A stretch of DNA of 50,977 nt from Cyclobacteriaceae bacterium (GTDB lineage Bacteria > Bacteroidota > Bacteroidia > Cytophagales > Cyclobacteriaceae): positions 1 to 50,977 of the forward strand of contig JANQKF010000035.1 of the NCBI GenBank assembly GCA_028281285.1, in the 5' to 3' direction. Made by a program: the position numbers and the translations under genes. Position 1 is the stretch's first letter, and every line of letters begins with the position of its first letter. This document shows positions 1 to 50,977 of this stretch, piece by piece. Below the pieces are notes generated by a model. That model was not told the origin of the DNA. It made no database searches and was given only the letters and a program-made list of their open reading frames with translations.

Positions 1-932
1 CCATCGGAATAGGCTTCCTCCGGTTTCTCATGAGTTTCATAGATTACTCCATCAGCTCCTGCCATGATGCTGGCCAGCGCAATCGCTTCCACATGATGAC
101 GGATTCCAATACCATGAGAAGGATCGGCAATGACAGGTAAATGTGTCTTCTCTTTCAACACAGGAATTGCATTCAGATCCATCGTATTCCGTGTGGCTCT
201 TTCATAGGTCCTAATTCCTCTTTCGCAGAGCAGCAGTCGCTCGTTACCTCCACTAAAAACGTATTCGGCAGAATACAGTAATTCATCGATTGTACCAGAG
301 ATCCCGCGCTTGATCATGACAGGTTTGTCGGTATTTTTCCCCAACTCATCCAGGAGGTTGAAGTTCTGCGTATTTCGAGCACCCACCTGGTAGACATCTA
401 CATAGGGATCCATTTCAGCGATTTGCGATACTTGCATGACTTCAGTCACAATCTTAATTCCGGCCTCGCGCGCCAGTTCATACCATAACTTCAATCCGTC
501 AATACCCATTCCACGGAACGAGTAAGGTGAACTCCTTGGCTTATATACGCCCCCTCTCATCATCCGAATCCCATTCGCCTTAAGATGTTGAATCGTTTTT
601 CGGATTTGTTCTTCTCCTTCGATCGAGCACGGCCCTGCCATAATCTGGAAGCCACCTTCCTCAATTTTTACCCCATCGCCCAAATCAATTACAGTAGGCT
701 TCACCTTCCACTTTCGGGAAACAAGTTTGTAATCATCGGATACAATATGAATGTCCTTTATTCCATCCATGTGACCAATAGACCGGATATCGAAATCCTT
801 TTTCCCGGTTCCGATCAGGTAATCTCCTTTCTGGGTATTGACCTCGGTTCCTTTGTATTTAAGGTCTTTTACCTTATTCAGAATTGCTTCCTTCTGATTG
901 GGAGCGATATCTTTTTCGAATTGTATAATCAT
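1..932 (-). CDS. aroF: DAHP synthase, type I-beta (3' end beyond window)
   Basis: 3-deoxy-7-phosphoheptulonate synthase condenses phosphoenolpyruvate with erythrose 4-phosphate, the first step of the shikimate pathway, in the cytoplasm. I translated the reverse strand from the ATG at 932. About 310 residues are present; the C-terminus, an estimated 25 residues, lies outside the window. The first ~85 residues look like the ferredoxin-like regulatory domain of the Thermotoga-type enzyme. The catalytic barrel then begins with VIDLGDG and AGPCSIEG and continues through KPRSSPYSFRG, QVGARNTQNF, CERGIRTYERATRNT and ADPSHGIG. These motifs match the AroF/AroA type I-beta family closely. It follows trpA by 36 bases on the same strand, so it is probably the last gene of the trp operon, supplying precursor when tryptophan is low. 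A fused chorismate mutase domain is not seen in the visible part. Confidence 0.93.
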   Translation of the reverse strand, partial: MIIQFEKDIAPNQKEAILNKVKDLKYKGTEVNTQKGDYLIGTGKKDFDIRSIGHMDGIKDIHIVSDDYKLVSRKWKVKPTVIDLGDGVKIEEGGFQIMAGPCSIEGEEQIRKTIQHLKANGIRMMRGGVYKPRSSPYSFRGMGIDGLKLWYELAREAGIKIVTEVMQVSQIAEMDPYVDVYQVGARNTQNFNLLDELGKNTDKPVMIKRGISGTIDELLYSAEYVFSGGNERLLLCERGIRTYERATRNTMDLNAIPVLKEKTHLPVIADPSHGIGIRHHVEAIALASIMAGADGVIYETHEKPEEAYSD

Positions 933-968
933 TTGTTAAGATTCAAGCTGCTAGTCGCAGGTTTCAGG

Positions 969-1751
969 TCAGTGAACTTCCTGGGTTACCGACACTACGA
1001 AGTTTTTAATGTTTTCCTTTAAGTCTCCTTTCTTTGAGATTGCCTTGATGAAGGCGCTCCCGATGATCGCGCCATTGGCATTTTCACAGGCCTTGTCGAA
1101 TGTCTCTGAATTGGATATTCCAAACCCGATCAGAGTCGGATTTTTAAGTTGCATTGATTTGATTCGGGTGAAATACGTCTCCTGATCTGCGCTGATTTCT
1201 GATTTAGCACCCGTAGTGCTCGCAGAAGAAACCATATAGATGAACCCTCTGGAGTTCTTATCAACTTCCCGGATTCGCTCCACGGAAGTTTGAGGGGTAA
1301 TCAAAAATATATTATGCAAACCATGTCGATCAAAAAGAGATTTGTAATGATCCTGGTATTCAAACATGGGTAAGTCCGGCAGTATCACCCCATCAATCCC
1401 TACCTCTTCACATTTTTTGCAAAACGCTTCAATCCCAAACTGAACTATCGGGTTTATGTAGCCCATTAGGATGATGGGAATCGAAACTGATTCTCGTATA
1501 TCCTTCAATTGATCAAACAGGAGTTTTAATGTCATGCCATTCTCGAGCGCTACTCCATTGCTCTGCTGAATGGTCGGTCCATCTGCTATAGGATCAGAAT
1601 AGGGAATTCCGATTTCTATAATATCCACTCGGGCAATTTCAAGTTGCTTGGCAATGACAGCCGTATCATATAATTCGGGAAACCCTGCAGTAAAATACAC
1701 ATTGAGTATTCGTTCCTTCTTGGTTTCGAAAAGCTGGTCTATTCTATTCAT
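969..1751 (-). CDS. trpA: tryptophan synthase alpha subunit
   Basis: Cleaves indole-3-glycerol phosphate to indole and glyceraldehyde 3-phosphate; the indole is channelled to TrpB in the alpha2beta2 complex. With the start at 1751 the protein begins MNRIDQLFE, the usual N-terminus. The catalytic acids are visible as Glu46 (IIEIGIP) and Asp57 (DPIADGP), equivalent to E. coli Glu49 and Asp60. Later motifs include GVILPDLP and LIGFGIS. Length is about 260 residues, normal for the family. An in-frame start six codons upstream at 1769 lies inside trpB; I prefer 1751 because it sits two bases after the trpB stop and gives the conserved N-terminus. Confidence 0.96.
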   Translation of the reverse strand: MNRIDQLFETKKERILNVYFTAGFPELYDTAVIAKQLEIARVDIIEIGIPYSDPIADGPTIQQSNGVALENGMTLKLLFDQLKDIRESVSIPIILMGYINPIVQFGIEAFCKKCEEVGIDGVILPDLPMFEYQDHYKSLFDRHGLHNIFLITPQTSVERIREVDKNSRGFIYMVSSASTTGAKSEISADQETYFTRIKSMQLKNPTLIGFGISNSETFDKACENANGAIIGSAFIKAISKKGDLKENIKNFVVSVTQEVH

Positions 1752-1753
1752 TG

Positions 1754-2941
1754 TTAATACTGCCCCCATTTGATATATGTGTCTAAGTCTTTATCTCCAC
1801 GTCCAGAGAGATTGACCACCACAACGTGATTAGGCTCAAAGGTCAATTGATCCAATGCTGCAAATGCATGTGCGGTCTCAATGGCAGGTATAATACCTTC
1901 CAATCTGCTTATCTCCACCCCAGCCCTCATCGCTTCATCATCGGTAGCACTCAGGAATTGTGCTCGACCTGTTTCAAATAAGTGGGCGTGTACCGGTCCA
2001 ATTCCAGGATAATCCAGTCCTGCCGAGATAGAATATGGTTCGACTACCTGACCATCGTCTGTCTGCATCAAAATAGTCTTGCTTCCATGGAGTATGCCTG
2101 GTTTACCCAACGTAGTGGTCGCTGCGGATTGCCCCGTTTCATTACCCTTTCCAGCAGCTTCTACTGCCACAAGATTTACATTATTCTCTTCGTAAAAATG
2201 ATAGAATGCTCCGGCTGCATTGCTACCTCCTCCAACGCAGGCAATCACATGATCGGGATTTTTCCTTCCGATTTCGTCTTCAAGTTGCGATTGGATTTCA
2301 GAACTAATGACCGATTGAAAACGAGCCACCATCTCAGGATAAGGATGAGGACCAACTACTGACCCTATGATATAGTGAGTATCCGTGGGATGGTTAATCC
2401 AATGGCGCATCGCTTCGTTGGTTGCGTCCTTTAAGGTTCGGCTTCCGCTTTTGGCTGCCCGTACTTCCGTGCCCAATATTCGCATGCGCTCTACGTTCGG
2501 CTTTTGACGCGCCATATCCACTTCACCCATGTAGACGATGCACTCAAGTCCCATAAGAGCACAGACAGTAGCAGTGGCCACTCCATGTTGACCTGCCCCC
2601 GTTTCAGCAATGATTTTTTTCTTACCCAGTCGCTGAGCCAATAATATCTGACCAATCGTATTGTTTACCTTATGTGCCCCGGTATGGCAAAGATCCTCTC
2701 GTTTGAGATAGATCCTGGTCCCATATTTCTCAGAAAGCCGAGATGCGAAATACAGTGGTGTCGGACGACCTACATAGTCTTTCAACAGTTTGTCGAACTC
2801 ATTTCGAAATCCTTCTCCTTCAATGATCCCCAGCCAACTTTCTCTTAGTTCTTCAATGTTGCGGTACAACATTTCGGGTATATAGGCGCCCCCATAGTTT
2901 CCATAATAACCTCTTTCATCTACTTTGATCTTCATAATCAT
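1754..2941 (-). CDS. trpB: tryptophan synthase beta subunit
   Basis: PLP enzyme that joins indole and serine to make tryptophan. The 395-residue protein has the classical TrpB1 layout: [15 protein letters not shown] at the N-terminus, the PLP lysine Lys91 in [10 protein letters not shown], the phosphate-binding loop CVGGGSNA and the C-terminal NLSGRGDKD. The start ATG at 2941 overlaps the TGA of the upstream membrane gene (ATGA), suggesting translational coupling. A second Met two codons later (2935) is an alternative start. It is followed two bases later by trpA. Confidence 0.97.
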
Positions 2942-3510
2942 ACACCTATTAAATAGCTTGAAATCAATAAATCGACTAGGAATAAAATCACTGCCGCTAC
3001 CAAGGGCATTCGCTTATAAGTTGTATCAATTCCAAATGCCGATACGATTTGTTTAGTATTGAGTAAAACCTGCACACCTATATAGAGTGCTATCGAAAAC
3101 AATACTGATTCGAGAGTTATTGCAAACTCTCCCGGTTGCCCCCCGTCAGTGAAACGGTTTCCAAAATCAACCCATCTTAGTCTATAAAGGCTCGACAAGA
3201 TGAGTGAGTAAATCCAAAATGATATTGCGACCCATCCAATAAATCGTAGCCTCAAAAGTTGCCTGGCCCCATAAAGAGCAATCAAGGGATATAGAAAGGC
3301 CTTGACGGTATAAAAACTCAAAAAGAAGTACTCGTTAATTATTGCAATCACCTCATAACGAACTGTACTCACAAGGTGATAGCCTGCTACTAGTCCTGCA
3401 AAAGCCGCCAACAGCATCACCCTGCCTTTTAAACTTGGGTCATCCGTGGGTGGAATAAATGAACTCAAAAAAGAGGTCCGTCTCTTATGGCTCAATCTTT
3501 CATTCGCCAT
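2938..3510 (-). CDS. unknown five-helix membrane protein within the trp operon
   Basis: A 190-residue protein I do not recognise. After a basic N-terminus (KRR) and a short soluble stretch it has about five hydrophobic segments, near residues 31-50, 55-80, 90-112, 133-151 and 170-190. There is no signal peptide. Its start overlaps the end of trpF by 11 bases and its stop overlaps the trpB start as ATGA, so it is locked into the operon. This arrangement argues for real co-expression rather than a chance ORF. Possible roles, all inference, include an exporter or permease for an aromatic compound or a membrane sensor. Nothing in the sequence identifies a substrate, and it could be an unrelated passenger gene. 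Confidence 0.85.
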
Positions 3511-4126
3511 ACAATAGCCGTTTTAGTTCTCCCAATTTCCGGATGTCCTTGACTCCCGGCTCTACTTCAAATCTTGAATTCACGTCAATGGCATGAATGT
3601 TCAAATCATCAAGCTGTTTAAACTCTTCTATATCTTTCAAATCGACTCCTCCACTCAGAAAAAAAGGAATTTTCTGATCATAGCCCTTTAGCAAATTCCA
3701 ATTGAACTTGTTTCCTGTTCCTCCTCTATTTTCCGATTTTGTATCGAACAGAAAATAGTCAACATACGGATGATAGTTGGTGGTAACTGAAAAGTCAAAG
3801 TCTTCATTAACTCCAAAGGCCTTAATAACCGATATTCCTAAGGCATACAATTCAGCTGCAAATTCAGGACTTTCATCCCCGTGTAATTGGGCATAGTCAA
3901 GCTCGTATTTTGTACCTGACTCTACAATCTCATCTATTGAGGAATTAACAAACACCCCTACCTTTTTGGCGTTTAATCGTAGTTGATTCAAGGTGGCGGG
4001 CTTCAACACCGTACCAACATACCTCGGAGATTTTTCATAGAAAATGAGCCCGATATAATCTGGCGAAATACTGACTAATTGACTCAGATTTTCTATTTCC
4101 CGCATGCCACAAACCTTGAGTTTCAT
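3500..4126 (-). CDS. trpF: phosphoribosylanthranilate isomerase
   Basis: Isomerises N-(5-phosphoribosyl)anthranilate to the ribulose form (CdRP) in tryptophan synthesis. A TIM barrel of about 208 residues: the N-terminal MKLKVCGMRE carries the conserved catalytic Cys, the middle has YAQLHGDE, and the C-terminal end has FLSGGVDL and IDVNSRFEVEPGVKD with the second catalytic Asp. The open frame extends to a TTG at 4135, but I chose the ATG at 4126 because it gives the family's standard N-terminus. Its start lies about 10 bases after the trpC stop, and its end overlaps the following membrane gene by 11 bases. Confidence 0.95.
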   Translation of the reverse strand: MKLKVCGMREIENLSQLVSISPDYIGLIFYEKSPRYVGTVLKPATLNQLRLNAKKVGVFVNSSIDEIVESGTKYELDYAQLHGDESPEFAAELYALGISVIKAFGVNEDFDFSVTTNYHPYVDYFLFDTKSENRGGTGNKFNWNLLKGYDQKIPFFLSGGVDLKDIEEFKQLDDLNIHAIDVNSRFEVEPGVKDIRKLGELKRLLYGE

Positions 4127-4135
4127 CCTATTCAA

Positions 4136-4930
4136 TTATGAGTAGCCATTCAGTTTTTCCATAAAATTTGCAGCGGCAATATCAGGCCGATTTGACTTCA
4201 TAAACGTCTCTCCAATCAAGAATCCTTTAAACCCAAAACCTCTCAATTCCGAGATAGCGTCAGGGTTACTAATGCCACTCTCTGAAATCTTGATAAACTC
4301 CTCTGGAATGAGTTCAGCAAGATCCTTTGAGGTTTGTATACTTGTTTCGAAGGTTTTCAGATTTCGGTTATTTACTCCGATGACATCCAGGTCCGGTCCA
4401 ACATTTTGCTCCAGTTCTTCCTGATTGTGAACCTCCATTAATACCTCGAGCTCCAGTGATTTGGCAAATGTTGCCAGCGCAGAAAGTTTGCTGGCTTCCA
4501 ATGCCGCAGCGATCAATAGAATGGCATCTGCACCAATAGACTTTGCTTCGATAATCTGGTATTCGTCTATAATGAAATCCTTTCGTAGAATAGGACAGAA
4601 ATTGTATTTTCTGGCCACCGACAAGTCTTCTTTTTTCCCTCCAAAGAATTCTGAGTCGGTGAGTACCGAAAGTGCTGAAGCTCCAGCCTGCATATATCCT
4701 ATAGTGGTACGCTCGACATCAGCATGTTTGTTTATCATGCCCCTTGATGGTGACTTCCGTTTAAACTCAGCAATTATTCCGGTCTTATCCTCTCTTAAAA
4801 GGTATTTCTTTAAGGAAATCGGAGGACCTTCGAAATAGGTACTTTTTTCAAGCAGTTTCGTTGGGAAGAGGCTTTTGTTTTCCTCTACTTCCTTCCTTTT
4901 ATGAGTGACTATTTTTTCTAGTATATCCAT
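4136..4930 (-). CDS. trpC: indole-3-glycerol phosphate synthase
   Basis: Closes the indole ring by decarboxylation and dehydration of CdRP. The 264-residue TIM barrel shows the substrate and catalytic motif EFKRKSPSRG (Glu55, Lys57), ILRKDFIID with the second catalytic Lys, DAILLIAAAL, GVNNRNLKTF and SESGIS. It is a separate protein here, not fused to TrpF as in enterics. The start overlaps the trpD stop by one base (TAATG), so the two are probably translationally coupled. Confidence 0.96.
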   Translation of the reverse strand: MDILEKIVTHKRKEVEENKSLFPTKLLEKSTYFEGPPISLKKYLLREDKTGIIAEFKRKSPSRGMINKHADVERTTIGYMQAGASALSVLTDSEFFGGKKEDLSVARKYNFCPILRKDFIIDEYQIIEAKSIGADAILLIAAALEASKLSALATFAKSLELEVLMEVHNQEELEQNVGPDLDVIGVNNRNLKTFETSIQTSKDLAELIPEEFIKISESGISNPDAISELRGFGFKGFLIGETFMKSNRPDIAAANFMEKLNGYS

Positions 4931-5916
4931 TATACTTCTAAAATCTTCCTAAATGTTTTTAATGCTTTACCGGACTCCAATGATTCAGTAGCATAGACTA
5001 CAGCCTCTTCCAGTGAATAGCCTTTACCGCATTTCAGAGCCATGGCAGAATTGGCAATAACCACCTCGTTCTGCGCTTTTGTTCCCTCCCCTTTCAAAAT
5101 TGACTCGAAAATTTTTGCTGCATCTTCTACAGAATCTCCACCGAAGATATCCTCCGGATTAATTCCTTCGAATCCAAAGTCTAAAGGATCAAGGACTTGT
5201 TCTTCACTGTTAGTAATTGCTTTGGTGCCCCCGGTGAGCGAAATCTCATCATAACCGTCAAGTGCATGAAGAATCACAAAATTCTTGTCGGTCTTTTGAT
5301 AGAGATAACCGTAGAGCCGTGCCAGCTCAAGACTAAACACTCCAACCAGTTGGTTTTTAGGAAATGAAGGATTCACCATTGGCCCTAGCATGTTGAAGAA
5401 CGTTTTCACCCCTAATTCCCTTCGTATAGGTGCTACATTCTTCATAGCAGGGTGAAAAAGTGGGGCATGTAAGAAACAAATCCCACATGCATCCAGACTT
5501 TTTCGGAGTCGATCGATATCGTTGGTGAACTCATAACCAAAGTGTGCCATAAGATTTGACGATCCGGAAACGGAAGAAACACCGTTGTTGCCATGCTTGG
5601 CCACATTTTGACCAGCGCCAGCAACTACAAAGGAGGACAAGGTGGAAATATTAAATGTGTTTTTGCCATCTCCTCCGGTACCACACAGATCAATCGTGTT
5701 GTATTCAGGGATTTCAACTGGTACACAAAGTTCGAGCATTGCGTCCCTAAATCCCTCTAACTCTTCCACTGTGATACTTCGCATTAAGTAGACAGTCAAA
5801 AAAGCCGCCACCTGGCTTTGGTTATATTTACCCTGCGCCAGATTGATCAGTATTTCTTTTGCCGTTGCCTTATCCAGCGACTTGTATTCAATTAATTGAT
5901 TTAATACCTCTCTCAT
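4930..5916 (-). CDS. trpD: anthranilate phosphoribosyltransferase
   Basis: Transfers the phosphoribosyl group from PRPP to anthranilate. The 328-residue protein contains the PRPP-binding glycine loop GTGGDG at residues 79-84, KHGNNGVSS near residue 107 and the anthranilate-site motif FLHAPLFHPAMK. It is a stand-alone enzyme without a fused TrpG. The start forms an ATGA overlap with the trpG stop. Confidence 0.96.
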   Translation of the reverse strand: MREVLNQLIEYKSLDKATAKEILINLAQGKYNQSQVAAFLTVYLMRSITVEELEGFRDAMLELCVPVEIPEYNTIDLCGTGGDGKNTFNISTLSSFVVAGAGQNVAKHGNNGVSSVSGSSNLMAHFGYEFTNDIDRLRKSLDACGICFLHAPLFHPAMKNVAPIRRELGVKTFFNMLGPMVNPSFPKNQLVGVFSLELARLYGYLYQKTDKNFVILHALDGYDEISLTGGTKAITNSEEQVLDPLDFGFEGINPEDIFGGDSVEDAAKIFESILKGEGTKAQNEVVIANSAMALKCGKGYSLEEAVVYATESLESGKALKTFRKILEV

Positions 5917-6482
5917 CCTTCTATCCAGTTTCTAAGTAATTCATGGCCATGCTCTGTCATAATTGATTCCGGGTGAAATTGAACTCCTCTTACGTCATAT
6001 TCTTTGTGTCGAACAGCCATAATTTGTCCTATCTCATCGATCGCGATTACTTCTAATTGATTTCCCAGATTGTCTGGGTCGATACTCCATGAGTGATAAT
6101 GGCAAATCCCATATGAATCGGGAAGGTTGTTGAATAATCTATCCGGAGTTTTGACTTGAACTTGGCTTGTTACCCCATGCATAACGGTTTCCATATTAAA
6201 GATTTCCGCACCATAAGCCTGTCCAATGGCCTGATGCCCAAGACAAACTCCCAATATTCTCTTCGATGGGCCATATTGCTCGATAAGTTGAGGCATTATT
6301 CCCGCTTCATTGGGTATCCCAGGTCCCGGAGATAAGAGAATTGCTTCATATTGATCTACATCATCCAGATGAATGGCGTCATTGCGAAAAACGCTCATAG
6401 CGTCACCATAGCCAAGTTCCTTGAAATAATGAACCAGGTTATAGGTGAAGGAATCGTAGTTGTCCAGTACTAGTATTCTCAT
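5913..6482 (-). CDS. trpG: anthranilate synthase component II (glutamine amidotransferase)
   Basis: Provides ammonia from glutamine for TrpE. The class I amidotransferase triad is visible: Cys80 in GVCLGHQAIG, and His170 and Glu172 in VQFHPES. The oxyanion motif LSPGPG is near residues 50-55. Length of 189 residues is typical. The same subunit may also serve PabB, because no separate pabA is present here. Overlaps trpE and trpD by ATGA at both ends. Confidence 0.96.
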   Translation of the reverse strand: MRILVLDNYDSFTYNLVHYFKELGYGDAMSVFRNDAIHLDDVDQYEAILLSPGPGIPNEAGIMPQLIEQYGPSKRILGVCLGHQAIGQAYGAEIFNMETVMHGVTSQVQVKTPDRLFNNLPDSYGICHYHSWSIDPDNLGNQLEVIAIDEIGQIMAVRHKEYDVRGVQFHPESIMTEHGHELLRNWIEG

Positions 6483-7885
6483 CTTATCTCCTCCGCTTTT
6501 TTGATCGCTTGCCTCAATGCAGCGAGCTTATTGTTCACTTCTTCCAACTCAGATTCTTTCTTGCTTTTGGCTACTACACCAGCTCCGGCCTGATAAAAGA
6601 GCGTATTGTTCTTACTGAGAAATGAGCGGATCATAATGGCATGGTTGAAATCACCATTAAAGTCCATAAAACCAATAGCACCCCCGTAATAGCCTCTTCG
6701 GGTGGTCTCGTATTCATTGATTAGCTGCATCGCTCGTACCTTAGGTGCTCCTGACAAAGTGCCTGCTGGAAAAGTGTCGGCTACCATTTGAATAGATGAG
6801 ATTCCTTTCTCCAATTTGCCGGTAACCTTGGAGACCAGGTGGATCACATGGGAGAAGTATTGAATCTCTTTGTAAGTATCCACCTGCACTTCTGACCCCG
6901 CTCGACTTAGATCGTTTCGGGCTAAGTCCACCAACATCACATGTTCAGAATTCTCCTTGGGGTCATCGTAAAGTCGTTTGGCCAATTCTGCATCTTGCTC
7001 ATCATTGCCAGTTCTCTTGAATGTACCGGCAATGGGATGTATGGTAGCTTTTTGATCTTTAATTACCAGTTGCGCTTCCGGGGAGGAGCCAAAAATTTTA
7101 AAGCTTCCATAATCAAAATAGAATAAGTAGGGTGAAGGATTTACCGAACGTAGTGCTCGGTAAACGTTGAATTCATCTCCACTGAATTTATTTTGGAACC
7201 TCCTGGAGAGTACGATTTGGAAGACATCTCCGCGATGACAGTGATCAATTCCTTTTTGAACCATCTCTAAAAACTCGTCTCCGCTGTAATTGGAAACTTC
7301 ATCGCCTTCTTGTTGAAATGAATAAGAAGGATAATTCTTGTTATTGATCAGGTTCTCTATGGATTCCGTTCCTTTTTCAGCCTGACCTTCGGGAGTATGT
7401 TCAAAAACGTAAAGCTCATTTTTGAAATGATCCAATGCAATCACATAGCGATAGACATGATACAAGATGTCGGGAATTTCATATTGGTCTTCCAATTCAT
7501 TGGTCGGAATCGACTCAAAATAACGCACTGAATCATAGGTCATATACCCAAAAAGGCCATTGTTGATGAACTTATGCTCATTAGCATCCGGCTCAAACGA
7601 AGATTTAAATTCCTCCAGTGCCTGAATAGCCTCCACTCCATTCAGATTTACCTCCTCCTTATCCTCATTTGGAAGTCCCTGCTTCAGCACGCCATCTTTC
7701 AGTTCGAATGAAGCAATAGGATCACAACAGATATAAGAAAAACTGTTTTCACCTCCCCTGGAATCTGAGCTTTCAAGCAACAGAGGGTTCTTGTACTTAT
7801 CTCTCAACTTGAGATAAATACTTACCGGAGTGACCGTATCGGCCAGTAGCTTCTTGTATTTCGAATGTAATTTTATTGTTGACAT
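6479..7885 (-). CDS. trpE: anthranilate synthase component I
   Basis: Converts chorismate to anthranilate, the committed step of tryptophan synthesis. The 468-residue protein has the N-terminal regulatory domain with the tryptophan-binding LLESS motif at residues 36-40, which predicts feedback inhibition. The chorismate-binding catalytic domain shows GSSPE, HPIAGTFKR, DLARNDL, GTLSGAPKVRAM and AGAGVVAKSKKE. It is the first structural gene after the attenuator and its start codon lies about 13 bases beyond the terminator T-run, so its transcription depends on readthrough. Confidence 0.97.
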   Translation of the reverse strand: MSTIKLHSKYKKLLADTVTPVSIYLKLRDKYKNPLLLESSDSRGGENSFSYICCDPIASFELKDGVLKQGLPNEDKEEVNLNGVEAIQALEEFKSSFEPDANEHKFINNGLFGYMTYDSVRYFESIPTNELEDQYEIPDILYHVYRYVIALDHFKNELYVFEHTPEGQAEKGTESIENLINNKNYPSYSFQQEGDEVSNYSGDEFLEMVQKGIDHCHRGDVFQIVLSRRFQNKFSGDEFNVYRALRSVNPSPYLFYFDYGSFKIFGSSPEAQLVIKDQKATIHPIAGTFKRTGNDEQDAELAKRLYDDPKENSEHVMLVDLARNDLSRAGSEVQVDTYKEIQYFSHVIHLVSKVTGKLEKGISSIQMVADTFPAGTLSGAPKVRAMQLINEYETTRRGYYGGAIGFMDFNGDFNHAIMIRSFLSKNNTLFYQAGAGVVAKSKKESELEEVNNKLAALRQAIKKAEEIR

Positions 7886-7898
7886 TTAGTTTTTGCTC

Positions 7899-7930
7899 AA
7901 AAAAAAAGCTCGCATGAACTGCGAGCTTTA
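7899..7930 (-). terminator. trp attenuator (Rho-independent terminator in leader)
   Basis: On the minus strand a perfect 10-bp stem AAAGCTCGCA / TGCGAGCTTT encloses the loop GTTCA and runs directly into a long T tract (A run at 7899-7907 on the plus strand). It sits between the leader peptide and trpE, the expected position for attenuation of the operon. Confidence 0.93.
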
Positions 7931-7992
7931 ATTGGTCTATTTTGTTGACTTACATAGTGCTTTCGTTCACGTTATCGGGGTTCGATTACGTG
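7913..7992 (-). promoter_or_regulatory. competing hairpins of the trp leader (1:2 and antiterminator)
   Basis: Two alternative pairings can be drawn on the minus strand. CACGT-A-ATCG pairs with CGAT-A-ACGTG (7968-7992), which overlaps the last codons of the leader peptide. Alternatively CGTGAAC (7965-7971) pairs with GTTCATG (7913-7919), with an extra AGC/GCT pair, which would disrupt the terminator stem. A ribosome stalled at the Trp codons would mask the first arm and favour the second structure. The pairings are seen in the sequence; the dynamics are inferred. Confidence 0.75.
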
Positions 7993-8028
7993 CCACCACC
8001 AAGCATTATGTACAGTGTAATTCTTCAT
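7972..8028 (-). CDS. trpL: trp operon leader peptide
   Basis: An 18-residue ORF on the minus strand, MKNYTVHNAWWWHVIEPR, stop TAA at 7972-7974. Codons 10-12 are three consecutive TGG codons, a strong signature of a tryptophan attenuation leader. It lies upstream of a hairpin and the attenuator terminator in the order expected for ribosome-mediated attenuation. No clear ribosome binding site is visible, as is usual in Bacteroidota. Confidence 0.92.
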   Translation of the reverse strand: MKNYTVHNAWWWHVIEPR

Positions 8029-8035
8029 TTCGCCT

Positions 8036-8070
8036 CAAATGTAGAAAAGGAATTTTTTAATGCAAACATA
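8036..8070 (-). promoter_or_regulatory. candidate promoter of the trp operon
   Basis: Two matches to the Bacteroidota -7 element TAnnTTTG occur on the minus strand: TACATTTG (8036-8043) and TATGTTTG (8063-8070). The first has a TTTG -33 box (8063-8066) at 19-base spacing, but would start transcription almost at the leader ATG. The second would give a leader of about 30 bases before trpL but lacks a clear -33 box. Which one is used cannot be decided from sequence. Confidence 0.6.
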
Positions 8071-8102
8071 AATTTGAATTGGTTTGACCTCTTGTCCAGC
8101 CG

Positions 8103-8120
8103 ATGACAGGATTTTGTCAT
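8103..8120 (-). terminator. weak hairpin after the lipoprotein gene
   Basis: ATGACA and TGTCAT form a 6-bp stem around a 6-base loop just after the stop codon at 8125. There is no T-run, so termination is doubtful, but a separator before the trp promoter is expected here. Confidence 0.3.
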
Positions 8121-8124
8121 TTGG

Positions 8125-9045
8125 CTACTGAGTCTGCAACGATATCATCACCGGTCGGTGATCTGAAACACGGTTTGGATAGGTGTCAACACAATCACCT
8201 GGTCTCAGCACCTGTGTATTTACCTCGCTTTCAAATAGCTCGTTGGTGATCAAAATATGGTCTATCATACTTGGCCAGGATGGAAATGACCAGTTATCAT
8301 CAGCCCCCTGTGCTATTGGCATTGTTGAAAATTTGTAGTTGTCTGAATCGTTAATAAAGTTTTGAAATACGTTGTCACGGGAGTCAACTATTTCATCGTT
8401 AAAGTCTCCCAATAAAATGACCTCCTTGTCAGCCAGATTCTCATCGATATACTGTTTGATTAATTCGGACGCGCTTCTTCTTCGATCTTCCGAACCATCA
8501 CAACATTTGAGATGAACATTAATCAAATCCACCTCAACTCCGCTGGTATGCCTGATTTTCATATGAAGAGGCCTTCTAACAGATGTAAAGGCATTGTTGA
8601 ATTCAGGAGTATCCTCTATAAAAAGGTTTGATGGGCCTGACAGCACTGTGATTTCGGTAGTCTTATACAAATATCCTAGCCGCAAGGAGCTTCCAGGCAC
8701 ATTAATCACCTGGCCTTCCCAATCATCCAATTCCGCAACTAGTCGGCCGAATTCTCCTGCATCATTAATCTCCTGGACTGCGATCACATCAGGATTAAAT
8801 TCCTCAATAATCACTCTTACATCATCGACCGTACCCTCAGCAGCAACGGGGAAATTTTTGATGTTCCAGGTCACCACCTCAAGCAAGGCGTCCGAAACGC
8901 TAACCAGGCAATCCTGATAAACCAGAGTGGGTTGAGTCCCCGGACCTGTACCCGGGCCCGGATTTGGTGTGTCATCACCTCCGCAAGCCGCAATAAACAA
9001 TAGGGATAAAAACCACAGATGTTTGACCTTCTTCATCATTTTCAT
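8125..9045 (-). CDS. endonuclease/exonuclease/phosphatase-fold lipoprotein
   Basis: A 306-residue protein with a lipoprotein signal peptide: basic start, hydrophobic core and FIAAC with the acylated Cys at residue 21. A Gly/Pro/Thr-rich tether follows. The mature part has the DNase I-like (EEP) motifs in order: VVTWNIKNF near 57-65, the metal-binding Glu in AVQEIND near 92, LGDFNDE near 210 and the catalytic His in VSDHRPV near the C-terminus. It is therefore probably a metal-dependent phosphodiesterase anchored in the envelope. Substrate may be extracellular nucleic acid or another phosphodiester; sequence alone does not say. It follows the NRAMP gene by 52 bases on the same strand and may be co-transcribed. 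Confidence 0.88.
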   Translation of the reverse strand: MKMMKKVKHLWFLSLLFIAACGGDDTPNPGPGTGPGTQPTLVYQDCLVSVSDALLEVVTWNIKNFPVAAEGTVDDVRVIIEEFNPDVIAVQEINDAGEFGRLVAELDDWEGQVINVPGSSLRLGYLYKTTEITVLSGPSNLFIEDTPEFNNAFTSVRRPLHMKIRHTSGVEVDLINVHLKCCDGSEDRRRSASELIKQYIDENLADKEVILLGDFNDEIVDSRDNVFQNFINDSDNYKFSTMPIAQGADDNWSFPSWPSMIDHILITNELFESEVNTQVLRPGDCVDTYPNRVSDHRPVMISLQTQ

Positions 9046-9097
9046 TTGTCACAAAACTACTAAAGGATGTTCATCCCCCTATCTACTTCAAGATTAT

Positions 9098-10387
9098 TTA
9101 TTCTTGAATTTTCCTTTCATCCCAAACCTTCTTGATGGCAAATAAGGTTACCAATCCAGCGACTAACGCAATTGCATAGGAAACCCAACCCTCCAGGATA
9201 AAAGGCTCTCCTGCAACAGAAAACCCTGCTTTGAAGAGGTTGATCAGCCCTAATACAAGTGCCACAAATACCGTGACTCCCATAGCAAGATTAATCAAAG
9301 ACGAATTGGTATGAGCGCCCACAAACGGTTTATTGTTAGATACAATCCATAAGAACACGGCCAGAACAGGTAAAATAAATCCATTTGCCGCCTGGGCGAG
9401 AATAATTACGGGTATGGGACGAATTCCGGTCACTCCAAAGATCAAACCCGTCAACAAAATGAACCCCCAGGCCATTCGATACTTTCTACCCTTATCGTCC
9501 CAGGCCGGGTCCTGATTCGAGACTGACCTTAGCGTAATTGCAGCGGCCAGAGGAGCTGTAATACTGGAAGTAAAACCAGCTGCAAAGAGGCCAATGGCAA
9601 AAACAACCGCCATCCATGCCCCATTCGAAGCCTCAAGGGCATTGGCCAGATTAGCAAAGTTGAATTCGCCTTCAACTGACGTACCTGCCAACACGATTCC
9701 CATCGAGATGATCCCACCAAGTATAACTGCGAACGACAACCCGAATCTCATCGATTTAACCTCTTGTCCCTTGGCCAAACCAGAACCCATGAAGACATTG
9801 TAAGGAACGATGGTCGTACCTACGAGCCCGAGTGTAATAAGAATTGAGCCCTCGGGAAAGGATGGGACAAATACTCCTGTGGCGAGTTCCCCCATATCAA
9901 TGGGTCGACTGAATCCCGCAAGTAAGAAGGCAAACCCCATGATCGCCACCACCACACCCATGATGTTAGCTACAGTCTTGATCTTTCCCAACCAAAGCAC
10001 AATGGTACACGCCAAGACAATTATCACAGTGAAAACGGACTTACTTACTCCGCTGACCATCAAGGCCACTCCGGAAATCGCTCCCAATATATTTCCAGCC
10101 TCATAGGCTGCCGAACCTAAGAAAATTGAAATGGCTAAAAACCATGCTACTCCTTTCCAACTGAAGCGCTTCAACACCAATTGCCCGAGGTTCTTTCCGG
10201 AAGCAATAGATACACGTGCTGCAGACTCTTGTAAAACCAGGCATGCAAAAGTGGAAAAGAGCAATGCCCATAACAGACTATATCCATAATTGGCACCTGC
10301 AGCTGAAGCGGTTGTGACAGTACCTGGACCAATAAAGGCAGCGGCTATCACCATCCAGAAAAGAACGCTTAAGAACTTTGACTTCAT
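9098..10387 (-). CDS. NRAMP-superfamily transporter with atypical metal site
   Basis: A 429-residue polytopic membrane protein with about eleven helices and the general NRAMP (SLC11) layout. In canonical manganese/iron NRAMPs, helix 1 carries DPGN and helix 6 carries a Met-Pro-His motif. Here the corresponding places read GPGT (residues 20-23) and VPYN (194-197), so the usual metal-ligand Asp and Met are absent. Substrate is therefore uncertain: a divalent metal with different selectivity, magnesium-like NRAMP relatives, or something else. A long conserved helix 3 segment AYEAGNILGA is intact. It is transcribed away from ddl. Confidence 0.82.
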   Translation of the reverse strand: MKSKFLSVLFWMVIAAAFIGPGTVTTASAAGANYGYSLLWALLFSTFACLVLQESAARVSIASGKNLGQLVLKRFSWKGVAWFLAISIFLGSAAYEAGNILGAISGVALMVSGVSKSVFTVIIVLACTIVLWLGKIKTVANIMGVVVAIMGFAFLLAGFSRPIDMGELATGVFVPSFPEGSILITLGLVGTTIVPYNVFMGSGLAKGQEVKSMRFGLSFAVILGGIISMGIVLAGTSVEGEFNFANLANALEASNGAWMAVVFAIGLFAAGFTSSITAPLAAAITLRSVSNQDPAWDDKGRKYRMAWGFILLTGLIFGVTGIRPIPVIILAQAANGFILPVLAVFLWIVSNNKPFVGAHTNSSLINLAMGVTVFVALVLGLINLFKAGFSVAGEPFILEGWVSYAIALVAGLVTLFAIKKVWDERKIQE

Positions 10388-10494
10388 TATTGGAAGATAG
10401 GAAAAGAAAATTATTTGAAAGTACTGTCAAAATCCGGTGTCTTTTATGAATTTTCATATTCCTTAACGTTATTCAATTAACAATTCAGATTCTC

Positions 10495-11562
10495 ATGTCT
10501 AAACTAACTGTAGCAATCATATTTGGTGGTAAATCCACAGAGCATCAGATCTCTATTCTTTCAACCAAGAGCATTCTTAAGAATATCGATCGGACAAAAT
10601 ATGACCTCTCACTAATTAAGATTGATATCGATGGGAACTGGTTTTTGATGCCAGGGTTGGATGCTGATGATCAACCTGATCAGGGCATAGCATTGATACC
10701 GGGTGAAAAAGGCGCAAAGCTTTTGAATACCGAATCGGGAGCGATTGTTGCTCAAATCGATATTGCTTTTCCTGTTTTACACGGAGTATTCGGTGAAGAT
10801 GGAACCATCCAGGGGCATTTTAAGATGGCAAATGTTGCCTATGTCGGATGTGGCGTTTTTGCATCCGCTGCCTGCATGGACAAAGACTACACAAAACGTA
10901 TTCTTAGAGATTCTGATATTGCCATTGCCCCTTATGTTACGGTTACTCGTAATAACATGATGACTTTCGAAGAAGCCGATCATAAACTCGGTGCTCCCCT
11001 ATTTATCAAACCCGCAAGCCTGGGGTCATCGGTTGGTGTTCAAAAGGTGGGCACAAAAGAGGAGTTCGATAGTGCGCTCAATGAAGCGCTTGATTATGAT
11101 ACAAAGGTGATTATTGAACCCAATATTGAAGGCCGGGAAATTGAATGTGCTGTGCTTGGCAACGAAAACCCTAAAGGCTCAATTCCCGGAGAAATTGTCA
11201 CTACCACTGAATTCTACACGTTCGACTCGAAGTATGTCGATAAAGATGCCTCTTCCATCCAAATTCCGGTTCAACTACCCGATGAACAGATTACATTGAT
11301 TAGGGAAACTGCTGTCAGGGCTTATTCGGCCTTGGGCTGTGAAGGATTGGCAAGAGTAGATTTCTTTTTGACTAAAGATGGTACTGCCATGATCAATGAA
11401 ATCAATACACTTCCAGGCTTTACAGATGTCAGCATGTATCCAAAAATGTGGGAAGCCACGGGAATCCCTTATTCTGAGTTAATCGATATGCTTATTGAAC
11501 TGGGTTTGGAAAGACATGAGCGTGAGACGAATCTCAAAATTGTGGATACCAAGGTAGAATAA
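10495..11562 (+). CDS. ddl: D-alanine--D-alanine ligase
   Basis: ATP-grasp ligase that makes the D-Ala-D-Ala dipeptide for peptidoglycan, in the cytoplasm. The 355-residue protein shows the N-terminal FGGKSTEHQISILS, then HGVFGEDGTIQG, the ATP-grasp loop KPASLGSSVGV, EFYTFDSKYVD of the omega loop, and the C-terminal metal-binding EINTLPGFTD...SMYPKMW. Length and motif order are those of Ddl rather than of depsipeptide ligases of the VanA type, although specificity was not modelled. It begins a plus-strand run; the next gene starts 13 bases after its stop. Confidence 0.96.
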   Translation: MSKLTVAIIFGGKSTEHQISILSTKSILKNIDRTKYDLSLIKIDIDGNWFLMPGLDADDQPDQGIALIPGEKGAKLLNTESGAIVAQIDIAFPVLHGVFGEDGTIQGHFKMANVAYVGCGVFASAACMDKDYTKRILRDSDIAIAPYVTVTRNNMMTFEEADHKLGAPLFIKPASLGSSVGVQKVGTKEEFDSALNEALDYDTKVIIEPNIEGREIECAVLGNENPKGSIPGEIVTTTEFYTFDSKYVDKDASSIQIPVQLPDEQITLIRETAVRAYSALGCEGLARVDFFLTKDGTAMINEINTLPGFTDVSMYPKMWEATGIPYSELIDMLIELGLERHERETNLKIVDTKVE

Positions 11563-11575
11563 ACCTTAGCAGCTT

Positions 11576-11974
11576 ATGAAAAGTGTTCTCTATGCATTGG
11601 TTGGGATGACTTTTGCATTAAACTCTATTCCAGAAAAGACAGTAATCGAACGTAATTATTGTACCGAAATCGGTGTATTTAATTTGACCTTCGATGATAA
11701 TGAAGTAGCGGGAAGTTATTCGCTGACACCCAAAGGGACGCTCGGAGCAGTGTGGGGCAAATTAGACGGTCGCAAAATGACTGGTCGGTGGATTGACCCG
11801 GACGGAGAAGGTGACATTATAATTTCTTTCAATGAAGATTGGAGCTTTTTCACTACCGATTACAGAGGTGATGACGAGCCGGAAAAATGGTATCGTGACT
11901 CATGGCATGGTGCCCTGAAACCTCAAGGCAAGGAGTCTTTTGAATCAAATAGCATCAACTTTAATTGCAACTAA
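11576..11974 (+). CDS. small secreted protein of unknown function
   Basis: A 132-residue protein with a likely signal peptide (MKSVLYALVGMTFALNS). The mature part is rich in Gly, Trp and acidic residues with alternating patterns such as GAVWGKLDGRKMTGRW and GDIIISFNEDWSFFT, suggesting a small beta-sheet domain. I recognise no enzymatic motif. It starts 13 bases after ddl and is probably in the same transcript; whether it has a cell-wall role is not shown. Confidence 0.72.
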   Translation: MKSVLYALVGMTFALNSIPEKTVIERNYCTEIGVFNLTFDDNEVAGSYSLTPKGTLGAVWGKLDGRKMTGRWIDPDGEGDIIISFNEDWSFFTTDYRGDDEPEKWYRDSWHGALKPQGKESFESNSINFNCN

Positions 11975-11978
11975 TACG

Positions 11979-12344
11979 GTGAGTAAGAACTTTGTCAAGT
12001 TGGGTTTTCTAATTGGGTTGTGGACAATCATTTCGGTCTTACTCAATACAGAAATCCCTTCACTTACCGTTTTACATATTGATTCCCAGCCATTAACGGA
12101 ATGGGTTACACCTTCATGTGAATCACATGAGGTCATCTTTCAGAGGGATCTCTTTGAGTCTGAGCTTCCTCCCATCAGCCACCCTCCAAAAACTCAGTTC
12201 AAGGTCTTAGAACTTCACCAAAGAAATTTCCGTTTGGGTTATCGAACACAATCGGAGCGATTCCTGACTATAAAACCTACTTTTCTTAGGACCCTAAGAG
12301 TGCAGATTCAAAGCAAAGAGGATTCTGCGATTTCCCTCTCATAG
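11979..12344 (+). CDS. hypothetical small membrane-anchored protein
   Basis: An open frame of about 122 codons if read from the GTG at 11979, five bases after the previous stop. The same frame extends upstream to a TTG at 11940, which overlaps the preceding gene; I prefer 11979. It has one N-terminal hydrophobic stretch (LGFLIGLWTIISVLL) and an otherwise featureless, basic C-terminal half. No family is recognised. The absence of an ATG start and of clear motifs makes it uncertain that it is a gene. Confidence 0.35.
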   Translation: MSKNFVKLGFLIGLWTIISVLLNTEIPSLTVLHIDSQPLTEWVTPSCESHEVIFQRDLFESELPPISHPPKTQFKVLELHQRNFRLGYRTQSERFLTIKPTFLRTLRVQIQSKEDSAISLS

Positions 12345-12378
12345 TTCCCCGGCCTGTACTGGCCCATTTTAAATCATT

Positions 12379-12394
12379 GCCGGTTTCCGGCTTA
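12379..12394 (+). terminator. short GC hairpin before the hydrolase gene
   Basis: GCCGG-TTT-CCGGC forms a 5-bp GC-rich stem followed by TTAACTT. It could end the ddl transcript, but the T-run is poor. Confidence 0.3.
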
Positions 12395-12410
12395 ACTTCA
12401 ATTCAATACT

Positions 12411-13436
12411 ATGAGAATATTAAAAAAAACACTCAAGATCTTGAGTATTCTACTATTATCAATAATTCTATTCATTCTAACCTATGCTCATGTTACTAGT
12501 CCGAGGTTGCCGGATGGTGCTGTTGAAACTATTAAGAAAACCCTGTCGGAACCGCTTCCGGAACTAGTCACCGGAGAAACCGGATATGCCAACTCAAACG
12601 GAGTAAAGATATGGTATGAATCAATAATGCCTGAGGACTCAATAAAGGGCACGATTCTTCTAATCATGGGTATAACAAGCGATGCACTCTTCTGGCCAAA
12701 AAAATTCCTCGAAGGACTGTCTGCTTCGGGCTATCAGGTGATTCGTTTTGATAATCGCGATACCGGAATGTCCGATTGGTTGAAAGAGCCTTATTCAATC
12801 CGTGATCTGGCAAATGATGGAATTGCCGTCCTGAATAGTCTTCAGATCCAAAAGGCGCACCTTCTGGGTGTATCGATGGGAGGAATGATCGCCCAGCAAA
12901 TTGCTATTGACTACCCGGAAAGAGCACAATCCCTTATTTCAGCGATGTCCTCAGTCCATATAATGGATCCGGAACTTCCTGGAATACCAAAGTCGCTTGT
13001 TTTGGATTTTATGAGGCTTGCCATTAAATATGGGCTGATCGGTTCTGAAAAAAAATATGCCAAGCTACAAGTAGCCAGTCGTAGAGTATTGATGGGTGAC
13101 AAAGGATATCCACTGGATATACAGGAAATCACTCAGCAAGTCATGTATAATATGAGGAGAAGAAACGGATTCAATAAAATGGCAACTTCCAGACAACAGA
13201 ATGCCATTATGAACGGAGGCTCAAGGTTTGAACAATTATCAAAATTGCAGATGCCCGCCTTGGTAATTCACGGAAAGTCCGATCCCATCATTCCTTTCCA
13301 GCATGGCAAGAAAACGGCCCGGGTAATACCTGGTGCTGACTCACTCTGGATTGATGGCATGGGGCATGACCTTCCCAACGTCTTCACGAAGCAAATTGTC
13401 AACAAAATTATTCAACATTTAACCAGAGAGCGATAG
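12411..13436 (+). CDS. membrane-anchored alpha/beta hydrolase
   Basis: A 341-residue protein with an N-terminal hydrophobic helix (residues 8-27), either an uncleaved anchor or a signal peptide. The alpha/beta-hydrolase fold follows: oxyanion region LLIMGITSD, strand FDNRDTGMSD, nucleophile Ser155 in GVSMGGM, acid in HGKSDPIIP and His in GMGHDLP. This pattern is typical of esterases or lipases of the AB_hydrolase_1 family. Substrate is unknown. A strong terminator follows immediately, so the gene is probably the last of its unit. Confidence 0.88.
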   Translation: MRILKKTLKILSILLLSIILFILTYAHVTSPRLPDGAVETIKKTLSEPLPELVTGETGYANSNGVKIWYESIMPEDSIKGTILLIMGITSDALFWPKKFLEGLSASGYQVIRFDNRDTGMSDWLKEPYSIRDLANDGIAVLNSLQIQKAHLLGVSMGGMIAQQIAIDYPERAQSLISAMSSVHIMDPELPGIPKSLVLDFMRLAIKYGLIGSEKKYAKLQVASRRVLMGDKGYPLDIQEITQQVMYNMRRRNGFNKMATSRQQNAIMNGGSRFEQLSKLQMPALVIHGKSDPIIPFQHGKKTARVIPGADSLWIDGMGHDLPNVFTKQIVNKIIQHLTRER

Positions 13437-13439
13437 ACA

Positions 13440-13472
13440 AAAAACTGGTCATCTAAAAGATGACCAGTTTTT
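13440..13472. terminator. strong bidirectional-type terminator
   Basis: A perfect 15-bp inverted repeat, with AAACTGGTCATCT on one arm and its complement on the other, encloses a three-base AAA loop and is flanked by A- and T-runs. It begins four bases after the hydrolase stop codon. Confidence 0.9.
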
Positions 13473-13608
13473 CATTTCATCAATAGGGGTTTCTTTTGAG
13501 TGAATAGTCTAATGAGTAATTCTATTACATTTCACAGTTTCTTAACACTGTGATTTTTTGATTTTTCTGTTGAATCAAGGAAATTAGTAAAGTGTACATG
13601 AATTTAAC

Positions 13609-13938
13609 ATGGCAACAGTTAGCACCAAACCACGAGTAATCAAGGACTACGACAGGCTCGACCCTTCCGTTCAAGAGCAAATTAAGCTCGAGTATCCGTA
13701 CGGATTTGAAGATCATTTAATTTCATTTAACAATAAGGAAGGCCAACGAGTATCAGCACTTCCCTTTGAAACGGACGACCGCTATTACCTGGTGAGAATG
13801 ACGATTGCTGAAGCCCAACAGATCGTGGAAGAGGACGAAGACTTTGATGATGATGGCAATCTTAAAGATGACATAAAAGACGAACTCGAAGAAAAGCACG
13901 TAGGGCTTGACGAGGCAGAAGATATCGCTGACGAATAG
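13609..13938 (+). CDS. small conserved acidic protein, function unknown
   Basis: A 109-residue cytoplasmic-looking protein. The N-terminal two thirds has the pattern YDRLDPSVQEQIKLEYPYGFEDH and NKEGQRVSALPFETDDRYYLVRM, which I recall as typical of an uncharacterised family common in Bacteroidota. The last ~35 residues are very acidic (EEDEDFDDDGN and further Asp/Glu). No catalytic motif or membrane segment. It stands alone between a terminator and an epimerase gene. A second weak hairpin (CACAGT/ACTGTG, 13533-13552, followed by a T-run) lies upstream. Confidence 0.82.
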   Translation: MATVSTKPRVIKDYDRLDPSVQEQIKLEYPYGFEDHLISFNNKEGQRVSALPFETDDRYYLVRMTIAEAQQIVEEDEDFDDDGNLKDDIKDELEEKHVGLDEAEDIADE

Positions 13939-13988
13939 TATATTTATTCGATTTCATAACTTAAGTACTGACCCATCGTCTTCCCGAT

Positions 13989-14981
13989 ATGAAAATTGGC
14001 ATTATCGGAGGAACGGGTATGCTGGGACATCACCTTGCGATTGCTGCTCAATTGCGCAATTATGAGGTGGTCATTATCCACAGGGCCTCCTCCAATCTTG
14101 ATCGAATTGCTGACCTCAGATATGAAGGACGTGTTGCCGATTTAAATGATCGAGGCGCTTTAATTCGAGCCTCTAAGGGCTTGGATATACTTGTCAATGC
14201 AGGAGCATATTATCCGACTCTGCCACTTCCTTTGGCTCAGGAAATCAAAACCGCTAGAAATCAAATGATTCATTTTCTCGATGCAATAAGGGAAGCTGAA
14301 ATCCCACGGGCCTTGTATGTTGGCGGTGCAATTGCCATTCCTAAAAACAAAACGGGTTTGGGGCATGAAGAACTTTTCTATGATGAGATATCGCCATATG
14401 CAGCCCCATATGCTCATGTGAAATGGCTTTTAGATAAAATGGCCAGAGATGCAGCGATTGAAGGGCTGCCGATAACGATTGGCATCCCATCAATGACCTT
14501 CGGTGAATATGATTATGGCCCGACAACGGGAAGGTTAATTGTCGACCTGGCCAATCAGACACTTCCAGCCTACCTCAAGGGGGATCGCAATGTGGTATAC
14601 GCAGGTGATGCAGGAAGAGGCCTTTTGGCCGCTGCGGAGAGAGGCAGACCAGGAGAACGCTACCTGATCACAGGACATAATACAGACACAACCAACCTTG
14701 TGAATCTCATATCCGAAGTAGCCAAAGTCCCAGAGCTTAAGCGAGTCCTTCCACTTCGTATTGCCAAAATCATCTCCAGGTTCCAGGAAACACGCTATCA
14801 AATGGTAAGAGGCAAGCCTCCAACCCTGTCTTCTACAGCCATTGCTGTTTTAGCGAATGGTCAGCATTTGAGTGGAGAAAAAGCGAAGAGAGAATTGGGT
14901 TACGTTCCCGAAGTCGAAATGAAGGATGCAATTCAGCGGGCTTATCGCTGGTTCACACGGAATGATTACATCAATTCATAA
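13989..14981 (+). CDS. NAD(P)-dependent epimerase/dehydratase (extended SDR)
   Basis: A 330-residue Rossmann-fold protein. The nucleotide-binding motif GGTGMLG is at residues 7-13 and the SDR catalytic pair Tyr141 and Lys145 appears as YAHVK. Other SDR landmarks are LDILVNAGA and the substrate-side segment GIPSMTFGEYDYGP. It resembles the dihydroflavonol-reductase / hopanoid-associated sugar epimerase branch of the extended SDRs. Substrate is not identifiable from sequence. It follows the small acidic protein by 50 bases. Confidence 0.88.
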   Translation: MKIGIIGGTGMLGHHLAIAAQLRNYEVVIIHRASSNLDRIADLRYEGRVADLNDRGALIRASKGLDILVNAGAYYPTLPLPLAQEIKTARNQMIHFLDAIREAEIPRALYVGGAIAIPKNKTGLGHEELFYDEISPYAAPYAHVKWLLDKMARDAAIEGLPITIGIPSMTFGEYDYGPTTGRLIVDLANQTLPAYLKGDRNVVYAGDAGRGLLAAAERGRPGERYLITGHNTDTTNLVNLISEVAKVPELKRVLPLRIAKIISRFQETRYQMVRGKPPTLSSTAIAVLANGQHLSGEKAKRELGYVPEVEMKDAIQRAYRWFTRNDYINS

Positions 14982-15063
14982 ATGCTAATGAAAGGTTAAA
15001 AAGGTTAAGCGATTAAGAGAATTGCCGTTTTTCAAGTAGCTTCTTCCTCGTTAGTTTGAACTT

Positions 15064-15504
15064 ATGAAAGCCCTTTGCACAGCATTACTCATTTTTCTTT
15101 CCATTCAGTCTCACGCACAAAAATTTAATCGGGAGCAACAAGCAGTACGAGAAGAAGTTACCAAAACCTACCTTGAGCCACTCTATAATGGGGGTTCTGT
15201 AGATGTGTTGCAGTCCAGACTTCACGATGAATTTGAAATGTTCGTCTATTACAATGGACAATTCAGTAAGCGATCAAAGGAGCAATGGCTGGATAGATTG
15301 CGACAGGTAAGAAGTCGACCAAAATCCCCTGGGCCAAAACCGAAAAACACCTGGGAATTCAAAATGATTGATATCACGGGAATCACTGCTGTGGCCAAAG
15401 TTGAAATTAAGCGAGGTGGAAAACTGAATTTTACCGACTACCTGACTCTATATAAAATGAATGATGGTTGGAAACTGCTCAGCAAATTCTTCACATCTCA
15501 TTGA
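15064..15504 (+). CDS. secreted NTF2-like protein
   Basis: A 146-residue protein with a clear cleavable signal peptide ending in SHAQ. The mature domain fits the NTF2/SnoaL-like fold of the putative lumazine-binding group: an initial helix (REEVTKTYLEPLYNG), LHDEFEMFVYYNG, and three C-terminal strands with VAKVEIKRGG and DYLTLYKMNDGWKLLSKFF. Such domains bind small ligands or serve as enzymes; no specific activity is evident. Confidence 0.8.
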   Translation: MKALCTALLIFLSIQSHAQKFNREQQAVREEVTKTYLEPLYNGGSVDVLQSRLHDEFEMFVYYNGQFSKRSKEQWLDRLRQVRSRPKSPGPKPKNTWEFKMIDITGITAVAKVEIKRGGKLNFTDYLTLYKMNDGWKLLSKFFTSH

Positions 15505-15621
15505 TACATCTAAGCTTAGTCTATCCTGATTATCTATCCATCTACTTTTACTACCTTTCGGTCAACTCAGAGTTAACCTGAATAATTTATACGCGTAAGT
15601 TGCGGTAGTAATTTTTTATCC

Positions 15622-16659
15622 ATGAAAACATCATTTTTTCGAATCTGTATCTTTCTAATACTTCCTTTATGTTTTGCCGCTTGCAGTGATGACGATAGTC
15701 CCAATCCCAATAATGGAGGGAATGAGGGTCCAGACCTGACCGGAAAAATAGTAATTCCTGAAGGAACTCGGGACACAGTACTCTTTGCCACAAGTGTTGA
15801 CAACATATCCATTCCGATAATAATCTCCATTCCAAGCGATCAGGATAACGCATTACCCGCTACTGTTGTAATGCACGGATCCGGAGGGAACTGGCAGGAT
15901 GAAGACACCAACAACGATAATATTGATGATGTGATCACCGAATGGGAACTATCAAGTCAGAACGAGCAATGGAAAGGAATCTTTGATAATGAAAACATCA
16001 TCTCTGCATTTCCAGGCAGCTATTATAGAAGAGGGACAGTTGAAAACGCAGGTGACTGGAAAAACCCTCCCCTTCAATTTCAAATTAGTGCCTCATTCGT
16101 AAGAAACTACGATGCATATACTACACTTGAAGTTCTTAGGAAACTGGTCAGGGACGATGGAACTCCTATTGTTGAATCTGACAATGTCGCCATTCTCGGC
16201 TTTTCTCATGGGGGGACAGCCGTCCAAAGTACCTTGTTCGATACTTCAGTGGTTCCGGCAAATTGGGAATGGTCGCAGTCATACAGCGGCACTGTTTATA
16301 CCAATGAAATGAGAGAACCAGCACCATTGCCGTCTGAAGGAGGCTTTGTTGCAGGAGTGATGTATTACCCAGGATCTTTTCACAATAGCTATTACGGTAA
16401 TCCGTGCAACGGCACCAGCATCTTTCAAACCTATGCCGACTTTATGATCCACCTGGCCTCGGAAGATGGTCTAACAGCCAATTCAAATTGTATGCTCGAG
16501 ACTGTAGAGAATAACGGGGGTGGGATCGCCACCGTCCATAATTACCAGGGAGCTAGCCATAGTTTCGATAGCAAAACTACCGGAATTGATAGTGAAGCCA
16601 GTACACTTGCCAGGACAAGAACCATTGCCTATCTAAAAAACAAATTGAATATCAACTAA
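15622..16659 (+). CDS. lipoprotein hydrolase of the dienelactone-hydrolase type
   Basis: A 345-residue lipoprotein: signal peptide with CFAAC (acylated Cys21), then an Asp/Asn/Gly-rich tether. The catalytic domain has VVMHGSGGN (oxyanion hole, near 82-90), nucleophile Ser195 in LGFSHGGTA and a C-terminal YQGASHSFD with the catalytic His. This order is typical of dienelactone hydrolase-like alpha/beta hydrolases. A secreted esterase on the outer membrane is likely; substrate unknown. Confidence 0.86.
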   Translation: MKTSFFRICIFLILPLCFAACSDDDSPNPNNGGNEGPDLTGKIVIPEGTRDTVLFATSVDNISIPIIISIPSDQDNALPATVVMHGSGGNWQDEDTNNDNIDDVITEWELSSQNEQWKGIFDNENIISAFPGSYYRRGTVENAGDWKNPPLQFQISASFVRNYDAYTTLEVLRKLVRDDGTPIVESDNVAILGFSHGGTAVQSTLFDTSVVPANWEWSQSYSGTVYTNEMREPAPLPSEGGFVAGVMYYPGSFHNSYYGNPCNGTSIFQTYADFMIHLASEDGLTANSNCMLETVENNGGGIATVHNYQGASHSFDSKTTGIDSEASTLARTRTIAYLKNKLNIN

Positions 16660-16695
16660 TTCATCACACTCATAATCAATTAGTTACAATATATT

Positions 16696-16770
16696 TACTA
16701 CAAATAAGGTAAAAACTGCAACCTATTTTCTTTTTCCTGGTCTCTATAATTACTACGTTTAAGGTAAAAA
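16696..16770 (+). promoter_or_regulatory. direct repeats upstream of PadR1 with TGCAACC element
   Basis: Two 20-base direct repeats occur at 16696-16715 and 16751-16770, of the form TACTAC-N3-TAAGGTAAAAA, identical outside the N3 and 55 bases apart (about five helical turns). Between them is TGCAACC (16717-16723), an element found again before other units in the array, followed 16 bases later by GTCTCTA. The second repeat ends seven bases before the PadR1 start. A PadR binding site is the natural guess. Confidence 0.55.
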
Positions 16771-16777
16771 TGGAATT

Positions 16778-17116
16778 ATGGGAAAAAATCACTTAGGCGA
16801 ATTCGAAGAAATTGTGATGCTTACTGTTGCCATCTTACATGGTGAAGCTTACGGTGTCGCTATCATCGAAGAAATGGAAACCCGGCTCAATCGGTCGGTC
16901 AGTATTGGTTCCTTACAAGTGGTATTGAAGCGGTTGGAAGAAAAAGGATATCTCACGTCAGAATTAGGACAAGCTACCAAAGTAAGAGGCGGTAAACGTA
17001 AGCGTTTCTTTACTGTGACTAACCTTGGGAAGGAAATGCTTCAAACTTCAAAGGAGCAACGCAATTCACTTTGGAATGCTGTTCCGGAATTTTCACTCAA
17101 AGCAATCAGCCTGTAG
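16778..17116 (+). CDS. PadR-family transcriptional regulator (PadR1)
   Basis: A 112-residue winged-helix protein. It has the PadR hallmarks: LGEFEEIVMLTVAILHGEAYGVAI in helix 1, SIGSLQVVLKRLEEKGYLTSE as the recognition helix and RGGKRKRFFTVTNLGKEML as the wing and next helix. It lacks a long C-terminal dimerisation domain, like other short PadR proteins paired with permeases. It is followed six bases later by permease A, so it probably regulates A-B and itself. Confidence 0.93.
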   Translation: MGKNHLGEFEEIVMLTVAILHGEAYGVAIIEEMETRLNRSVSIGSLQVVLKRLEEKGYLTSELGQATKVRGGKRKRFFTVTNLGKEMLQTSKEQRNSLWNAVPEFSLKAISL

Positions 17117-17122
17117 GGTTCT

Positions 17123-19792
17123 ATGAATCGTCAACCCTCTCCTCCCTTATTTCTTCTCCGCCTATTCAGGTGGTTTTGCGATCCACGCATTGTCGAAGAC
17201 ATCGAGGGAGATTTGGTCGAACGATTCGAGAAAAGAGTGAAAAACAAAGGTCATAAAAAAGCAAAACGTCTGTTTATCAAGGATGTATTCCGGCTCTTCA
17301 GACCGGGTATTATCCGATCGGTTGCAGGCAGTCAAAAACTTAACCCATTCGGTATGCTAAAAAACAACATTAAGGTAGCAAGAAGGCAACTGATGAGGAA
17401 TAAGATGTACTCATCAATAAAAATTGGCGGATTCTCGATAGGCATAGCGGTATGCCTGTTAATCGCATTGTTCATTCGAGATGAATTGAACTACGATCAA
17501 CACATAGGCAATCGTGACAATCTTTTTATGGTTGTCAATGAATACAACAACAACGGTGATATAGAAAAATTCACCTGGTTTCCACCACCATTCTCAGAGG
17601 CCATTGGAAATGATTTCCCCGAAGTACTATACTCCGGTAGAATGCTATTCAATGATTATTTTGGAGCGGGATCTGCCAGCATAAGAAGGGACGGCCAGGT
17701 GGTGAACATTTTTGATGACGGTTTTGCATTTGCTGATCAGTCTATTCTCGACATGTTTGGATATGAAATGACTAACGGTGATGCCAAACAAGCACTCAGT
17801 CAACCAAGAACTCTGGTCATGACTCAAAGTCGGGCAGACTTGCTTTTCCCTGAATCAAATCCAATAGGTCAAATAGTATATGTTAATGACGATACTGAAA
17901 AACCTTATACTGTTACCGGTGTATTAGCGGATCTTCCGGCCAATAGCACCATCAAGTTCGACTATCTTTTAAGTCTGAAGGAGCAAGAGTTTTTGGTGCG
18001 ATCACAAAACTCATGGGGTTCTAATAACTATCAAGTATTTGTGCAGCTCCAGAATCCAGGGCTAGAAGAGCAGTTAGCACCAAAACTTGATGCTATTAAA
18101 ACTAACTATTGGCTTCCTTCACTGAAAAAAGCTGGTTATGCAGATGCCGAAGAAATTGCTAAGTCCTATCATTATTCGCTTCTTCCTATCAGTGATTTAC
18201 ATCTTCAAAGTGGCGACATAAACGACCCATTTGAAAAGGGTGACATAAAATACATTTGGACTATTTCGCTCATCGCATTTTTTGTTCTCTCTTTGGCTTG
18301 TATAAATTTCATCAACCTATCCACTGCCAAATCAGCAAACCGGGCTAAGGAGGTAGGGCTTAGAAAGACAATCGGTTCTACTAAAGGTAACCTTGTAAGG
18401 CAGTTTTTGACTGAATCAATCCTGTTCAGTTTATTTTCATTCGTACTGGCACTTGTATTGGTCCTTTTGGCTCTCCCACAGTTTAATCAGTTGACAGAAA
18501 AGTCAATCACTTTGCCCTGGAATACCCTTTGGTTTATTCCAATCCTTTTCTCGGCCTCACTTGCCTTAGGGGTAATCGCTGGTCTCTACCCGGCCTTTTA
18601 CCTATCCAGGTTTACTCCGATTAAAGTGATTAAGGGAAGTGTATCACAAGGAAGTAAAAATTCTCAACTGCGAAATATCATGGTGGTATTCCAATTTGTG
18701 GCTTCAATAATATTAATCATAGCCACGTTGGTTGTAAATGACCAATTGAAATTCATTTTAACCAAGGATCTGGGATTTGAAAAGGAGAAGGTCATCTTAC
18801 TCCAAAATACTGACCTCTTGGGAAATAGCGCCAAAACTTTTAGAACCGAACTCGCTAAATCACCTATGATCGAGTCGATCTCTTTTGGTGGTTATCTTCC
18901 AATTTCCGGCACCAAGCGTAACGGAAATATGTGGTGGAATGATGGAAGGACCAAAATTGATGATGGTGTGGTAGGACAAAACTGGAGGGTTGATCAACAC
19001 TACCTTGAAACACTGGGAATAGAGCTTATAAGCGGAAGAAACTTTTCCATTGACCTTAAAACTGACTCTATGGCCATCGTCATCAATGAGTCAATGGCTG
19101 AAAGCCTAGGCTTCTCCGAAGATCCTATAGGAAAAAGGATAACAAGCTATATAAATAACTCCGTGGTCTATACAGTAATTGGCGTGGTCAAAGACTTTCA
19201 TTTTGAGGCAATGCACAATCCCATAGCACCATTGGCACTGAGATTGAGAAATGATCAAAGCACGTCAGCAATCCGTGTAAAAGCCGACCAAATGAACGAG
19301 GTAATCGACCTCATTCAGAACACATGGGATAAAACTGCTCCTAATCAACCCTTCATCTACGAATTCCTTGATCAACGCTTCTCCAGCATGTACTCGGAAA
19401 TTGAAAAGAACAAAAGGATACTAACCGTATTTGCCATTTTAGCAATTATCATAGCTTGTCTGGGGCTCTTGGGTCTCTCTATTTTCATGATTCAACAAAA
19501 GAACAAGGAAATTTGTGTACGGATAGCTTTGGGAGCAAAACCCCTTCAAATTCTGGGCTTGTTGGGTACAAGCTTCATGAAACCAATTGTGCTCTCATTC
19601 TTTATTGCACTACCCGTGGCCTGGTACATGATGGGAAGATGGCTGAATGATTTCGCGTATAATGTCGGTTTAAACTTTGGTCCTTTTTTCCAGGCTGGTT
19701 TTGCCGCCATTTTAATCGCACTGATCACTATTGGATTTCAGTCAATAAAAGCTTCTAATACCAATCCGGCAATAGGCTTAAAGGATGAATGA
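17123..19792 (+). CDS. orphan duplicated FtsX/MacB-type permease A
   Basis: An 889-residue membrane protein. Residues 1-77 form a soluble prefix (FRWFCDPRIVEDIEGDLVER) of the kind called permease prefix domain 2. The core starts at Met78 and is two FtsX-type halves in tandem. Each half has one helix, a large periplasmic MacB-type domain and three helices, giving eight helices in total. The cytoplasmic loop motif of the first half is RAKEVGLRKTIGS; in the second half it is weakened to VRIALGAK. No ATP-binding protein is encoded nearby, so the partner, if any, acts in trans. In Acidobacteria such genes with adjacent PadR regulators are known as ADOP permeases. Substrate is unknown. Confidence 0.9.
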   Translation: MNRQPSPPLFLLRLFRWFCDPRIVEDIEGDLVERFEKRVKNKGHKKAKRLFIKDVFRLFRPGIIRSVAGSQKLNPFGMLKNNIKVARRQLMRNKMYSSIKIGGFSIGIAVCLLIALFIRDELNYDQHIGNRDNLFMVVNEYNNNGDIEKFTWFPPPFSEAIGNDFPEVLYSGRMLFNDYFGAGSASIRRDGQVVNIFDDGFAFADQSILDMFGYEMTNGDAKQALSQPRTLVMTQSRADLLFPESNPIGQIVYVNDDTEKPYTVTGVLADLPANSTIKFDYLLSLKEQEFLVRSQNSWGSNNYQVFVQLQNPGLEEQLAPKLDAIKTNYWLPSLKKAGYADAEEIAKSYHYSLLPISDLHLQSGDINDPFEKGDIKYIWTISLIAFFVLSLACINFINLSTAKSANRAKEVGLRKTIGSTKGNLVRQFLTESILFSLFSFVLALVLVLLALPQFNQLTEKSITLPWNTLWFIPILFSASLALGVIAGLYPAFYLSRFTPIKVIKGSVSQGSKNSQLRNIMVVFQFVASIILIIATLVVNDQLKFILTKDLGFEKEKVILLQNTDLLGNSAKTFRTELAKSPMIESISFGGYLPISGTKRNGNMWWNDGRTKIDDGVVGQNWRVDQHYLETLGIELISGRNFSIDLKTDSMAIVINESMAESLGFSEDPIGKRITSYINNSVVYTVIGVVKDFHFEAMHNPIAPLALRLRNDQSTSAIRVKADQMNEVIDLIQNTWDKTAPNQPFIYEFLDQRFSSMYSEIEKNKRILTVFAILAIIIACLGLLGLSIFMIQQKNKEICVRIALGAKPLQILGLLGTSFMKPIVLSFFIALPVAWYMMGRWLNDFAYNVGLNFGPFFQAGFAAILIALITIGFQSIKASNTNPAIGLKDE

Positions 19793-22469
19793 TAAGAGTA
19801 ACCATACAAGGCCGCCTTGGGCATTCTTGGCCTTTCTTCGATGGTTTTGCGATCCAAGACTAGTCGAGGACATTGAAGGCGACTTGGTGGAACGTTTTGA
19901 AATAAGAACATTAAAAAAAGGTCATAAAACAGCAACACGCCTGTTTATCAAGGATGTATTCCAACTCTTCAGACCTGGAATCATTCGGTCATTTTCAGGT
20001 AGTCAATCACTCAATCAATTTGGTATGTTACAAAACAACATTAAAGTAGCCAGAAGGCAACTGATGAGGAATAAGATGTACTCATCAATCAAAATAGGTG
20101 GATTCGCAATAGGCATTGCAGTCTGTCTGCTTATTGCATTATTCATTCGGGATGAATTAAGCTATGATCGTCATATTCCGGATCACGAGAATTTGTACCT
20201 GTCTATTAAGGAATACAACAATGTACCTGAATATGGAGATGTCCGTGCCGCTTGGTTTTCTGCCCCGTTTGCCCAAGCATTACGTGAAGACTTTCCGGAG
20301 GTAGTTCAAACGGCAAGAACGGTCAACGGTGAAAATTTTGGAGCCGGAGCCAACAGTATCCGAGAAGAAGGCAATCCAAGAAACAATTACGAAGAGGGTT
20401 GGATTTTTGCTGACCCTGAAATCATTGATATGTTCAGGATGCCGATGATTTATGGCGACTCTAAAGAGGCACTTAAGAATCCCCTATCCATCGTTCTGAC
20501 CCAATCCGTTTCGGAAAAGTTATTTCCCGGTGAAAACCCGGTTGGTAAGACTGTTTATGCCTCTGATCTGGATGAAAGGCCATTTTCAATCGGAGGCGTT
20601 GTAGCCGATCCACCAAAGAATAGTACGTTGCAATTCCGAGTTCTAGTCACCCTTAGCGGTAAAGAATTCTGGGAAGGAGAACAAACTTTTTGGGGAGCTC
20701 AAAACTACCTGGTATTTACAAGGATTCGGGAAGACGCTAACCTGGCCAATCTGAATTCCAGACTAAAGGAAATTGGAACAAAATATATCTTGCCTTTAGA
20801 GAAAGAAAATGGTAATCCTAATGCCGAAGAAGAGGTGGATAACATCAATTTCTTCCTTAAGCCATTGACCGATATTCACTTGCATGCAGCTGACATTTAT
20901 ATCCCGTTAGCTAAAAGCGACATTGAATACGTTTATATTTTCGGAGCCATTGCCCTGTTCATCCTAGGGCTTGCATGCATCAATTTTATCAATCTATCCA
21001 CCGCGAAATCAGCAAACCGGGCCAAAGAGGTCGGTCTGAGAAAGACTATTGGGTCATACAAATCGAACCTGATCAATCAATTTCTTACTGAGTCCATTAT
21101 CTACAGCCTGATTTCCTTTGCACTAGCGGTCCTATTGGCCGGATTGATTCTTCCCTATTTTAATGCATTGGCAGGAAAATCAATAGTGCTTCCCTGGGAT
21201 ACATTTTGGTTCATTCCGATATTACTCGTCACTTCAATTCTCATCGGGGTAATAGCAGGTGTTTATCCGGCATTTTACCTTTCCTCTTTCCGACCTGCCG
21301 CAGTATTAAAGGGTACTTTAAGTATAGGCGCTAAGGGCTCGAAACTGAGAAATGTGTTGGTGGTAGTACAGTTCACTGCTTCGATAATCTTGATTATTGG
21401 AACCTTCGTAGTGTATCAGCAAATGAGTTTTATACTAAATAGGCAAACAGGATTTGACAAGGACCAGGTAGTGATGTTGGAGGGGACCAATCAAATGGGT
21501 GATCAGTTGGAAAGCTTCAAAAATGAGTTATTGAATATTCCTTCAGTCGAAAATGTAGCCATAGGAGACTATCTCCCGGTGACTGGGACTCTTAGGAATG
21601 GGAACACTTGGTGGAATGATGGTAAAACCAAAGAAGACCCTGGATTCCCAGGACAAAACTGGCGTGTTGATTATAGTTATATCGAGACACTTGGAATGAA
21701 TATCATTGAAGGACGAAACTTCTCAAAAGAACTAAGAACAGATAGTGCTGCAATGATTATCAACCAGGCTATGGCCAGAGAGCTTGGTATTGCAGATAAT
21801 CCCATTGGAAAGCGAATCACTAATAGAAGCAGCAATCGATTCGTATATACGGTTATAGGTGTGGTTGAAGATTTCAACTACGACCTGATGACTGAGCCCG
21901 TCCGACCTTTAGCCATGCGGCTTGGAAGAAGCAGTTCAATCACTTCTGTCAAGGTAAATGCTGAGAACATTTCTGCTACAATGGCTGAAATTGAAGAACT
22001 ATGGATGAAAATGGCGCCAAATCAGCCATTTATGTACAAGTTCATGGATCAGCAGTTTGCTCAAATGTATGCAAGTGTTCAGCAGGTCAGGGATATTCTA
22101 ACGGCTTTCGCCATTCTCGCAGTGATTATCGCCTGCTTAGGACTATTTGGGTTGTCAGTATTTATGGTAGAGCAACGTAATAAAGAGATCAGTGTAAGAT
22201 TGGTACTTGGTGCGAAGTCATCACAGATTGTCGGAATGCTTAGCTTCAACTTCATGAAGCCTATATTACTTGCCCTTCTTTTAGCGATACCAGTCGCATG
22301 GTATATGATGAAAGAGTGGCTTTCAGACTTTGAATATCAAATTGACTTAGGCGCAGGTGTTTTTGTATTCGCGGGCTTGGCAGCGATTGCTATAGCCATG
22401 ATCACAATCAGCTTCCAGTCTGTCCAGGCAGCATTTTCAAACCCTGTGAAGGGCCTGAGAAACGAATAG
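19785..22469 (+). CDS. orphan duplicated permease B
   Basis: 894 residues, closest to permease A in both parts: prefix FLRWFCDPRLVEDIEGDLVERF (residues 16-37), junction Met81, and a core beginning NNIKVARRQLMRNKMYSS, identical to A in this stretch. Its second coupling loop reads ISVRLVLGAK, again lacking the Lys usual in the other paralogs. The ATG lies inside the last codons of A (ATGAATGA, 8-base overlap), so A and B are likely translationally coupled and may form a heterodimer or act as parallel transporters. An inverted repeat after the stop suggests that the PadR1 unit ends here. Confidence 0.9.
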   Translation: MNDKSNHTRPPWAFLAFLRWFCDPRLVEDIEGDLVERFEIRTLKKGHKTATRLFIKDVFQLFRPGIIRSFSGSQSLNQFGMLQNNIKVARRQLMRNKMYSSIKIGGFAIGIAVCLLIALFIRDELSYDRHIPDHENLYLSIKEYNNVPEYGDVRAAWFSAPFAQALREDFPEVVQTARTVNGENFGAGANSIREEGNPRNNYEEGWIFADPEIIDMFRMPMIYGDSKEALKNPLSIVLTQSVSEKLFPGENPVGKTVYASDLDERPFSIGGVVADPPKNSTLQFRVLVTLSGKEFWEGEQTFWGAQNYLVFTRIREDANLANLNSRLKEIGTKYILPLEKENGNPNAEEEVDNINFFLKPLTDIHLHAADIYIPLAKSDIEYVYIFGAIALFILGLACINFINLSTAKSANRAKEVGLRKTIGSYKSNLINQFLTESIIYSLISFALAVLLAGLILPYFNALAGKSIVLPWDTFWFIPILLVTSILIGVIAGVYPAFYLSSFRPAAVLKGTLSIGAKGSKLRNVLVVVQFTASIILIIGTFVVYQQMSFILNRQTGFDKDQVVMLEGTNQMGDQLESFKNELLNIPSVENVAIGDYLPVTGTLRNGNTWWNDGKTKEDPGFPGQNWRVDYSYIETLGMNIIEGRNFSKELRTDSAAMIINQAMARELGIADNPIGKRITNRSSNRFVYTVIGVVEDFNYDLMTEPVRPLAMRLGRSSSITSVKVNAENISATMAEIEELWMKMAPNQPFMYKFMDQQFAQMYASVQQVRDILTAFAILAVIIACLGLFGLSVFMVEQRNKEISVRLVLGAKSSQIVGMLSFNFMKPILLALLLAIPVAWYMMKEWLSDFEYQIDLGAGVFVFAGLAAIAIAMITISFQSVQAAFSNPVKGLRNE

Positions 22470-22475
22470 AATTAA

Positions 22476-22507
22476 GTTGCCGTAGCTCACAGTTGAACTA
22501 CGGCAAC
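22476..22507 (+). terminator. hairpin after permease B
   Basis: GTTGCCGTAG and CTACGGCAAC form a perfect 10-bp stem with a 12-base loop, six bases after the stop codon of B. It lacks a strong T-run. It also faces the converging lipoprotein gene on the other strand. Confidence 0.6.
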
Positions 22508-22542
22508 AATTTACCCCCTCTTCATTCTTACGATTTCTTGGC

Positions 22543-23055
22543 CTATCGAAGTCCGTTTTGATCACTTCCTTTAAGAAATCTCCAGGTACCCCCTTCCTTT
22601 ATCATATAAGCCGAAATCGCACCATAGTACTTTTTGGTTTCCCCGGTTTTGAGTTTGTCAGTTTGGTTATACATAGCAAATATGTAAACCATGTTTTCAT
22701 TATAAACCGTGACTTTACCGGGTGTGCTATTCAGTTTAGATCTACTGACCGACTCATAGCTTTCTTTCAAAGTTTCAACCAATTCAATACGCTCAGGAAA
22801 TTCGGTGTCTGCCCGAGTACCTTCTCGAGAGCGTTCAATTTCCCATGTGAATCGGTCATCGGCTGAGAAATAATCCTCGAGATGATCAAATTCTTTAGAC
22901 TCAATCTTAGATATAAACTGATTGTATCTCTTGGCCACATCCTTTGCAATTCTGGTCTGCTCTCGATTTAAGCCGTCATATGCTCCCCCACCGCAGGACA
23001 TCAACCCCACTACCACGAGGAACAACAAAAATTTAATTATTCCTTTCATAAACAT
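22543..23055 (-). CDS. NTF2/SnoaL-like lipoprotein
   Basis: A 170-residue protein with a lipoprotein signal (LFLVVVGLMSC, Cys21). The mature part starts with a long helix (TRIAKDVAKRYNQFISKIESKEFDHLEDYFSAD is the region, residues 34-66) and ends in strands such as MVYIFAMYNQTD and GTWRFLKGSDQ, a layout typical of SnoaL-like domains. Role unknown. It converges on permease B and so is not part of that unit. A Met two codons downstream (23049) is an equally good start. Confidence 0.72.
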   Translation of the reverse strand: MFMKGIIKFLLFLVVVGLMSCGGGAYDGLNREQTRIAKDVAKRYNQFISKIESKEFDHLEDYFSADDRFTWEIERSREGTRADTEFPERIELVETLKESYESVSRSKLNSTPGKVTVYNENMVYIFAMYNQTDKLKTGETKKYYGAISAYMIKEGGTWRFLKGSDQNGLR

Positions 23056-23149
23056 CTCCTTAGTCCCGAGAAGTCCTGAATAATTATGTTGTTCTATGCT
23101 ATAATGGTTGAAAGCTTGAAAACCCTTACTTATGGACTCGTCAAGTAAC

Positions 23150-23386
23150 CTAGCAGTTGTCTACTAACCACTTTTCAAAAGTATCGACTTGCACCCCCAT
23201 TGTTTTCAAATTTGTCCTTACGTGAAAAAATGGAATTGTTGGTTTCGAGCCCCAAAATGTTACGGAGCGTCTACAACCAGGACATTTCCAGTGGTGATGA
23301 GAGGCTTTTATTCTGGAGAATTTACATTTTCGATGAACTAAAAAGCGCTCCCAACATTTGGTTTTAACCGGGGGCTTGTCGGACAT
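23150..23386 (-). CDS. HicA-like toxin, cysteine-containing variant
   Basis: A 78-residue basic protein. The pattern RFLVHRKCKFSRIKASHHHWKC followed by TIPFFHVRTNLKTMGVQVDTF fits the HicA mRNA-interferase fold, in which a His in the SH segment is catalytic (here within His30-His32). Unlike standard HicA it carries a CPGC pair (Cys35, Cys38) and further Cys residues at 11 and 21, so it may bind zinc. Its ATG follows the stop of the HicB-like gene with no gap. The assignment rests on motif memory, so it is moderate. Confidence 0.62.
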   Translation of the reverse strand: MSDKPPVKTKCWERFLVHRKCKFSRIKASHHHWKCPGCRRSVTFWGSKPTIPFFHVRTNLKTMGVQVDTFEKWLVDNC

Positions 23387-23782
23387 CTAAACAGCTACTA
23401 TTTTGTTTTCAATTGGGGTGTTCTCCGGAAGTTCAAATTCTTTCAGAACTCCCTGATTATCAATATATGAACCATTGAACTTGAAGTTCTTTCTTGCCAA
23501 GCGTACTGGACTAAAACCATATTTAAGTAACTCTTTATCCATTTCTTTGGAAGGCATGGCGAAGAGACCATCTGCAAAATCCTGAAGTACCAAATTCACC
23601 ATCTCCAAAGCTTCATTCTCAGTATCTCCGTATCCAGATATATTTAATTCCGGAATATATAGAATATGGAAATCATTATCTCTGATTTTAAGTATGCGCA
23701 AAGTCCCTTTGACTCTGCCCCTTCTTCGATCTAATCTCAATATGAGTTCGTCTGGATCACCGGATGAAATTGAAATACTCAT
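23387..23782 (-). CDS. HicB-like antitoxin
   Basis: A 131-residue protein. The segment FHILYIPELNISGYGDTENEALEMVNLVLQDF (roughly residues 38-69) matches the HicB/UPF0150 pattern of strand, strand and long helix that neutralises HicA. No C-terminal DNA-binding domain (ribbon-helix-helix or HTH) is obvious, so autoregulation may differ from the classic case. It precedes the toxin gene, antitoxin first, with adjacent stop and start codons. Confidence 0.6.
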   Translation of the reverse strand: MSISISSGDPDELILRLDRRRGRVKGTLRILKIRDNDFHILYIPELNISGYGDTENEALEMVNLVLQDFADGLFAMPSKEMDKELLKYGFSPVRLARKNFKFNGSYIDNQGVLKEFELPENTPIENKIVAV

Positions 23783-23798
23783 ACCAACTAAGTTTATT

Positions 23799-23830
23799 CA
23801 ATAATAGGTCATATACACTTTAGAACCAAA
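23799..23830 (-). promoter_or_regulatory. candidate promoter for the HicBA-like pair
   Basis: On the minus strand TTTG (23827-23830) is separated by 20 bases from TATTATTG (23799-23806), a near match to the Bacteroidota -33 / -7 arrangement, 17 bases before the start codon at 23782. Confidence 0.4.
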
Positions 23831-24025
23831 CGAATAAAATACAGAAAACATTACTTCTGATATCCAAATAATCAATATACCACGATTAATTATTTATGAT
23901 TACTCAGTCTTAATTAAGGTTGGAATCAGCTTACGAGTAAATCACATTTTTATTTCTTGCATTCATAAAATGGTTGTATTAATCAAGTATCATTCGAAAC
24001 AGACAATCCACAATACTCTTATTGA
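23831..24025. other. AT-rich intergenic region without a recognised gene
   Basis: Part of the 343-base gap between the HicB-like gene and PadR2. It is AT-rich with short palindromes such as CTTAATTAAG, but I see no ORF, RNA gene or mobile-element end in it. The right part of the gap holds the PadR2 promoter and operator described separately. Confidence 0.6.
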
Positions 24026-24053
24026 TGCAACCTTTAAACAAGTATGGCGTCTA
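24026..24053 (+). promoter_or_regulatory. possible ECF-sigma-type promoter before PadR2
   Basis: TGCAACC (24026-24032) is followed after 15 bases by CGTCTA (24048-24053). The arrangement resembles the -35/-10 pairs of ECF sigma factors in this phylum, as I remember them. The TGCAACC half recurs before four other units of the array; the CGTCTA half does not. Confidence 0.4.
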
Positions 24054-24056
24054 TTA

Positions 24057-24117
24057 GTTACTAAAAAGTAGAACATATTTCTTTTTTATTTCTACATTTG
24101 TTCTACAATCTAGTAAC
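24057..24117 (+). promoter_or_regulatory. large dyad operator and promoter of PadR2
   Basis: GTTACTA-N4-GTAGAACA (24057-24075) is mirrored exactly by TGTTCTAC-N4-TAGTAAC (24099-24117), with a 23-base centre. The -7-like element TACATTTG (24093-24100) lies at the inner edge of the right arm, so a bound dimer or tetramer would cover the promoter. It ends eight bases before the PadR2 ATG, which suggests autoregulation. Confidence 0.75.
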
Positions 24118-24125
24118 ATACAACT

Positions 24126-24467
24126 ATGAAGGAAACAAGATTAGGTGACTTCGAAGAAACACTTCTCCTGCTTGTAGGCATACTCGAAAAAGAGGCGTAT
24201 GCCTTCAAAATCGCTGAAGAATTCGAAAGTCAAACGAAAAGATCCACCTCTATTGGAGCTGTACATTCCACGCTCAATCGCTTGAGTGACAAAGGTTTTC
24301 TGACTTCAGAAATGGGAGCAGCAACAGCTGAACGAGGTGGCAGAAGAAAGAGAATTTATTCCATTACAGCTTCAGGTCAACGTGCACTTCAGGATTCCAG
24401 GGACTTTAAATTATCACTGTGGAAACAATTCCCAGCGTTTGCTGGAGATCTCAACTTTAGCGCATGA
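24126..24467 (+). CDS. PadR-family transcriptional regulator (PadR2)
   Basis: A 113-residue winged helix with LGDFEETLLLLVGILEKEAYAFKI, the recognition segment STSIGAVHSTLNRLSDKGFLTSEMG and the wing RGGRRKRIYSITASGQRAL. It differs from PadR1 and PadR3 through most of its surface but keeps the same length and layout. Its stop overlaps the start of permease C (ATGA). It is preceded by a long dyad that it probably binds. Confidence 0.93.
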   Translation: MKETRLGDFEETLLLLVGILEKEAYAFKIAEEFESQTKRSTSIGAVHSTLNRLSDKGFLTSEMGAATAERGGRRKRIYSITASGQRALQDSRDFKLSLWKQFPAFAGDLNFSA

Positions 24468-27082
24468 TTAAGCAAAGGCCACCAAAGTATGCTGAACGCT
24501 TCCTAGGTTGGTTTATTAAACCAGACCTGGCAGAAGAGGTATTGGGTGACCTTGACGAGAAATTTTATCTCACAATTGAAACAAGGTCATTAAGGAAAGC
24601 AAGAAGGAATTATTGGTATCAGGTAATCAACTATCTCCGGCCCTTTGCTTTCAAATTTTTCAAGTCAAAATACAGAAACAACACAGCCATGTTAAAACAC
24701 AATTTCAAAGTCAGTTATCGTCAAATGCTCCGAAACAAAGGGTATTCAATTGTGAACATTGGAGGGCTTGCCATGGGAATGGTGGTCGCTATGCTCATTG
24801 GTCTTTGGGTCCACGATGAATTAACCTTTAATAAGTACCACAAGAATTACGAGACGCTCGTTCACGTTCTCCGCCATGAGGTTGAAGGTGACAGAAGAGA
24901 AACCAATTCATCACTGATCACGGGATTAGGAACTATGATGAAAGAGAAATTCGCTGATCAACTAGATGGTGTGTTTATGGTTAGAGCTCGAGAACAAAAT
25001 CGTGTATTGGCTGCAGGCGACAGGAAATTCCGTCAGGTCGGTCTCTTTATGCAGGAGAATGGCCCTGAACTCTTGAGTTTTGAAATGATTCAAGGGACCT
25101 ATGATGCATTCGAAAATATGGGTTCCATTTTACTGTCCGAATCTTTTGCCAAAAAACTCTTCGGAGATGAAGATCCAATGGGCAAGTTCGTGACCATGGA
25201 TGCCAGAGACAATTTTCTAGTTGGAGGCATTTATAAAGACATCCCGAAGAATTCGAAATTTGCCGATGCAGCCTATGTCTGCAGACTTGCCGTGGTCCTT
25301 GGTGGTCCGAAATACTTAAATGTCTGGGGAAACTATAATACCGACATTTATGCCAAAGTGAATCCCAATGTAGACCTTGAAAATTTAGCAGATCAGATTA
25401 ATAAAGCAGCAGCTCCAAATTTCAACGACTACGCTCAAGAAAGTGGAATGAAATTCTACCTCCACCCCATGAAAGATTGGCACCTCAAGTCAGAATTTCA
25501 GGATCACAAGCAGGTCACTAGTCAACAAATGAAATTGGTTTGGTTGTATGCGATCATCGGAATTTTCGTGCTGGTATTGGCCTGTATCAACTTCATGAAT
25601 TTGAGTACGGCTCGTTCAGAAAAGAGAGCGAAAGAAGTGGGTATAAGAAAAACTCTGGGTTCGGTAAGAAGAGAACTGATTGGCCAATTCTATATGGAAT
25701 CCTTCCTCTATACATTACTCGCCTTTGCGGTCTCTCTGGGATTTCTGAGTCTGTTACTTCCCTGGTTCAATGAAACCTCGGCCAAAGAAATCGCGGCTCC
25801 ATGGGGTATGCCGACATTCTGGTTGGCAAGCATTGGTTTTGTCCTCTTCACAGCATTGGTTTCAGGTTCTTACCCTGCCATTTTCCTTTCATCATTCAAA
25901 CCAATCAAGGCATTAAAAGGCACGGTAACCCCGGGTAAAGGAGCTACCATCCCTAGAAAAATCTTAGTCGTATTTCAATTTACAATATCGATCGCCTTGA
26001 TTATTGGAACCATTACCGTCAATAAGCAAATAGAATCGGCCAAGAATCGTCCTGTAGGATATAGTCCGAAAGGAATGTTATCCGTGAGTCCTGCTTCTCC
26101 AAACTTCCGCAAGAACTATCAGGCCATGAGAACAGAAATGCTTCGAACGGGCATGGCAGTTGAAATTGGCGGATCGAATTACCCAGTGATCAATGCATTG
26201 GGGTGGAATCCCGGTTTTACCTGGGAAGGAATGGACCCCACTTTCTCTGAATCCTTCAACACCATTAGCATCACACCGGGCTATGCAGAAGCTGTCGATA
26301 TGAAATTTATTTACGGCCGTCCATTTTCTATGGAACCACAGGCTGATCGCAATGGTATAATCCTGAATCGCTCTGCTATGGAAGCGATGCGATTGGATAA
26401 TCCAGTAGGTATGGTGATCAATTTTAATCCAAACTGGGCTGATCCTCGAGATTATGTGGTCATTGGTGTGGTAGAAGACATGGTGAAAGCATCACCTTAT
26501 GAAAAAACCTACCAATCAGTGATGTTTAACAACTTGTTCAGACCCAACTACCTGTATATCAAGCTTAACCCAAACAAAAGCGCGAGCGAAGCAATTCCAG
26601 TGCTGGAAGAAGTTTTTAATCAATTTCTTCCAGAAGCGCCTTTTGACTACACCTTTGCTGACGATGATTACAACAAGAAATTTATTGCTGAAGAACGAAT
26701 TGCAAGCCAAGCAAGCTTCTTCAGTATACTGGCAATTTTCATCAGTTGTTTAGGGCTCTTTGCTTTGGCTTCATTTGTTGCCGAGCAACGTACCAAGGAA
26801 ATCGGTATTCGCAAGGTACTTGGTGCAAGCATACTCAGCCTCTGGAAATTGCTTTCTAAGGATTTTGCGGTATTGGTGATCATTGCTTGTTTAATTGCGA
26901 TTCCAATTTCCAGCAGTGTTTTAAATGATTGGCTCGACACTTTTGAAGTTCAAACTGAGCTTTCATGGTGGATTTTCGCAGCCGGAGGTTTGGGCGCATT
27001 CCTCATCACTCTTATTACAGTGAGCTTTCAAGCCATTAAGGCAGCAATGGCCAATCCTGTAAAGTCCTTAAGAAGTGAATAA
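24464..27082 (+). CDS. orphan duplicated permease C
   Basis: 872 residues. The prefix (FLGWFIKPDLAEEVLGDLDEKF, residues 13-34, and RNYWYQVINYLRPF) belongs to the type shared by D, E and F. The core starts at Met76 and is of the type shared by F and G (KGYSIVNIGGLAMGM, then WVHDELTFNKYHKNYE). Cytoplasmic loops read RAKEVGIRKTLGS and TKEIGIRKVLGAS, both intact. It is the first permease after PadR2. Confidence 0.9.
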   Translation: MIKQRPPKYAERFLGWFIKPDLAEEVLGDLDEKFYLTIETRSLRKARRNYWYQVINYLRPFAFKFFKSKYRNNTAMLKHNFKVSYRQMLRNKGYSIVNIGGLAMGMVVAMLIGLWVHDELTFNKYHKNYETLVHVLRHEVEGDRRETNSSLITGLGTMMKEKFADQLDGVFMVRAREQNRVLAAGDRKFRQVGLFMQENGPELLSFEMIQGTYDAFENMGSILLSESFAKKLFGDEDPMGKFVTMDARDNFLVGGIYKDIPKNSKFADAAYVCRLAVVLGGPKYLNVWGNYNTDIYAKVNPNVDLENLADQINKAAAPNFNDYAQESGMKFYLHPMKDWHLKSEFQDHKQVTSQQMKLVWLYAIIGIFVLVLACINFMNLSTARSEKRAKEVGIRKTLGSVRRELIGQFYMESFLYTLLAFAVSLGFLSLLLPWFNETSAKEIAAPWGMPTFWLASIGFVLFTALVSGSYPAIFLSSFKPIKALKGTVTPGKGATIPRKILVVFQFTISIALIIGTITVNKQIESAKNRPVGYSPKGMLSVSPASPNFRKNYQAMRTEMLRTGMAVEIGGSNYPVINALGWNPGFTWEGMDPTFSESFNTISITPGYAEAVDMKFIYGRPFSMEPQADRNGIILNRSAMEAMRLDNPVGMVINFNPNWADPRDYVVIGVVEDMVKASPYEKTYQSVMFNNLFRPNYLYIKLNPNKSASEAIPVLEEVFNQFLPEAPFDYTFADDDYNKKFIAEERIASQASFFSILAIFISCLGLFALASFVAEQRTKEIGIRKVLGASILSLWKLLSKDFAVLVIIACLIAIPISSSVLNDWLDTFEVQTELSWWIFAAGGLGAFLITLITVSFQAIKAAMANPVKSLRSE

Positions 27083-27089
27083 ACAAGAA

Positions 27090-27166
27090 TGTCATTGCGA
27101 GTGTAGCGAAGCAATCCTTTAAAGCCAAGGAGGGGTTGCTACGGCCATACTTCCCTCGCAATGACA
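27090..27166. repeat. palindromic intergenic repeat between C and D
   Basis: TGTCATTGCGAG (27090-27101) and CTCGCAATGACA (27155-27166) are perfect 12-base inverted arms around GAAGCAATCC and GGTTGCT, which can pair internally. This is the GTCATTGCGA-type repeat widespread in several phyla. It fills nearly the whole C-D gap and could end or stabilise transcripts. Confidence 0.85.
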
Positions 27167-27173
27167 GCAACAA

Positions 27174-29837
27174 ATGAATAAACCAAAAAACCATATCGCT
27201 CCTCCTAAGTTGGCCCAAAGACTCTTAAAATGGTTTTTGAAAAACGAGCTTGCTGAAGAGGTATTGGGCGATTTGGACGAGAAGTTTTACAAGACACTCG
27301 AATCAAAATCTGAAAGAAAGGCCAAACGGAATTACTGGTACCAGGTCAAAAATTATATCAGGCCGTTCGCGCTGAAAAGAACTAAAGTCAATTACTCAAA
27401 CACTATCGGAATGTATCGACATTTTTTGAAAATCTCATGGAGAGGCATGCTTCGCAACAAGGTCTTCTCCACAATAAAAATTGGTGGCTTTTCAATTGGA
27501 ATTGCCGCCTGTATTCTAATTTCTCTTTTCACCCTTCATGAGCTCGACTACGACAAACACTACGAGAACAGTGATCGTATTTTTAGAATTGCCAATGAAT
27601 ATAGGGGCGAGAATTATTTCGGGAGATGGACCAATATGCAGGGTCCTTTCAAAGAGGTATTGGAAGAGCACCTGCCTGATATTAACCAACTGGCTCGGGT
27701 GGTAAAATGGAAATGGGGCAATGTGGGTGAAAACCACATTCGTAAGGTAGAATCCAAGCAAAACATCTACGAGGAAGGATTCTTTTATGCCGATCCTGAA
27801 TTGCTCTCCATTTTGGAAATCCCAATGGTCTACGGTAATCAATCCGATGCCTTGGCGTCTCCAAATTCAATAGTGATTTCTGAAAAAATGGCCAAGAAAT
27901 ACTTCCCTGGAGAAAATCCCATGGGAAGACAATTGATCTTAAACGACAATGCAGCATCTACCTATACAGTGGGTGGAGTCATGGAAGATTTTCCGATCAC
28001 CTCGCACTTACAAGGTGAATTCATCATGACACTATTTGAAAGAACTGAAGGGCCCGGAGTTTCAGACTGGTGCTGTTCTAATTACGATTTCTACGTGAAG
28101 TTACTCCCCAATACCAATAAAGAACAGGTTGAACAAAAGCTGATCGACATTCGCGATACCTATGTCATCGATCTGCTCACCGAAGCGGGAAATAATGAGA
28201 TAGATGAAATTCAGAATTACCAGTCCTACTATCTACAACCTGTCTCAGACATTTACCTCAACGAGGCAGAAATTGGAGATCATATCCCTCACGGATCAAT
28301 CTATGCAGTATGGGTATTCAGCGCTATCGCTGTGGTAATATTGGTATTGGCTTGCCTCAACTTCATCAACCTCTCTACAGCTAAATCCATCAAAAGAGCA
28401 AAGGAAGTTGGGTTGCGCAAAGTTGTGGGTTCGTTTCGCTCCGGACTGATTCGACAATTCCTTGCCGAGTCAATCTTCTTTAGTATGATCTCCATTTTCA
28501 TAGGACTTCTCCTCGCATGGGGTGCTCTACCCTACTTCAATGACTTAGCTGATAAGCAACTGACAATTCCTTTTCAATCTGTCAATTTCATTCTTCTTCT
28601 TGTTTTAGCGGGGTTTGTAATTGGAGCCGTATCTGGTGTGTACCCAGCCTTCTATCTATCCAGATTCAAACCTGTGGAAGTATTAAAGGGCAGTTTTTCC
28701 AGAAGCACAAAAGCCTCTTTTTTCAGAAGTGGCATGGTGGTCTTTCAATTCGCCACTACCATTGTGTTGATTATTGCGGCATTGGTCACGCATCAACAAT
28801 TTGATCATTATATGAACAAGTCTTTGGGCTATGAAAAGGAGCAAGTGATCAATATTCTGGGAATAAATACCCTTCCTGAGCAACGAAGAGAATTATTGAA
28901 AGAGGAGCTTTTACGGCTTCCTAATATTCAAAGTGCAACTCTTGGAGACTACCTTCCCGTTTCGGGATCAAGAATGACCAATTATGGGTTCTCTTTGGAC
29001 GGCAGTTCTGACATAGATCCGGGTTTTGAGGCGGCCAGATGGATTATAGATGAGGATTACTTGGCCACCATGAGCATGGAACTTAGTACAGGCTCAAACT
29101 TCAATCCGGACCTCACAAACGAAAATTCTATCATCATCAACGAAAGCATGGCCGAAGCTTTCCATTTAGAGGACCCTATAGGTACTCGGCTTGTCGACAT
29201 GTTTGATGGCAAGTATAATGTCATCGGGGTGGTAAAAGACTTCTATTTTGAATCACTTACGGCAGACATTAGGCCACTGACAATGGTCTATGGCAGAGGT
29301 CAATCGACTCTTTCGATCAAACTAAGCAGCACTGAAATGGAAAATACGCTCGAAGCAGTTGAGAACAAATGGTCTGAATTTCAACCAAATCAGCCGCTTC
29401 GATACACCTTTCTGGATCAGCGATTTGAGGAAATGTATCGGAGCTTTCAGAGAGCCAGAAACATCTTTCTTATCTTCTCGCTGCTTTCCATTATTGTTGC
29501 TTCCTTAGGCCTTTTCGCCTTATCCGCCTTCATTATTGAACAAAGAAATAAGGAAGTCAGCGTTCGGAAAGTGCTTGGTGCAAGTACAAGCGGAATATTC
29601 AACCTCCTTGCTAAAGACTTTGTAAAACTTGTATTGATTGCGACCCTGCTGGCTATCCCGCTAGGTTGGTATTTGATGCAGGCATTCCTTCAGGACCTGG
29701 CCAACAGAATCACATTGTCGTGGGAAGTATTTGCCGTAGCCACGATTGGAGCACTGCTAATCGCACTACTGACGATTAGTTATGAATCGATCAAAGCTGC
29801 CCTTGCCAATCCTGTGAAAACGCTTAGGAGTGAATGA
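27174..29837 (+). CDS. orphan duplicated permease D (mosaic)
   Basis: 887 residues with a C/E/F-type prefix (WFLKNELAEEVLGDLDEKFY, residues 20-39) joined at Met80 to a core of the A/B type (STIKIGGFSIGIAACILISLF, starting about residue 96). The core keeps RAKEVGLRKVVGS and a complete second loop, KEVSVRKVLGAS. The combination of parts from two groups points to recombination near the junction. It starts eight bases after a palindromic repeat and overlaps E by eight bases. Confidence 0.9.
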   Translation: MNKPKNHIAPPKLAQRLLKWFLKNELAEEVLGDLDEKFYKTLESKSERKAKRNYWYQVKNYIRPFALKRTKVNYSNTIGMYRHFLKISWRGMLRNKVFSTIKIGGFSIGIAACILISLFTLHELDYDKHYENSDRIFRIANEYRGENYFGRWTNMQGPFKEVLEEHLPDINQLARVVKWKWGNVGENHIRKVESKQNIYEEGFFYADPELLSILEIPMVYGNQSDALASPNSIVISEKMAKKYFPGENPMGRQLILNDNAASTYTVGGVMEDFPITSHLQGEFIMTLFERTEGPGVSDWCCSNYDFYVKLLPNTNKEQVEQKLIDIRDTYVIDLLTEAGNNEIDEIQNYQSYYLQPVSDIYLNEAEIGDHIPHGSIYAVWVFSAIAVVILVLACLNFINLSTAKSIKRAKEVGLRKVVGSFRSGLIRQFLAESIFFSMISIFIGLLLAWGALPYFNDLADKQLTIPFQSVNFILLLVLAGFVIGAVSGVYPAFYLSRFKPVEVLKGSFSRSTKASFFRSGMVVFQFATTIVLIIAALVTHQQFDHYMNKSLGYEKEQVINILGINTLPEQRRELLKEELLRLPNIQSATLGDYLPVSGSRMTNYGFSLDGSSDIDPGFEAARWIIDEDYLATMSMELSTGSNFNPDLTNENSIIINESMAEAFHLEDPIGTRLVDMFDGKYNVIGVVKDFYFESLTADIRPLTMVYGRGQSTLSIKLSSTEMENTLEAVENKWSEFQPNQPLRYTFLDQRFEEMYRSFQRARNIFLIFSLLSIIVASLGLFALSAFIIEQRNKEVSVRKVLGASTSGIFNLLAKDFVKLVLIATLLAIPLGWYLMQAFLQDLANRITLSWEVFAVATIGALLIALLTISYESIKAALANPVKTLRSE

Positions 29838-32442
29838 TAAACAAAATCATATCACCCCTCCCCGCTTAGCACAGCGATTACTGCTCTGGTTTCTGAAAGA
29901 CGAACTAGCCGAGGAAGTCGTGGGAGATTTGGATGAAAAATTCTACCAAACCTTAGCTGGTCGTTCAAAAGGAAAAGCAAAAAGAAATTACTGGTATCAG
30001 GTGCTTAACTACTTAAGGCCTTTTGCCATTAAAAGAAACAGGTCAACTCAATTAAATCAAACAGCCATGTTCAAACACAATATCTTAATCTCATTCAGAA
30101 GTTTCGGACGATACAAAAGCACATTTCTTATCAATATCTTCGGTCTTGCCACTGGCCTGGCAAGTGCCATTCTCATTTATCTCTGGGTAAATGATGAATT
30201 GAACACCAACAAATTCGATGAGGTCGACAGTAAGCGACATGTTCAGGTGATACACACTTATCCAACCTCAGGAACGTACCATACTGAAATCGATGGAGCA
30301 ACACCGAACCCCCTTTTCGAAAGATTACCCAAAGATCTACCTGAAATCGAATATTCATTCCCCGTCAATGCCTACCCTAGTTATAAAGGTGTACTTTCTT
30401 CAGGTGACAACAATGTTCGAGCACAATATCAATTTGTAGGAAAAGGCTATTTCAATGTTTTTCCGGGAGACTTTATTCATGGCAACAAGTATGAAATACT
30501 GACTGAAAAAGGTGAAGTAGCCATATCGGAAAGCCTGGCCCTTTCTCTTTTCAATTCAACTGAGAAAGCGGTTGGACAGCTAGTAGAGTTTAAAGATGAC
30601 TACTATGGAGGAAGTTATCTCGTCTCAGGAGTCTTCAGACCAACTCAGAACAGCTCCACGGCATTTGATATGCTCTTCAGTTATGAGCTTTTCGGTACGG
30701 AAGACATGATGCAATGGTACAATAGTGGCACACAAGCTCATTTAGTGTTGAAGGAAGGGGTCGATCTCGATCAGTTCAATGCCAAACTCAAAGGGTATTT
30801 AAAGACACTTGCTGAAAACTGGCATGACATCTTATATGCACAACCCTATACAGAAAGATATCTCTTCGGACAATTCGAAAACGGAGTACCGGTTGGTGGT
30901 AAAATCATCTATGTAAGACTATTTTCTATCATAGCCATTTTCATATTAGTCATTGCCTGCATCAACTACATGAACTTTTCTACTGCCAAGGCATCACGAA
31001 GAATTAAAGAAATAGGTGTAAAAAAGGCCATTGGAGCTAATCGCAAGACGCTCATCTATCAATATTTCGGAGAGTCAATTTTTGTGGCCTTTCTAGCCTT
31101 AGTGATTGCTTTAGTGATTGCATACTCGCTGTTACCTCAGTTCAACGAAATAACAGGCAAGGCATTGACCTTTGACTTCTCTCGTGATCTCATCATGGCC
31201 ATTTTATCCATCACTCTATTCACGGGTTTGGTTTCCGGAGTTTATCCTGCACTATTATTATCCGGTTTCAATGCCGTAGTGGCCCTGAAAGGAAAATTGA
31301 ATAATCAGGGCAAGAGTATTTGGCTGAGAAAAGGCTTGGTTATTTTCCAATTTGCTGTTTCAGTCATCCTGATCGTTTCAGTGACAGTGATTTACAAGCA
31401 AGTAGAATTTATTCAAACCAAAAACCTGGGATACAATAAGGATCACATTATCACTTTTACAAAAGAAGGTAAGCTTAAAACAGAAGCTGACGCATTTTTG
31501 ACTGCGCTAAGAGGAATTCCAACCGTTATCAATGCTTCTCAAATGAGTGGTGATTTACCAGGTAAAATCGGTTATTCTCAGGGATATAAGTGGGAAGGAA
31601 TGACAGATGAAGACAAAAGTCAACGATTCTATCAAATCCGAGGGGGCTATGAGCTGATCGATTTGTTAGGCATAGAACTCAAAGAAGGTCGTACTTTCTC
31701 CAAGGATTTTGCCACCGATGTCGATGCCATCATTTTGAACGAGGCTGCTGTAGAAATAACCCGACTGGAAAACCCTGTTGGTCAGAAATTCGGTAATTAT
31801 AATCCGCGAGCACGGACGAAAGAGGTTATTGGTGTTGTGAATAATTTCCATTTTCAGTCAATGCAAGAGAAGGTGCGTCCCTTCTTCTTCTCCATCAGTG
31901 ATAGCGGCAGGAAATTCATAGTTAAGCTTCAAGCAGGGAAAGAAAGAGAGGCCATAGATGAGATTGCCTCAGTATACGAAAGTTTCAATGAAGGCTATCC
32001 CTTTGAGTTTCGCTTTTTAGACCAAGACTATCAAGCTGTCTACGCTGCAGAAGAGCGCATTACGGTGCTTTCAAAATACTTCGCTGGAATTGCCATAGCC
32101 ATTTCTTGTTTAGGTCTTCTCGCGCTTACAGCCTTCAGTACACAAAGAAGGTTCAAAGAAATCGCTATACGCAAAGTACTGGGATCGACCAGTATGGAAG
32201 TCATGCGACTCCTTTCGAAAGAATACTTTGTTCTGGTAATTGCGGCCATTGTTATGGCATTACCGATTAGCTATTACCTCATGAGAACCTGGCTGGATGG
32301 CTTTGCTTATCGAATAGGCCTGGAACCCATATTCTTTATTGTCGCTGGCTTAGTCATGATGGTTGTGGCCTGGCTGACGATAATGTCTCAGGCAGCACAG
32401 TCATCAAAAGTCAATGTCACTGAAACCTTGAGAAGTGAATAG
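29830..32442 (+). CDS. orphan duplicated permease E (mosaic)
   Basis: 870 residues. Prefix of the C/D/F type (LLLWFLKDELAEEVVGDLDE, residues 17-36); core from Met80 of the H-L type (YKSTFLINIFGLATGLASA, WVNDELNTNKF, RRIKEIGVKKAIGA, RFKEIAIRKVLGST). The start is a GTG inside the last codons of D (GTGAATGA), implying coupled translation. The first 30 bases are almost the same as those of F. Confidence 0.9.
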   Translation: MNDKQNHITPPRLAQRLLLWFLKDELAEEVVGDLDEKFYQTLAGRSKGKAKRNYWYQVLNYLRPFAIKRNRSTQLNQTAMFKHNILISFRSFGRYKSTFLINIFGLATGLASAILIYLWVNDELNTNKFDEVDSKRHVQVIHTYPTSGTYHTEIDGATPNPLFERLPKDLPEIEYSFPVNAYPSYKGVLSSGDNNVRAQYQFVGKGYFNVFPGDFIHGNKYEILTEKGEVAISESLALSLFNSTEKAVGQLVEFKDDYYGGSYLVSGVFRPTQNSSTAFDMLFSYELFGTEDMMQWYNSGTQAHLVLKEGVDLDQFNAKLKGYLKTLAENWHDILYAQPYTERYLFGQFENGVPVGGKIIYVRLFSIIAIFILVIACINYMNFSTAKASRRIKEIGVKKAIGANRKTLIYQYFGESIFVAFLALVIALVIAYSLLPQFNEITGKALTFDFSRDLIMAILSITLFTGLVSGVYPALLLSGFNAVVALKGKLNNQGKSIWLRKGLVIFQFAVSVILIVSVTVIYKQVEFIQTKNLGYNKDHIITFTKEGKLKTEADAFLTALRGIPTVINASQMSGDLPGKIGYSQGYKWEGMTDEDKSQRFYQIRGGYELIDLLGIELKEGRTFSKDFATDVDAIILNEAAVEITRLENPVGQKFGNYNPRARTKEVIGVVNNFHFQSMQEKVRPFFFSISDSGRKFIVKLQAGKEREAIDEIASVYESFNEGYPFEFRFLDQDYQAVYAAEERITVLSKYFAGIAIAISCLGLLALTAFSTQRRFKEIAIRKVLGSTSMEVMRLLSKEYFVLVIAAIVMALPISYYLMRTWLDGFAYRIGLEPIFFIVAGLVMMVVAWLTIMSQAAQSSKVNVTETLRSE

Positions 32443-32446
32443 ATTG

Positions 32447-32516
32447 TCCTCCTCTGGAGGAGGTGCCCGAAGGGAGGAGGAGGATTTCCACCCCCTGCCC
32501 CCGCCAGCGGGGGATA
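32447..32516. repeat. palindromic GC-rich repeats between E and F
   Basis: The 87-base gap holds two nested palindromes: CCTCC-TCT-GGAGG near 32450 with the later GGGAGGAGGAGG, and CCCCCGC-CA-GCGGGGG near 32497-32512. They are much more GC-rich than their surroundings and differ from the GTCATT-type repeats. Such elements are common intergenic repeats in Bacteroidota. Confidence 0.75.
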
Positions 32517-32529
32517 ATAAAGATTTGAA

Positions 32530-35166
32530 TTGAATAAAAAACAAAATCATATCACCCCTCCCCGACTAGCTCAGAAACTTTTACTCCTGTTTCTGAAAGA
32601 AGAATTGGCTGAAGAAGTACAAGGTGATTTGGAAGAGAAGTTCTATCAAACGGTCAATCATCATTCTTTATTCAGAGCCAAACGAAACTATTGGTTTCAA
32701 GTCATCAATTATATCAGACCTTTTGCGCTTAAACGCAATCGGTCTTATCAATCAAAACCCATAACCATGTTCAGACATAACTTCAAAGTGAGCACCAGAC
32801 AGATGCTCAATAACAAAGGTTACTCCGCGATCAATGTCTTCGGTTTGGCCTTAGGAATGACCGTAGCCATGCTCATTGGTTTGTGGGTTCATGATGAGCT
32901 CACCTTCAATCAATATCATGAAGAATACGACACCACCTATCAATTATTAAGGCAGGAAAATGGCTCTAAAGGAAGATATACCAGCGAATGGTTTTACACA
33001 GGCATGGGTGCCTTACTCAAGGAGACGCTTCCTCACAAATTGGAAAATTTGCTAATGAGCAAAGGAACCCCGTTCTCTCGAGTACTTGCTCATGGTGATA
33101 AAAAGCTGTCATTCTCTGGACTTTATGCAGAATCTCATTTCCCAAGTTTTTTCGGTCTGGATATGAAATACGGAAACGAAGACGGATTGAACGACCTCTA
33201 TAGCATTATGCTTTCCGAGTCTACCGCCAAGAAGCTATTTGGCGATCAAAACCCTGTTGGAGAGCTCATCAGTATGGATATCACCGATCAGTATATGGTA
33301 TCAGGAGTGTACTTTGATCTACCTAAAAACTCTGAATTCTCAGGCACAGACTATCTGTCATCCTACAAAACCTTTTTCGCCAAATGGCCTGAAAGGCTGA
33401 ATATCTGGGATAATATGAACACCAAGGTGTACGCTAAGATTCAGCCGGGAAATGACTTGGAAGAGCTCAATGAACAGATCAACGGTCTGTTTATACCCAG
33501 GCTTGCCGAAACTTCCAAAGAGCGGGATCCCAATTACTTATTGCACCCAATGAGTCAATGGCATACCACCACTTTCGTAGAAGGCGTATTAGGTAAAAAT
33601 CAGACTTATAGATATATATGGATGTATGGGTTCCTGGGTGTATTCGTCCTCACCCTGGCCTGTATCAATTTTATGAACCTGAGTACGGCCCGGTCAGAAA
33701 AACGCGCGAAAGAAGTCGGTGTGAGAAAAACACTAGGTTCACTGAGACAACAATTGATCTCCCAGTTCTATCTGGAATCATTTTTATATTCTTTTTTAGC
33801 ATTTGTATTGTCCCTCCTTCTGCTGAAAGCATTGCTTCCATGGTTCAATCATACTTCGGCAAAAGACATAGTACCACCTTGGCAAGTCAGCACATTTTGG
33901 CTTGCCTGCATTTCTTTTATCATTTTCACCACGCTTATCGCAGGATCTTACCCAGCCGCTTACCTGTCGAGCTTCAAGCCCATCAATGCGCTGAGAGGAG
34001 GCTTAAAATTTGGCAAAAGAGCCACGACTCCGAGAAAGGTCTTGGTGGTTTTTCAGTTCCTGATATCTGTAATGCTGATCATCGGCAGCATTACGATCAA
34101 CAATCAAATACAAGAGGCCAAAAACAGACCAATAGGATATTCGCCTAACGGCATGATTTCGATCAGCCCAACCTCTCCAAATTACCATAAGAACAGAGCA
34201 GTGCTGAGACAGGAAATCCTGAATACAGGAATGGTAACCGAAGTGGGTTTTTCAAATTACTCCATAACCAATGATAGAGGATGGAACAATGGCTTTCGCT
34301 GGGATGGAATGGATCCCGCTTTTGATGAGTCCTTCAACACCGTTCATATCACCGAAGGCTTTGCAGAGGCCATGGGCATGGAGTTCATTGCGGGACGGAA
34401 CTTCGATCCAACCCGTATAGCAGACAAAAATGGTATCATTCTTAATGAATCAGCACTACAGGCTATGCAGCTCGAAGACCCGATTGGTATGGTCATCACC
34501 TATGATCCGAGCTGGGCCGAGGCCGCAAACTTCACCATTGTGGGTGTGGTTAAAGACATGATCAAAGCCTCCCCTTTTGAGCAAACACGTCAGTCGGTAA
34601 TGTTCAACAGCGAAGATAAAAGGTATACGGCCTATATGTATATGCGACTCAATCCTGATGTGAGCGCGAGTGAATCCCTGTCGGCCATTGAACAGGTATT
34701 CAATGAAATTTTGCCCGAAGCCCCTTTCGACTACCGCTTTGCTGATGACGATTACAACAAGAAGTTTGAGGCGGAAATACGCATTTCGGATCTCGCAATA
34801 TTCTTTACTATACTGGCCATACTGATCAGTTGCCTTGGGTTATTTGGTCTATCGGCATTTGTAGCGGAACAGAAAACCAAAGAGATCGGTATCAGGAAGG
34901 TGCTGGGAGCTAGTATTCTTCACCTCTGGCAGCTGTTGTCCAAAGAGTTTGCCGTCCTGGTGCTCACTGCGAGTATCATCGCCATCCCGATCGCTCATTA
35001 TTTCCTGGAAGATTGGTTGAGCACTTACGAGCTACGGACAAAATTGTCTTGGGACATATTTGCGTTTGCTGGTCTGGGTGGCTTGGCGATCACATTGATT
35101 ACGGTGAGTTATCAATCATTAAAGGCTGCTTTGGCCAATCCGGTGGATTCTTTGAGGACTGAGTGA
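32530..35166 (+). CDS. orphan duplicated permease F
   Basis: 878 residues with prefix LLLLFLKEELAEEVQGDLEE (residues 17-36) and a core from Met80 of the C/G type (KGYSAINVFGLALGMTVAM). The start is a TTG at 32530, at the same aligned position as the GTG of E; no ATG fits the prefix. Loops RAKEVGVRKTLGS and TKEIGIRKVLGAS are intact. Permease G is its closest relative in the core. Confidence 0.9.
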   Translation: MNKKQNHITPPRLAQKLLLLFLKEELAEEVQGDLEEKFYQTVNHHSLFRAKRNYWFQVINYIRPFALKRNRSYQSKPITMFRHNFKVSTRQMLNNKGYSAINVFGLALGMTVAMLIGLWVHDELTFNQYHEEYDTTYQLLRQENGSKGRYTSEWFYTGMGALLKETLPHKLENLLMSKGTPFSRVLAHGDKKLSFSGLYAESHFPSFFGLDMKYGNEDGLNDLYSIMLSESTAKKLFGDQNPVGELISMDITDQYMVSGVYFDLPKNSEFSGTDYLSSYKTFFAKWPERLNIWDNMNTKVYAKIQPGNDLEELNEQINGLFIPRLAETSKERDPNYLLHPMSQWHTTTFVEGVLGKNQTYRYIWMYGFLGVFVLTLACINFMNLSTARSEKRAKEVGVRKTLGSLRQQLISQFYLESFLYSFLAFVLSLLLLKALLPWFNHTSAKDIVPPWQVSTFWLACISFIIFTTLIAGSYPAAYLSSFKPINALRGGLKFGKRATTPRKVLVVFQFLISVMLIIGSITINNQIQEAKNRPIGYSPNGMISISPTSPNYHKNRAVLRQEILNTGMVTEVGFSNYSITNDRGWNNGFRWDGMDPAFDESFNTVHITEGFAEAMGMEFIAGRNFDPTRIADKNGIILNESALQAMQLEDPIGMVITYDPSWAEAANFTIVGVVKDMIKASPFEQTRQSVMFNSEDKRYTAYMYMRLNPDVSASESLSAIEQVFNEILPEAPFDYRFADDDYNKKFEAEIRISDLAIFFTILAILISCLGLFGLSAFVAEQKTKEIGIRKVLGASILHLWQLLSKEFAVLVLTASIIAIPIAHYFLEDWLSTYELRTKLSWDIFAFAGLGGLAITLITVSYQSLKAALANPVDSLRTE

Positions 35167-35173
35167 ATCGTTG

Positions 35174-35278
35174 AACGTCATTTCGAACGAGTGCAACGAG
35201 GAGAAATCCCCTCACCGTGATCAGGGGATTGTTGCGTCCTTCGCCCCTGTCTACCACAGGCAGGCTCACAATGACGTT
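35174..35278. repeat. palindromic intergenic repeat between F and G
   Basis: Outer arms AACGTCATT (35174-35182) and AATGACGTT (35270-35278); inside, ATCCCCT and AGGGGAT pair, and CCTGT...ACAGG lies near the right end. It belongs to the GTCATTTCGA type and probably ends the PadR2 transcript before G. Confidence 0.85.
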
Positions 35279-35328
35279 TGAGGAAAACAGGACAACTAAC
35301 AAGAAATCAACCCTCTTCTATCACTTCA

Positions 35329-35380
35329 TGCAACCTTATTTGGTTACTACAATCTTCTTTAAGTAGAAACCTTCAACCCA
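35329..35380 (+). promoter_or_regulatory. upstream region of permease G with TGCAACC
   Basis: CACTTCATGCAACC occurs here and again, identical over 14 bases, before PadR3 (37904-37917). It is followed by TTACTAC and AAGTAG, which resemble the half-sites before PadR1 and PadR2. This suggests that G has its own promoter. Confidence 0.45.
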
Positions 35381-35386
35381 CCGACC

Positions 35387-37789
35387 ATGATTAGGCACAA
35401 CTTTAAAGTGAGCTATAGACAAATACTCAAAAACAAAGGATATTCTTTCATCAACATTTTTGGCCTGGCCCTTGGTATGACGGTAACCATGCTTATCGGC
35501 CTATGGGTAAATGATGAACTAAATTTCAACCACTATCATGAAGATTATGAAATCACCTATCAGTTGCTGAGACAAGAGACTCGGAAAGAGGAGCGGTTCA
35601 CGAGTGAATGGGTTTATACCGGCATGGGAGCATATTTGAAAGAAAAACTTTCTCATAAACTGGAAAACGTGGCAAGGATCCATGGCAATCGACTTACAAG
35701 GGTATTGGCTCATGAAAAAAAGAAAATCACCTTCGGTGGTCATTATGTAGAGAAGAATTTTCCAGATGTCTTCAGCCTAAAAATGAAACAAGGGAGTTCA
35801 GATGGCTTGAAAGACCTGTACACCATTATGATCTCTGAGACCGCATCGTCTAAACTATTTGGAGATAAAAGCCCAATTGGAGAACTAGTAAAAATGAATG
35901 GTAGAAGGGAATATATGATTACGGGCGTGTTCTCTGATTTACCAAAAAATTCCACTTTCTCAGGCGTTGAATTTCTTTCTTCCCTTGCCACTTTTTATTC
36001 CGGTAGGGAGCAAAACCTGAACATCTGGTCGAATGAGAACACCAAAATTTACGTACAAATACAACCAGAAACGGATCTAGAAGAATTAAATAGTCGGATT
36101 ACAAGCCTCTTTGGAGAGCGACTTGGCGAAAGAGCCATAAAAAGAGAGTCGAACTTTATCATGCATCCGATGAATCAATGGCATACTACCACTTTTGTGG
36201 AAGACACCTTGGTTAAAAGTCAGAATTACAGGTTCATTTGGATGTATGGACTTATTGGCTTATTCGTGCTTACCCTGGCCTGTATTAACTTCATGAATCT
36301 GAGTACTGCAAGATCGGAGAAACGAGCCAAGGAAGTCGGGGTTAGGAAGACACTGGGCTCATTGAGAAAACAATTGATCTCGCAGTTTTACTTCGAATCT
36401 CTTTTATACACGATTTCGGCATTTGTGCTGTCCATATTCCTGTTTGGGGCGCTTCTTCCCTGGTTTAATGAGACTGCCGGTAAAGACATAGCCGCTCCGT
36501 GGAATGTTAGCACCTTCTGGGTAGCTTCACTTTCATTTATCATTTTCACCACGTTAATCTCAGGCTCATATCCTGCAGCTTATCTATCGAGTTTCAAACC
36601 CATTAGTGCGCTCAGAGGTGGGACGAAGTTTGGAAAAAGAGCAAGCACGCCCAGGAAAGTATTAGTGATTTTTCAATTCCTTATTTCGATTGTTTTAATC
36701 ATTGGCACCATTACGGTCAGCAATCAAATCCAGGAAGCAAAGAACCGCCCCTTAGGCTATTCACCCAATGGCATGATCTCCATTAGACCCGCCTCGCCTA
36801 ATTACCATAAGAGCAGAGCACTGCTAAGGCAAGAAATTCTAAAAACAGGAATGGTTACCGAGTTAGGTTATTCAAATTATCCTGTGATCAGTGCACTCGG
36901 CTGGAATCCCGGATTCCGTTGGGACGGAATGGATCCGACATTTGATAAATCATTCAATACGATATACATCACTCCCGGGTATGCTGGCGCTGTGGGAATG
37001 GAATTCATTGCTGGAAGAAACTTTGATCCATCTCTTGAAACAGACAAAAATGCAATCATCATTAACGAATCAGCTCTAAGAGCAATGCGCCTTGAAAACC
37101 CCATAGGCATGCTGATTACCTATGATCCGAAATGGGGAACTGAGGCAGAAAACTTTACGATTGTTGGTGTAGTGAAAGATATGATCAAGGGCTCACCTTT
37201 TGAGGAAACAAGTCAATCGGTGATGTTCAACAGTAAAGCCAAAAGATATACGGCTTGGATGTATATGCGTTTAAATCCGAATAAAAGTGCCAGTGAGGCC
37301 TTACCGGCCATCGAAGAGGTATTCAATGAAATTCTGCCCGAAGCCCCTTTCGACTACCGCTTTGCCGATGACGATTACAGTAAAAAGTTCGATGCGGAAA
37401 TGCGCATTTCAGACCTGGCAGTATTCTTCACCATTCTGGCCATACTCATCAGCTGCCTTGGCTTATTGGGTCTGTCGGCATTTGTGGCGGAGCAGAAAAC
37501 CAAAGAGATTGGTATCAGGAAAGTGCTGGGTGCGAGCATCCTTAATCTATGGAAATTATTGTCTAAAGAGTTTGCACTGCTTGTGATCATTGCATGTGTT
37601 GTTGCCATTCCAATGGCACGATACTTTCTTGAGAGTTGGCTGGACACCTACCAAATCCGAACCACATTGTCCTGGGACATTTTTGCCATGGCTTGCCTTG
37701 GAGGTTTGATTATCACGCTCATCACGGTAAGCTATCAGGCTTTAAAAGCAGCTTTTGCCAACCCGGTGAATTCATTGAGGACTGAGTAG
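35387..37789 (+). CDS. orphan duplicated permease G lacking the prefix domain
   Basis: 800 residues, starting MIRHNFKVSYRQILKNKGYS, the exact equivalent of the Met80 junction in F (MFRHNFKV). The 79-residue prefix is absent and no remnant is visible in the 105 bases upstream, which hold a repeat edge and a promoter-like element. The core is otherwise complete, with both halves, RAKEVGVRKTLGS and TKEIGIRKVLGAS. It is therefore likely functional rather than a pseudogene. If the prefix controls assembly or partner choice, G would be uncoupled from that control. Confidence 0.9.
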   Translation: MIRHNFKVSYRQILKNKGYSFINIFGLALGMTVTMLIGLWVNDELNFNHYHEDYEITYQLLRQETRKEERFTSEWVYTGMGAYLKEKLSHKLENVARIHGNRLTRVLAHEKKKITFGGHYVEKNFPDVFSLKMKQGSSDGLKDLYTIMISETASSKLFGDKSPIGELVKMNGRREYMITGVFSDLPKNSTFSGVEFLSSLATFYSGREQNLNIWSNENTKIYVQIQPETDLEELNSRITSLFGERLGERAIKRESNFIMHPMNQWHTTTFVEDTLVKSQNYRFIWMYGLIGLFVLTLACINFMNLSTARSEKRAKEVGVRKTLGSLRKQLISQFYFESLLYTISAFVLSIFLFGALLPWFNETAGKDIAAPWNVSTFWVASLSFIIFTTLISGSYPAAYLSSFKPISALRGGTKFGKRASTPRKVLVIFQFLISIVLIIGTITVSNQIQEAKNRPLGYSPNGMISIRPASPNYHKSRALLRQEILKTGMVTELGYSNYPVISALGWNPGFRWDGMDPTFDKSFNTIYITPGYAGAVGMEFIAGRNFDPSLETDKNAIIINESALRAMRLENPIGMLITYDPKWGTEAENFTIVGVVKDMIKGSPFEETSQSVMFNSKAKRYTAWMYMRLNPNKSASEALPAIEEVFNEILPEAPFDYRFADDDYSKKFDAEMRISDLAVFFTILAILISCLGLLGLSAFVAEQKTKEIGIRKVLGASILNLWKLLSKEFALLVIIACVVAIPMARYFLESWLDTYQIRTTLSWDIFAMACLGGLIITLITVSYQALKAAFANPVNSLRTE

Positions 37790-37803
37790 GCCAAATCACA
37801 AAC

Positions 37804-37878
37804 GTCATTGTGAAGGAGACACGACCGAAACAATCCCCCAAATACTGAACGAGATTGCTTCGCTTCGCTCACAATGAC
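37804..37878. repeat. palindromic intergenic repeat before PadR3
   Basis: GTCATTGTGA (37804-37813) and TCACAATGAC (37869-37878) are perfect arms around AACAATC and GATTGCTTCG, which partly pair. Same repeat class as the element between C and D. Confidence 0.85.
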
Positions 37879-37910
37879 AGCAAGGAATGAGCCTCCCTTC
37901 CATCACTTCA

Positions 37911-37987
37911 TGCAACCCTAAGAAATATTTCTTCTCTTTTCCGTAACATATTTTATTTTTATATGTTTATTACGAAAAAAAGAAGAA
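37911..37987 (+). promoter_or_regulatory. TGCAACC element and large dyad operator of PadR3
   Basis: TGCAACC is at 37911-37917. A dyad follows: 18-base arms at 37929-37946 (ending CTTTTCCGTAA) and 37970-37987 (starting TTACGAAAAAAA) match as inverted repeats at 16 of 18 positions. The centre is 23 bases, the same as before PadR2. The right arm touches the ATG of PadR3. TATGTTTA in the centre resembles a -7 element. Confidence 0.72.
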
Positions 37988-38323
37988 ATGAAAAAAGTCA
38001 CTTTGGGGGCGTTTGAAGAATTAGTACTCCTCACTGCTGGAGTGCTCCAGGACAATGCCTATGGAGTCACCATAAAACTCGAACTCGAGCGTCAACTCAA
38101 TAAGAAAATCAGTCTTGGAGCCCTCTATTCGGCTCTCCAGAGGCTGGAAGAAAAGGGATGGGTGAATTCCAGGATTGGTGGAATCACCGAAAAGCAAGGA
38201 GGTCGAAGGAAACAATATTATGATATCACCAAGGAAGGCATGATGGCGCTGGATGAGGTCAGAGCCATGCGTAACTCCCTGTTCGATCGCCTGCCTCAGA
38301 CCGCAATCAATCTGCTTAAATAA
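37988..38323 (+). CDS. PadR-family transcriptional regulator (PadR3)
   Basis: A 111-residue winged helix: LGAFEELVLLTAGVLQDNAYGVTI, KISLGALYSALQRLEEKGWVNSR and QGGRRKQYYDITKEGMMAL. Its TAA shares a base with the ATG of permease H. It probably controls H and I and, because of a shared upstream motif, possibly J-K-L. Confidence 0.93.
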   Translation: MKKVTLGAFEELVLLTAGVLQDNAYGVTIKLELERQLNKKISLGALYSALQRLEEKGWVNSRIGGITEKQGGRRKQYYDITKEGMMALDEVRAMRNSLFDRLPQTAINLLK

Positions 38324-40926
38324 TGAGTCAGGAGCAACATAACATACGACCTCCACGGTTCGCAAAATGGTTGCTCGAAAGCTTTTGCTCTTACGACTTT
38401 TTGTCGACTGCGCTGTGGGATCTCGAAGAATTGTTCCATCAGAATGTCAAGAACAAAGGAATCACCAAAGCCAGACTACTTTATACAATTGAAGTATTCG
38501 GTATCATAACACACCTTTTTTTCAAAGGGAAAAGTCAATACTCAGTCAACAAAACAGCTATGCTAAAACACAATCTCATTATCACTTTCAGAAGCTTTAA
38601 ACGCTACAAAAGCTCTTTTCTGATTAATCTTTTTGGCTTAGCAACTGGTCTAGCCAGTGCCTTACTTATTTATCTGTGGGTGAATAACGAGCTAAACATG
38701 AACCATTTCGGAGAGAAGGACAGCACGAGGCACTACCAGGTATTTATAAATAATAATTATTCCGACAGAGTTGAAACTCAAGAGAAGATAACCTTTCCGC
38801 TGCCTGATGCCTTGGAGGAAGACTTTCCGGAAGTGGAGTATACCATACCAGTTATTCTAAGTCCATTTTATGAGGGAGTTCTTTCTTTTGAGGATCAGTT
38901 CTTCAGGGCTGACCCTCAATATGTGGGAGATCGCTATTTCGATGTTTTTAGTTGCGACTTTCTCGCTGGAGAAAAAGCCAGCGCATGGTCAGATCAAAAT
39001 AATGTGGTAATCTCCGAGAGCATGGCATTAGGCTTATTTAGAGATGTTGATCAGGCAATTGGCAAAACAGTATTTTTCAAAAACAAAACGCATAGTGGCA
39101 ATTACCTTGTTTCCGGTGTTTTTAGACCTGACAGCAAAGCTTCGTCAAAGTTTGATCTTTTATTGACTTACGACCTTTTCTTATCGAAGCGTCCAAAAGT
39201 GATGAATTGGTGGAATGAAGGTCCGCTGGGACATGTGGTATTGAGTGAAGGAGTTGAGCTTGATCAATTCAATGTCAAAATCAAGGATTACTTAAAGACA
39301 AAAGTAAAAGGCACACAACAGACTTTGTTTGCCCAGAAATTTTCAGAAACCTATCTATACGGTGTATATGAAAATGGGTCTCCTACGGAAGGTAGGATTG
39401 TTTATGTGAGAATATTCTCTCTGATTGCCCTTTTTGTTTTGACTATTGCCTGCATCAATTATGTAAATCTATCAACTGCTCAGGCAACAAGGAGAATTAA
39501 AGAAATTGGAGTAAAGAAGGCGGTTGGTGCACAGCGATCAGTATTGATTTATCAATACATCGCTGAATCTATATTTATCACCTTTCTTTCGCTTGCGCTG
39601 GCGATAGGTATCATTTTCCTTTTACTACCTCAGTTCAATGAAATTACGGGGAAACAGTTATCGATCAATCTGGACCCTGGCATAAGCATACCTATTTTGG
39701 CAATTACCTTTTTGACTGGGCTTATCTCGAGTATTTATCCTGCTCTATACCTTTCCAGCTTCAAACCAGTGCTTGCCTTGAAAGGAAAAATGAGAAGGGA
39801 TTCAGGTGGACGTTGGCTGCATAAAGGGCTGGTAGTTTTTCAATTTGCCATCTCGGTGGTCATGATCATTTCGGTAACTGTCATTTACGTGCAAATCCGT
39901 TTCATTCAGGCGTCCAATCTGGGTTATGACAATCAACACCTTATCTCATTTCGCATGGAGGGTAAATTGGTGGATAATGCCGAAGCCTTTGTTACAGAAA
40001 CAAAGAAAATTGCCGGTGTTGTGAATGCATCCCACCTGTGGGGTAGGCTTCCTGGCAAGGTAAGTTGGCGTTCGAATTTACAATGGAAGGATCAGGACCC
40101 CGAGCTAAAGAGCACCATATTTCATTTCATAGATGGTGGTCATGAGATGGCCAAATTACTCGATGTAGAAATCAAGGAAGGCCGGTTTCTTTCCGAGGAC
40201 ATTCCAAGTGACAAAACCAGTATTGTAATGAACGAGACGGCCATAGCGCTTATTGGTTACAAAGACCCTATAGGCCAAAAATTCTGGACTGGGGAAATGT
40301 GCACGATCGTTGGTGTGGTAAAGGATTTTCACTTCGAAGGAATGCATGAAGAAATTAAGCCCTTCTTTTTCAAGTTGGGTTCAAAAGGAAATACTTTCAT
40401 GGTTAAAATAGAGGCACAAAACCAAAGTGAGACCATTGAGAAATTAAGAGACTTGTATCACGGGTTTAATCCTGGCTACCCTTTCGAATTCACTTTTGTA
40501 GATGATAGCTATCAGAATTTATATCTAGAAGAAGAACGTATATCAACGCTATCTAAATACTTATCGGCCATTGCCGTTACTATTTCTTGCCTAGGGCTTT
40601 TAGCACTTACTGCCTTTAGCACCCAAAGAAGGTTTAAGGAAATTGCGATTCGCAAAGTGCTCGGTTCGAGCAGTCTTAACATCATGAGATTGCTGTCCAG
40701 AGAATTTGTCTTATTAGTGATCTTGGCTATGGTAATTGCAGCACCCATCGGTTTCTATCTTATGAAAAACTGGCTCGAAGATTTTGCTTATAGAATAGAA
40801 TTAGAACCTATTTACTTTATTCTGTCCTGCCTTTTCATGTTAGCTATCGCATGGCTAACCATCATGAGTCAGATTGCCAATTCTACTAAAGTAAATGTCA
40901 CTGAAAGCTTAAGAACCGAAGGCTAA
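38323..40926 (+). CDS. orphan duplicated permease H
   Basis: 867 residues. Its prefix is of the third type, shared by I-L: LLESFCSYDFLSTALWDLEE (residues 17-36) with GITKARLLYTIEVFG, in place of the GDLxE motif of the others (here WDLEE). The core from Met80 is of the E/I-L type, with RRIKEIGVKKAVGA and RFKEIAIRKVLGSS. It is directly coupled to PadR3. Confidence 0.9.
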   Translation: MSQEQHNIRPPRFAKWLLESFCSYDFLSTALWDLEELFHQNVKNKGITKARLLYTIEVFGIITHLFFKGKSQYSVNKTAMLKHNLIITFRSFKRYKSSFLINLFGLATGLASALLIYLWVNNELNMNHFGEKDSTRHYQVFINNNYSDRVETQEKITFPLPDALEEDFPEVEYTIPVILSPFYEGVLSFEDQFFRADPQYVGDRYFDVFSCDFLAGEKASAWSDQNNVVISESMALGLFRDVDQAIGKTVFFKNKTHSGNYLVSGVFRPDSKASSKFDLLLTYDLFLSKRPKVMNWWNEGPLGHVVLSEGVELDQFNVKIKDYLKTKVKGTQQTLFAQKFSETYLYGVYENGSPTEGRIVYVRIFSLIALFVLTIACINYVNLSTAQATRRIKEIGVKKAVGAQRSVLIYQYIAESIFITFLSLALAIGIIFLLLPQFNEITGKQLSINLDPGISIPILAITFLTGLISSIYPALYLSSFKPVLALKGKMRRDSGGRWLHKGLVVFQFAISVVMIISVTVIYVQIRFIQASNLGYDNQHLISFRMEGKLVDNAEAFVTETKKIAGVVNASHLWGRLPGKVSWRSNLQWKDQDPELKSTIFHFIDGGHEMAKLLDVEIKEGRFLSEDIPSDKTSIVMNETAIALIGYKDPIGQKFWTGEMCTIVGVVKDFHFEGMHEEIKPFFFKLGSKGNTFMVKIEAQNQSETIEKLRDLYHGFNPGYPFEFTFVDDSYQNLYLEEERISTLSKYLSAIAVTISCLGLLALTAFSTQRRFKEIAIRKVLGSSSLNIMRLLSREFVLLVILAMVIAAPIGFYLMKNWLEDFAYRIELEPIYFILSCLFMLAIAWLTIMSQIANSTKVNVTESLRTEG

Positions 40927-40940
40927 GCCGAATCGCTAAA

Positions 40941-43556
40941 ATGATGAGCTCTTCAAATCAAAAGATCAAGCCACCAAAATTTGCCAAATGGCTACTTGAG
41001 AGCTTCTGTTCCTATGACTTCTTGTCAACGGCCCTGTGGGACCTGGAAGAACTCTTCCTGCATAATGTAAAGACCAAAGGACTCACCAAAGCTAAATTTC
41101 TCTATACAAGAGAAGTACTAAGCATCATAACCCACCTTTTTTTCAAAGGAAAAAGTCAATACTCAATCAACAAAACCGCCATGTTAAAACATTCAATCCT
41201 GATCTTCTTCCGAAATTTCAAGCGCTATAAGAGTGCTTCTCTCATCAATTTGTTTGGTCTTTCCGTGGGCTTGGCCAGTGCTCTGTTAATTTACCTCTGG
41301 GTGAATGATGAATTGAGCATGGGTAATTTCAACGAGCGGGACAGTGACCGACACTATCAAATCCTGTCTAGTTACCCCACCTCCGAAGGCATTCATACCC
41401 AGACCCATGGTGGTACGCCAAACCCACTTTGTGATGCCATGAACGAGGAGTTTCCTGAGGTGGATTATGCCGTACCGGTCATCTCTAAGCACTTCCACCA
41501 GGGAGTACTTGCCTCAGGCGAAACTCAGGTGACGGCCATGCCTCAATATGTGGGGGCCGGCTATTTCAACCTGTTTCCTGCCAAATTTATCGAAGGGGAC
41601 AAAACCAATGTGCTGACCGATAAAAACGAGGTAATTATCTCCGAGCAAATGGCCATGAGTCTGTTTCATTCAACCGAAGGAGCCATGGGTAAAACGGTAA
41701 CCTTCAAAAGCGATAGGAGATTAGATGGCGATTATGTCGTATCTGGTGTTTTCGAAAAACCTCGCTATGGCTTGACTCAATTCGACATCATGTTCAGCTA
41801 TGAACTCTTCCAAGACAGAAGAAAAGACCTGATGAACTGGATCAACGGAGGCACCCAGGTGCACCTGGTGATGAACCCTGGAGTGGACATGGACAGCTTT
41901 AACGAGAAGATCAAATCGTTCTTGACCACCAAGCTCGATTACATGACCGAAACTTTGTATGCCCAGCGTTATTCTGATCGCCACTTGTATGATAAATATG
42001 AAAATGGCCTACCTGTAGAGGGCCGCATTGTTTATGTGAGGCTGTTTTCGCTGATTGCCATCTTTGTATTAGCCATTGCCAGTATCAACTACATGAACTT
42101 TTCTACCGCCAAAGCGGCTAGAAGGGTCAAGGAGATTGGTGTGAAAAAGGCCATTGGTGCTCAACGTAAAAACCTGATACTGCAGCACTTCGGGGAGTCT
42201 ATGCTTATGTCGCTGCTTTCTCTATCCATTGCCATTGTCTTAGTGCTCTTGCTATTACCCAAATTCAATGAAGTGGTGGACAAAGAACGGGTCTTGGAGC
42301 TAACGCCCAACGTCATCGTGGGATTCCTGACGATTACCATCATCACCGGTTTACTCTCAGGTATTTATCCAGCTATTCATTTATCCGGTTTTAGAACAGT
42401 GGTGGCTTTGAAAGGAAAAATAGCTGGCGGCTCAGGGGCACTGTGGCTCAGAAAAGGCCTGGTGATCTTCCAGTTCAGTATTTCAGTGATCCTGATTGTA
42501 TCTGTGCTGGTGATCTACAAGCAGATTGAGTACATACAAACAGCTAACCTGGGCTACGAAAAAGATCACATTGTGACATTCACCAAGGACGGTAAGCTCA
42601 GGAAAGATTTTGATAGCTTCCTTTCAGAAGTAAAGAAATTGCCTGGTGTGATCAATGCTTCTCAAATGAAAGGTATTCTCCCGGGCCGTTTGGATTACTC
42701 CGGAGGTTTTAACTGGGAGGGCGATATGGAAGACAAATGGAAGGTGCGTTTCTATCAGATTCGCGGAGGTTATGACCTGATTGAGTTATTAGGCATTGAA
42801 ATAAAAGAAGGGCGTAATTTCTCAAGAGATTTCCCTACGGACAAGGATGCCATGATTCTGAATCAGAGCGCCATTGATTTGATAGCGTATGAAAACCCTA
42901 TTGGAGCACGATTCTTTGGTAACAGAAGAATGCACCATATTATTGGCGTGGTTGAAGACTTTCACTACCAGTCATTCAGAGAAAAAGTAGGCCCTTTTGT
43001 CTTCTCCTTAAGCGATAATGGAGACCACTTTATGGTAAAGATGCAGGCAGGTACTGAGAGAGAAACCCTTGATCGTATTCAAGAACTGCATGGGGCATTT
43101 AACCCCGACCACCCGTTCGACTTTAAGTTCATGGATGATAATTACCAGGCCGTTTATGCTGTAGAAGAACGTATTACTGTTTTATCAAGGTATTTTGCTG
43201 GCGTGGCCATTGCTATTTCTTGTCTGGGTTTATTGGCGTTGACTGCCTTTAGTACCCAAAGAAGATTCAAAGAGATTGCAATCAGAAAAGTTCTGGGCTC
43301 AAGCAGACTAGGAATCATTAGCTTGCTGTCACGCGAGTTTATCGTGCTCGTAATTGCAGCGATTCTGGTGGCCCTTCCGGTGGGCTACTACCTGATGCAA
43401 AACTGGTTGAATAGTTTTGCCTACAGAATAAACCTCACTCCTATGTATTTCATCATGGCCAGTTTGCTCATGTTGATCATGGCGTGGCTGACGATTATGG
43501 CACAAACCGCCAAATCGGTCAATATTAATGTAACGGAAAGTTTAAGGGCTGAATGA
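40941..43556 (+). CDS. orphan duplicated permease I
   Basis: 871 residues; prefix CSYDFLSTALWDLEELFLHN and junction at Met81. The periplasmic domain of the first half contains THGGTPNPLCDAMNEEFPEV, closer to E (TEIDGATPNPLFERLPKD) than to H, J, K or L. The conserved first helix pair of the second bundle reads VLAIASINYMNFSTAKAARR; the Cys found in all other copies at ACIN is Ser here. It starts 14 bases after H; Met2 is an alternative start. Confidence 0.9.
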   Translation: MMSSSNQKIKPPKFAKWLLESFCSYDFLSTALWDLEELFLHNVKTKGLTKAKFLYTREVLSIITHLFFKGKSQYSINKTAMLKHSILIFFRNFKRYKSASLINLFGLSVGLASALLIYLWVNDELSMGNFNERDSDRHYQILSSYPTSEGIHTQTHGGTPNPLCDAMNEEFPEVDYAVPVISKHFHQGVLASGETQVTAMPQYVGAGYFNLFPAKFIEGDKTNVLTDKNEVIISEQMAMSLFHSTEGAMGKTVTFKSDRRLDGDYVVSGVFEKPRYGLTQFDIMFSYELFQDRRKDLMNWINGGTQVHLVMNPGVDMDSFNEKIKSFLTTKLDYMTETLYAQRYSDRHLYDKYENGLPVEGRIVYVRLFSLIAIFVLAIASINYMNFSTAKAARRVKEIGVKKAIGAQRKNLILQHFGESMLMSLLSLSIAIVLVLLLLPKFNEVVDKERVLELTPNVIVGFLTITIITGLLSGIYPAIHLSGFRTVVALKGKIAGGSGALWLRKGLVIFQFSISVILIVSVLVIYKQIEYIQTANLGYEKDHIVTFTKDGKLRKDFDSFLSEVKKLPGVINASQMKGILPGRLDYSGGFNWEGDMEDKWKVRFYQIRGGYDLIELLGIEIKEGRNFSRDFPTDKDAMILNQSAIDLIAYENPIGARFFGNRRMHHIIGVVEDFHYQSFREKVGPFVFSLSDNGDHFMVKMQAGTERETLDRIQELHGAFNPDHPFDFKFMDDNYQAVYAVEERITVLSRYFAGVAIAISCLGLLALTAFSTQRRFKEIAIRKVLGSSRLGIISLLSREFIVLVIAAILVALPVGYYLMQNWLNSFAYRINLTPMYFIMASLLMLIMAWLTIMAQTAKSVNINVTESLRAE

Positions 43557-43570
43557 ACATAAATAATGAA

Positions 43571-43668
43571 CGTCATTTCGAACGAGCTCTACGAGGAGAA
43601 ATCTCCCTTAGTGATTGGGAGGCCTGTCCGGCAGGCAGGTTGCTTCATCCTACGGCCTCGCAATGACG
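43571..43668. repeat. palindromic intergenic repeat between I and J
   Basis: Arms CGTCATT (43571-43577) and AATGACG (43662-43668); internal GCCTG-TCCGG-CAGGC hairpin near 43622-43636. The left part is almost identical to the repeat between F and G (CGTCATTTCGAACGAG). Confidence 0.85.
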
Positions 43669-43699
43669 AAAAGAAATCGAACCATCTTTTGTAGTATGA

Positions 43700-43744
43700 T
43701 GCAACCTTCTTTCCATATTTACTCTCTTTTCCGTAATAAACATA
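43700..43744 (+). promoter_or_regulatory. upstream element of J sharing motifs with PadR3 operator
   Basis: TGCAACC (43700-43706) is followed after 17 bases by CTCTTTTCCGTAA (43724-43736), identical to 37934-37946 upstream of PadR3, where the spacing is 16. CGTAATAAACATA (43732-43744) is the exact reverse complement of the inner part of the right arm before PadR3. Only one half of the dyad is kept and no PadR gene follows. Confidence 0.6.
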
Positions 43745-43763
43745 AATACTACTTGATCAAGTC

Positions 43764-46367
43764 ATGAGTTCCGATCCAAAAAACACAAGACCTCCCCGAT
43801 TCGCAAAGTGGTTGCTGGAAAGTTTCTGCTCTTATGATTTCCTTTCAACTGCCCTATGGGACCTGGAAGAGCTGTTCCATCATAACATTAAAACCAAAGG
43901 CCTCAACAAGGCCAGATTCCTTTATACAATAGAAGTTTTAGGCATCATTGGCCATCTCTTTTTCAAAGGAAAAAGTCAATTCTCAACTAACAAACTCGCC
44001 ATGCTCAGACACAATGTTTTAATCTCAATTAGAAGTTTTAAGCGCTTCAAAAGCACATTCTTAATCAACCTATTCGGATTGGTCATTGGTCTGGCCAGTG
44101 CCTTGTTGATTTTCCTGTGGGTCAATAATGAGCTGAATAAGGACCAATTCAGCGAAAAGGACAGTGACCGGCATTTTCAGGTTTTGGTCAATATGGCTCA
44201 TCCAAGTGGGATACGAACAAGAGCCAAGGCGCCAACGCCTATGGCAGCGGCAATGGAGGCCGAACTTCCTGAAATCAACTATGCGATACCGATTGTTTAT
44301 GCCGACTTCTACCAAGGCATATTATCCCATAAGAATCAATATTCACGAGCTCAAATCCTTTTTGCTGGCAGCGGATATTTCAATGTATTCCCATGCGATT
44401 TTGTATCAGGAAACAAAGCGACAGCCTTCAAGGACAAGAATGGGATTATTATCTCAGAACCCCTGGCAATCAATTTGTTTGGAGATTCAGCCAAGGCCCT
44501 TGATCAAACCGTGGACTTTAAAGGGGAGCTTTTCACCGGACCTTACACAGTTTCAGGAGTATTCAAACCTGATAAGGACAGCTCTACCGACTTCGACATA
44601 CTCATGAGCTTCGATCAGTTTATGACTGAGCGTCCTGAAATGAAAAAATGGTACAATGGAGGCACTGAGACCCATTTGGTTTTGAAAGAGGGTGTGGACA
44701 TTGAGCTATTCAACTCGAAAATTAAAAACTACCTACACACCAAAGAGTCCCAAGGTAAATCTCAAACGCTATTTGCTCAAAAATACTCGGATAGGTACCT
44801 CTACGGACAGTACGAGAATGGAAAACCGGTAGCAGGTAGAATGGTCTATGTTCGAATCTTTTCACTCATCGCCATCTTCGTACTCGTAATTGCATGCATC
44901 AATTATATGAATCTCTCCACTGCGCAGGCCACCAGGAGAATCAAGGAGATTGGTATTAAAAAAGCGGTGGGAGCACAACGCAGAAGTTTGGTCTATCAGC
45001 ACTTTGCCGAATCGATCTTCATGACGAGTCTTTCATTGATCATATCGGTTGGAATTGTGCTCTTGTTGCTGCCTAAGTTCAACGAAATTACTGGTAAGAG
45101 CTTATCCATTTTAGGAGCATCCGGAATTGTTCTACCCGTTTTAGGCATAACGCTGCTAACAGGCCTGGTTTCTGGTTTATATCCAGGAATTTACCTCTCT
45201 GGCTTTAATACTGTTTTTGCCTTGAAAGGGAAGTTAAGTTCTGGTTCAGGAGCCTTGTGGCTGCGCAAGGTATTGGTAGTGTTCCAATTTACGATTTCGG
45301 CTACCCTAATCATTTCAGCCGTGATTATTCATAGTCAACTAAATTTTATTCAACAGTTTAATTTGGGCTATGATACCGAACCCTTAATCTCCTTCCAGCA
45401 AGAGGGTAAGTTCCTCGAAGCTCCGGATGTCTTTGTTGAAGAGGTTAAGAATATCCCAGGTGTCGTCAATGCATCGCATATGGGAGGAGATCTAGGAATA
45501 AAGATCAGTTCGCGCTATAACTTAAAATGGAAAAATCAGAATCCTGATGATAAGGGTATATGGTTCCATTTCATTGAAGGCGGATATGATATGGCCGAGA
45601 TGTTAGGTGTTGAGCTCAAATCCGGGCGCCTTCTTTCAAGAGAATTTCCATCCGATGAAAGCGCAGTAGTCATTAATGAAACGGCTGTGGAGATTCTTGG
45701 CTTTGACAATCCAATTGGTGAAAAGTTACATGTAGGATCAGCCTATACCATTGTGGGTGTGGTCAAAGACTTCCACTTTCAGGGGATGTACGAAACCATC
45801 AAACCCTTCTTTTTTCAAATTGACCCAGAGGGCGGAAACATCATTATAAAGTTATCAAGAGATAATCGGGCTGAAACGCTGAACAGGATAGAAGAACTGT
45901 ATTCGGCTCTCAATCCCGGTTATCCCTTTGAGTTTAAGTTCATCGATGACAATTATCAAAAACTCTATGATGAGGAAAGAAGAATTTCTTCGCTATCCGA
46001 CTATTTTGCTACAGTCGCTGTTGCCATCTCATGCCTTGGACTTCTGGCTTTAACTGCCTTCAGCACTCAAAGAAGATTCAAAGAAATCGCCATCCGAAAA
46101 GTTCTTGGTTCTAGCAATTCAGGTATCGTTCAAATGCTATCCAAAGAGTTCCTCATTTTGGTAATAATCGCGATCTCGACCGCTCTGCCAATTGGCTATT
46201 ACTTAATGAAAAATTGGCTAGATAGCTTTGCTTTCAGAATCGACTTGCAGCCTTTCTACTTTGTTTTTGCCGGTGCGATAATGCTCATTGTGGCATGGCT
46301 CACCATTGTGGCACAAACCGCCAAATCGGTCAACATTAATGTCACGGAAAGCTTAAGGAGCGAATAA
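43764..46367 (+). CDS. orphan duplicated permease J
   Basis: 867 residues, third-type prefix (CSYDFLSTALWDLEELFHHN) and core from Met80 of the H-L type, with RRIKEIGIKKAVGA and RFKEIAIRKVLGSS. It is the first gene of a J-K-L run with its own promoter-like region, but without an adjacent PadR gene. Its last 30 bases are nearly the same as those of K. Confidence 0.9.
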   Translation: MSSDPKNTRPPRFAKWLLESFCSYDFLSTALWDLEELFHHNIKTKGLNKARFLYTIEVLGIIGHLFFKGKSQFSTNKLAMLRHNVLISIRSFKRFKSTFLINLFGLVIGLASALLIFLWVNNELNKDQFSEKDSDRHFQVLVNMAHPSGIRTRAKAPTPMAAAMEAELPEINYAIPIVYADFYQGILSHKNQYSRAQILFAGSGYFNVFPCDFVSGNKATAFKDKNGIIISEPLAINLFGDSAKALDQTVDFKGELFTGPYTVSGVFKPDKDSSTDFDILMSFDQFMTERPEMKKWYNGGTETHLVLKEGVDIELFNSKIKNYLHTKESQGKSQTLFAQKYSDRYLYGQYENGKPVAGRMVYVRIFSLIAIFVLVIACINYMNLSTAQATRRIKEIGIKKAVGAQRRSLVYQHFAESIFMTSLSLIISVGIVLLLLPKFNEITGKSLSILGASGIVLPVLGITLLTGLVSGLYPGIYLSGFNTVFALKGKLSSGSGALWLRKVLVVFQFTISATLIISAVIIHSQLNFIQQFNLGYDTEPLISFQQEGKFLEAPDVFVEEVKNIPGVVNASHMGGDLGIKISSRYNLKWKNQNPDDKGIWFHFIEGGYDMAEMLGVELKSGRLLSREFPSDESAVVINETAVEILGFDNPIGEKLHVGSAYTIVGVVKDFHFQGMYETIKPFFFQIDPEGGNIIIKLSRDNRAETLNRIEELYSALNPGYPFEFKFIDDNYQKLYDEERRISSLSDYFATVAVAISCLGLLALTAFSTQRRFKEIAIRKVLGSSNSGIVQMLSKEFLILVIIAISTALPIGYYLMKNWLDSFAFRIDLQPFYFVFAGAIMLIVAWLTIVAQTAKSVNINVTESLRSE

Positions 46368-46385
46368 ACTCAATCGGGTCTACTT

Positions 46386-48977
46386 ATGAGTCAGGAGCAC
46401 AAAAATATACGCCCCCCACGTTTCGCAAGATGGTTGTTAGAGAGTTTCTGCTCATATGATTTCCTCTCCACGGCCCTTTGGGATTTGGAAGAACTGTTCC
46501 ATCATAACGCAAAAACGAAAGGAATTTTCAAGGCCAAATCCCTCTATACTATTGAGGTGCTTGGCATTATCACACACCTTTTTTTCAAAGGAAAAAGTCA
46601 ATTCTCAGTCAACAAAATCGCTATGTTCAAACACAACATCTTAATCTCAATTAGAAGCTTCAAACGCTACAAGAGCACATTTCTCATCAACCTATTTGGC
46701 CTTGCGACCGGTCTGGCAAGTGCACTCTTGATTTACCTCTGGGTTAATGATGAAATGCAAATGGGTAAATTCAATGAGAAAGACAGTGACCAACACGTTC
46801 AACTATACGTGAACTCTAAGCTTGCTGATGGAATTCACACCAATGACAGGACACCCTTTCCATTGGCAAAGGCAATAGCCGAAGAGTTGCCAGAAGTCGA
46901 AAAAGGGATCGCAATTTTTGATGAGCCCTATTATAAAGGCGTCATCTCCTTTGATGGTAACGACTTGAGGGCTGTTCCACTTTTTGTTACCGAAGGCTAT
47001 TTTGATGTGATCAGTTGTGACTTTGTAGCAGGAAGTAAAGTAGGTGCACTGAAGAATGAGAATGTGGTGATTTCACTTCAACTGGCAAATAGCCTCTTTA
47101 GTGACCCACAAAAAGCCATTGGCCAAACTGTAAACTTTACGGGTCAATATTATAAGGGCCCTTATATAGTCAGTGGAGTCTTTAAAGCAGACTCCCGATC
47201 TACGATGAATTTCGACATCTTGTTGAATTTAGATCATTTCCTAACTGTCTGGAGAACAAATCTTTACAATTGGCACAATGGCGGTCCTCAGACACATCTG
47301 GTGTTGCAGGAGGGAGTTGATCTGGATGAGTTCAACACCAAAATCGAGGGCGTGCTAAACAAGCTCAAAGGAGGACCTCAGACCCTAATTGCTCAAAAGT
47401 ACTCGGACAAGTACCTCTATGGAAAATTCGAAAATGGGGTGCCAGCGGCTGGCCGAATCGTCTACGTTCGCATCTTCACCCTCATTGCGATTTCTATTCT
47501 AATTATTGCCTGCATTAATTATATGAATTTATCTACGGCTCAGGCTTCACGCAGGGTCAAAGAAATCGGAGTCAAAAAAGCGATCGGGGCCGACCGTAGA
47601 AACCTGATCTACCAGTATTTCAGCGAGAGCCTGTTTATCTCTTTCATGGCCCTCCTACTTGCCGTTGGCATAGTGCTTCTTTTGCTCCCACAATTCAATG
47701 TCATTACTGGTAAGTCACTCTCTATAGTGCAGGCTTCTTCCGCAATCATTACCACAGTGATCATCACCCTTGCTACTGGCCTACTCTCGGGAATTTATCC
47801 AGGCCTCTATTTGTCCGGATTTAAACCGGTGCTCGCTTTGAAGGGAAAGCTTCAATCAAAATCAGGTGGTCTCTGGCTACGAAAAGGCCTGGTCGTCTTT
47901 CAGTTTGCCACCTCGGTAATCCTCATCGTTGCAGTGGTCGTCATTTATCGACAAATGAGCTTCATCAAGATTTCCAACCTGGGCTATGACACGGAACATC
48001 TTATCTCCTTTACCATGGAAGGCAAGCTGCGTCAAGGGAATCCGGAGCCCTTTATGGCAGAAGTCAGAAAGCTGAGCGGTGTGGCCAATATTTCTCATCT
48101 GTGGGGCGAACTTCCAGGTGATGTCAGTAGCAGCAGTGGCTTCCGATGGAAGGGACAAACTCCGGAACAGAGAAATACGAAATTCAACATCATCGAGGGT
48201 GGATACGACATCGACAAGGTACTGGGTATCGAATTGATTGAAGGGCGATTCTTTTCGAGAGAATTTGCCGCGGATGAAAAGACAATTGTGATCAACGAGT
48301 TTGCTGCCAATCTATTTGGTTTTCAAAACACCATTGGAGAACGATTCGATGGAAAAGAGATCATAGGTATCGTAAAAGACTTCCACTCCAAAGGCTTCCA
48401 TGACAAAATTGGACCCTTCTTCTTTCGGTTGAATGACAGCGGAGAATACTTTTTCGCCAAGATTCAAGGTATAAACCAAATCGAAACCATCCAGCAAATT
48501 GAAGCACTTTACCGTGAATTCAATCCCGGTTATCCCTTTGAGTTCAAATTCATCGATGACCAGTATCAACAGCTTTACTTAGAAGAGGAAAGGACTGCTA
48601 CTTTATCGAAGTACTTTTCCGGCATCGCCATCTCGATTTCATGCCTGGGTTTGTTAGCACTTACGGCATTCAGCACACAAAGACGTTTCAAAGAAATAGC
48701 CATAAGGAAAGTCCTGGGATCCAGCGATTTTGGAATCGTTCGGTTGTTGTCTAATCACTTTATCGGTCTGATTCTATTGGCCATTCTCATTGGCTTACCA
48801 ATAGGTTATTACCTGATGCAGTATTGGTTAGAAGGTTTCGTCTACCGGATTGATCTGACCCCTGCCCTGTTTGTACTTTCAGGGGTGTTTATGATTCTAA
48901 TCGCTTGGCTTACCATTATGGCTCAAACGGCCAAATCAGCCAATATCAATGTCACGGAAAGCTTAAGGAGCGAATAA
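46386..48977 (+). CDS. orphan duplicated permease K
   Basis: 863 residues, starting 18 bases after J. Prefix CSYDFLSTALWDLEELFHHN; core from Met80 with RRVKEIGVKKAIGA and RFKEIAIRKVLGSS. It is the closest relative of L throughout. A 170-base stretch (46741-46910) is nearly identical in DNA to L while the flanks differ at synonymous sites. Confidence 0.9.
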   Translation: MSQEHKNIRPPRFARWLLESFCSYDFLSTALWDLEELFHHNAKTKGIFKAKSLYTIEVLGIITHLFFKGKSQFSVNKIAMFKHNILISIRSFKRYKSTFLINLFGLATGLASALLIYLWVNDEMQMGKFNEKDSDQHVQLYVNSKLADGIHTNDRTPFPLAKAIAEELPEVEKGIAIFDEPYYKGVISFDGNDLRAVPLFVTEGYFDVISCDFVAGSKVGALKNENVVISLQLANSLFSDPQKAIGQTVNFTGQYYKGPYIVSGVFKADSRSTMNFDILLNLDHFLTVWRTNLYNWHNGGPQTHLVLQEGVDLDEFNTKIEGVLNKLKGGPQTLIAQKYSDKYLYGKFENGVPAAGRIVYVRIFTLIAISILIIACINYMNLSTAQASRRVKEIGVKKAIGADRRNLIYQYFSESLFISFMALLLAVGIVLLLLPQFNVITGKSLSIVQASSAIITTVIITLATGLLSGIYPGLYLSGFKPVLALKGKLQSKSGGLWLRKGLVVFQFATSVILIVAVVVIYRQMSFIKISNLGYDTEHLISFTMEGKLRQGNPEPFMAEVRKLSGVANISHLWGELPGDVSSSSGFRWKGQTPEQRNTKFNIIEGGYDIDKVLGIELIEGRFFSREFAADEKTIVINEFAANLFGFQNTIGERFDGKEIIGIVKDFHSKGFHDKIGPFFFRLNDSGEYFFAKIQGINQIETIQQIEALYREFNPGYPFEFKFIDDQYQQLYLEEERTATLSKYFSGIAISISCLGLLALTAFSTQRRFKEIAIRKVLGSSDFGIVRLLSNHFIGLILLAILIGLPIGYYLMQYWLEGFVYRIDLTPALFVLSGVFMILIAWLTIMAQTAKSANINVTESLRSE
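46741..46910 (+). repeat. gene-conversion tract, copy in permease K
   Basis: Differs from 49351-49520 at only three of 170 positions by my alignment, whereas the 50 bases on its left differ at many third positions. It encodes the beginning of the first periplasmic domain (WVNDEMQMGKFNEKDSD onward). Confidence 0.85.
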
Positions 48978-48995
48978 AGTAGACCTGTTTAAATC

Positions 48996-50977
48996 ATGAG
49001 TCTGGAGCAAAAAAACAAAAGACCCCCAAGATTTGCACGATGGTTACTTGAGAGTTTCTGCTCTTATGATTTCTTGTCGACAGCACTATGGGATCTCGAA
49101 GAACTGTTCCATCACAACATAAAAACTAAAGGAGTGGCCAAAGCCAAATTCCTATACACCCTAGAGGTATTTGGCATCATCACACACCTCTTTTTCAAAG
49201 GAAAAAGCCAATACTCAATCAACAAAATCGCTATGTTCAAGCACAATCTTTTAATATCATTCAGGAGCTTTAAACGCTACAAGAGTACTTTTCTTATCAA
49301 CCTATTTGGCTTAGCCACGGGCCTTGCGAGTGCCCTATTGATTTACCTATGGGTTAATGATGAAATGCAAATGGGTAAATTCAATGAGAAAGACAGTGAC
49401 CAACACGTTCAGCTATACGTGAACTCTAAGCTTGCTGATGGAATTCACACCAATGACAGGACACCCTTTCCATTGGCAAAGGCAATAGCCCAAGAGTTGC
49501 CGGAAGTCGAAAAAGGGATCTCTGTCTTTGATGAACCGTTTTACAAAGGTGTCATCTCTCTTGATGGCAATGATCTAAGGGCTGTCCCGCTTTTTGTCAC
49601 GGATGGCTATTTCGACATCTTTAGCTGCGACTTTGTGGCTGGAAGCAAAATTGGCGCACTGAATGATGGAAATGTGGTAATTTCTCTTCAACTGGCAAAT
49701 AGCCTCTTTAGTGATCCACAAAAAGCAATTGGCCAAACTGTAAACTTCAATGGTCAATTTTACAAAGGCCCCTATGTGGTCAGTGGTGTCTTTGAACCGG
49801 ATAATCGTTCTACAGTTAATTTTGACATCTTATTGAGTCTTGATCATTTTTTAAGTTCCTGGCGTACTGGACTTTACAATTGGCGGTATGAAGGCCCACA
49901 GACACATTTAGTGCTACAAGAAGGAGTAGACTTGGCCGAATTCAATAAGAAAATCGAGCGCTTATTAAACAAATTTAAAGGAGGACCTCGGACGTTAGTT
50001 GCTCAAAAATACTCGGATAAGTACCTCTATGGAAAATTTGAAAATGGAGTGCCCGTGGCTAGCAGAATGGTTTACGTACGCATCTTCTCGCTCATAGCCA
50101 TTTTTATTTTAGTAATTGCCTGCATCAATTACATGAATCTGTCAACAGCTCAGGCTTCACGAAGGGTTAAAGAAATCGGGGTCAAAAAAGCAATAGGTGC
50201 TAACCGTAGAAACTTGATCTACCAGTATTTCAGTGAAAGCCTGTTTATCTCTTTCGTCTCCCTCCTTCTGGCCATTAGCATTGTTGTTCTTTTACTACCG
50301 CAATTCAATGCCATCACTGGCAAATCACTCTCCATTGGAGAGGCTTCGTCTGCAATCTTTACCACCTTGATCATCACGATTGCGACTGGATTGATCTCGG
50401 GAATTTATCCTGGCCTCTACTTGTCCGGATTTAAACCGGTGCTCGCTCTAAAGGGAAAGCTTCAATCAAAATCAGGTGGGCTTTGGTTGAGAAAAGGCCT
50501 CGTCATTTTTCAATTTGCTACCTCGGTAATACTCATCATTTCTGTAGTAGTCATTTACAGGCAAATGAACTTTATAAAGGACTCCAACCTGGGCTATGAT
50601 ACAGAACATGTCATCTCCTTTAATATGGAAGGTAAGCTACATGAAGGCGATGCGAAGCCATTTATGAGCGAAGTCAGGAAACTGAGTGGTGTGGTTAATA
50701 TATCCCATTTATGGGGCGAACTTCCGGGAGAGGTGAGCAGCAGTAGCGGCTTCCAATGGAAAGGACAGACCCCGGAAGAAAGAAATACGAAATTTAACAT
50801 TATCGAGGGTGGGTACGACATAGGAAAAGTGTTAGGTGTCGAACTTATTGAAGGGAGGTTCTTTTCAAGAGAGTTTGTCACAGATGATAAGGCAATCGTG
50901 ATCAACGAATCGGCTGCGAACCTCTTTGGCTTTGAAAACGCAATCGGAGAAAGATTCTATGGAAAAGAGATTATAGG
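48996..50977 (+). CDS. orphan duplicated permease L (3' end beyond window)
   Basis: 660 codons are present and the frame stays open to the window end; about 200 residues should be missing. I translated it from the ATG at 48996, 18 bases after K. It starts MSLEQKNKRPPRFARWLLES, with the third-type prefix and Met80, then the first half complete with RRVKEIGVKKAIGA and part of the second periplasmic domain. No frameshift is seen. The array may continue beyond the window. Confidence 0.9.
   Translation, partial: MSLEQKNKRPPRFARWLLESFCSYDFLSTALWDLEELFHHNIKTKGVAKAKFLYTLEVFGIITHLFFKGKSQYSINKIAMFKHNLLISFRSFKRYKSTFLINLFGLATGLASALLIYLWVNDEMQMGKFNEKDSDQHVQLYVNSKLADGIHTNDRTPFPLAKAIAQELPEVEKGISVFDEPFYKGVISLDGNDLRAVPLFVTDGYFDIFSCDFVAGSKIGALNDGNVVISLQLANSLFSDPQKAIGQTVNFNGQFYKGPYVVSGVFEPDNRSTVNFDILLSLDHFLSSWRTGLYNWRYEGPQTHLVLQEGVDLAEFNKKIERLLNKFKGGPRTLVAQKYSDKYLYGKFENGVPVASRMVYVRIFSLIAIFILVIACINYMNLSTAQASRRVKEIGVKKAIGANRRNLIYQYFSESLFISFVSLLLAISIVVLLLPQFNAITGKSLSIGEASSAIFTTLIITIATGLISGIYPGLYLSGFKPVLALKGKLQSKSGGLWLRKGLVIFQFATSVILIISVVVIYRQMNFIKDSNLGYDTEHVISFNMEGKLHEGDAKPFMSEVRKLSGVVNISHLWGELPGEVSSSSGFQWKGQTPEERNTKFNIIEGGYDIGKVLGVELIEGRFFSREFVTDDKAIVINESAANLFGFENAIGERFYGKEII
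49351..49520 (+). repeat. gene-conversion tract, copy in permease L
   Basis: Partner of 46741-46910, 2610 bases away, exactly 870 codons, so the reading frame is preserved. The three differences include one amino-acid change (Glu to Gln before ELPEVEKG). Confidence 0.85.

Follow-up and report, generated by a model that had tools for sequence, protein, structure and literature searches.

What is exchanged when neighboring membrane proteins become mosaics of one another, and what do the parts that meet in them do? The locus analyzed here, a complete contig of 50,977 bases to which we refer as the window, raises this question with twelve permease genes, A to L, arranged in tandem on the forward strand. 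The original prediction described most of them as a soluble prefix joined to a membrane core at a conserved Met, and proposed that D and E had arisen by homologous recombination, with the prefix acting as a freely exchangeable adaptor.

Mosaic permeases in three PadR-led operons

Three genes encoding PadR-family regulators each head one block of the array (A-B, C-G, and H-L), and these operons are exactly the three prefix types of the original prediction, in which the correspondence was missed. The regulators exceed the PF03551 gathering cut-off of 27 bits with 40.9 bits in operon 1 (16778..17116), 38.9 bits in operon 2 (24126..24467), and 46.1 bits in operon 3 (37988..38323). Operon 1 continues with A (17123..19792; prefix 17123-17353, junction ATG at 17354) and B (19785..22469; junction ATG at 20025). 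Operon 2 comprises C (24464..27082; ATG at 24689), D (27174..29837) and E (29830..32442), both bounded as originally predicted, F (32530..35166, with a TTG start; ATG at 32767), and the prefixless G (35387..37789). Operon 3 contains H (38323..40926; ATG at 38560), I (40941..43556; 41181), J (43764..46367; 44001), K (46386..48977; 46623), and L (48996..50975; 49233), which reaches the contig end. L is broken off there (50900-50975), and the end of another contig of the same genome, C14, continues from the same 18 residues; beyond the continuation lie two further genes, whose prefixes are 91% and 68% and whose cores are 42% and 40% identical to L. From H onward, operon 3 thus probably contains seven permeases. 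A 32-base repeat is found in the gap before G (35177-35208) and, with three mismatches, in the I-J gap (43572-43603); it has no exact match among 140 loci and may mark the way in which G lost its prefix. Elsewhere in the window, a minus-strand gene run (969-7885) reads by eye as ordinary tryptophan biosynthesis.

All 11 prefixed permeases of the window exceed the 35-bit cut-off of the NCBIfam model NF038404, perm_prefix_2 (in the five genes tested, A 59.5, C 74.0, D 74.2, E 74.7, and H 45.3 bits), and G has no match to it. The window prefix is therefore the domain of this model, which merely names it; the phrase "permease prefix domain" was found in no open-licence PMC paper. MacB_PCD and FtsX domains occupy the same protein as the prefix in the six window cores scanned, with two FtsX stretches in all six and two MacB_PCD stretches in five, the duplicated layout known from ADOP. 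Reading of the window's open reading frames revealed no recognizable ATPase partner gene beside the permeases.

In a tree of the prefixes of 73 own-genome genes, from which two perm_prefix_1 genes and the prefixless genes were left out, C, D, E, and F formed one clade (support 99/87), A and B another (99/82), and H-L grouped with three genes from elsewhere (99/97). The core tree, built from 89 of 91 own-genome genes after two truncated permeases had been dropped, placed D with A/B (SH-aLRT 99) and E within H-L (100) and united C, F, and G (100). The prefixes of D (27174..27410) and E (29830..30066) are thus of the C-F type; the D core, running from the junction ATG at 27411 to 29837, is of the A/B type, and the E core, from the ATG at 30067 to 32442, is of the H-L type and nearest to that of I. 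D and E share.67 of their prefix residues and.29 of their core residues, as against.28 and.59 for E and I and.32 and.41 for D and B. When alternative placements were examined by AU tests, the core data rejected a single C-F clade (p =.012) as well as a union of C/F with D (.0006) or with E (.0004), and the prefix data rejected D with A/B (.0026) and E with I, with H, or with H, I, and J (all p < 1e-40). A prefix arrangement with E and H-L on one side of an unrooted branch was not rejected (p =.15); on our reading, E can attach to the base of the long H-L branch.

When a single breakpoint was sought in 10 window genes by a GARD-like scan (the truncated L and the prefixless G excluded), the best position was column 76, three columns before the junction Met in column 79, and two trees improved on one by 197 lnL units (delta AIC -358). 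Across the larger gene set, the change of module falls roughly between residues -5 and -1, inside the linker. Collectively, the incongruent trees, the AU tests, and the breakpoint confirm that prefix and core are separate modules meeting at the conserved Met and that D and E are true mosaics, much as originally proposed. The position expected for this Met in all copies, residues 76-81, is correct wherever a prefix is present (11 genes); G opens with it as residue 1.

The proposed origin of the mosaics fared less well. Operons matching C-G occur in eight other species, with PadRs 81 to 86% identical to that of operon 2, and orthologues with the same prefix-core pairing were found in six of the eight for D (core identity.61-.68) and in four for E (.72-.77); the nearest window type of their prefixes is C-F. 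Because other species share these pairings, the comparison indicates that both swaps are old rather than recent events in the window array, and this ruled out a recent recombination at a homologous patch as the source of D and E. The similarity of the C and E junctions is real, with 20 of 21 bases matching; however, since the swaps are old and synonymous identity lies below expectation in five of the six window C-F prefix pairs, it cannot be read as a swap substrate or as evidence of recombination.

Prefix types, operons, and PadR regulators

To place the window in its family, we drew on the own genome as a whole, which has 74 perm_prefix_2 matches, and on 39 regions of 14 relatives. Matches are spread very unevenly among the genomes of relatives in the genus, from 105 (G007), 94 (G009), and 83 (G011) down to 11, and two less complete genomes have none. 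The regions were chosen among the matches listed, mostly at clustered prefix matches, so that multi-gene operons are over-represented. Together they gave 214 permeases, of which 191 are prefixed, and 107 PadR-led operons; three permeases in which the junction could not be placed were dropped. Within the stretches fetched, 69 of 73 prefixed genes of the own genome lie in a PadR-led operon, as do 169 of the 191 overall, and several of the other 22 run off the fetched stretch.

Within operons, prefix identity exceeded core identity in 102 of 103 gene pairs (medians.65 and.32), whereas both are about.3 between operons of one genome. The prefix is therefore not slow to change in general, but is held alike inside an operon. 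Even where the cores are unrelated, 73 of 76 within-operon pairs share a prefix type, and the nearest prefix lies in a gene's own operon for 87 of 94 genes, compared with 37 of 94 for the nearest core. At least one mosaic pair occurs in 29 of the 39 operons that have two or more prefixed genes. These comparisons argue against a freely exchangeable prefix: the prefix stays where its operon and PadR gene are, and it is the cores that have been exchanged, at the junction. Damaged or interrupted genes were seen as well: in the own genome, one prefixless permease is preceded by the remains of a prefix that contain an in-frame stop (contig C3, 115669-115842, minus strand); at another locus (L142) the gene is split; and at a third (L141:2698-5765), an open reading frame that looks transposase-like by eye separates a prefix from its permease core, so that what had seemed a short prefix frame there is part of a permease gene.

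The link between prefix and PadR was then assessed across operons. For 16 of 48 own-genome operons, the most similar PadR came from the operon with the most similar prefix, and for two, from that with the most similar core; over all genomes with enough operons the counts were 25 and 4 of 69; in 32 of the 48 own operons, the nearest PadR is thus not that of the nearest prefix. The prefix correlates with PadR similarity at.29 and the 75 core columns that follow it at.10 (later segments,.02 to.19), and in the last genes of the 39 multi-gene operons the value drops from.31 to.18 after the junction (later,.03 to.24). Over all genomes, the core correlation is weak (.10, reached by 21 of 500 permutations); the prefix correlation across operons is itself modest (.26-.29), which counts against a prefix fitted to its PadR. 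Stronger evidence, in our judgment, comes from comparing families. Permeases with the perm_prefix_1 domain share the core family of the perm_prefix_2 genes and carry a different prefix, and in a Bacteroidota sample the PadRs beside the two form separate clades (SH-aLRT 100). The prefix label changes once on this 75-row PadR tree, which took 15 of the own genome's perm_prefix_2 PadRs, as against 13 times on a core tree of 93 rows, where starred branches force at least three of the changes; that tree used the first 460 core residues, and 20 of 73 own-genome genes were picked for it by hand. The own genome also has four perm_prefix_1 matches (contigs C31, C37, and C17), and the PadRs adjoining them belong to the perm_prefix_1 clade. 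Finally, in 44 of 103 operons the end of the PadR gene and the putative start of the prefix share 4 or 1 nucleotides, as for proteins that are made together.

Neighboring prefixes might instead be alike through neutral concerted evolution, the 5' ends being copied repeatedly between genes of one operon with no protein partner involved. Fresh copying does take place in relatives and accounts for part of the within-operon likeness: near-identical prefix pairs in six of them (G028, G001, G013, G005, G014, and G012) have prefix nucleotide identities of.83-.90 and synonymous identities of.84-1.00, with core nucleotide identities of only.42-.48. Synonymous identity is also above expectation in the pooled within-operon prefixes (.665, with.559 expected; for cores the values are.567 and.531), and in some relatives the prefixes group by genome and not by core group. 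Yet the window C-F prefixes, five of whose six pairs show no such excess, are nonetheless.52-.71 identical, and between species, matching operons whose cores differ have prefixes that are.59 alike, close to the.62 found within one operon. Copying alone also does not predict that the two prefix families should each keep to their own PadRs, and we consider it unlikely to be the whole explanation.

A second possibility is that the prefix is an assembly domain by which the permeases of one operon pair among themselves or join a common ATPase, its association with PadR being due to linkage only. FtsX-type permeases commonly function as dimers, and a prefix common to the permeases of one operon would suit this role. 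It is harder to reconcile with the 66 of 107 PadR-led operons for which the stretches fetched show just one permease, with PadR similarity that tracks the prefix more than the core, or with one locus (L089:1147-2004) in which a PadR gene is followed by a perm_prefix_2 domain fused at a Met to a small protein that reads as multi-transmembrane. The latter has no FtsX match and shows only a weak, below-cut-off likeness to DUF6804. We regard a pure assembly role as distinctly improbable and favor a prefix that belongs with the PadR of its operon.

The junction methionine

The Met at which the modules meet is aligned with the start Met of G and of the other prefixless permeases. The codon is ATG in 173 of the 191 prefixed genes, and 11 of the other 18 have a Met within three residues. 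We asked whether silent positions around it bear marks of a start codon, a feature missed in the original prediction. Relative to the codons that these genes use for the same amino acids at other sites, G at third positions of codons -8 to -1 is depleted about fourfold (46 observed, 203 expected), and the 63-base stretch spanning the ATG has a folding energy of -2.86 kcal/mol compared with -5.24 for synonymous recodings, 93% of the genes being less folded than their own recodings (z = +.91, n = 173). Many of these sequences are related, so that p values do not represent independent draws; however, the depletion holds in a non-redundant set (16 against 60.2, n = 51), and it is also present in the own genome alone (12 against 78.6, n = 65).

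The signal peaks at the junction. Along 65 own-genome genes scanned in 10-codon steps, it forms a single folding peak, and the G ratio of.24 over 191 genes is flanked by shoulders of.66 and.60, with about.7 at the gene start and core bins averaging 1.00 (sd.07, lowest.85). The sign is reversed at in-frame ATGs picked at random elsewhere and in the stretches richest in AT (z = -.36 for the latter). The junctions are also less folded than 79 PadR starts (-5.74), 11 starts of prefixless permeases (-4.42), and 186 putative prefix starts (-7.31). Other potential start codons near the junction are fewer than expected (ATG, 17 against 22.9; GTG or TTG, 74 against 129.6). Each of the 11 window junctions is less folded than its average recoding, eight at or above the.90 percentile and L (.88), D (.76), and F (.62) more weakly; the candidate internal translation initiation region of E (30037..30099, -30 to +33 around the ATG at 30067) has a folding energy of -1.9 against -5.0 for its recodings, at percentile.90. 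Two sets of distant Bacteroidota gave similar results, with ATG in 25 of 25 genes, a G ratio of.15, and a folding z of 1.01 (n = 25) in the first and Met in 27 of 28, a ratio of.36, and a z of.90 (n = 27) in the second. In genes that depart from the pattern, the z is.38 (p =.24) for the 11 with a shifted Met and the G ratio is.48 for the seven with no Met nearby.

A Shine-Dalgarno-like site at the junction was rejected (3 observed, 1.7 expected). The start rules measured in Flavobacterium johnsoniae (PMC6847099) call for A at -12/-13, A at -6, and a purine at -3, and the bases upstream of the junction in the own genome and its relatives fit these rules, with A at -12 in 89%, a purine at -3 in 92%, and A at -6 in 66%. 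In the second distant set, of these features only the purine at -3 stays (.78), and the A-12 motif is gone (A,.30). A synonymous start score (PSSM) gave a moderate mean percentile of.67, and since shifts of -3 and -6 scored like the junction position itself, it was set aside as position-precise proof of a start.

This breadth over the linker would also suit a junction without a working second start, either because unstructured mRNA is needed ahead of the first membrane helix or because the Met, aligned as it is with the starts of prefixless permeases, is a fossil of an earlier start. Several observations speak against it. The perm_prefix_1 permeases, with the same core family, have Leu or Ile at the junction in 14 of 20 genes and show no folding signal (z = -.07, 20 genes) and only weak G depletion (ratio.66), also when a Met lies within five residues (z =.39, p =.7, ratio.64; n = 10); their Met in just 6 of 20 genes likewise led us to reject a structural need for the residue. 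The AT-rich control sites also count against such a junction, and a fossil should decay, whereas the signal holds in the non-redundant set and in other families of the phylum. We rate such an inactive junction as rather unlikely.

An internal promoter, for which the A-rich and unstructured junction might be suited, was rejected as having next to no chance of being correct. The -7 promoter motif of Bacteroidota is TAnnTTTG. Over the 150 bases that precede each of 173 junctions it is avoided (0 found, 4.5 expected), although the depletion of G may cause part of this deficit. We thus favor an internal ribosome start: the junction ATG carries the silent-site signature of a start, the Met looks like an internal translation start, and the pattern suggests that in these marine bacteria the gene may yield its membrane part on its own as well.

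A proposed receptor-regulator system

The findings can be combined into a model that, as a whole, we consider about 60% probable. Each operon has a single PadR-type transcription factor at its head and, behind it, one to five MacB/FtsX-type membrane proteins (in the window perhaps seven). The perm_prefix_2 prefix would be a soluble N-terminal adaptor that docks onto the matching PadR of the same operon, and the cores would be interchangeable sensor or permease bodies, so that several different cores report to one PadR. Through its prefix, the full-length protein would hold or release PadR at the membrane. Ribosomes would start at the junction too, each gene giving a full-length form that binds PadR and a core-only form that does the work of the core without engaging it. 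Contact between prefix and PadR, sensing of a signal by the core, and the short product are predictions deduced from the sequences.

In its outline, the system resembles the HAAS-PadR dyad, proposed as an alternative to two-component systems, in which HAAS, a small soluble helical domain with a three-helix fold and a GxP kink, lies at the N-terminus of multi-transmembrane sensors, including FtsX/MacB_PCD proteins, beside a stand-alone PadR (PMC11237479). Both thus pair an N-terminal soluble domain on an FtsX/MacB_PCD protein with a neighboring stand-alone PadR. The E and H prefixes of the window, however, matched no Pfam family at an E value of 0.5 or better, HAAS (PF22564) included; one of two perm_prefix_1 domains tested gave a sub-threshold HAAS match, and the PadRs of perm_prefix_2 genes form a clade apart from those of perm_prefix_1. 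Profile comparison revealed no sequence homology between the two prefix families either (hhalign probability, 4%). Operon-wide matching of prefixes, swapping of cores, and an internal start go unmentioned in the available parts of PMC11237479, and none of the three was found in the portions of the open-licence PMC literature consulted. The system is likely a receptor-regulator dyad like HAAS-PadR, its genes giving two products.

The ADOP permeases (TIGR03434), accompanied by padR_acidobact (TIGR03433), are similar in combining a duplicated FtsX-type permease with a PadR gene, and form large paralogous families in Acidobacteria. Six window permeases nevertheless score 234.8-295.3 bits, under the ADOP cut-off of 622, and the three window PadRs score 34-45 bits against a cut-off of 102. 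With respect to the second start, hrcQ, spaO, and aerR also yield a long and a short in-frame product from one gene. These are single proteins, whereas the window belongs to a modular family in which the start would coincide with a domain junction and is deduced from silent sites alone.

Taken jointly, the results allow a broader reading to which we give slightly better than even odds: nearly all Bacteroidota perm_prefix_2 genes would be nested in frame, encoding a free core and a full-length PadR-binding receptor, and PadR with its prefix would form a portable plug, joined nearly always at a start codon to rotating cores, at least one of them not of the FtsX type, with dozens of such systems in parallel per cell. 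With the operon rule, what was only a name becomes a concrete and testable claim, namely, that the prefix is the cognate plug of its PadR. If this is true, these genes represent a large and little-noticed class of membrane-to-gene signalling systems in Bacteroidota, and their paralogous prefix-PadR pairs with exchanged cores offer a natural experiment for specificity residues. If the internal start is also true, the annotated proteins of the perm_prefix_2 family give two products, and silent sites offer a way to find built-in starts where bacteria do without Shine-Dalgarno sequences.
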